From: a virus
Virus record (IMG/VR): IMGVR_UViG_3300032334_001337
Span: 1 to 36,876 of that record
DNA: 36,876 bases
Strand: one strand, 5' to 3'
Under the pieces are notes generated by a model. The model saw nothing but the letters and a program-made list of their open reading frames with translations. It had not been told where the DNA came from and made no database searches. The position numbers and the translations under genes are program-made. This document shows positions 1-36,876 of the stretch, piece by piece. Each line of letters opens with the position of its first letter. The stretch's first letter is position 1.

Positions 1-2190
1 AGGTCCATTTCCAAAATTAGTTGTACCAACTCCAACTACTGTATATTGCCAACCTGCTTCTCCAGTTGCATCTGTGATTGGTGGAATATTGGTAACAACA
101 TTATATGCTCCTTTGTAGATAACAGCACCAGTAACAGTTGGAGGTGTCTCCCAAGACATTACATAATTACCAGCAACATTAGTAACCTTCAGGAACTTAT
201 CTGCAGTTCCTGCTGTTTGTGATGGGAAATATGTTAATCTTGAATTATCATAGAAAGTAATACCACTGGAACTACCTGCACCAACAAATGATAATCCTTC
301 AGTATTAATTCTTAAATCTAATGTTTTTGCGATTGAACCAATCGGTGCATTATAAAATCTATACTCTGCGCTCTGTGCAGTATTTGTGAAGTTTTCTCTT
401 GCAACGACTTCTATATTGTTTGCTGCTAATCCACCAGCAAATCCTGTAGAACCCCATCCAACTGAACTATAACGACTTAAAATATCTCCTGATTGTGATG
501 CACTTGGAGATGCAGCAGTTCCACGACCAGCACGACTAACATAAGCAGGAAAAACACCAGTACCCCAAGCATCATTAGTGATACGACTTACTGCACCATC
601 ATTACCAGTGATATGCAACATACCACCAGAGTTTACGATTGGTTGATATGCTCCATTAGTTGAACCAATGATACTTACTCCACCAATATCACCTGCAGGA
701 ATAGTTGGAGGATAGAATTGAGTGCGACCTGTGCGGTCACTATAAAATGATGTTCTATTACTACTATCTTCAATTCTTACCGAACGATTGAATATAATAT
801 CTGCAGTTGCACCAAGTTGTCCAATATAAACATCACGAGTACCATCTTTAATCTGTAAAGTATTATCTCTTAAAATCCATTCACCAACTTCTAAACCGGC
901 ACCACCTTTGATGTAGAAATTACCTGCCTTTGCTCCAAGTGCTTGGTCGTTTCCTAATGTTTCGTCCTGTACATAAATCGTTCCAGTTCCAAACCAGACT
1001 TCTTTAAATCTTCTTGCTGGTGAACCTAACGACCAGATATTAGTTGTATATGGAAGAATATCCGAGTGATTAACAATATTACCACCAGCACCAGCATTTA
1101 AGGTAATATCAGTATTTTCAATTGTTGCAACTGATAAACCAGGATTAACAACTGCACGTGCAAAATTGATGATTGTATCGTATGGTATAGGAGATACACC
1201 TGCACCTACGGGGAAAGTCTTATCGGTAATAATAACCTTATTATATGTACCAGTACCAATACCAATAATCGCACTTCCAATTGAAATACCTGCACCAGCA
1301 ATAATATCACCTATTTGAAGTGTAGGTGATGGAACTACTTGGAGTTCATAAACTGCATAATTAACACCAGTAATACCATATGTTAATCCATAACTACCAA
1401 TCCCAAGATTAGCATATGGACCATATTCAAGAACTGAATTTAAATTTGCTCTTGTAATATTCGCAACAATTGAGGATACACCACTAATCACAGAACCAAC
1501 TGGAAGATTTACATATGAAACTCCAATACCATTTGTGGTTGTATTTCCACGGTCGGTGACTGTATCCAGAGTTTCATTACTTAAAAGTCCGGTAGTTCCA
1601 ATACCAATATTAGTTGTAAATTCTGCAGTATTTGTAGATGAGTTCCAAACCAATACACCTCCATTATAATAATTTGAATTGGTTGCAAGTCCTACAACAT
1701 CATCCAAATATCTTAGACGAGTTTCACCACCACCACCGATTGTGGAAAGTTGTTGTTGAATGCGAGATAGGAAGAGTTTATAATGCTTTTCTAAATCTTC
1801 AAGTGTTGCGAACTTTTGGTCTAGAGGAGTTAGTGGGTCATTTTGTTGCTTGACATTTGATGGTTCGGAAAGAAGACCTAATGATCTCTCCATCAATGTT
1901 GGGTATTTTGGTTCTTCAAGTTCTTCTTGAAGTTCTTCTACTACCTCAACAATTTCCTCAATTACTTCTTCATTAATTGGTTCTATTTCATTAGAAGATA
2001 AGAAATCCTCAAATACTTTGAGTGCTTTATGACCTTTTTTATTTTTTATTTTACTCTTCGTTTTGAGAATAGAAACTTCTTCAAAGATAGAATCTAATCC
2101 CAAGTCACCAACCAAAGATTCATATTCTTCTTTTTTTCGTTTTTTTTCTTCTGCTACTAATTTAAAAAGTTCTGATAATTCTGATGACAT
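1..2190 (-). CDS. Virion structural protein, tail-fibre-like (3' end off window)
   Basis: An open frame of 730 codons starts with ATG at 2190 and runs to the left edge with no stop, so the C-terminus is missing. Residues 1-110 are acidic and Glu-rich, probably coiled coil. Around residues 140-165 there is a short helix followed by a GGGG stretch and RYLDDV. The rest is Gly/Thr/Ser/Asn-rich with short beta-type segments and phrases such as IWSLGSPARRFKEVWFG and GGMLHITGNDG, typical of fibrous phage virion proteins. The start lies one base after the stop of the upstream gene, so it is probably co-translated with it. No strong Shine-Dalgarno is visible. In T4-like cyanophages, structural genes of this kind lie between gene 16 and gene 17. 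I infer a tail-fibre or decoration role but cannot assign a T4 counterpart. Confidence 0.8.
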   Translation of the reverse strand, partial: MSSELSELFKLVAEEKKRKKEEYESLVGDLGLDSIFEEVSILKTKSKIKNKKGHKALKVFEDFLSSNEIEPINEEVIEEIVEVVEELQEELEEPKYPTLMERSLGLLSEPSNVKQQNDPLTPLDQKFATLEDLEKHYKLFLSRIQQQLSTIGGGGETRLRYLDDVVGLATNSNYYNGGVLVWNSSTNTAEFTTNIGIGTTGLLSNETLDTVTDRGNTTTNGIGVSYVNLPVGSVISGVSSIVANITRANLNSVLEYGPYANLGIGSYGLTYGITGVNYAVYELQVVPSPTLQIGDIIAGAGISIGSAIIGIGTGTYNKVIITDKTFPVGAGVSPIPYDTIINFARAVVNPGLSVATIENTDITLNAGAGGNIVNHSDILPYTTNIWSLGSPARRFKEVWFGTGTIYVQDETLGNDQALGAKAGNFYIKGGAGLEVGEWILRDNTLQIKDGTRDVYIGQLGATADIIFNRSVRIEDSSNRTSFYSDRTGRTQFYPPTIPAGDIGGVSIIGSTNGAYQPIVNSGGMLHITGNDGAVSRITNDAWGTGVFPAYVSRAGRGTAASPSASQSGDILSRYSSVGWGSTGFAGGLAANNIEVVARENFTNTAQSAEYRFYNAPIGSIAKTLDLRINTEGLSFVGAGSSSGITFYDNSRLTYFPSQTAGTADKFLKVTNVAGNYVMSWETPPTVTGAVIYKGAYNVVTNIPPITDATGEAGWQYTVVGVGTTNFGNGP

Positions 2191-2191
2191 A

Positions 2192-4420
2192 CTAACAATT
2201 CCACTTTCTTAATGATTTATTGATTCTTGAATTAGGATCATTTGCAGTTTTTGCTGAAGTCAATTTCTTTTTCATACCTTTCATTCTGGAGCAAAAAGAC
2301 TTTCTGCGATTTGCTGATTTTGATCCTTTTTTTAATTTGGAAGGTTCTGTTGTAACTGCAAGTGAGAGATGTGATCCAGGATGCTCTTTGCGGTAAGAAG
2401 CAATTCCTTTTTTATTTAGACCACCCTCGGGATTCTTTCCCTCTTTTCTTTGCCATGCTGCAGATGCTTCAGTCATAAATTGAGAAAAAGTTTTTCCCTC
2501 ATCAACCCCTTGAAGTTTTCCTGCCTGCTTAAGGGCAACAATTCTTTGTCTAGGAGTCATTTGATCCTTTCTTTTCATAATTTTTTGAACAGCAACATCA
2601 AAAGATTTTTTATCGGAAGGAATATCAGTATCTGCTACTTGTTCTTCAATATAAATTCCCTCAGATTCATAATGTGCTAATTGAAGTTTTGGTCTTTTTG
2701 GTGCAGGAACATAAGGATTTTTTGGATCTTCTTTCGGAGCATTATATGGTTCATATGGAGATCCACCCTCTCCCTTTGCTAAAGGTAACTTTGGTTCCTT
2801 TCCTTTAATCAGTCTAATAGGAATATTTTCTGGATTTTCTTTGGGAAGAACTGGAAATTTCCATGGAGATTTTCCTCCAGGAATAGATGGGCTAATTGTT
2901 TCTTTAACTAGACGATCTGCTCTGATAATGTCAATAACTCTAAGAAATGTGTTACCATTTGCATCTTCAATAGTAACATCCTCATTTACCTTACTTTCAT
3001 TACTATCAATATAATCGGCAGCAGTATCAATATAATCAGCAGCTTTAGTAATTTTTGATTGAACCCATGCCTCAATATTACCTTCCCCTTTCATTTTTTT
3101 CTTCAATCTTTTTGCAGCGTTCATAATTGTATTCAATTCAGAACGTGCCATTGAATACTCATAATCCTTTTCCTCATTGGCAGGATGTGGAGTATTTGGA
3201 TCATATTTTTTTAAAGTAATTGGCATTGAGAACATATCCCAATATTTTGGTCCATATTTGCATTGATTGCGAGTTTCTTCTTTTGCACATTTTGGACAAT
3301 ATCTAATCATTTCAGACGCCTCTTTTACTGGAACACAATTTGGGACCATTTTCTTACCTTTCTTTTTCATACCTTCTTGCTTGTAACCATCCCAACAATC
3401 TTCTTTCATTTCTGATTTTGGTTTGATTCCTTTTTTCTTCATATTAATTGCAATTGCTGCTTGTTGTGCTAGATTTGCCGCTTCACTTTTTGTTCCCCAA
3501 TTTGCAGCACCAACTTTACGACATTTGACAAGTGCTCCAGAAGCATATGCACTAGGCCAAACATCATATCTTGATTTTACTTTATTATAACAAGCATCCT
3601 TTTTGCCGCTAGATTTGCCTGGTTTGTCTTTTTGTGCTTCGTTGAGTTCCATTGATTCTTTAATTCCTGGTTCTGCTTTGACGTAATTTTTATCTTTTTT
3701 ACCTTTAGCAAAGGTTGGAACATTCGTTGGTTTTGCTGCTCCAGATTTTTGTTGTTGCCCCTTATCTTTTTGACGTTTGCGACGAATTGCTGATATAATT
3801 AATGCCTTTCCCCTTTTACCCTTTTTCTTTAAAGAATTTAATCTTCCACTACTAAAACACTTTGGTGTCTTAGTCTCTCCTCGTTCATTTGCACAAGGAG
3901 ATCCATCTGCCTGAACCCATCCTGGTTTGCCACTTTTTGATTTTGATCCTTTAAACCAATGATGTAGAGTTCCTTCTTTTAAATCTTTAATCCAATCATC
4001 TGGTGTTTTTCCATTTTTATCAACAAAAGCATTATGTAGTTTTTTTGCTGATAAATTGTGTTTTTTCATAATGACACGCATTAATTTATCAATAGAATCA
4101 TAGGAAGTATCTTTTAAAGATTTTAATTCATCTTCAAGTTCCTCAACAGCATCATCTTCTTCACATCCACAATGCTCCTTTACATCCTTAAATTTTTTAT
4201 GATGCTTTTTAGCATCTGCCTCCATTTTTTTCAAACGAGTATAATAATCTGGAATCTCATCTAAGTGCTGAAGAGCAATATCAGTTGCCAAAACTTTATC
4301 TTGTGTATGTTCATGTTCAATAGGAATTCCCATTTCAAGTTGATGCTTCACAAAGGAAACATCTAGACTATGCTTTTTAGCAATCTGTTCAACTGTCTTA
4401 TGGGACTTTATTTTAAACAC
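2192..4420 (-). CDS. Lysine-rich mosaic protein of several cyanophage modules, function unknown
   Basis: 742 residues from a GTG start (4418-4420); no good Shine-Dalgarno precedes it, so an internal start is possible. Modules in order: residues 1-60 resemble DUF5661 (VKHQLEMGIPIEHEHT); about 165-215 a basic GWVQADGSPCANERGETKTP segment; about 275-312 an ACYNKVKSRYDVWPSAYASG segment; about 370-390 a Cys-rich patch (CPKCAKEETRNQC), possibly zinc-binding; about 420-475 a helical segment with GNIEAWVQSKITKAADYIDT; and residues 655-742 a DUF6321-like tail with WQRKEGKNPEGGLNKKG and ending NSRINKSLRKWNC. These modules recur in proteins of marine T4-like phages, as recalled without a search. Very high Lys content suggests nucleic-acid contact, perhaps DNA packaged with the capsid. 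It follows gene 16 by 12 bases. Function is not known. Confidence 0.75.
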   Translation of the reverse strand: MFKIKSHKTVEQIAKKHSLDVSFVKHQLEMGIPIEHEHTQDKVLATDIALQHLDEIPDYYTRLKKMEADAKKHHKKFKDVKEHCGCEEDDAVEELEDELKSLKDTSYDSIDKLMRVIMKKHNLSAKKLHNAFVDKNGKTPDDWIKDLKEGTLHHWFKGSKSKSGKPGWVQADGSPCANERGETKTPKCFSSGRLNSLKKKGKRGKALIISAIRRKRQKDKGQQQKSGAAKPTNVPTFAKGKKDKNYVKAEPGIKESMELNEAQKDKPGKSSGKKDACYNKVKSRYDVWPSAYASGALVKCRKVGAANWGTKSEAANLAQQAAIAINMKKKGIKPKSEMKEDCWDGYKQEGMKKKGKKMVPNCVPVKEASEMIRYCPKCAKEETRNQCKYGPKYWDMFSMPITLKKYDPNTPHPANEEKDYEYSMARSELNTIMNAAKRLKKKMKGEGNIEAWVQSKITKAADYIDTAADYIDSNESKVNEDVTIEDANGNTFLRVIDIIRADRLVKETISPSIPGGKSPWKFPVLPKENPENIPIRLIKGKEPKLPLAKGEGGSPYEPYNAPKEDPKNPYVPAPKRPKLQLAHYESEGIYIEEQVADTDIPSDKKSFDVAVQKIMKRKDQMTPRQRIVALKQAGKLQGVDEGKTFSQFMTEASAAWQRKEGKNPEGGLNKKGIASYRKEHPGSHLSLAVTTEPSKLKKGSKSANRRKSFCSRMKGMKKKLTSAKTANDPNSRINKSLRKWNC

Positions 4421-4432
4421 AAGATTCTTATA

Positions 4433-4855
4433 TTATTCTTTATTATTTAGAAAACCTTGCTTAAGTATTTTTGACAATTCTGATGTGGATCCAACAAACA
4501 GAGCATTATTAGTTACACTACTTGGTGCCTTTGCAGTATCTTCTTGAACATCTTTGAGTTTTTTCTGCAAATCAATTAATTTATCAGTTGTATCCGCAAC
4601 ACTTTTGATTAATTGTCCCGCAACTTCATATGCTCTTGGAGAACCACCTTCACCAGCAAGTTCCATAATTCCATTAATTGCTTCTTGCCCTTTTTCAATT
4701 AATGAATATAAATTTGCTCTTGTATACTCATAATCTTTTTTAATATCATCAGATTTTACCGGAAGAATATCAATTTTTTCTGTAGGTTTTTCTACTTCGA
4801 CAATACTGCTTTCAATATTCAAAGCATTGTCTAATCCTTCATAATTATTTTTCAT
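4433..4855 (-). CDS. 16: Terminase small subunit gp16
   Basis: 140 residues, close to T4 gp16 (164). The protein is mostly helical. It has an acidic N-terminus, then a central block (DYEYTRANLYSLIEKGQEA, then GGSPRAYEVAGQLIKSVADT) ending in a coiled-coil-like run of Leu, Lys and Asp. T4-like small terminases recognise DNA and stimulate the large subunit gp17 during headful packaging. Assignment rests on this central block and on position directly after gene 15, as in T4. ATG start with no clear Shine-Dalgarno; the gap to gene 15 is 6 bases. The expected partner gene 17 is not in the window and would lie beyond the left edge. Confidence 0.82.
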   Translation of the reverse strand: MKNNYEGLDNALNIESSIVEVEKPTEKIDILPVKSDDIKKDYEYTRANLYSLIEKGQEAINGIMELAGEGGSPRAYEVAGQLIKSVADTTDKLIDLQKKLKDVQEDTAKAPSSVTNNALFVGSTSELSKILKQGFLNNKE

Positions 4856-4861
4856 AATTTA

Positions 4862-5659
4862 TCAAATATCCGTCTGTTGTGTTGGACTATAAGTCTTGGA
4901 ATCTGAAAATTGTTCCCAAGTCTCATCAAACCCAAAATCATCTCCAGGTTGAGCGTCAATTGGATCTGGAACAACAGTGTATCTCATTTCTCTCTTTGCA
5001 GTATTGACATTAGTACTTGTATATGTATCAACCTGAACTTTGCGGATAAGACCATCAGTACTACTAGCGATTGGTCCAAATAGATAAGTTTTTGCTGTAA
5101 AATTCAAAGTATAAATCAATGCTCTTCTGGTAGAAAAATCTCCCTCATATTCGTCTTTAAAAGAAATATCATCAAGAACAATTGGAATATCTCTTTTTTC
5201 ACCAATAGAATCAATCAAATCTACAGTAACAGTAAATGCTGGTTGAAAATTTGGCAATATCTGTTCTATAATTTGAAGTACGTCGTCATTTAATTTTGAG
5301 AATATATTTAACTGGAATCCAATATTGTATGGTACTGGCAAATAAACTTTTTTTAAATTTACTCCATCAGATGCCTTAAATGTTTGAGTTGCAGTAGTTT
5401 TTCTACTAGCATCATAATTTAAAGATACCATTTCAAATGACATTCTTGGCAAAGTTATTTGGACTGGTTTATTTAATTCAGATTGCTGTTCCAAACGTGC
5501 TAAAAATTTTTGATTTGGTCCATATGCCAATGGAACTCTCATTTCAGTATATTCATTACCATTCGCATCATCGTGCTTTATATAAATTTCATTAAATAAA
5601 GTTCCGAAAGCAATAATAGTCTTTCTAATTATTTGATGGTAATAGTATGTTCCTAGCAT
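4862..5659 (-). CDS. 15: Tail sheath stabiliser/terminator gp15
   Basis: 265 residues, against 272 in T4. The N-terminus MLGTYYYHQIIRKTIIAFGT with a following FNEI segment is typical of gp15, which caps the contractile tail and holds the last sheath ring before head joining. Further family-like stretches are VPLAYGPNQKFLARL and the C-terminal half, which has an ALIYTLNFTAKTYLFGP segment. The start overlaps the stop of gene 14 by one base (TAATG), indicating translational coupling. The C-terminal 60 residues are Asp/Thr/Pro-rich and look disordered. Confidence 0.9.
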   Translation of the reverse strand: MLGTYYYHQIIRKTIIAFGTLFNEIYIKHDDANGNEYTEMRVPLAYGPNQKFLARLEQQSELNKPVQITLPRMSFEMVSLNYDASRKTTATQTFKASDGVNLKKVYLPVPYNIGFQLNIFSKLNDDVLQIIEQILPNFQPAFTVTVDLIDSIGEKRDIPIVLDDISFKDEYEGDFSTRRALIYTLNFTAKTYLFGPIASSTDGLIRKVQVDTYTSTNVNTAKREMRYTVVPDPIDAQPGDDFGFDETWEQFSDSKTYSPTQQTDI

Positions 5660-7050
5660 TAGTAATTTCCAAATGGATTTGATTGTGAAAAATCTATGAT
5701 AAGATCTGCTTCTGCTTCAATCTCATCGTTTTGTTCATATTTATCTGACGATAAACTTACATTGTAATTCTTAAGGGTGTATCTAGCTGATGATGCACTA
5801 CCTACAATTGTTTCTCCAGGTAAAAATTCTCCAGAAGTTATACCAATTTGAAGAATACTTGCATCTTCATCCCAAGATTTGACTGATGCTTTTGCTCCAG
5901 AAATAGATCCAGTAATAACTTCATTAAATATATAAGTGCCAATTCCTGTTGGGGATGGTGGAGATGCTATAGATATGGATGTATTACCATATCCACTGCC
6001 AGCATCCGATATTAAAATTCTTGATATTGTATTTCCAATACTGACTACTGCAGTACCGTAGGCAAGATTTCCACCAAATTCTGGGTATCCAAATGTGACC
6101 GATGGGGAATTAACATAACCATATCCACCAGTAGTAATTGCTATATTAGTTATTCCATATGAATTTGTAACAATTTCACAAGTAGCAGCTGCTCCAGATC
6201 CACCACCACCAATAAATGATATTGTTGGAGTTGTAGTATATCCTGCCCCAGCATTTGTCAATAAAATTCTATCAATGGAACAAACTCCACCTATACATGA
6301 TGTAATTGCAACCGCAGTAGCGTTAGTTCCTCCAGATGGTGCTGAACTTATGGCTACCGTAGGAGTTGATGTATAACCATAACCATCATTATTGAGTATT
6401 ATTCTTCTAATATATCCACTAGATATTCCAACAGTTGCCTGTGCTTGATTTGTAAATGCGAATAATTCCAAATCACTAATATAACCTTGTGCTTTCAATG
6501 TGGTGTCAATTTCATCGACTGTAGTATTCATTCCTTCCCATCCACCAACTTCATCTTCATATTCGAATAATTCACATTGTAATTCATAAACATATAGATT
6601 CCCTAATTGATAAAAGGGTTTCTCATGTTCTACAAATTTAACTTCAAATAATCTTTTACCTAAAGGAAAGTATATTATATCTCCTTCTCTTGGTCTAGTT
6701 GTAACAGTAATTTCATCATCTGGCATTGATTCTAAAAATGGAGATATGAAATCTTCAAATCTTTCTCTTGATATGACCAAATTTACTTCATCTTTAAGAC
6801 TCATACCAAATTTTGTCAGTATGTCTCCAGCCCCAGTATATCCATCATATGTATTAACATATGCTTCAATCATAAAATTATCATTGAATTTTGAAGCACT
6901 AACTTCTCTAATGATTGTTTCTTTTTTTACAAATTTTCTTGGAATATATGCAACTTCAACACCATACATTCTCAACTGTTCGTTGATTAGTTGCTGTATT
7001 AGTCTTTGTTCGCTAGAAGAACCTTGTTGAAAAAATGGATTAAGTGCCAT
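5659..7050 (-). CDS. 14: Neck protein gp14 with an inserted Gly-Tyr repeat domain
   Basis: 463 residues, far longer than T4 gp14 (256). Residues 1-185 are the recognisable neck core: MALNPFFQQGSSSEQRLIQQ, then MYGVEVAYIPRKFV, FGMSLKDEVNLVISRERFE and a Phe/Tyr/Glu-rich segment ending LQCELFEYEDE. From about residue 207 to 373 there are four to five degenerate units built on G-x-G-Y...P-x-V/I-x-F/I followed by Gly/Ala-rich turns (for example NDGYGYTSTPTVAI, NAGAGYTTTPTISF, TGGYGYVNSPSVTF). After these the protein ends with NDEIEAEADLIIDFSQSNPFGNY, the gp14-type C-terminus. gp14 forms the neck with gp13 and joins head to tail. The repeat block is an insertion. The start overlaps gene 13's stop by one base. 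Confidence 0.88.
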   Translation of the reverse strand: MALNPFFQQGSSSEQRLIQQLINEQLRMYGVEVAYIPRKFVKKETIIREVSASKFNDNFMIEAYVNTYDGYTGAGDILTKFGMSLKDEVNLVISRERFEDFISPFLESMPDDEITVTTRPREGDIIYFPLGKRLFEVKFVEHEKPFYQLGNLYVYELQCELFEYEDEVGGWEGMNTTVDEIDTTLKAQGYISDLELFAFTNQAQATVGISSGYIRRIILNNDGYGYTSTPTVAISSAPSGGTNATAVAITSCIGGVCSIDRILLTNAGAGYTTTPTISFIGGGGSGAAATCEIVTNSYGITNIAITTGGYGYVNSPSVTFGYPEFGGNLAYGTAVVSIGNTISRILISDAGSGYGNTSISIASPPSPTGIGTYIFNEVITGSISGAKASVKSWDEDASILQIGITSGEFLPGETIVGSASSARYTLKNYNVSLSSDKYEQNDEIEAEADLIIDFSQSNPFGNY

Positions 7051-7889
7051 TATCCAATAAAATCGTAGGGTGGAAGTTCATATTCGAGAGCCATTTTTGA
7101 TCTAATATCCTCTATCTCTCTTTCTGCATCATCATATATTTCTCTACCATTTAATTCAATTCCTCCAGGAAGTTTAACTCCTCTAAATTTAATTAAATTT
7201 TGTCCCCATTGTCTTTTAATCAATGCCGTCAAATATTTTTTTATAAAACTATCATTCCAAACTTTGGTAAAGTCATTAGGATCTAAAATTCTATAGCAAT
7301 CAATTACTAAAAAACTATCTGCTTTTTGTGCTCCCCATTCAATATCCAAATACATCCTATTTTGTCTTTTATTGAATCTGATTTGCTTATCTGTTGTGAG
7401 TAAAAAATCAATATCTTCCAAATAACTTTTTACCATAGCATATTGTAATAGTTCAACCGAATTGAAATAGTATAAATCATTTAAAAATAATTGATATTTA
7501 ATACTAAACATTCCACCACTAATTGAACTTGTATCAAATTTAAAAACCTTTTCTATTCCTATGACAGAATCTGGAACTTGAATGTAGTTGGCAGTTTCAT
7601 AAAAATTAAAATTTGTCGATACGCCATTAATTACAGATGTTCCTGTAGTAGTTTTAATTCCTACTCCATTAGTACCTTTTCCAGTTCCCCTATCAATATC
7701 TGCTTGAGTAATTTTATATTTTAAATACATTCTTTCAACACCATCAAAATGCCTTTCATGGAAGTACTGAAGGGCATCATCAACTAAATCATCAACTTGG
7801 TCATCGTCAACGTTAATTTCCAACACGGGGGCTCCAAGACGCCTTAAACAGTAATCAATTAACTCTTGTCTTGACGATGGTTTTGCCAT
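7050..7889 (-). CDS. 13: Neck protein gp13
   Basis: 279 residues (T4: 309), starting MAKPSSRQELIDYCLRRLGA and continuing with VLEINVDDDQVDDLVDDALQ, the characteristic gp13 N-terminus of T4-like cyanophages. gp13 binds the portal after packaging and, with gp14, forms the neck ring to which the tail attaches. The frame is open three codons further upstream to a TTG at 7898, but the ATG at 7889 matches the family start. There is no clear Shine-Dalgarno for either. A late-promoter match ends 20 bases upstream of the ATG. The gene is followed by gene 14 with a one-base TAATG overlap. Confidence 0.9.
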   Translation of the reverse strand: MAKPSSRQELIDYCLRRLGAPVLEINVDDDQVDDLVDDALQYFHERHFDGVERMYLKYKITQADIDRGTGKGTNGVGIKTTTGTSVINGVSTNFNFYETANYIQVPDSVIGIEKVFKFDTSSISGGMFSIKYQLFLNDLYYFNSVELLQYAMVKSYLEDIDFLLTTDKQIRFNKRQNRMYLDIEWGAQKADSFLVIDCYRILDPNDFTKVWNDSFIKKYLTALIKRQWGQNLIKFRGVKLPGGIELNGREIYDDAEREIEDIRSKMALEYELPPYDFIG

Positions 7890-7909
7890 TATTTGCAACT
7901 ATTTTTAAT

Positions 7910-7917
7910 TATTTATT
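7910..7917 (-). promoter_or_regulatory. T4-type late promoter before gene 13
   Basis: AATAAATA on the minus strand fits the cyanophage form NATAAATA of the T4 late -10 element. It ends 20 bases before the ATG of gene 13 and overlaps the TAA stop of the preceding 55-residue gene. It would drive genes 13-14-15-16. Confidence 0.6.
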
Positions 7918-8083
7918 AAGATATTAAATCTTTTACTACTTCTTGCTGTTTTAAGTACAATTTGCAATATAATTTTGCAAAAATTTTTAGTTGTTCAATA
8001 TCCATATTTTCAATAGTTCTAGCATGTTTTTCATATTCAAATAATTTACCAATATCCTCTAATATAATATCATTTGGATCCAT
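7916..8083 (-). CDS. Small hypothetical protein, 55 aa
   Basis: Encodes MDPNDIILEDIGKLFEYEKH and ends LKIFAKLYCKLYLKQQEVVKDLIS, an amphipathic mostly helical protein. Support comes from a strong Shine-Dalgarno (AAAGGAG, 7 bases before ATG) and a 14-base overlap with the upstream 67-residue gene. It sits where T4 carries the whisker gene wac, just before gene 13, but is far too small to be fibritin. Similar tiny helical genes occur here in related cyanophages as I recall. Function unknown. Confidence 0.7.
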   Translation of the reverse strand: MDPNDIILEDIGKLFEYEKHARTIENMDIEQLKIFAKLYCKLYLKQQEVVKDLIS

Positions 8084-8273
8084 TAATTATCTCCTTTAAT
8101 AGATTTTTAATTTCTGAAATGTCGTCCTTCATTTGTTCAATTTCTTGTCTTTGAGATTTTCTACTAATTAGACTATTATTGTACTGATCATATGATACAC
8201 TATCTGTATTAATTATTGCACCACTATATTCATCTCGAAATAAATTTGTATGCCCTTCTACTGGTATCATCAT
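8070..8273 (-). CDS. Small hypothetical protein with C-terminal coiled coil, 67 aa
   Basis: Begins MMIPVEGHTNLFRDEYSGAI and ends in a predicted coiled coil (EIEQMKDDISEIKNLLKEII). The ATG lies within the last codons of the giant upstream gene (4-base overlap, ATGA type) and its 3' end overlaps the next gene by 14 bases, so this is a tightly coupled chain. The N-terminal phrase with RDEYSGAIINTD is familiar from small T4-like cyanophage genes beside gene 13. Possibly a minor virion or assembly factor; function unknown. Confidence 0.75.
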   Translation of the reverse strand: MMIPVEGHTNLFRDEYSGAIINTDSVSYDQYNNSLISRKSQRQEIEQMKDDISEIKNLLKEIINGSK

Positions 8274-11200
8274 GCTAATGCAATAGTTCTTACGTCTTTT
8301 AATCTTGGATATCTTGATTGATCTGTTCCGGACATTACAATTTTAATTTTGTATCCAGTAAACGGTCCAATATTGGATGCCGTATATTGATACTCTAAGA
8401 ATTGATTTTGTAGACTTGAAGGAACAGCAATGTCTGGTAATCCACTATTTTTAGAAGGATCTACGACATCAAGATAACCATCTTGGTTGTTATCTATTGT
8501 TAGATTATCATATCCTGGGAAAAGTTCATATGCTTGTTCAATTTCAGATGAATCTGGTCTAATTAAACTATACAAAACTCTGAAATCTGCAGATGAATGC
8601 CTATATGCGGCAACAAAAACTTTTAAGGTATTTGATTGTTGCGATAATCTAATAGTATTCGAAACATAAATTGCAGAATGTGGATCATCTGTTAAAGAAC
8701 TTGATCTCTTATCAGTTGTGTAGTTTGAAATTGGTCGGTTTAATCTTCCAATTATAAATTCAGTGAATGTAGTGTCTAAGAAAATCATTGGAGATACGTT
8801 CCAATTATTTGTTGTCAAGGTAATAGCAGTCAAGAAAGATTTATTTCTTGGCATACTGGATAAAAATTCACTTTCATTTGCTGGAGAACATACTATTCTT
8901 GTAGAATTTAATACATTCTCTGCATTTAATTCAACATCTTCATAACCTTGGTCAACGAAAGAAATTTCTGTTCCGCTTGCACTTGTTCCACTTACAGTTC
9001 TTATCTGAGCACTTACTCCAGTAGTTCCTGATGGTGCAATGATTTGATACATTGGTATTACACTATTAAAAATAATATTTTCGGACGCAAATACCGATGT
9101 TCCTCCACATGTGGACTCCAAATTAAATCCTAATCTGGGAGCATCAGCTCCAGATCCATCAATTAATCCATCAACACTTCTATCTGGACCTAATGTTGCT
9201 ACTCCACCATCAACATCATTACCATTCAAACTAATTTCAATGTGGTAACTATCAATATCCATCCCATAATCACTAATATCATGAGTTGTATTAATTCTTC
9301 TCAATGATACACCATTAACCTCATATTTGTATATTAAATCGTTTGTTAAATGATTAATTGGAATTGTGGAATCTATACCTCTTGTAAGATTTTCAATAAT
9401 TCCAACTCCCACAGATGTATACTCAATAATTTCATTATTGATTTGTACATATCCTGGATTTGCTGCACTTACAGGAATACCTTCAAAAATTCTAAAATTA
9501 GCAGTGTCTGCTACAGAAACATTAATTAATACATCTGAAGACGCTAGATCGGATATTAGAGGTATAGGTGCAACATTTGATCTAACATCAGATAATGTTA
9601 CTCTATTATTATTTGCATACATTCCATGATTGAAATGATTGACTTTAACATAGTTGCCACCATAGTTTGATCCATATGGAACTGAATTTCCTCTAATGTA
9701 GGTAGATCCTAAAGTAACTCTATTTCCAGAATTATCAAAGTAACTTAAGAATGACCCATCACCAAATTGATTTCCTTGTACATTATTCAGATATAATGTA
9801 TCTATAGAATTGCTATTTCCAGTAATGGTAATGCTAGCACCTTCTCCAGTATTCGAAGAAACAGTTGATGTTACAATTCCAACAATATCACCAATCGCAT
9901 ACCCATTTCCTGGACTTACAATTGTTGGAGTTCCTGTAATTACTCCACTTGATGCTGAAATATTTAAAGTTAATCCCGAACCTTGTCCAGTAATACTATA
10001 TGTTGAGACTAAAGTGTCCGTAACGTAATTTCTTCCACCGGTTGTAAGACTTAAAGATGATACTGATGATCCAGTTCCTACAATATAACCATAATTATAG
10101 TTCTTTAGGTTTTCACTAACTTTTCTACCAGTCGTCAATTGGGAAATTAAACTGGAATTATAAGTTGTAGTGATACCAACCTTAAGTTTTCTTGGATAAG
10201 TTGTAAGCGGATTTGCAAACAACCTCTTAATATAATTATTACCTCTACCTAGGTCTGGATTTTGGAAGAATACGGTTCCACTAGATTGAGTAAATGCGGC
10301 CTTATATAACTTAAATTTCAAATCTTGATACTGATTTGCAGTCCAAATAGATCCATTTTGCGATTTAAATAAACTTCCAACCGCAAATTGTGTTGTGTAT
10401 CTTACACTTTCAGCATCTGGAAGTTCGGCGGTATTAATAGTTTTTTGCCCCATTTCAGCGATCCAAACTTCATATTCATCAGATTCTGGAGCCAAAAGAA
10501 CCAGAGCATATTCATTTCCTGGGGGTAAAAATAATGGATTTGGGAATGTGCATCTGGTTGGAACAGAAGCATCTTCTGAAGTTTGAATTTGACTTGGACT
10601 TAAAACCACACCACCAATAGCCATTAATGTTGGAGTTCCCAATTCAACAGTTCTTATTTGAACTGTAATTGATTTGTTATTTGTACTCTTACTTCTAAAA
10701 TATAAATCAACAGAAGTGACGTAAACTCCATTAACATCTTCTGTAAATGATTGGTTTGCAACAGCATCTATTGAAACTCCAACCGTAAAGGTTTGTGCCA
10801 AAGGATCAGTATGTCTCTGCGCCTGCTGCTGAATAACGTTTGTAACGTTTGTAACGTTTGTAATCTCTTGAGTAATATTGGTAATAAAATTTAATTCTTC
10901 AGGTGGCAATTCGAATTGTGATACTGCCGTTTGAGTTGTTTCAGTTAATGTGGTAGTATTGACAATTTGAGTATGATCTAAATTAGCAGTAATAACATTT
11001 CTGCGGACAATATCTTGGTACATTTGTGTAGTACCTTCAGCAAGATAATTGACCTGTGCAGATGAAATATCAGTACTACCTAATAATTGCGTTTCATCCG
11101 TTGGACTTGAAGTGAGTCTATATGTCTTATTACCAGTAGTTATTCTGACAGTTGGGGGTGGATTTGTATTTGGATCTCTTAGGAAGAATGATCCAATCAA

Positions 11201-14200
11201 ATCTCCAGCGTTATCGGATATTAGTCTTAAGTCTTTGACATATGCAGTAGCACCACTTGTTGTTCCGATTATAACAGAGACTGGCACCAAATATCCAAAA
11301 TATCTTGGATCTGTTTCATCCGCTAAAGAAAATGTATCTATATTTAAAATTGGTGTTGATGTACTATAATTACTAGGTAAAGATTCATCTCTGGAATATG
11401 GATTTATATCATAAGTAATTGTTGGGGCATCAAATGGACCAAATTTATGATTTGGTTGTGCAACACGGAAAGATGCTATCAATCTTGAAGCATTATATAC
11501 GATGACTCTTTCACCAATAATGAAAGATGCGTTAGATGATCCTGGATTTGTGAGATTTATATCTTGCGAAATTTCAATCAATTTTGGTATAAAATCTACA
11601 CTACTATTATTATCAAAAAACTGATAAAATCTTTGTCCGGCTTTTAGGTTAGATGCTACAAATTGAGTATTTCTTGATCTAATGTAAATTTCATTTGATT
11701 GAGTGACAAATGCAGTTTCTTCTGTTTGTGAAGTACTGGTATCACTAGATCTTGTATTTGAAGTCTGAGTTGTTGTATTACTACTTAAAGTTGTAAATGT
11801 ATCTGCTACTGTAACAGTCCTGCCGGACAATCCAGTGCCAGCACTTGATCTATTATCAACTCTATTTAAATTAAATCTATTAGTTTCTGTAGTTATTTGG
11901 AGATTTAATGTATTTGAATGAGTAAGAACTTTATTGTCTAACTGTATAGTTCTAATCCAAGTATCCCTTTCTGGAGTTAATCTTACCGTTCCATTATAGT
12001 TTATAACATTGAATGGATTTACATTTTCAACTAGTGTAGCAAATGGTTGTTGAATCCAATCTGTTTCCACATATGCTAATGTCACTACTTGACCGGTTTT
12101 TTGTATTCTATTATCTAATAATTGATAATCAGATTGACGATCTAAATTTGCAACTGATAGAGATGCTGCAGGTACTAATTGACTCTGTAAAGTATTTCTG
12201 GAAATTATCGGTGTTAATTGATTTGTTCGGTCATTGACTTCACATAAAGAAGCATTTAAATCAATTAAGTTTGTGGTTTTAAAATCATCAACAAAAAATC
12301 CTGTCTTAAATCTATTGAATCCATCGGCATCTTGAATTTGTAAAGATTGTGTATTCAGTTCCAATAATGAAAGAGAAGTAACTTTTTCAAGATTTTCAAC
12401 TCTATCTTCAATTTTTCCAATATCCTTCATTGTATATCTTCTATTATCAATTAAAGATATTTTTGCATCCTTAGGATCATAAAGATATGGGGGCAAATAA
12501 ATTGTACCTAATTCTAATACTTGTTGATTGATTAATGGTTCTTTTGGATTTCTTGAGGAAATTCCTTTTTGTACAACTAAAGCTCCATACTTATCCAAAT
12601 ATAATTTATCAGTTCTACCAAGATAATAATCATATGATACTAGTGAACTTTCATTTGGTTTAAAAATAGTTGATATTGATAAACTTCTGGAAGAAAAATC
12701 AAAAGGTGATGATGAAGATCCACTAAAATATGAAACCCTTGGTCTAAAATCTAAAGTATCAGATGCTCTTACTTGTCTTAATCCAATATATGGAATGTCT
12801 CTTGCAAATCTATCTTTTTGATAACTAAGTACAGTAAATGCATCACCATTATCGGTAGCAGAAACCAAGTAATGATCAAATACTACTAATAATTGTCTTG
12901 CAGGTTCACTTTCTCCTCTATTTCTTATTAATCTAGAATAATCATAATATTGATCTCTTTGACCTTTATCTAGTTTAAAATTATTGGTAATATCTTTATA
13001 TTTTCCAGAAATAATCATATCTATTTCTGCAATAATATTAGATTCTTCAAATAAAACTTCCTCATTTGCAAAAAATCTGTTTGAATTCAAATAAACAATT
13101 TCCAAATTGTTTGGAGATGCTCCAGGTTTTGCGACTATTCTGGCAAGGGTATTACTAGTTCTTCCAATAATATTTTCCCCAATAATTGAATTTGATGCTA
13201 CATTAACAATAGATGAAAATGATAGTTGATCTAATTGTGGAACATCAACATCTAATGATTCATAAACTACCAATACTGATGAAACATCTGGATAATTAAG
13301 ACAAATTTCTTCATCTTGAACTCTTAATCCATAATATTGATTATATGCCAATCCATCATTAATAGATGAACTGATGCCACTTCCGGATGAATTATATTTT
13401 GATAGATTTACAACTAATTTATTACTACGATTAAAAGTTTTTACCTTAGATTGAATTCCAGATTTAATAAAAGTTGCTTTAATTTTATGTATAGTTTTAT
13501 TTGAAATTCCTGAAAATGTGACCTGATTAGAACTTATTACAACTTCATTTCCAGTTAATGTTTCTATGGTACCGTCAGTATAATGAATAGAATATCTCTG
13601 CTCATCATATGCTTGGAAAGATGCTTGAGAAATACCTGCAGGAAGATTGAAATTTGAAGCAGATACTGTTAAAGTATTTCCAGTAACAGTTGTAGAAATA
13701 TTTGATTCTGCAGAAAAACTTATATTTGAATTTGATAAATCTACAGTTGCAATGTTTGGGTTTGGCAATTCTGTATATAGATACGCATCTTCTTGTTTAA
13801 GAATTGCAGAATCTGCCATAAAAAGTGAAGATCTAGTCTCTGTAGGTGGAAGACTGCCAACACAAACGCCCAATACATTAGGTATCGCCACAACATTCAT
13901 TGATAAACCATCTGCAGAGACTGATACTACCCTATTATAAGTCTCGGTAGAAAATCCAGTTACTCCATACCTAATAATTGAATTGGTAGCAATACCAGAA
14001 AATAGTTTATTTGGCGAAGTAATAGTTCCACCAACAGAAACAGTTATCTGATTATTAATACTAAATCCATTTGGAATAGTTTTATTTAAAACAGTATCTG
14101 CAGTAAATGTTGGGGATCCTGATTGATATACGGATTTAATATCTTTAGCACTATAAACTTTAATACTTTGTACACTTCTTACATATGACTCTACACCATT

Positions 14201-15751
14201 AATTATTAATTGCTCATTAATAGAAAATGATCCAGAAGTTTGTCTCAATTTAATTCTGATGGAACCTCCTCCAGCAGATACTGCATATCCAGATGCTCCA
14301 CTACTCTTACCAACAACATATGATGTTGCTGGCAATTCTGTATTGGATACTGCACTATTGAGTGTTATTTCCGTATAAGTTTGAATATCATAAAGATATA
14401 AATCCCAATTAGTAGTTCTGTCTACATATGCCGCATCTGTTAAATTGAAAGAATATACCCTAGCATCTCCAATCTTAACTCCAGAATCACCTACTCTTCT
14501 ATCATATAAATCAATTGTTTGATTTTGTACTGCACATCCAGAAACATTATTTACTCTAATTATATTTCCCATATTAAATGGAACTCCAAATCCTAAGACT
14601 TTTTCAATATCTCTTGGTTTGGGGACATCTATAACAGTTGTTCCGGATTTCATAACATCATGACCTATAACATAGGCTTTTCCTGGAGAAACCTTAACAC
14701 ACATCAAATCATCTGTAGGATCATTATTTTGATTTGTTTTTTCTCCGCCAAAAAATAGACCATCATTTCCAAGTCTATTATTTAATGAATTATTCACAGT
14801 AATGGTGAATGGTTCTACAGTATAATTTCCAGATTCCTCAAAAGTTCTCTGTGCAATATAATCTTTAATTAAATTGTAATCAGTTTTTGTTTCAAGTTTT
14901 TCAATATTGCCACTTTTGACTCTTAAGAGTTCTACAAAATCTGTGTCTGTAGTATAATCATATAATGGTTTTTTAGTTAATTCTAATATTATTGCAAATC
15001 TATCAGCTCCTGGTGCTGCGTAATTATTAAATCCCTTGGCATTATCATATAATGATTTATCATCTTTGGCTGAGATTATTTCCTCAATAATTTTTAATCC
15101 AACTCTATATGATGGATAATTCGTATAATTATCTAAAATTATAGTTTGATTCAGAACTTTTACAAAACATCCTCTGACAAAATATACACCATTTGAAATT
15201 GATACTGAAGATCCTAATGCAGTGGCATTGTCAGAAATTAATGATGCAAAAACAGTTCTAGCATTAATTACTGTATTTCCGTAGGTTACGTTTTCAGTAC
15301 AAATTAAAGATTCTCCATTTATAAAAACTGATGTAGAAAAATCAGATCCAGATTCTAAGTATTTTACATATAATGTTATATACTCTACATTTCCATTATC
15401 AGGAAAACTTATATATTGAATAGATGCCTTAATTCCCGAAGACTGTCCAATAATGGTTTTTCCAATAAATTGTTCAATATAAACTGAAATGTCAATATTA
15501 AATGTAGTTGGATTTAATTTTACTGCATGAAATCTATTTTCATAAGTTACTCCTCCGGGAATAACCATAGATCCTTCTTTGAATATATGACTACCAAAGG
15601 ATTCAATTTGATTTTGTAAAATTGATTGGATTGTATTTAATTCTCTCGACTGAATTGGTCGCCCTGGATTAAATAAAACTTTATAAAAATCTTTATCAGC
15701 ATCAAAGTCGTCAAAATAAGGACTTACATTAAGATTAGTTTTTTGTGCCAT
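8270..15751 (-). CDS. Giant virion structural protein, DUF4815-like, at the gene 9-12 position
   Basis: 2493 residues. The N-terminus MAQKTNLNVSPYFDDFDADK followed by FYKVLFNPGRPIQSRELN and QNQIESFGSHIFKEGS matches the DUF4815 type common in T4-like cyanophages. Further marks are a YYLGRTDKLYLDKYG segment, a coil with ITNVTNVTNVIQQQ near residue 1635, then HTDPLAQTFTVGV. One or two Gly-Tyr repeat units occur around residues 1904-1955, and a 'YVQINNEIIEYTS ... RGIDST ... H' module near residue 2130. Position directly after gene 8 is where T4 has genes 9, 10, 11 and 12, so I infer that it supplies peripheral baseplate or fibre-attachment functions. It starts 2 bases after the gene 8 stop and overlaps the next gene by 4. 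No membrane segment or signal peptide is seen. Confidence 0.85.
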   Translation of the reverse strand: MAQKTNLNVSPYFDDFDADKDFYKVLFNPGRPIQSRELNTIQSILQNQIESFGSHIFKEGSMVIPGGVTYENRFHAVKLNPTTFNIDISVYIEQFIGKTIIGQSSGIKASIQYISFPDNGNVEYITLYVKYLESGSDFSTSVFINGESLICTENVTYGNTVINARTVFASLISDNATALGSSVSISNGVYFVRGCFVKVLNQTIILDNYTNYPSYRVGLKIIEEIISAKDDKSLYDNAKGFNNYAAPGADRFAIILELTKKPLYDYTTDTDFVELLRVKSGNIEKLETKTDYNLIKDYIAQRTFEESGNYTVEPFTITVNNSLNNRLGNDGLFFGGEKTNQNNDPTDDLMCVKVSPGKAYVIGHDVMKSGTTVIDVPKPRDIEKVLGFGVPFNMGNIIRVNNVSGCAVQNQTIDLYDRRVGDSGVKIGDARVYSFNLTDAAYVDRTTNWDLYLYDIQTYTEITLNSAVSNTELPATSYVVGKSSGASGYAVSAGGGSIRIKLRQTSGSFSINEQLIINGVESYVRSVQSIKVYSAKDIKSVYQSGSPTFTADTVLNKTIPNGFSINNQITVSVGGTITSPNKLFSGIATNSIIRYGVTGFSTETYNRVVSVSADGLSMNVVAIPNVLGVCVGSLPPTETRSSLFMADSAILKQEDAYLYTELPNPNIATVDLSNSNISFSAESNISTTVTGNTLTVSASNFNLPAGISQASFQAYDEQRYSIHYTDGTIETLTGNEVVISSNQVTFSGISNKTIHKIKATFIKSGIQSKVKTFNRSNKLVVNLSKYNSSGSGISSSINDGLAYNQYYGLRVQDEEICLNYPDVSSVLVVYESLDVDVPQLDQLSFSSIVNVASNSIIGENIIGRTSNTLARIVAKPGASPNNLEIVYLNSNRFFANEEVLFEESNIIAEIDMIISGKYKDITNNFKLDKGQRDQYYDYSRLIRNRGESEPARQLLVVFDHYLVSATDNGDAFTVLSYQKDRFARDIPYIGLRQVRASDTLDFRPRVSYFSGSSSSPFDFSSRSLSISTIFKPNESSLVSYDYYLGRTDKLYLDKYGALVVQKGISSRNPKEPLINQQVLELGTIYLPPYLYDPKDAKISLIDNRRYTMKDIGKIEDRVENLEKVTSLSLLELNTQSLQIQDADGFNRFKTGFFVDDFKTTNLIDLNASLCEVNDRTNQLTPIISRNTLQSQLVPAASLSVANLDRQSDYQLLDNRIQKTGQVVTLAYVETDWIQQPFATLVENVNPFNVINYNGTVRLTPERDTWIRTIQLDNKVLTHSNTLNLQITTETNRFNLNRVDNRSSAGTGLSGRTVTVADTFTTLSSNTTTQTSNTRSSDTSTSQTEETAFVTQSNEIYIRSRNTQFVASNLKAGQRFYQFFDNNSSVDFIPKLIEISQDINLTNPGSSNASFIIGERVIVYNASRLIASFRVAQPNHKFGPFDAPTITYDINPYSRDESLPSNYSTSTPILNIDTFSLADETDPRYFGYLVPVSVIIGTTSGATAYVKDLRLISDNAGDLIGSFFLRDPNTNPPPTVRITTGNKTYRLTSSPTDETQLLGSTDISSAQVNYLAEGTTQMYQDIVRRNVITANLDHTQIVNTTTLTETTQTAVSQFELPPEELNFITNITQEITNVTNVTNVIQQQAQRHTDPLAQTFTVGVSIDAVANQSFTEDVNGVYVTSVDLYFRSKSTNNKSITVQIRTVELGTPTLMAIGGVVLSPSQIQTSEDASVPTRCTFPNPLFLPPGNEYALVLLAPESDEYEVWIAEMGQKTINTAELPDAESVRYTTQFAVGSLFKSQNGSIWTANQYQDLKFKLYKAAFTQSSGTVFFQNPDLGRGNNYIKRLFANPLTTYPRKLKVGITTTYNSSLISQLTTGRKVSENLKNYNYGYIVGTGSSVSSLSLTTGGRNYVTDTLVSTYSITGQGSGLTLNISASSGVITGTPTIVSPGNGYAIGDIVGIVTSTVSSNTGEGASITITGNSNSIDTLYLNNVQGNQFGDGSFLSYFDNSGNRVTLGSTYIRGNSVPYGSNYGGNYVKVNHFNHGMYANNNRVTLSDVRSNVAPIPLISDLASSDVLINVSVADTANFRIFEGIPVSAANPGYVQINNEIIEYTSVGVGIIENLTRGIDSTIPINHLTNDLIYKYEVNGVSLRRINTTHDISDYGMDIDSYHIEISLNGNDVDGGVATLGPDRSVDGLIDGSGADAPRLGFNLESTCGGTSVFASENIIFNSVIPMYQIIAPSGTTGVSAQIRTVSGTSASGTEISFVDQGYEDVELNAENVLNSTRIVCSPANESEFLSSMPRNKSFLTAITLTTNNWNVSPMIFLDTTFTEFIIGRLNRPISNYTTDKRSSSLTDDPHSAIYVSNTIRLSQQSNTLKVFVAAYRHSSADFRVLYSLIRPDSSEIEQAYELFPGYDNLTIDNNQDGYLDVVDPSKNSGLPDIAVPSSLQNQFLEYQYTASNIGPFTGYKIKIVMSGTDQSRYPRLKDVRTIALA
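10834..10860. repeat. Three tandem 9-bp repeats inside the DUF4815-like gene
   Basis: Three perfect copies of TAACGTTTG (plus strand) in a row. On the coding strand they produce the residue repeat NVTNVTNV in a probable trimeric coiled-coil stalk. A slippage-prone site that keeps frame because the unit is 9 bases. Confidence 0.9.
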
Positions 15752-15753
15752 TT

Positions 15754-17340
15754 TTAAAATTCCAGGATGATTTTAACGTCTTCTTTTTGTCTTAAATTTC
15801 TTGATACCAATGGTCTATTATCGATATAGATAATATCACCCGATACTTTATTTATCTCTGGACTGGCAAGACCATATTGGAATTCAACTCCCAAATTTAT
15901 AATTTTATTGCTATTAGGTGGAATCGTTGTAATTCCACTGAATCCAGAATCTATTGAGCAACTAAATCCACTAGTAGAAACTACATTTCCCCCACTGGAA
16001 GAAAATTCAATATTTTCATTTGCATTTGTACTTACATTAATATAATCTGTTTGATCGTACAATGCTGGATTATAATATAATGATCTATCTTTGAAGTATT
16101 TTAAAACTTTTGTCTCACCATCGTATGAAGCAACATATCCAACTGCCGTATCTCCATTAATAACTTGGGAAATTTTTTCCCCAATTAATGGAACACTAGA
16201 TCCACTAGGAATAACTTTCATAGCGTATAAACTAGAATACTGCGGATCAGTAAAAGATTCTGTAGAAATAAACCTGGTTGGATTCCTAACAATTCCAATC
16301 TGTGCAAATTTTGTATCAACTGGATAGTCTTTTGTAGAATCATCAAATCTTACATAGATTAGGATTTTATCCGCACCAAGTTCTTTATATAAATCAAATC
16401 CATGTCCTCTAGATGGTGGAATAATTGGAATTAATTTCGCTGGATATGGAATAGTTCCTGCTGGTTGTAAAGGTCCTAAATCTACAATTCCATAGGTATA
16501 TCCTTTTCCACCAGAAGTAACAACTGTATCTGTAATTTCCCCACTTTCATTTGTATAGATATATACCCTTCCCCCAGACCCATCGCCCAAAATATCTACT
16601 TCACCAGAATTATAATTCTGTCCTTTATCTTGAATATATACTTTTTTAATTTGGTTCTCATTAATCGTAGAATCCCCATTCTCTCTTACAGCAACAATTT
16701 GTGGGTTAGTTGATGTTTCCCATTCATTTGGAAGAGTAATGTACTCTGTAGAATCAAACTTTATAATATCACTTGGTGATATTGTGAAAAGATACTTCCA
16801 AATATACCCATCACCACTTTCTCCTGCTCTAGATGGCTCCAAATCTGTAAAAAGTGGTTGATCTTGAGATTGATTTCCCGTAGTATTAATTCCAGATGAA
16901 CCATTATCAATACAAATATAAACTTGATAGTTTGAATTTATTACATAATAATTTGTATCATAAAGTCGTGAAGAATTTGTAATTGGAGATGGAGAAATAA
17001 TACTATAATCATGGCGATACATGTCATATTTATTTCCAGATGTCCATTCTATCTTTCTTATTGCCCTTCTTATATTTGAATTTGTAATTTTTTTACCAAA
17101 TAATGACGTATCTCCATAATGTGGAAGATAGTCTGGATTATCGATTGGATTTGGAATTGTAGCCGAGTTTGGATCAGGAATATCCAATCTATCCCAGTTT
17201 TCATTCCTACCAAATCCATCATTTATTTGTGGATTTGGTAGTCCAACAAATACATAATAAGAATTTTCACCGCTTTCAATGGAATTTATAAAATTACTAG
17301 CGTTTAAAATTCTAAATTGATCTGTTACAAGTGCAGTCAT
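15754..17340 (-). CDS. 8: Baseplate wedge protein gp8
   Basis: 528 residues (T4: 334). The start MTALVTDQFRILNASNFINS plus a GENSYYVFVG segment, a central GDGYIWKYLFTISPSD (T4 has GDGYVWEYLFEI) and the C-terminus IIYIDNRPLVSRNLRQKEDV ending IILEF (T4 ends with MIYMENRPP...ILFTF) identify gp8. In T4 a gp8 dimer binds gp7 and gp10 in each wedge. About 200 extra residues include a Gly-Tyr repeat pair near residues 233-285 (YIQDKGQNYNSGEVDILG and VTSGGKGYTYGIVDLG). ATG start; a late-promoter match ends 18 bases upstream. The next gene begins 2 bases after the stop. Confidence 0.9.
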   Translation of the reverse strand: MTALVTDQFRILNASNFINSIESGENSYYVFVGLPNPQINDGFGRNENWDRLDIPDPNSATIPNPIDNPDYLPHYGDTSLFGKKITNSNIRRAIRKIEWTSGNKYDMYRHDYSIISPSPITNSSRLYDTNYYVINSNYQVYICIDNGSSGINTTGNQSQDQPLFTDLEPSRAGESGDGYIWKYLFTISPSDIIKFDSTEYITLPNEWETSTNPQIVAVRENGDSTINENQIKKVYIQDKGQNYNSGEVDILGDGSGGRVYIYTNESGEITDTVVTSGGKGYTYGIVDLGPLQPAGTIPYPAKLIPIIPPSRGHGFDLYKELGADKILIYVRFDDSTKDYPVDTKFAQIGIVRNPTRFISTESFTDPQYSSLYAMKVIPSGSSVPLIGEKISQVINGDTAVGYVASYDGETKVLKYFKDRSLYYNPALYDQTDYINVSTNANENIEFSSSGGNVVSTSGFSCSIDSGFSGITTIPPNSNKIINLGVEFQYGLASPEINKVSGDIIYIDNRPLVSRNLRQKEDVKIILEF

Positions 17341-17357
17341 ATATTGGGTTTTTTTTA

Positions 17358-17365
17358 TATTTATA
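17358..17365 (-). promoter_or_regulatory. T4-type late promoter before gene 8
   Basis: A perfect TATAAATA on the minus strand, 18 bases before the gene 8 ATG. It overlaps the TAA stop of the gp7-like gene (17361-17363). A run of A follows downstream. Expected start of transcription is about 10 bases before the gene. Confidence 0.7.
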
Positions 17366-20300
17366 ATCCCATTACACGCTTTTTCAAAGATCCAGTATTT
17401 CTTAATCCATATCCTCTTCTTTGAACACTTGCAAAAGTTGTTAATCCAACATCTAATGTTTTTCCAGTAACCGCTATTGATATATTATTTGTTCTTTCAA
17501 ATCCACTCAACTTACCCCAGGAGAATCTACCAACAGGATAATTATTAGTTCCAGTTGTAGCAATGCCAACTATAGAAGTATTTGAACGAATATTGCAAGT
17601 AATAATACCTAAAGTCGTATCAATAGCATCTACATAATAGATATTATCCAAACAGATTGTTCCAATTCCAATCACATTTGAATTACTATTATATACAGAT
17701 GTTACCCCATTACCAACTCTAGTATTGTTGATATAGATTGGATACCCAACTTGAAGATCAGAATATAATGGAGGATCTCTGAATATTGTAAACTTGAGGG
17801 CCAAACTTGCTCCATTAAGTCCAGGAGCAGTTGCAATACCTGTGATAACACCATCAAATCCTCTGACAATTGATACATCTCTTAGTAATTCAATATTTGT
17901 CGAAGTAGATGGAGATGGTACAATAATTTTTGGAGGTGAACCTGATTCATATCCTAATCCGGAATTTGTAATTGTAATTGGAGTCGTCAACCTTCCATTT
18001 GTTATTTTAACCTTTGCTGTGGCAGTTGTTCCAATACCAACCCCAATTAATTTGGGAGGTGAAATTTTTACAGAAACCTCTGTTCCGATATATCCACCCC
18101 CAGATTGTACAATAGTCAATGATCCAACTATTCCATCTATTGTCACATTGGCAGTTACTTCTGCCGGAATAAATGTATTTTCGTCATTAACTATTAAACA
18201 ATCAAAAGTACTTACTGGAGATTCTTCTTCATAATCAAAAAATTGAGCATTATCTAGATATAATTCAGTATCAGATGATGAGAAGTTTTTGATAATTTTA
18301 GCGGTAGGATAAACTTGTGATTCAATAGAATCTCTTGATTTAGGAACAACAACCTCATTAATTAAATAATCTCTCTTTTGCTTTGTCCAATATATTGGTT
18401 TATAATTAATTTGATCAATACCTTTACCAGTATATGTATTAGTTTGTAATCTATCCGAACCAATGATGTCATATACAATTCTATTATCTTGAGTTATTGT
18501 TCCAGAAATATTGTTATTACTATTAATTTGGAGTGTATCACCTGGTTGAATTAATTCATTAACACTAACTCTTACACTATCCTCATTTCTAGTTCCAGTA
18601 TAGAAGAAAATTGACACCTCATCTTCTGCTTTTGGTGGAGTAGTAAAGGTAAATGATGTACCCCCACTAAAATTATATGCAGATTTTGGATCTTGAAGAA
18701 TTCCATTAATGTAAATTACCAATAGGGAATCGAAATCAATTAAACTGGAATCTGGATCATCTCGGTTTGTTTCAAAACTTAAAAGTTCTGAATTATAATA
18801 AAGTGGAAATCTTGTTCTTGTTCCGTCTTGCAATCTTCGAATTGAATCGATGTAATTCATTTCTCCAAACTGAATGGCAGCAAATGTGTCATTAAATACC
18901 TCAAGAACAGTCAATTTGAAAGGTTCTATTGGAGAATTCAAAGATCTTGCGGTGACAAGACCGGCTACAGTAAATTCATCACCAATTTTAAAACTATACC
19001 CAGGTCTTGTTATTTTAAATGAACTAACTTCAAATAAAGTTGATCCAATTCCAACTCTATTGCTTGGACCAATTTCTAAATTCATTAATAAACCAACACC
19101 AGTAGTAGTAGTTGCTCCAATTCCTAATCTAGAAATTCCAACTACGGGCATATTCTCATAACTTGGAGATGGTGCAATAATTGATGGACTTACATATCCA
19201 CTTCCACCATTAACGATATTAAGACGCAAAGTTCCACCCACACCTACAGTTGCTGTTATTGTTGCTGCAGCACCAGTGTGATTTTCATCCATTACTCTAA
19301 TGGAAACTGGTGCCCTATAACCAGATCCGAAATTACCTGTGGTACCAAATCCAACAATAGTTCCACTTCCATTTAAGATGGCAGTAACTGAAAGACCAAC
19401 AAGAGGTGCGTATCCAAGACCTGAAGTAGATCCAAGAGAAACAATTAGACCACCTCTGGGCAATTGATTTTGATTTTGATCTGATTGTGAAATAATTAGA
19501 CTTCCATTAGAACTAGTAATTCCAGTAAATCTTACACTACTAATTCCTGCATTATAATCTTCAATAATTTCATAATTGCTGAAAGTTGCATTTTCTGTAG
19601 TTGGGGTTTGGAATATTCCGTTAATAAACAACAATCCATTTCCTGCGGTAGTTCCAAGACCAACTGTGTTGATACCAGTATTAGTTAATGTAAATATATT
19701 ATTGACTCCATTAAATTTATCTGAAAAATCATCATATACAGTATTTGTTCTATAATTCTTTCTTAAAAATACCCTACCATTAAATTTTGCCCTTTCTCTA
19801 ACTAAATTGCTGTTATCAAATCCAACCAAATCAAATATATTTCCTCTTGGAGGATTTGTAAAGAATATTTCATTACCCACAATATTATAAGAACCTTTAT
19901 AAATTCTTGCCTGACTTCCATTTGAATGAGCAGATGAAGCAGTTCCACAAAATCCCCTTATAACTTGTACTAATGGAACATTGCCGGTAAAGGTAATTGG
20001 TCCAACACTGGTAGTTCCAAATCCAACATTTACAACTTTCATATATTCATCATCAACTTTAATGATATTTTCAATAATTACAGTACCAATTCCACTTAAT
20101 GCAATAATACTGTTACCAATACCAATTCCACCACCAGGATTTCCTACTAAAGTCTGTAAATTTGAAGTATAACTTAATGGATATTGTGCTAAATTAGCTA
20201 TTGTAATGAATGATTTCTCATTCTTTTTGACCATTTCAAGTTCATGTGCATTACCCTCACCAAAAGATCTAAATGTTACATAAATTCCAGCATTAGCATA

Positions 20301-23300
20301 TTCTTTTCTTGTTGCAAGTCTAAATCTAGAATTATCAATTTTGATTGGATAAACTATTGGTGGTAGTAAATTAGTTGTAATACCCAAATAGTTTGCTGTC
20401 AATCCAATTCCAATTGCCGATGTCCCTACACCAACAAAAGTAGATTTTGGTCTGTATATTAATTCTTCTCCTGTACTGAAGAAGTGATTATTAATTGTAA
20501 ACGTATGAGTTGTTAAATCTAGTACATCAGCATCTTCGGGGTCAAAAGTTTTTTTGAAAATTGGAGTTCCCTGATAATTTAAATCAAAGTTTAATCTATC
20601 AACTCTCAATGAATTTAATCCATAGTACTTTGCGATACTTAATGATTCGCTAATTGGAGAGTATAATAACTTAGGTGGTATATTGATTTCATCAACATTT
20701 GTATAAAAAGCTTCAGTAAATGTTAATATCTCAAGATTTTGTCCTCCAGTAGTGGAATCTGGATAAAATCTTAATTTTAATGTATTTCCAGAAAAATATC
20801 CACCAAATGAACCAATTCCGGATGTGCTGCCAATAGAAAGGAATGGATATTGTGTTGTATATACATCAGTTCCGTCATGAATCATTAAAATCTGATGTAA
20901 TGCAGTTGTCTTACCATAACCTACTTTTACTGTAGATTTGAGTGATGAGAATCTTGTGCTATCGAAAGAAATAATATCAGTAGATGTTGAACTTCTAGTA
21001 TATGATGATTCATATAATGCCGTAGATTCTGTTCCATTCCTTTGTCTGGGGAATTTAAATCTATATGTACCAATTCCAACTGCAGTAGATCCAAATCCTA
21101 CTGTTTTACTACTATATCTAACTCTTCCAGTTTTTCCTGGTACGATAGAATTTGTATTTGAAAAATTTAATGATATTATTCCATTAGATAACCGTGGAGC
21201 AAATGATCCAATATAATTACCAACACTGGAATTTGAACCATCAAAATGAAATTCGCTATAATAAACATCTGTTCCATCATGTGCAACATAAAAATCAACA
21301 TAATCCATCTTATTTGTATCGATATCAATTAATTCGACACTAGTGAAAAAGGAATTGACCTTAGACGCTTGGAAAGCAACGACTGCTGTTGTCCCAACAC
21401 CAACTAGTTTATTTGAGGCAGTTAAATCAGTCAATCCAACAGAATAGGTAGAAATTCCAGATTGTGGGGTATTGAATTCAGTTTTTAAAATTTTGATATC
21501 ATAATCAGAATCATATATATCTTCTGGAACAAATTGAAGATAGAAAGTATTAAAACTATCAATAACTCCACTGACTTCTGCAATTGGAGTGTATTTATTC
21601 GATAATAATCCCTTAACAAGGGTATATACATTCTGATTATCATTAATTACGACAACCTCCATCAATTGAATCTCGGGAGCACCAGTAGTAACTTTTCTAA
21701 TTTGAAGTAATGCTTTAGTTAATCTTTTTGTTACATCTAAAGGCAAAATAATGGAAAAAGTTAACTCTTTTTCATCCTCAACACTAGAGAATAGAGGACT
21801 AATATTATCAATTTGTAAAACTCTATTGGTGTTACATTGGATATAATCCGATAATTTAATATTTTTAAATTTAATAACTTGTGTTGCATCTGAAAGAGAG
21901 TCAACATCAATACCAAAATCTATATTATTGATAGTAGTAACATTAGATTCTTGAATATAATCCACAATTGCCGAAATTATGGGATCAGATGCTGTTGCAA
22001 GACCAGATTGGGCATTTTTTATTATTTGTTTGTCAGTAAAATTTTTAGTTCCTATTGTATGAACTAAATTATTTACTGGGGTTACAATTTCTCCCCATTC
22101 TCTTGTACTTTTAATAGTATATGAAAGATTTTGATAATAATCATTGTCTGGAATTACTTGAGTATCTTCACCTATTTTTCCACTATCATCTCTCCATCCA
22201 ATATTTTGCCTATTAGAATAATCAACTACAAAGTTTCCACGGATAATATCAACTTTATTTACAGTTCCAACAGTAAATGATGATGAACCTTTAATTATTT
22301 CATTTGGTGATAAATTATAATTTCCAGATAATCTAACACAATTTCCATTTGATCCAGTTACAACTAAATCAGTTTCTTCAAATCCAAATCCATTATCGGA
22401 AATAATTTTTTCACCAATAAAGAATGTTGATAGTTTTTGAGTAACAGAAAATTGTGGATAATTATCGTATTTAATAAAACTTGCAAATGAGTCTTGTACA
22501 GTTTTAGCAATTCCTGGATTGCCATACAAAGTTGGTATTTTAAATTCAAATTTTCCTGGATTTGATTGTGCATAATATCTGGTAACATCAAAGAATTGAT
22601 ATCCATGATTTTCCGAATTAAATCCTAACCCATCAACATAATTTGTAATTCCCTCAATATAAACCTTATCCCCTGCCACCAGTGGATCGGTAGAAAATCC
22701 TACAATCGGAGTGCTGATGTAGCAAGTTGCTATTCCAGATGTAGAGGTTTCTATTTCATAAATTCTAATACCATTAGTATTATTTGTTGTTCTTAAAGTT
22801 ACTTTTTTAAATGGTAATCCTTTAGGAATTTTATCGATAATAATAGATGAAATAGTACTTCCATTCAATTTACATCTAATTACCCCAGAATTTATTTTTT
22901 CACCAGTATCAGAATTTACGACTACCAAATTTGGTTCTGTCGAATAATTTTTACCACCATTGATAATTTCTACACTTGAGAGGAAACTTGAAGATTCGAG
23001 TGTAACTACTTTAGGAATGAGTGCTTCTGGACTCAGAGTTTTATCCGATGAATATTCAAAACCTTCATTTATGATTCGTATTTGATTTTTTCTTCCAGTT
23101 GAATTTGATCTTGGGACAATATAAGCTCCATCACCACTTAGTGATTTTGTACCAATATATACTGGCAATTCCTTATAATTAAATCCACTTGATATTATTG
23201 ATACTTTACCAATTCCACCTGCGGCAGTTTTTGATGTTGTAGAATATTTTAAAACATCGCAATCATTTTTGTTATATGATAATCTTTCTGGAAAGTTATT

Positions 23301-26300
23301 TAATGAAATTTTAAACGTAGTAGTTCCAACTCCATAAACGGGATATTGTCCTGTATATGCACTGTCTACAAAAGTTATTTTTGAAAAATTCTGCGTAAAT
23401 TCATCTAATTCTAGAGGATTTCCTTGTTTTTCCAAATTATAAAATAATTTTTTTGGTAAATCTGGAGAATAATTTAGTGTTTTTGTAGAAGTTGTACCAA
23501 TTCCGGGTTGTCCAACTGTTCCAATACCTGTGATTGAAAAGGATCCGGAAGTACTTGTAGTTGCTACGGATACAAATTCATTTTTAAAAGCATCATCATA
23601 ATAGAATTTAAAATCATATCCATATAATGAAGAATCTGAAACGTCAAATATAATTTTGTTATTTTTTATAAACTCCAATGGTGGATTAATTAAACTCAAT
23701 TCTTGCAAATCACCACCTTGACTAGAAATTTGTACCGTTCTTGGAGTATTTGAAAAACAGTCATAATAGGTCTCGGATAGTTTAATATTATTATCGTCAA
23801 TTTTACAAACAAAGTATCTTCCAGTTTGTAATCCAGTTGCAACAGTATCTGCAGAATTATAAAATACACTATCTCCAGTTTTATAATTGTGTAAAGGAAT
23901 TGTAATTGTATTATTTTGAGTATCAATCAATGATGCAGAAATATTAATAGGATTTACTAATAGTTTTTTAAATGTATTATTAAATTTAATACGAATTGAC
24001 CCAGAAGTTCCTATACCAACAGAAGTATTTGGATTTACAGTTAATTGTATTATGTCTCCTTTTTGTAAAAGATGTGATGTGGAAACTGAAACTGTAGATT
24101 CTATTTTATTGATATTTGCCTTTACTTGGGTTTCTACAGATTCAAATTGATAAAATTCATTATTAGATCCAGTAACTACCGGAAAGAAAAGACCATTTGT
24201 GGTTGATGTTAATGATCTATTAGTAACGATACCAATGTAATCTTTCGACTTATTGATTGCATATAAAATTTCAGTAGTAGAACTGACAAGTAAACCAAAT
24301 GCTCCACTAGTAGGAGTATCTGCAACACTAATTCCAGTTGTACCAGTTGGTCTTTTAAGGATAACTTTTTGGCCAGTTTGATAGGGATGATTTGGTAAAA
24401 ATATTGATTGAGTTGTAGTTGCTGTTGTATACTTTACGTTATCAATATAGTAATCTTTATTAGATGCTAATCCAGGAGTTGTTCCTATTCCCAATGAAAA
24501 TCTTGGATTAAAGAAAGTTATTTTACTATCTTTTGACTCAAAAGGATCAGTATCTTTATAAATTTCAAATGAATTTGGTAGAAAATAAACTGGAGTTGTT
24601 TCTGTGTATGCTATTCCGCTAGCATTTCTCCTAACTTTTAAAACATTAGGTTGGTCGTAAACATTTAATATGGATAAAATTTCATTTCCAATTTTGATGC
24701 TACTTCCAATAGAAATATTTTTGGGAATTGATGAAAGTGGAATATTGGTAACAATTCCTGTTGTTGATGCATCTCCAATATTTTTTAAGAGAGATGATGA
24801 ATAGGTTGTTAATCCTACTTTATAAAAATCATTTAGTAAGAATAGATTTGTAGAAAGTCCTGAGATAGAAATTGTATCACCATTTGTGAAGTCATGATAT
24901 GGATTTATTACTACCTTTAATTTGTCAAAATTTTCTCTGACAATAAGAGATTCGTTATAACTTATCGTTGAAGTGTTAATTCTTACGATATCTTTTCCGA
25001 ATACTTCAGAAACTTCTGCATATAATCCATATCCTCCACTATTAGTTTGATCAAAATCCAATTTATCATTAACTTTATAACCATCTCCAGGGTTAATAAT
25101 GTCAAAAGAATCTACTTTTCCACGAATTACGGACTCTATAGAAGTTGTTTGATTTATTAATTCATTAGATTCAATAATAAAATCATTACCCGAATATTGT
25201 TGATTCGCATTGTATGGTAAGGTATTTCTTAATAAAGATGTACTATTAAAATCATATGATTGATTGAGAGTAATATTTTCTTTCGCAAATTTGGATCTAT
25301 ATGTATTACCAATAAAATATGGGTATTGTCCTACAGTATCTCCAGAAGGATTTTCTACAGTTGATGCAAAATATGCATAAACGCCATTTGGAAAATCTGG
25401 AGTTATGCAAAATCTTCCGTTATTTTCATCTAGATCTCCAGAATTATTAAAGACATAATCTTCGTTAAAAAATCCAAGGTCAAATCCAGATGGTCTGTTT
25501 ACAATAGTTGTTGAAGCATATCCTGTTGCTAGTCTTTTTATAGTAGAATTTCTATCATTTGGTTTAGAATATCCATATGGTCCATAAATTGGATTTCCAT
25601 CATATGCCCATCCAATAATTGGTGAATGATTAGTATTTGGATCTGGATCATTAAATTGATTTTTTAATGTTTCCGAATATCCGCAGACAAAATATTGTAA
25701 ATTATTATTTGATTTTATTAATATTTGATTCGCTGGGTTTCTATAAAATACATCCTGTATTCCATATTGGTATGACTTATTACTTGATAGTGATCTAACT
25801 TGAGCATCAAAAACTGAATGTTTTCCAGGACGTTCTGCAAGTATTGATGTACTATCAGATTCATATCCAATTCCACCATTAGTGACAATTATTGAAGTTA
25901 TTTTTCCATTAGTAACTACAGATCTAAGTGAAGCTCCTGTTCCCTTTCCGTATACTTTTATGTCTGGATTGGAGATATAATTGGATCCTCCAAAAAGAAT
26001 CAACACACTACTTATTTTTCCATTTACAATAACAGGTTTTAATTGAGCATCAGTTCCTGTTAAAATTTTAATGGTTGGTTTTTTATGATAATTTAAAATA
26101 TTTGATCCATAGTTTGATCCATTTTCATAAACATATGCATCAATTATTTTTCCTCTTACTACTGGTATTGCAGCAATTTGACCTCGTATTTCAGTGCTAC
26201 CAATTCCAATACTAGAATATGTTACCGACAGACTTATTTCTGGATAATTAAATATTTGATATCCTGTTCCCGTAGTAGCGATATTTACATAGTTCTTTCT

Positions 26301-29300
26301 TTCATAATTTTCACTAATAGTTGCACCAATGCCGGCATCACATAATCTAAAGGAATTATCATCTTTCTTAAAAATATAGTAACTATTAAGTGTAGAAAGT
26401 CCAACAATTCCACTAGTTTCATAACTATATCTTACAATTTCTCCATCAGAAAATCCATGATTTGTAAAATTGATAGTATCATAATATGTAGATATTCCTG
26501 TAGGTTTTACAATTAATTTTCTATTTGTGTAACCACTACCACCATCAATTACTTTAATTTCTGCTAGATTATTTCTAATCTCAGTTTTAAACTTTTGAAT
26601 TCCAGAATTACCAATAGTAGTAAATCCAACCGTGTTAATTCCTGAAACAGCATCGATAAATGTTTTGTGAACCTTAATAGTTCTATCATTTAATATTCTT
26701 GCATAATAAACTGAATTGGATATTAAAGTTTGATCCGTGTCAGTATTTGATCCACCAAACGGACCAATACCAATCTCTGGGTTTCCATTACTATCATATA
26801 CTATTTTTTGCCCATTAATTAAATTATGTTTAGTGAGGAATGTTATCCTTTCATTATCAAAGTCTAATCCACCACCTTTAGATATTCTTCTAGCATCAAA
26901 GTCAATTTCTCTTCTATTTTTAATAATTACTGGATTAAAAATAGCACCAGAACCATTTCCACCACTCAAATTTATAGAAACAATCTTATCAATACTAAAA
27001 TCTTGCGGATCAACATATATTTTATCAACTGACCCTTGAACAACTGGTTGAACTAGTGCATTACCAGATACTTGAATTTGTGGAGGGTTGATAACATCAT
27101 AATTAGATCCACCATTCAATACATTAACTTTTTCTAATGGACCGTAATAAATTCTATCATTAGATTTATAATTAAAAATTTCAACTCCATTAATGAGCAT
27201 TCCAACTGGTCCAGGAATGGTTTCATCACCAACAATTTCATCATTTTTTGGATTTAAATTAAATTTTCTTAATAGTGTTTGAGGTGAAATTATTTTATCC
27301 TTTTGGGAACTTAAGATAAATTTATGAGTTCCACTTGGAAGATTTCCTGGCAATTGTCCGAATCTTACACTATTATCCGTGCCAATGAAATTTCTTGATG
27401 TATATAATTTAATTGTTGTTTGTGAAATAACTTCCACATAATATGTACGTGCAGTTAATCCTTCTATTGGAAGATTTGAAAAATTATAATCTATTTCATC
27501 TCCGGTTAAAAATGATATTGGAGTATTAAACTGTAAAATGGAATAATTTTTAGTATCTCCATCATAATTTGATATGCTACTTACAGTATATTCAAATATA
27601 TTTGATTCAATTTGATAAGATGGTAATGAATTTGAAGCTACATACAAGTATTCATTCTTATCAGAATAAACATTTTGAACATCTGCAAAAATATTTTCAT
27701 TTAAACTAGCATCAGTTCCAATTCCAATTGGTATAATTGAACTAGTTGCCTTTTTAATTTTTCTTCTAATATCATATTTTTTGAGAGGATTCAATACTGA
27801 GATATCAGATCCTACTGTTACTGTATTATTTGAAATTGCTGAAATTACTGTGTTGGTTAATTCTGGTACTAAAATTTCAGTATTTCTTTCTAAAAATTCA
27901 ACATAATCACCAACTTTTAATCCAGATTTATAAATGTCAGATCCTGTAACTAAAGAAGATCCACTATAAGATTTTATTTGATATCTTGAACTAGTATTAT
28001 AAATCCAACTATTGGCATTAATTTGTTTGTATGTCTTTTTAGTTGTTGGACTTTCGATTATTTCCCCAACATTCTTTACAGTTACTAAATTTCCCTCTAA
28101 AAGACCACTATCTGGAGAATCTATAATTAGATTTGATAGAACACCAGTTGTTCTAAAACTTACTTTTTTTGTGGTGTCTCCGTTTTCATATCCATAATAA
28201 GTATCATCAGATATGATTGGAGTAGTCTTAGGTATTTCTATTGAAATTGAACTAGAACCATCACTATAACATCCAAAAAATTGATTAATAGATTTACTCG
28301 TATATCTTATTGTATGATTATTTGCATAAAGCTTGCCATAATCATAAAATCCCAAAGTGGAATCAACTGTAATTACTGAAGATCCTGGTACAATATTATC
28401 AATACATCTGGTTGTGGGTGTAATTTTAAAATCTGACAAAGAAGATGAATCTACATCATCATATCCAAGAAAAAGTAATAGTTTATAATAAACCTTTCCA
28501 TTTCTAGTAATTATTTCTACTTCAGAAACAGATGCTGAAATTGTTTCATCATTTTCCGATTTTATAGTTTGACCGACCAATAATGCTGGGTCTCCTGAAA
28601 TCCTTTCCGCAATTATTACCTGTCTACGAATGTAATCGGCATTGGAAGATTTAATTAGAAATCTTTCCATATCAATGATTTCAGGATCTTCTCCATACAA
28701 TACATTGAATAGAATTCTGAAAGATTCTGTGGTTCCTTTTGATTGATAAAATGTTCTTGCTTCTTTTATAAAATTTCCAACATTTAAATCTGAAACAAAT
28801 TCCAGATTTTCCAATCCTGGGGTTAAAGTATATTTTATTTTTTTATAAAATTCTTGTAAAAATAGTACGCTAAGATTTTCTACTACACCTTCATTAGTAT
28901 GAGATGCTGCAGTAGAAGTAGAAAATACTAACTCTTCATACTCCAAATCTTTATGATAATCAGTAACTCCACTGAATCCACGAATACATCCAATAAAAGT
29001 TGTTTCATTTTTATCAGTATATGTAATAATTTCATCATCAATTTTCAACAGTCCATATCTATTAGGAAATCCTTTAGTAGATTCTACAGAAATTTCTACG
29101 TCTGTTGCAGAAATTGAAGAAGATAAAACTGTCGATCCCTTGATAACTTCTGGAATCAGATTGTCTAATTTGAGGTATTGATCTAAATTATCTACAATAT
29201 CAACTGGTCCGCCTTGATATTCTTGAGAAATATAGTATTGTTTTAAAAAGTCCACAGTTTTTGGACTTTCATCCAAAATAAATTCTGGAAGTTGGTTTTG

Positions 29301-29348
29301 AATTATCTGCTGTATTTTAACTCTACTTTCAAATCCCGTAGTTATCAT
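17361..29348 (-). CDS. 7: Giant baseplate wedge protein, gp7-like, with YHYH domain
   Basis: 3995 residues, roughly four times T4 gp7 (1032). Residues about 185-225 (NVGNFIKEARTFYQSKGTTE, then SFRILFNVLYGEDPEI) correspond to the T4 gp7 segment with YSTKGIEASYKFLFKVLYNE, so the N-terminal 250 residues align with the C-terminal part of T4 gp7. Position between genes 6 and 8 agrees. Residues 80-132 hold a 'LKIDDEIITY ... CIRGFSG ... H' module, repeated in diverged form elsewhere. Near residue 1245 is GWAYDGNPIYGPYGY, the mark of a YHYH domain. Numerous Gly-Tyr units occur (for example IDGGSGYTNRKLIVKP, IIVTNGGIGYESDS, IVNGGSGYVSPSIIAPS). A Shine-Dalgarno AGGGA lies in the end of gene 6. gp7 organises the T4 wedge; the extra 3000 residues probably form surface-exposed parts. 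Confidence 0.85.
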   Translation of the reverse strand: MITTGFESRVKIQQIIQNQLPEFILDESPKTVDFLKQYYISQEYQGGPVDIVDNLDQYLKLDNLIPEVIKGSTVLSSSISATDVEISVESTKGFPNRYGLLKIDDEIITYTDKNETTFIGCIRGFSGVTDYHKDLEYEELVFSTSTAASHTNEGVVENLSVLFLQEFYKKIKYTLTPGLENLEFVSDLNVGNFIKEARTFYQSKGTTESFRILFNVLYGEDPEIIDMERFLIKSSNADYIRRQVIIAERISGDPALLVGQTIKSENDETISASVSEVEIITRNGKVYYKLLLFLGYDDVDSSSLSDFKITPTTRCIDNIVPGSSVITVDSTLGFYDYGKLYANNHTIRYTSKSINQFFGCYSDGSSSISIEIPKTTPIISDDTYYGYENGDTTKKVSFRTTGVLSNLIIDSPDSGLLEGNLVTVKNVGEIIESPTTKKTYKQINANSWIYNTSSRYQIKSYSGSSLVTGSDIYKSGLKVGDYVEFLERNTEILVPELTNTVISAISNNTVTVGSDISVLNPLKKYDIRRKIKKATSSIIPIGIGTDASLNENIFADVQNVYSDKNEYLYVASNSLPSYQIESNIFEYTVSSISNYDGDTKNYSILQFNTPISFLTGDEIDYNFSNLPIEGLTARTYYVEVISQTTIKLYTSRNFIGTDNSVRFGQLPGNLPSGTHKFILSSQKDKIISPQTLLRKFNLNPKNDEIVGDETIPGPVGMLINGVEIFNYKSNDRIYYGPLEKVNVLNGGSNYDVINPPQIQVSGNALVQPVVQGSVDKIYVDPQDFSIDKIVSINLSGGNGSGAIFNPVIIKNRREIDFDARRISKGGGLDFDNERITFLTKHNLINGQKIVYDSNGNPEIGIGPFGGSNTDTDQTLISNSVYYARILNDRTIKVHKTFIDAVSGINTVGFTTIGNSGIQKFKTEIRNNLAEIKVIDGGSGYTNRKLIVKPTGISTYYDTINFTNHGFSDGEIVRYSYETSGIVGLSTLNSYYIFKKDDNSFRLCDAGIGATISENYERKNYVNIATTGTGYQIFNYPEISLSVTYSSIGIGSTEIRGQIAAIPVVRGKIIDAYVYENGSNYGSNILNYHKKPTIKILTGTDAQLKPVIVNGKISSVLILFGGSNYISNPDIKVYGKGTGASLRSVVTNGKITSIIVTNGGIGYESDSTSILAERPGKHSVFDAQVRSLSSNKSYQYGIQDVFYRNPANQILIKSNNNLQYFVCGYSETLKNQFNDPDPNTNHSPIIGWAYDGNPIYGPYGYSKPNDRNSTIKRLATGYASTTIVNRPSGFDLGFFNEDYVFNNSGDLDENNGRFCITPDFPNGVYAYFASTVENPSGDTVGQYPYFIGNTYRSKFAKENITLNQSYDFNSTSLLRNTLPYNANQQYSGNDFIIESNELINQTTSIESVIRGKVDSFDIINPGDGYKVNDKLDFDQTNSGGYGLYAEVSEVFGKDIVRINTSTISYNESLIVRENFDKLKVVINPYHDFTNGDTISISGLSTNLFLLNDFYKVGLTTYSSSLLKNIGDASTTGIVTNIPLSSIPKNISIGSSIKIGNEILSILNVYDQPNVLKVRRNASGIAYTETTPVYFLPNSFEIYKDTDPFESKDSKITFFNPRFSLGIGTTPGLASNKDYYIDNVKYTTATTTQSIFLPNHPYQTGQKVILKRPTGTTGISVADTPTSGAFGLLVSSTTEILYAINKSKDYIGIVTNRSLTSTTNGLFFPVVTGSNNEFYQFESVETQVKANINKIESTVSVSTSHLLQKGDIIQLTVNPNTSVGIGTSGSIRIKFNNTFKKLLVNPINISASLIDTQNNTITIPLHNYKTGDSVFYNSADTVATGLQTGRYFVCKIDDNNIKLSETYYDCFSNTPRTVQISSQGGDLQELSLINPPLEFIKNNKIIFDVSDSSLYGYDFKFYYDDAFKNEFVSVATTSTSGSFSITGIGTVGQPGIGTTSTKTLNYSPDLPKKLFYNLEKQGNPLELDEFTQNFSKITFVDSAYTGQYPVYGVGTTTFKISLNNFPERLSYNKNDCDVLKYSTTSKTAAGGIGKVSIISSGFNYKELPVYIGTKSLSGDGAYIVPRSNSTGRKNQIRIINEGFEYSSDKTLSPEALIPKVVTLESSSFLSSVEIINGGKNYSTEPNLVVVNSDTGEKINSGVIRCKLNGSTISSIIIDKIPKGLPFKKVTLRTTNNTNGIRIYEIETSTSGIATCYISTPIVGFSTDPLVAGDKVYIEGITNYVDGLGFNSENHGYQFFDVTRYYAQSNPGKFEFKIPTLYGNPGIAKTVQDSFASFIKYDNYPQFSVTQKLSTFFIGEKIISDNGFGFEETDLVVTGSNGNCVRLSGNYNLSPNEIIKGSSSFTVGTVNKVDIIRGNFVVDYSNRQNIGWRDDSGKIGEDTQVIPDNDYYQNLSYTIKSTREWGEIVTPVNNLVHTIGTKNFTDKQIIKNAQSGLATASDPIISAIVDYIQESNVTTINNIDFGIDVDSLSDATQVIKFKNIKLSDYIQCNTNRVLQIDNISPLFSSVEDEKELTFSIILPLDVTKRLTKALLQIRKVTTGAPEIQLMEVVVINDNQNVYTLVKGLLSNKYTPIAEVSGVIDSFNTFYLQFVPEDIYDSDYDIKILKTEFNTPQSGISTYSVGLTDLTASNKLVGVGTTAVVAFQASKVNSFFTSVELIDIDTNKMDYVDFYVAHDGTDVYYSEFHFDGSNSSVGNYIGSFAPRLSNGIISLNFSNTNSIVPGKTGRVRYSSKTVGFGSTAVGIGTYRFKFPRQRNGTESTALYESSYTRSSTSTDIISFDSTRFSSLKSTVKVGYGKTTALHQILMIHDGTDVYTTQYPFLSIGSTSGIGSFGGYFSGNTLKLRFYPDSTTGGQNLEILTFTEAFYTNVDEINIPPKLLYSPISESLSIAKYYGLNSLRVDRLNFDLNYQGTPIFKKTFDPEDADVLDLTTHTFTINNHFFSTGEELIYRPKSTFVGVGTSAIGIGLTANYLGITTNLLPPIVYPIKIDNSRFRLATRKEYANAGIYVTFRSFGEGNAHELEMVKKNEKSFITIANLAQYPLSYTSNLQTLVGNPGGGIGIGNSIIALSGIGTVIIENIIKVDDEYMKVVNVGFGTTSVGPITFTGNVPLVQVIRGFCGTASSAHSNGSQARIYKGSYNIVGNEIFFTNPPRGNIFDLVGFDNSNLVRERAKFNGRVFLRKNYRTNTVYDDFSDKFNGVNNIFTLTNTGINTVGLGTTAGNGLLFINGIFQTPTTENATFSNYEIIEDYNAGISSVRFTGITSSNGSLIISQSDQNQNQLPRGGLIVSLGSTSGLGYAPLVGLSVTAILNGSGTIVGFGTTGNFGSGYRAPVSIRVMDENHTGAAATITATVGVGGTLRLNIVNGGSGYVSPSIIAPSPSYENMPVVGISRLGIGATTTTGVGLLMNLEIGPSNRVGIGSTLFEVSSFKITRPGYSFKIGDEFTVAGLVTARSLNSPIEPFKLTVLEVFNDTFAAIQFGEMNYIDSIRRLQDGTRTRFPLYYNSELLSFETNRDDPDSSLIDFDSLLVIYINGILQDPKSAYNFSGGTSFTFTTPPKAEDEVSIFFYTGTRNEDSVRVSVNELIQPGDTLQINSNNNISGTITQDNRIVYDIIGSDRLQTNTYTGKGIDQINYKPIYWTKQKRDYLINEVVVPKSRDSIESQVYPTAKIIKNFSSSDTELYLDNAQFFDYEEESPVSTFDCLIVNDENTFIPAEVTANVTIDGIVGSLTIVQSGGGYIGTEVSVKISPPKLIGVGIGTTATAKVKITNGRLTTPITITNSGLGYESGSPPKIIVPSPSTSTNIELLRDVSIVRGFDGVITGIATAPGLNGASLALKFTIFRDPPLYSDLQVGYPIYINNTRVGNGVTSVYNSNSNVIGIGTICLDNIYYVDAIDTTLGIITCNIRSNTSIVGIATTGTNNYPVGRFSWGKLSGFERTNNISIAVTGKTLDVGLTTFASVQRRGYGLRNTGSLKKRVMGL

Positions 29349-29349
29349 A

Positions 29350-31260
29350 CTATTCCCTCGTTAAATCCCCATTTGAATAACTTGATCTATATGAATCCTT
29401 CGTAAATACAACTCCGGAAATGTCTTCACCAGATGCAATAACATCCTTTACCATATTTATTTGACTTTTTGAAATGTCAAATACAAGGTACAAATCTTTT
29501 AATCCAATTACATCATTGGATTCTGGATATGCTTGAATTTGTATAATGTTATTTGGAAGTAAAGTTGAATTTATATTAATAGTATTAATCATAATTTCAC
29601 CAGTTTCATAATTAATTGTTCCTGCCGATTTAATGACAGTTACGGATGAATTTTCTTGAGGAGGAGAAGAGTTAGTTGATCTTATGATAGATAAAACTCC
29701 AGTTTTATTATCCGAATTTGGTATATCGGTAAAATATACGGTGTTTGGATCATTATTAATAGTAAATCCAGTAGATTTGATATTATAACCTTCAGATTTT
29801 ATGTGAAATTTATTACCAAAGCAGAGTTCATATTGTGTAAATTGATTCAATAGTACCTTTAAATCTCTTCTAATTCTAACTTTTGTAATATTTGAAGTGA
29901 TTGAAATATCAGTATTATCAATTACTTGAAGTATTTTACTATATTTAAATCTTCCACCAAATTTATTAAGATCGATGGAATTTGCATATGTCGTCAATAA
30001 AGATTGAATCTTCGATTTTAATTGCTCTATATTTGAAACCTTAGAGTAATCATAATAAACTGAAGAGTCAATTTCCACATAAAGAATTTTAAGATCAACA
30101 ATTTTCTGATTAATACCAGAAATGCTATATTGCTTTAATTTTCTAAGAATTTGTTCCTTATCAAAATCAGAAACAAAATTTCCATTTTTTGGTTTTATAC
30201 TAATTGTTACTGATCCATATTCTGGTGGATCTAGTTCTTCTCCACCAACAACCGAAATTGATTCTGCATTTGGATAGATTATATTTTGAATTATAGCCTC
30301 ATAATCTTTTGCAGTAACTGCTCTATATTGTGAAGAATATAATCTAGGTGCAAAGTACTTAATGGAATCTACTGCTTCGATTTCTGATCCATTTCTAGAT
30401 GATACATTAGTTGTGATATTGATTGTATTTGTTGGAACTACAGGAACATTACTTGCATTTCTGAATGTTCCGGCAAATGTAAATTCCGACGCTCCATTAC
30501 CACTCGAACCATCCGTAACAATATAATTAACTGTTATAATAGTCCCGTTTATTAATTTTTTACCAAATCTTCCATCACCAAAAATAAGTTCATATTTCTC
30601 GTCTTTAACTTCTTGAATTAAATATATTTCAGATAATGAATTAATATCTACAATATTATCTACCAATGAATATTTTCTTGTAGTTCCAGAACTTCCTGGT
30701 CCTTTAACAGTTACAACAATTGAACTTGTATCAATATATGAGTTATCAAGAATAAACTTTTGATCCAATGATCCATTAACAGTAAATTCTTTGGTTAAAA
30801 ATGTTCCTTGATAAATTGGCAGATTAGTAAATGTTGCCGTACCATTTACCACATTTTGTGAAACATTTTCAGAAATTGAAAATATATACGAACTCGAATC
30901 TACCGTACCAACGCATACCAAACCAGCCTGTAAGGATATTGTTGGAGTTTCCGAACTAGTTTGTACAGTAAACGATACACGTGCCTCTGAGGACTTTCTA
31001 GACCTAGGTACATAACCAATATTTCTGGCAAGAGAAACTACGTTTTCCCTAACCGTTGCAGAATCCAAAAAGGATTCATTTACAACCATATTAGAGTTAA
31101 AAGCAGTAATATAAGTGTTATACGCTAGAGTATCAATTACAATGGAAAAATTAGACCCCTCAAAGTCAAAATCCGTGAAATCGGAATTTGCACGGATATA
31201 ATCCTTGATAGAGGTCTTTATCTGATCAAAATCTAGATTTGTAAACTTAGTAAAAGGCAT
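29350..31260 (-). CDS. 6: Baseplate wedge protein gp6
   Basis: 636 residues (T4: 660). The N-terminal MPFTKFTNLDFDQIKTSIKD with AFNSNMVVNESFLDSATVRE and VVSLARNIGYVPRSRKSS is the gp6/baseplate J-like signature. Later come a KYFAPRLYSSQYRAVTAKDY segment and AESISVVGGEELDPPEYGSV, also J-like. gp6 dimers form the inner ring of the baseplate and contact gp25, gp7 and gp53. The start is one base after the gene 25 stop and the stop is one base before the gene 7 ATG. The GAGGCAAC stretch in the end of gene 25 is a weak Shine-Dalgarno. Length and motifs look intact. Confidence 0.93.
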   Translation of the reverse strand: MPFTKFTNLDFDQIKTSIKDYIRANSDFTDFDFEGSNFSIVIDTLAYNTYITAFNSNMVVNESFLDSATVRENVVSLARNIGYVPRSRKSSEARVSFTVQTSSETPTISLQAGLVCVGTVDSSSYIFSISENVSQNVVNGTATFTNLPIYQGTFLTKEFTVNGSLDQKFILDNSYIDTSSIVVTVKGPGSSGTTRKYSLVDNIVDINSLSEIYLIQEVKDEKYELIFGDGRFGKKLINGTIITVNYIVTDGSSGNGASEFTFAGTFRNASNVPVVPTNTINITTNVSSRNGSEIEAVDSIKYFAPRLYSSQYRAVTAKDYEAIIQNIIYPNAESISVVGGEELDPPEYGSVTISIKPKNGNFVSDFDKEQILRKLKQYSISGINQKIVDLKILYVEIDSSVYYDYSKVSNIEQLKSKIQSLLTTYANSIDLNKFGGRFKYSKILQVIDNTDISITSNITKVRIRRDLKVLLNQFTQYELCFGNKFHIKSEGYNIKSTGFTINNDPNTVYFTDIPNSDNKTGVLSIIRSTNSSPPQENSSVTVIKSAGTINYETGEIMINTININSTLLPNNIIQIQAYPESNDVIGLKDLYLVFDISKSQINMVKDVIASGEDISGVVFTKDSYRSSYSNGDLTRE

Positions 31261-31261
31261 T

Positions 31262-31663
31262 TTATCTTGTTGCCTCTAATATGAATGTATATTGTTGTGT
31301 TGGAATTTCTTGACCGATAATATTAAAGGTAACTGTTACTTCAAATTCATTTGTATCTGGTTTTGGCAAAACATCGACGATAACATCATTAACTCTTGGT
31401 TCAAAATTATTAATAGTCGTTTTAATTTGTCTCTCAATTATAGATGCCGAAGCATAATCTACAAAATCAAATAAACTTGCACGAACATTAGAACCAATAT
31501 TAGGATCAAAAAATCTTTCAGATGGAATCGTTTCAATCAAATTGCGAATTGATCTTATAATTGCATTTTGATTTTTTAATATTGGCAAATCCTTTGTCAC
31601 AGGATGTGGTTCAAAGGATAAACTAATATCTTTAAAGAATCTAGATATCCTTACAATTGGCAT
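31262..31663 (-). CDS. 25: Baseplate wedge protein gp25
   Basis: 133 residues (T4: 132). Family features: an early FKDISLSFEPHPVTKDLPIL segment, NAIIRSIRNLIETIPSERFF followed by DPNIGSNVRASLFDF, then a helix IIERQIKTTINNFEPRVNDV. gp25 is a lysozyme-like-fold wedge subunit present in all contractile injection systems. It binds gp6 and the sheath. It opens the late operon 25-6-7-8 behind a NATAAATA match 23 bases upstream of the ATG. No obvious Shine-Dalgarno in the short leader. Confidence 0.93.
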   Translation of the reverse strand: MPIVRISRFFKDISLSFEPHPVTKDLPILKNQNAIIRSIRNLIETIPSERFFDPNIGSNVRASLFDFVDYASASIIERQIKTTINNFEPRVNDVIVDVLPKPDTNEFEVTVTFNIIGQEIPTQQYTFILEATR

Positions 31664-31686
31664 CAGGGTATAGAAATTTCTTCAGT

Positions 31687-31694
31687 TATTTATC
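31687..31694 (-). promoter_or_regulatory. T4-type late promoter before gene 25
   Basis: GATAAATA on the minus strand, 23 bases before the gene 25 ATG and one base after the TAA stop of the upstream 82-residue gene. It fits the NATAAATA late motif and would drive the baseplate operon. Confidence 0.6.
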
Positions 31695-31695
31695 A

Positions 31696-31944
31696 TTATT
31701 TCCATGAAGAACCATAAGAAGGTTCTGTTCCATATTCCCAATCATCATAATCATTTTGATTGCGAATTTGTTTATGCAGTTCAGACTGTTCCTTCAAATA
31801 GTGCTTTCTTGCTGGAATATCATCGTGCATAATCTCTTGAATTGTTCTTGGTTGTTCCTGAACACTATAATCAGTGATTAACCTTGTGGTTCCCCACATT
31901 TGATGCATGTAATTTGAATCTCTATCAACGGGTAAATTGGACAT
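31696..31944 (-). CDS. Hypothetical protein, 82 aa
   Basis: A hydrophilic protein starting MSNLPVDRDSNYMHQMWGTT and ending with an acidic/aromatic tail (YDDWEYGTEPSYGSSWK). The middle contains IQEIMHDDIPARKHYLKEQS, likely helical. It has a very good Shine-Dalgarno (AGGAG, 5 bases before ATG) that overlaps the foot of a short hairpin. Separated from gene 25 by a late promoter. I do not recognise the family beyond a cyanophage-like look; function unknown. Confidence 0.75.
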   Translation of the reverse strand: MSNLPVDRDSNYMHQMWGTTRLITDYSVQEQPRTIQEIMHDDIPARKHYLKEQSELHKQIRNQNDYDDWEYGTEPSYGSSWK

Positions 31945-31952
31945 TTTAGCTC

Positions 31953-32002
31953 CTGTTTTAATGAATAAAACAGAACTTTTATAAAGGAGGTTGCTATCTC
32001 CT
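31953..32002 (-). promoter_or_regulatory. Two short hairpins between speD and the 82-aa gene
   Basis: Hairpin one (31985-32002) is AGGAG, 8-base loop, CTCCT, then a U-rich stretch TTTATAAAA; it may be a weak terminator of speD. Hairpin two (31953-31973) is an 8-bp perfect stem CTGTTTTA/TAAAACAG with a 5-base loop, and its 3' foot overlaps the Shine-Dalgarno of the 82-residue gene, so it could dampen translation. Both are read directly; the roles are inference. Confidence 0.4.
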
Positions 32003-32010
32003 ATTTCTAT

Positions 32011-32352
32011 TTAACGATTTACCTCTCTAAGAGAATAATTATCAGAATTAAGATATTTTAGCAACTCTATGGCGATTAATTTTGGATTTCCTTCTCCACA
32101 GGTATAAACATCAATTGCCAAACAACCCTCTTCTGGCCATGTATGGCACGAAACATGACTCTCGGAAAGTGCAATGACAATTGTACATCCCTGAGGAATA
32201 AAACAGTGATGATAAATGTTAAGAATTGTCATTCCAGCGCGTTTAATTCCGCGCTTCATGACATCCTGAATGGCAATTCCATCATTCAAAAGGTCAAATT
32301 TAACATCATAGACCTCTAACAAGAGGTGTTTACCCATCGAAAAGCGTTTCAA
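32011..32352 (-). CDS. speD: S-adenosylmethionine decarboxylase proenzyme
   Basis: 113 residues, the usual size of prokaryotic class 1b SpeD. It decarboxylates S-adenosylmethionine to the aminopropyl donor for spermidine synthesis, using a pyruvoyl group made by self-cleavage. The key run ALSESHVSCHTWPEEG then DVYTCG holds the cleavage Glu64-Ser65, His70 and Cys85, with the same spacing as Ser63, His68 and Cys83 of the Thermotoga enzyme, so it looks active. speD is a known auxiliary gene of cyanophages; polyamines may aid DNA condensation. The TTG at 32352 has AGGA 10 bases upstream; the in-frame ATG at 32337 (MGKHLLLEVYDV) lacks one. An out-of-frame ATG-CCT-TGA lies just before the TTG. No speE is visible. 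A late promoter precedes it. Confidence 0.9.
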   Translation of the reverse strand: MKRFSMGKHLLLEVYDVKFDLLNDGIAIQDVMKRGIKRAGMTILNIYHHCFIPQGCTIVIALSESHVSCHTWPEEGCLAIDVYTCGEGNPKLIAIELLKYLNSDNYSLREVNR

Positions 32353-32372
32353 GGCATAAAAATCCTAAAAAT

Positions 32373-32828
32373 TTATTTATTTCTAATATTTTGAACCATT
32401 TCATAATCCTTTTCTAATATTTTCTTCAGATAATCATCATTCCAAAGATCATAATAACCAGTTTTTGCTAAAATTTGTCGCATTTTGGTCAAAAATTCTT
32501 TATTTTGATATAAAATCAGATTATACAGTCCATTATTTGTCTGAATACCATTAATAAAACTTGGTTCATCTCTAAAATCATCAAAAAACTTATATTTTGG
32601 GTATAACTCATTCAATTCTTGAATTTTCTGATATCCATAATTCAAGTCTAAATTATCTTCAATCACAAAAATAACGACACCAAACTCTTCGTCAAGAGGT
32701 TTGATGTCATCTACAGAACTTTTTACAATTTTATATGTGTTTGTTTTTGCAAAAGGACATATTGAATAACCTTTAAGGTCAGGATGAGATTTTGTTATTT
32801 GATCAATCCATTCCTTAAGGTCATTCAT
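32373..32828 (-). CDS. Conserved hypothetical protein, 151 aa
   Basis: Starts MNDLKEWIDQITKSHPDLKG and continues YSICPFAKTNTYKIVKSS. The 'ICPFAK' phrase is reminiscent of DUF1415-type proteins, but this is a weak likeness. The C-terminal half is a mixed helix region with NNGLYNLILYQNKEFLTKMR and YYDLWNDDYLKKIL. No membrane segment or signal. It is the last gene of a run of small genes that starts at the glycosyltransferase-like gene, with only 8 bases to the upstream 39-residue gene, and its TAA stop is part of the speD late promoter. ATG start, no Shine-Dalgarno. Function unknown. Confidence 0.75.
   Translation of the reverse strand: MNDLKEWIDQITKSHPDLKGYSICPFAKTNTYKIVKSSVDDIKPLDEEFGVVIFVIEDNLDLNYGYQKIQELNELYPKYKFFDDFRDEPSFINGIQTNNGLYNLILYQNKEFLTKMRQILAKTGYYDLWNDDYLKKILEKDYEMVQNIRNK
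32374..32381 (-). promoter_or_regulatory. T4-type late promoter before speD
   Basis: AATAAATA on the minus strand, 21 bases before the TTG start and 36 before the alternative ATG. It overlaps the TAA stop of the 151-residue gene. An AGGA Shine-Dalgarno follows at 32363-32366. Confidence 0.55.
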
Positions 32829-32836
32829 CTGTCGAA

Positions 32837-32956
32837 TTACTTTTTCTTTCTAGCGTTTGATGCTTTCTTTTGAGCACTAGATCTACACTGACCCGTTGCT
32901 TTTCTTTTATCACCATTACCAAATGTGGGATTCTTTTTTGGTTTTTTAGGTGCCAT
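32837..32956 (-). CDS. Very small basic protein, 39 aa
   Basis: Encodes MAPKKPKKNPTFGNGDKRKA, then TGQCRSSAQKKASNARKKK. About a third of the residues are Lys or Arg, and it has one Cys and Pro/Gly turns, suggesting nucleic-acid binding. The ATG overlaps the stop of the 50-residue gene by one base (TAATG), which strongly supports translation. The next gene starts 8 bases on. I recall similar tiny basic proteins in cyanophages; function unknown. Confidence 0.7.
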   Translation of the reverse strand: MAPKKPKKNPTFGNGDKRKATGQCRSSAQKKASNARKKK

Positions 32957-33108
32957 TATTTGCCCTGACCTCTATATTTCTTACGAGCCCCATTGCGAGA
33001 AGAAGCGGCGTATTTAGTTCCCATGCCATCTCCTTGACGAGACTTTTTAGGAGGACCCGGAATATAAGAACTGTTCTTATTTAGTCCACCCTTTGCTTTT
33101 GTTGCCAT
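32956..33108 (-). CDS. Small basic protein, 50 aa
   Basis: Encodes MATKAKGGLNKNSSYIPGPP, then KKSRQGDGMGTKYAASSRNG and a basic tail ending KKYRGQGK. It is rich in Gly, Lys and Arg with no hydrophobic core, so probably disordered and RNA- or DNA-associated. The Shine-Dalgarno GGAGA in the end of the upstream gene lies about 8 bases before the ATG. It overlaps the downstream 39-residue gene by one base. The 'SSYIPGPPKK' phrase is familiar from T4-like cyanophages. Function unknown. Confidence 0.72.
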   Translation of the reverse strand: MATKAKGGLNKNSSYIPGPPKKSRQGDGMGTKYAASSRNGARKKYRGQGK

Positions 33109-33113
33109 AATTT

Positions 33114-33281
33114 TTAATCTCCGATAATTTCAGTTTGAAGTTCGCTTGGATTTGGAGAACCTGTTTCGTAGTATTGCAACGCCAAGTCCTCCATAGTATC
33201 AAAATATTCTTCCTGTGATAGGTCCGAATAAATCTTACGACCTTTACAAAGAATATTGTAACGTTCGTGTTTATACGTCAT
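33114..33281 (-). CDS. Small hypothetical protein, 55 aa
   Basis: Encodes MTYKHERYNILCKGRKIYSD, then LSQEEYFDTMEDLALQYYET and GSPNPSELQTEIIGD. Acidic overall apart from the basic first 16 residues. It begins 8 bases after the glycosyltransferase-like stop and ends 5 bases before the next ATG, supplying that gene's Shine-Dalgarno from its last codons. The compact two-helix look recalls small cyanophage proteins with a 'hydrophobic-polar-Tyr-Phe-Asp' helix. Function unknown. Confidence 0.72.
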   Translation of the reverse strand: MTYKHERYNILCKGRKIYSDLSQEEYFDTMEDLALQYYETGSPNPSELQTEIIGD

Positions 33282-33289
33282 TTTTTAAC

Positions 33290-34051
33290 TTAGATTACTC
33301 TTGTCTTCTCGTGACCAACTCTGATACGAGGATCGCACCAAATTTCAAAGCCTGCTTCTTTTGCATCGAGACAGAATGACACATCTTCTCCACACATGTC
33401 CTGAACTTCTCCAGATTCAAATACCTGCATCTTTGGTGCAAACCATGGATACTTGATGCCTTCGTTTTCAAATACGCCATGTTTGATCAGCAACCATCCA
33501 AATCCTGCATAGTCTACGGTGAAAGGCTTCCGACGCTTCGAAATGCTCTCAAGAGTTTCGTGATTCATGACTCCACCATTATTGCGGAAATCATCTTCCT
33601 CCATCCAGTGTGCAACAGAAGTAGTATGACCATCTTCTGTACAATACCATCCAGAAGCAATATCTTTATCCATCAAAACAAGTTGATAGAATTTTTCAGT
33701 ATTGAAGATGATATCAGAATCAATCCAAAGTTGCCAATCATACTTCAGTTTCCCATCCCATGGAAGTTGATCAGGTCCTCTTAGCACATTTGCACCTAAA
33801 CATTTGCATCTTGCAAAGTTTACCATGGAGGAATAGTCTTGAGAAATTTGAATACTTCCGCCATTCTGAACAATATCAAAACACAGTTGCACAAAGTTCT
33901 TCAAGTATGCATAGGAAACTCCTCTGCCAGGAAGACAGAACACAACGGATTTTCCTCTGATCATCTCTCTTGCTAGATTGTAATCCCACTCTTCCCCACT
34001 ACCAGTACTTACGGTGGGGGTTTTTGCTTTTACAGTAAATCCTTTAGCCAT
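33290..34051 (-). CDS. GT-A-type glycosyltransferase-like protein
   Basis: 253 residues. After a short variable start comes a Rossmann-like strand (KSVVFCLPGRGVSYAYL, about 34-50), a polar helix, then WQLWIDSDIIFNTEKF with the DSD triad at 111-113, the metal/nucleotide-sugar motif of GT-A enzymes. The C-terminal part holds VDYAGFGWLLIKHGVFE, GEDVSFCLDAKEAGF (221 onward) and a final DPRIRVGHEK with His247, placed as the metal-binding His of such enzymes. This pattern fits family-2-like glycosyltransferases found in cyanophages. Substrate is unknown; candidates are host surface polysaccharide or a phage virion protein. A strong sigma70 promoter precedes it, so it is probably an early gene leading a run of small genes. 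No Shine-Dalgarno in the A-rich leader. Confidence 0.75.
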   Translation of the reverse strand: MAKGFTVKAKTPTVSTGSGEEWDYNLAREMIRGKSVVFCLPGRGVSYAYLKNFVQLCFDIVQNGGSIQISQDYSSMVNFARCKCLGANVLRGPDQLPWDGKLKYDWQLWIDSDIIFNTEKFYQLVLMDKDIASGWYCTEDGHTTSVAHWMEEDDFRNNGGVMNHETLESISKRRKPFTVDYAGFGWLLIKHGVFENEGIKYPWFAPKMQVFESGEVQDMCGEDVSFCLDAKEAGFEIWCDPRIRVGHEKTRVI

Positions 34052-34074
34052 AAAGTTTGTTTGTTTACTTCAGT

Positions 34075-34103
34075 ATCATACAACATTATGTAGCATCTGT
34101 CAA
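34075..34103 (-). promoter_or_regulatory. Near-consensus sigma70 promoter for the glycosyltransferase-like gene
   Basis: Minus strand: -35 TTGACA (34098-34103), 17-base spacer, -10 TATGAT (34075-34080). The predicted start is near 34068, leaving a leader of about 16 bases before the ATG at 34051. The match is 6/6 and 5/6, the best sigma70-type site seen in the window. Confidence 0.75.
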
Positions 34104-34115
34104 TTTAGAATATGA

Positions 34116-34292
34116 TCAGTCATCTTCTCTTTCTGACAATACGAGTTCTCCACACTCAACTTTGAGATTTAAATTTGTGTCCTCGTACCATGAAAGATCA
34201 TTCACAATCCATTCTGGAATTGTAACATAATAGTCTCCACTAATGGGATCGACTTGTAGAGGTTGAAAATTTTCTCCGGAATTTTTTCTCAT
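34116..34292 (-). CDS. Small AbrB/MazE-like protein
   Basis: 58 residues from the ATG at 34292. The core DPISGDYYVTIPEWIVNDLS then WYEDTNLNLKVECGELVLSE has the swapped-hairpin pattern of AbrB/MazE/SpoVT DNA-binding domains (strand, 'IP' turn, 'W-x-x-G/E-D' segment, strand). Such single-domain proteins are usually dimeric transcription regulators or antitoxins; no toxin gene is adjacent, so a regulator is likelier. The frame extends nine codons to a TTG at 34319, but the sigma70-like promoter at 34321-34350 would start transcription inside that extension, which favours the ATG. Gap to the next promoter is short. Assignment is by pattern only. Confidence 0.6.
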   Translation of the reverse strand: MRKNSGENFQPLQVDPISGDYYVTIPEWIVNDLSWYEDTNLNLKVECGELVLSEREDD

Positions 34293-34320
34293 TTTTGTAT
34301 ATGAATTTACCTTTTTCAAA

Positions 34321-34350
34321 ATTATATAGTATTTTGAGTTTTTAAAGCAA
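34321..34350 (-). promoter_or_regulatory. Sigma70-like promoter before the AbrB-like gene
   Basis: Minus strand: -10 TATAAT (34321-34326), 18-base spacer, -35 TTGCTT (34345-34350). It predicts a start near 34314 and so decides for the ATG start at 34292. Confidence 0.55.
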
Positions 34351-34497
34351 TCTATGAGGAATGTGTTTTACATCTCCGGAAATTTTTGTGTCTTGTGATA
34401 TATAAAGGTCGATTTTGGTTCGTTGTAGGTTAGGGTAGTTAGCCGTTTTTATATACGCCCCCATGACCCCGAAGACGCCCCCCGTCGCCCGTAGGGT

Positions 34498-34559
34498 AAC
34501 TGCCAAACACGAACGAAAGTAGGGGCGCTAAGTATAAACAACTGCGCCCCACGAACGAA
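34498..34559. repeat. 20-base direct repeat, two copies 42 bases apart
   Basis: Copies at 34498-34517 and 34540-34559 share AACTGC, a 4-base variable part, and CACGAACGAA (16 or more of 20 bases). A shortened third relative, CACGAAAGGT, is at 34597-34606. Each copy is followed 10-17 bases later by CTAAGTAT. The pattern resembles iterons or regulator sites; role unknown. Confidence 0.65.
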
Positions 34560-34759
34560 TACCTAACTGCCCCGCACTAAGTATGATTTAGAACCGCACG
34601 AAAGGTAGAACGCGATCATGGATTCTGCCTCACTAAGTGTAGAGAACGATTGCTCCCTTAAGTCACCAGAATAGGGCAAAGTGTAGACAATAGTGAACAT
34701 GATCAGAATGCAGTGGGAAAGTATAAAGAAAGGGGAGGGATTGCCTCCCCTAAGTGTAA
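34530..34759. repeat. Six-copy AAGTRTRA array
   Basis: Octamers fitting AAGTRTRR/AAGTRTRA start at 34530, 34579, 34635, 34679, 34719 and 34752, spaced 49, 56, 44, 40 and 33 bases. Four are preceded by CT (CTAAGT). On the minus strand they read YAYACTT, some like a -10 box (TATACT, TACACT). The intervals match neither a CRISPR array nor a coding repeat. Confidence 0.55.
34724..34751 (-). terminator. Intrinsic terminator after the 112-aa gene
   Basis: Minus strand: perfect 8-bp stem AGGGGAGG/CCTCCCCT with loop CAATC, followed by TTCTTT. It begins 10 bases after the stop codon of the gene ending at 34761. Confidence 0.8.
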
Positions 34760-34760
34760 C

Positions 34761-35099
34761 TTACCGTGCCCAAGTTACGCGGATGAACTTATCACCCTCT
34801 GTAACTTTAGCGGCGCCAGTTGCAACCTCTTTAGATTTTTCTGCCTTAAGTTGTATCTCAAGACAGGCGATTGCGTCACTGTATGTAACTTTATCGCGGG
34901 AGGTTAGTGATACCAACCCCCAGCAAGTGCGCTCGCTGGATACATCGGCGGCAATCATAATGCCTGCCAATTCTTCTCTCAAACGCTTGCATTCTGCATC
35001 CGCTTCTTTATACTTTGCATCAGCGGTTGCCAGTTTGCCCATAAGGTGCTCGATGGTATCGGATACGATAGCGGCGGGCAGATCGTAGGATTGTGCCAT
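34761..35099 (-). CDS. Hypothetical coiled-coil protein, 112 aa
   Basis: Starts MAQSYDLPAAIVSDTIEHLM. Residues 15-48 form a charged helix (KLATADAKYKEADAECKRLR) with heptad-like spacing, followed by a compact part (SSERTCWGLVSLTSRDKVTY) and a Lys-rich end VTEGDKFIRVTWAR. It uses more G/C-rich codons than the phage genes to the left. It stands alone with its own terminator. The ATG has no Shine-Dalgarno; the leader is C-rich with ACCACACCC. A 131-codon frame on the opposite strand is low-complexity and rejected. I do not recognise the family. Confidence 0.65.
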   Translation of the reverse strand: MAQSYDLPAAIVSDTIEHLMGKLATADAKYKEADAECKRLREELAGIMIAADVSSERTCWGLVSLTSRDKVTYSDAIACLEIQLKAEKSKEVATGAAKVTEGDKFIRVTWAR

Positions 35100-35230
35100 G
35101 ATTCGGGATTGTCAGGGGGGGGTGTGGTTGTTTCCCCCTGATGCAATTATTCTACAGCATAGGATGGGGGGATGGGGGGCATCCTGACAGAATCGGGACA
35201 GTTTCCGAACTGGCACAAGGGCCTGTAGAT
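35100..35230. other. Gene-free leader with G-rich hairpins
   Basis: Upstream region of the 112-residue gene. An 8-bp inverted repeat TCAGGGGG/CCCCCTGA (35112-35142) encloses a G/T loop, and a second, GGATG/CATCC (about 35161-35183), encloses two G6 runs. A weak -10-like TAGAAT (minus, 35149-35154) could start the gene's transcript. The G runs could form a quadruplex on the plus strand. Confidence 0.4.
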
Positions 35231-35260
35231 AATAAAAAAGGGAGGCGATTGTGCCCCCCT
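35231..35260 (-). terminator. Intrinsic terminator after the gp88-like gene
   Basis: Minus strand: 8-bp stem AGGGGGGC/GCCTCCCT (one G-U pair), loop ACAATC, followed by TTTTTTATT. It starts about 10 bases after the stop at 35271. The loop shares CAATC with the neighbouring terminators. Confidence 0.82.
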
Positions 35261-35270
35261 AAGTTATATT

Positions 35271-36002
35271 TTATGCTGCAACTTTATTCTTTTGATTGTA
35301 TCCAGCATGGAGACCTTTTGCCCTTCGTTGTCTAATAGCGGCACCTAATGCACTGCCTTTAGGTTGTGTTCCATGCACAAGTAGGGCGAATGGTTTATCA
35401 CCAAAACAGTGACTATCATCATGATCTACACTTAACCCCAGCGATTCTGCCTCTTGTTCATCAGCAACCACTACAGAATAGCGTTGGAATGTATCAATTA
35501 GGTGATCGAATTTGCCACCCTTAGATGCAGTGATGTAGAAGTTTTCTGGCAGTTTCAAGTATAAAAACAGTTGCAAACTTTTGGTGTAAGCGTAAAACTT
35601 AAGGTCAGGATTGCGCTGTGCAACTTGAATCCAAGCATCGAGATAAACACCAGAGAAAAAGTCACCAGACTCGTGAATTCTCACAAGTTTAGTATTTTTA
35701 GTGCGGTTAAGTTGAATGGAATTGTGAATCAAATCGACCACAGATCCATCTTGAATAGCATTAACAATCATTGAAAGATTGTCTGCCCGATTGTTAAAAA
35801 CCTGATCATATTGCACCTCTGAAGATGCAGCGAAACAACGGAAGATAGTTTCCTTACTATCAACAATCGAACGCTTGCCATTGTTATTAACAACGGCGAA
35901 ACTTTTACAATGAAGCGCACCGGGGCAAGTTTTACCGGCCGGCAGACTAAAAACTAGGGTGCCTTTAGAGAGTTTGGCGTTACCCTTAGAGAAGTGAAGC
36001 AT
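35271..36002 (-). CDS. Gp88-like phage protein with conserved Cys motif
   Basis: 243 residues. The N-terminal LSKGTLVFSLPAGKTCPGAL then HCKSF and a later FRCFAAS give the Cys pattern CPGA-x2-C ... C. A central VRIHESGDFFSGVYLDAWIQ and PDLKFYAYTKSLQLF follow, then FDHLIDTF, SVDHDDSHCFGDKPFALLVH and GTQPKGSALG near the end. This arrangement is that of the gene-product-88 family (PF17338) of mycobacteriophages and other phages and plasmids, whose function is not established. Four or more conserved Cys could bind a metal or iron-sulfur cluster. It is monocistronic between a weak promoter and a strong terminator, and it lacks a Shine-Dalgarno. G/C content exceeds that of the phage structural genes. 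Confidence 0.72.
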   Translation of the reverse strand: MLHFSKGNAKLSKGTLVFSLPAGKTCPGALHCKSFAVVNNNGKRSIVDSKETIFRCFAASSEVQYDQVFNNRADNLSMIVNAIQDGSVVDLIHNSIQLNRTKNTKLVRIHESGDFFSGVYLDAWIQVAQRNPDLKFYAYTKSLQLFLYLKLPENFYITASKGGKFDHLIDTFQRYSVVVADEQEAESLGLSVDHDDSHCFGDKPFALLVHGTQPKGSALGAAIRQRRAKGLHAGYNQKNKVAA

Positions 36003-36033
36003 AGCGGTGTCCGGGTGTGGTGGGGACTCCCAT

Positions 36034-36042
36034 AGAATAGCA
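36034..36042 (-). promoter_or_regulatory. Possible extended -10 for the gp88-like gene
   Basis: Minus strand TGC-TATTCT (36034-36042) fits an extended -10 (TGn plus 4 of 6 bases). It would give a leader of about 25 bases to the ATG at 36002 and lies just beyond the hairpin that ends the next unit upstream. No -35 is apparent. Confidence 0.35.
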
Positions 36043-36044
36043 CG

Positions 36045-36068
36045 GAAGGGGGGGGGATTGCTCCCCCC
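36045..36068 (-). terminator. Terminator-like hairpin after the 157-aa gene
   Basis: Minus strand: G6 stem, loop AGCAAT, C6 stem, 25 bases after the stop at 36093. The loop region again contains GCAATC. The tract after the stem is CCTTCC, not U-rich, so termination may be weak. Confidence 0.55.
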
Positions 36069-36092
36069 GACTGATCAGTGTTGCTTATGCAA

Positions 36093-36566
36093 TCACTTCC
36101 ACAAACCTTCTTTAACTAATTGCATCACAAGTGCGTTAGCAATCTTACCACAATGGGGGCAAATTGTAGCGTACTTAATTTCACTTTTTAGAGCATAATA
36201 GTTGCTAGAACGATTATGACCAAACTTAAAACGATAGATTGCACTAACTGTTTTAAGAAGTTGGCGCTTCTCAATGTCACCTTTAACCCAACGATAAGCG
36301 GCGTTAAAAGGTAAAAAATCAGCGTAACCTTTACGGCAATACTCTAACAAATTGACAACCTTTTTGGCAATTTCATCACCTAATTGTGGGGTCAATTCTG
36401 CCAGAACAATCTCATTAAAGGAAAGAAGTTGGGGAGGTTCATTGTTAGCAACTGGAGCAGGTTGCACCGTTACTTCACTCAAACCAAGCAGAAAGTTGCC
36501 AATCTCAGTATAAGAACCGTTGACGGTAACAGTGTTGCCGTTGTTGGTGATTGTGAGAGTTTGCAT
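36093..36566 (-). CDS. Hypothetical protein with C-terminal CxxC, 157 aa
   Basis: Starts MQTLTITNNGNTVTVNGSYT, continues EIGNFLLGLSEV, then a helical core (VVNLLEYCRKGYADFLPFNA, then YRWVKGDIEKRQLLKTVSAI). Near the end is a TICPHCGKIANAL segment with one CxxC, possibly half of a zinc site. The frame extends upstream to 36755 from a GTG, but that extension reads as low-quality protein and lacks a ribosome site, so the ATG at 36566 is preferred. The leader is ACCACCACAAGATC, resembling those of the two other right-hand genes. It follows its own promoter and precedes a terminator-like hairpin. I do not recognise the family. Confidence 0.6.
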   Translation of the reverse strand: MQTLTITNNGNTVTVNGSYTEIGNFLLGLSEVTVQPAPVANNEPPQLLSFNEIVLAELTPQLGDEIAKKVVNLLEYCRKGYADFLPFNAAYRWVKGDIEKRQLLKTVSAIYRFKFGHNRSSNYYALKSEIKYATICPHCGKIANALVMQLVKEGLWK

Positions 36567-36697
36567 GATCTTGTGGTGGTGGGCGGCGTCAGTGGTGCGC
36601 CGTTGGTGAAAGTATGCCCCATCAGAACCGACCAGATCCAGCGGCCTTGTGCCACTTGTGAAACTGGTTTTTGGTGGCGGTTTTTGATCGGTGCCAT
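36479..36697 (-). CDS. Possible small upstream overlapping ORF, 72 aa
   Basis: Starts MAPIKNRHQKPVSQVAQGRW with AGGA six bases before the ATG, the only clear Shine-Dalgarno in the right-hand region. It runs into the 157-residue gene in another frame; its C-terminal half is probably a shadow. It could be a leader peptide, a frameshifted gene fragment, or chance. Confidence 0.2.
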   Translation of the reverse strand: MAPIKNRHQKPVSQVAQGRWIWSVLMGHTFTNGAPLTPPTTTRSCKLSQSPTTATLLPSTVLILRLATFCLV

Positions 36698-36781
36698 GGT
36701 ATCCTAAGGGGACAATCGAAACCAACGGGGGAAGGGTATCCCTACTGAACAACACATCGCCACTCCCCCTGCCATAAAATA

Positions 36782-36790
36782 ATTATAACA
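36782..36790 (-). promoter_or_regulatory. Extended -10 promoter at the start of the 157-aa unit
   Basis: Minus strand TGT-TATAAT (36782-36790), a perfect -10 with an extended TGn. No good -35; that position falls in the terminator next to it. The expected start is near 36775, giving a leader of about 209 bases to 36566 or 78 to 36697. Confidence 0.5.
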
Positions 36791-36796
36791 ATATAT

Positions 36797-36830
36797 TAAG
36801 AAAAGTGGATCAGGCACCACCCTGACCCAC
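36797..36830 (-). terminator. Intrinsic terminator at the right edge
   Basis: Minus strand: 10-bp stem GTGGGTCAGG/CCTGATCCAC (one G-U), loop GTGGTG, followed by TTTTCTT. It ends an unseen unit off the right edge and lies directly before the -10 at 36782. Beyond it, 36831-36876 holds nothing recognisable. Confidence 0.7.
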
Positions 36831-36876
36831 GCTAACCCACTCACCTACGCTATGATTATCTGTTCTCTTACGCGCA

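Follow-up and report, generated by a model that had tools for sequence, protein, structure and literature searches.

In T4-like cyanophages the g25-g6 structural operon is preceded by a hypervariable, gene-sparse region, and the right end of this viral sequence is such a region. The whole stretch of DNA analysed, IMG/VR record IMGVR_UViG_3300032334_001337 (36,876 bp, class 'linear'), is referred to as the window, and the 2.4 kb at its right end as the island. The type of region is already known, and the window gives a further example of it. Where the island begins, the composition step falls on a non-coding sequence that is among the best conserved in T4-like cyanophages, and the suspicion about the right end of the window is removed: it is genuine phage DNA. 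Our explanation as a whole, to which we give a probability of roughly 0.6, is that the island is part of a hypervariable region of early type and that the boundary element would be cis-regulatory for the late operon. If the element plays a part in packaging or in the late switch, it would give a handle on infection timing in abundant ocean and lake viruses, and also on the gene turnover concentrated beside it.

Gene layout of the window

Judged by its genes, the window is part of the genome of a T4-like cyanophage (Kyanoviridae): it contains a T4-type structural module, and its nearest relatives are in Kyanoviridae. The best complete relative is the freshwater Synechococcus phage S-SRM01, also of Kyanoviridae. 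The late structural module lies in the left 31 kb, and the accepted genes left and right of the junction are all on the minus strand, so the strand is unchanged at the junction (Table 1). From its sequence and the annotation of S-SRM01, we read the 67-aa PHROG 661 protein as a putative AbrB-type DNA-binding protein.

Two observations may be added on the left-hand part. Between g25 and the junction lies an S-adenosylmethionine decarboxylase-type gene (PHROG 3125, 32011-32352), an auxiliary metabolic gene that is in S-SRM01 too. The baseplate region holds one ORF of 3995 aa (17361-29348), and the 'baseplate wedge initiator' of S-SRM01 is similarly large.

Table 1. Features of the window, in order of position
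Feature	Position	Strand	Remarks
Late structural module	4433..31663	-	Terminase small subunit, tail sheath stabilizer, head closure, baseplate wedge genes, gp6, gp25
First compositional step	32948..34051	-	Takes in the 253-aa gene (GC3 0.35); from change point and GC3
Conserved 253-aa gene	33290-34051		Left of junction; GC3 0.35
67-aa PHROG 661 protein gene	34116..34319	-	First gene 3' of boundary element
Conserved non-coding boundary element	34399..34463	-	C/G tract, TAWATAAAAAC box, ACTACCCTAACCTACAA core, variable block, G-C-G-A-G, AT-rich tail
Core 17-mer ACTACCCTAACCTACAA of element	34423..34439	-	
TATATAAAAAC box of element	34445..34455	-	Fixed spacing 5' of core; putatively T4-late-promoter-like
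45-aa gene	34563..34700	-	Found in related form in 35 of 81 related records; most changes fall at third codon positions
Terminator-like hairpin	34731..34751	-	After 112-aa gene
112-aa gene	34761..35099	-	Weak, sub-threshold Pfam DUF7307; codon-position changes
Candidate early-type promoter of 112-aa gene	35156..35219	-	TGTGCC ... AACTGTCCCG N32 TATGCT
Terminator-like hairpin	35239..35260	-	After GP88 gene
GP88-domain gene, 243 aa	35271..36002	-	Pfam PF17338, E 1.8e-42
157-aa gene	36093..36566	-	Homologue in S-SRM01
Early-type promoter of 157-aa gene (predicted)	36611..36673	-	AAGTGGCACA N31 CATACT; matches S-SRM01 site 5' of homologue

The junction and the change of composition

Is the junction natural? 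The change of composition is sharp, and a preliminary description of this DNA had raised the possibility that two unrelated sequences were falsely joined during assembly, or that the right end comes from a different replicon. Both are refuted by comparison with other phage sequences. A contig from another metagenome in IMG/VR (L190) matches window positions 32836-36875 with 88.7% identity over 4107 bp, unbroken across the junction. The junction is repeated in other contigs: in 17 of the 65 GP88-bearing contigs examined, the boundary element follows GP88 on the same strand at a distance of 0.35-4.1 kb. In these 17 the GC content is 0.49 upstream of the element and 0.37 downstream, and the upstream value is the higher in 13 of the 14 with enough sequence. 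The isolate S-SRM01 (Serangoonvirus, MW015081, 78-98 kb) has the gene order of the window, GP88 - element - PHROG 661-type protein - 253-aa gene - g25 - g6, and a similar GC step, from 0.31 in the structural part to 0.40-0.48 further upstream. Its 157-aa gene is likewise preceded by a homologous promoter of early type. Unlike the window, it has an additional stretch of about 3 kb separating GP88 from the element, in which an HNH endonuclease and short genes lie, and its element core has two changes. The junction had been recommended for a search in related genomes, and it is present in L190, in the GP88 contigs and in the gene order of S-SRM01. The comparison shows that the junction is natural phage DNA and excludes an artefact; the chance that it is a false join or a piece of another replicon is negligible.

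The GC content is 0.457 at 34463-36876 and 0.318 at 1-34397, where the richest stretch of the same length reaches 0.363. The rise that had been placed at about 34440 is therefore real, but it starts earlier. The single best change point inside 31,000-36,876 is 34,455, while over the whole window it is 32,948 (about 32.95 kb), with the GC peak beyond 34,455. The long G and C runs described on the right were found again: runs of at least five number 12 on the right (2.3 expected) and 9 on the left (7.0 expected), and runs of at least six number 7 and 0, respectively. Codon use had been said to shift as well. This check was run, and it bears the statement out for the island genes, whose GC3 is 0.34-0.47, but not for the position of the shift, since the 253-aa gene left of the junction is already at the level given in Table 1; the five other left-hand genes tested have 0.15-0.20. 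The composition shift is thus made of two steps, the first one inside the conserved side.

The island as part of a variable region

What kind of region is the island? In all of the five complete cyanophage genomes compared, the non-coding fraction of the 5 kb upstream of the element is 13-28%, whereas the bulk of these genomes has 4-6%, and the annotations of that upstream stretch in other cyanophages show many short hypothetical genes. When relatives are compared with the window, the flank is aligned in most of them and the island only in patches, and the gene content varies. The hyperplastic or ORFanage regions of cyanomyoviruses (PMC2984593, PMC4503421) are like the island in their short genes, their variable content and their position between conserved modules. 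The ORFanage of S-PM2 also sits in the stretch upstream of g25, but about 10 kb further upstream than the island, and the described hyperplastic region, unlike the island, is between g15 and g18. A variable region by the element accounts for the tendency of metagenomic contigs to break there. As a warning for the interpretation of such contigs, ends within 2 kb of the element are upstream in 68 cases and downstream in 6 (n=115 IMG/VR contigs), and the window likewise ends 2.4 kb upstream of it.

The four island genes (157 aa, GP88, 112 aa and 45 aa) are found in dozens of related phage contigs. Changes by codon position against L190 back the 45-, 112- and 157-aa genes. The same count was set aside for the GP88 gene, being distorted by a gap, and that gene is backed by its family PF17338 and by 33 aligned relatives. 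Its predicted structure is confident (pLDDT 89); against the PDB the model gave no match below E 0.001, and weak matches to TIM-barrel-like and radical-SAM folds. An ORF of 54 aa that overlaps the element (34342-34506) was rejected as a gene, with 8, 7 and 12 changes by codon position against L190. As the preliminary description had stated, the island lacks T4-type core genes, with no Pfam or PHROG match to any of them. Terminator-like hairpins follow two of its genes, the 112-aa and the GP88 gene. Many relatives conserve the non-coding leader upstream of the 157-aa gene (36567-36876) at about 70-83%, and S-SRM01 holds a further copy of one part (36643-36809), adjoining GP88.

Could these 2.4 kb be an accessory island recently acquired from a donor of higher GC? 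The shift in GC and GC3, the gene content that varies between relatives, and the presence of GP88 relatives in mycobacterial and Streptomyces phages would all suit such an origin. However, the GC step is repeated at the same element in many phages, and the composition change begins 1.5 kb earlier, inside a conserved gene. The closest GP88 relatives are cyanophage proteins (S-SRM01 70%; the nearest IMG/VR contigs 85-90%), and the matches to plasmids are short pieces at chance level. A recent acquisition is thus improbable. Of the earlier wording, 'accessory' describes the island well, variable and free of core genes as it is; 'acquired', in the sense of a discrete insertion, finds no support, with a region of low coding density recurring at this place in five of five complete genomes and island genes that recur themselves.

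Putative early-type promoters

From words enriched in these regions a promoter type was traced, consisting of GTGACA, about 8 bases, AAGTGGCACA, 28-33 bases and a TATAAT-like box. A model of it was built from 88 sites in five other genomes, with the window left out. Its two best minus-strand matches in the window both fall in the 2.4-kb island, directly 5' of the 157-aa gene (score 23.3) and the 112-aa gene (17.4), whereas the best of 60 shuffled islands scored 15.9. The type is thus predicted upstream of two of the four accepted island genes. In the five genomes, 31 of the 127 same-strand matches above threshold are within 10 kb upstream of the element, while about 6.6 would be expected by length. 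The island genes are probably expressed early, because two of them have upstream a promoter type that is concentrated in this region of other cyanophages.

Doron et al. 2016 (ISME J) reportedly described a novel, cyanophage-wide regulatory element of early genes in Syn9 and P-TIM40. By that description, it resembles the motif here in being recurrent, cyanophage-wide and upstream of early genes, and the GTGACA...AAGTGGCACA...TATAAT motif may be the same element. TAYACTTAG-like words, perhaps further promoter boxes, also occur on the minus strand at 34528-34760 (three exact), with none in the left 34 kb.

The boundary element

The element was first seen when the island was compared with phage records, as short matches at 34398-34460 in many cyanophage records, outside annotated genes. 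A BLAST search with its 36-base consensus gave 301 places in 300 records, of which about 292 are cyanophage and the other eight not; it is almost always single-copy per record. A gp25 homologue was found in 418 records (about 409 from cyanophages or marine viruses), so about 70% of such phages carry a detectable element. With a profile built on 90 distinct copies, the element in five complete genomes scores 53-72, and no other place in them exceeds -18. The two core bins reach a pairwise identity of 0.93 and 0.80, compared with about 0.25-0.30 for the flanks, as calculated from 11 isolates that were themselves found by similarity to the element or region; the IMG/VR search, by exact match, selects for the 17-mer and so does not bear on core conservation. 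The variable block is interchangeable, with several types, and is followed by a nearly invariant G at +29 and then by the AT-rich tail.

In every annotated genome inspected, including Syn9 (element at 53.50 kb), P-SSM2 and P-TIM40 (at 56.94 kb), the element stands 5' of a gene block that leads to g25 or to large structural genes. A strict tie to the neighbouring 67-aa PHROG 661 gene was rejected, a related ORF being within 1.5 kb in only 77 of 132 loci. An RNA hairpin or Rfam family was also ruled out: no Rfam match to a structured RNA leader was found at the element, and its hairpin score of 2.87, against 2.79 +/- 0.28 in permuted controls, indicates no conserved paired stem.

T4-like late promoters (NATAAATA) have been reported for cyanophages (PMC2984593). 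The element resembles these and the T4-type late promoter (TATAAATA) in its TATA-like box, its fixed spacing and its location upstream of a late operon. It is unlike them in its box, TAWATAAAAAC, and in its long invariant core, which is absent from other late promoters because it is single-copy. The TATA-like boxes of the element agree with TATAAATA at only 6-7 of 8 positions. A T4-type late promoter was not recognised at the element: in the copy of the window the best match to the octamer downstream of the core is 6 of 8, and NATAAATA-like octamers at +33 occur in only about 9 of the 90 distinct elements.

A possible role of the element

Then why is such an element kept at the border? One explanation is that it controls the late operon. 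The island would be the near end of the hypervariable, gene-sparse region 5' of the g25-g6 operon, and its short genes, with their own promoters and terminators, would be transcribed early by host RNA polymerase from promoters in which the GTGACA...AAGTGGCACA motif lies upstream of a TATAAT-like -10 box. At the border, the conserved and usually single-copy element would precede the gene block that runs into the late operon. The element would separate upstream transcription from the late operon and help to start or control transcription of the latter. The natural junction, the recurrent GC step, the early-type motif in the island and the fixed place and copy number of the element are observed; from these sequence features we infer the timing of expression and the regulatory role. 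The regulatory reading fits best because of the place and strand of the element, its TATA-like boxes and the early-looking island genes. Against it, the TATA-like boxes fit TATAAATA only in part, and the core exceeds by far the length required for a promoter and occurs once, while late promoters are many. There are also points against the explanation as a whole. In S-PM2 the matching place holds no more than a degenerate copy; the early motif occurs elsewhere in the genomes too, on both strands; S-SM2 has one site of it only in the last 10 kb before the element; and 29 of 96 loci show no higher GC upstream of the element.

A single copy, a fixed place and a long invariant core would also suit a packaging start (pac-like) at which terminase begins the headful, with DNA gained and lost just upstream. 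Metagenomic contigs end nearer to the element on its upstream side (median distance 1.4 kb on that side and 8.1 kb on the other; 99 of 115, p about 1e-15), but the ends are diffuse over 0-3 kb with no sharp peak, as strain variability predicts. The record of the isolate S-E7 was opened 105 bp from the core and has an end overlap of 127 bp, though the length of this overlap resembles an assembler k-mer. By the S-PM2 ORFanage, a 2-3 fold read density has been read as terminal redundancy (Puxty et al., PMC4503421); yet S-PM2 lacks the element in intact form, and about 10 kb separate its degenerate copy from the ORFanage. We consider a packaging start unlikely. A replication origin, for which the single copy and the A-rich box adjoining the C/G tract would speak, is quite improbable. 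The cumulative GC skew has its minimum at the element in five genomes rotated to start there, but with the mean removed the extrema are 4-62 kb away, and the GC3 skew of co-oriented genes has no consistent sign change. The first skew signal is therefore a product of coding density and rotation, and no switch of strand asymmetry was found at the element in these five genomes.

Under the preferred, cis-regulatory reading or that of packaging, a broader proposal may be made, at rather less than even odds: the 65-bp element may be an undescribed, nearly family-wide cis-acting site, for the early/late switch or the start of packaging, which fixes the place of gene gain and loss. Its novelty is uncertain. 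No description of it was found in the literature compared, to which the Syn9 and P-TIM40 transcriptome of Doron et al. 2016 did not belong, and this is weak evidence of novelty. In S-PM2 the degenerate element (L184:25134) is followed by GATAAATA, a natural variant that could be used to probe the role of the element.
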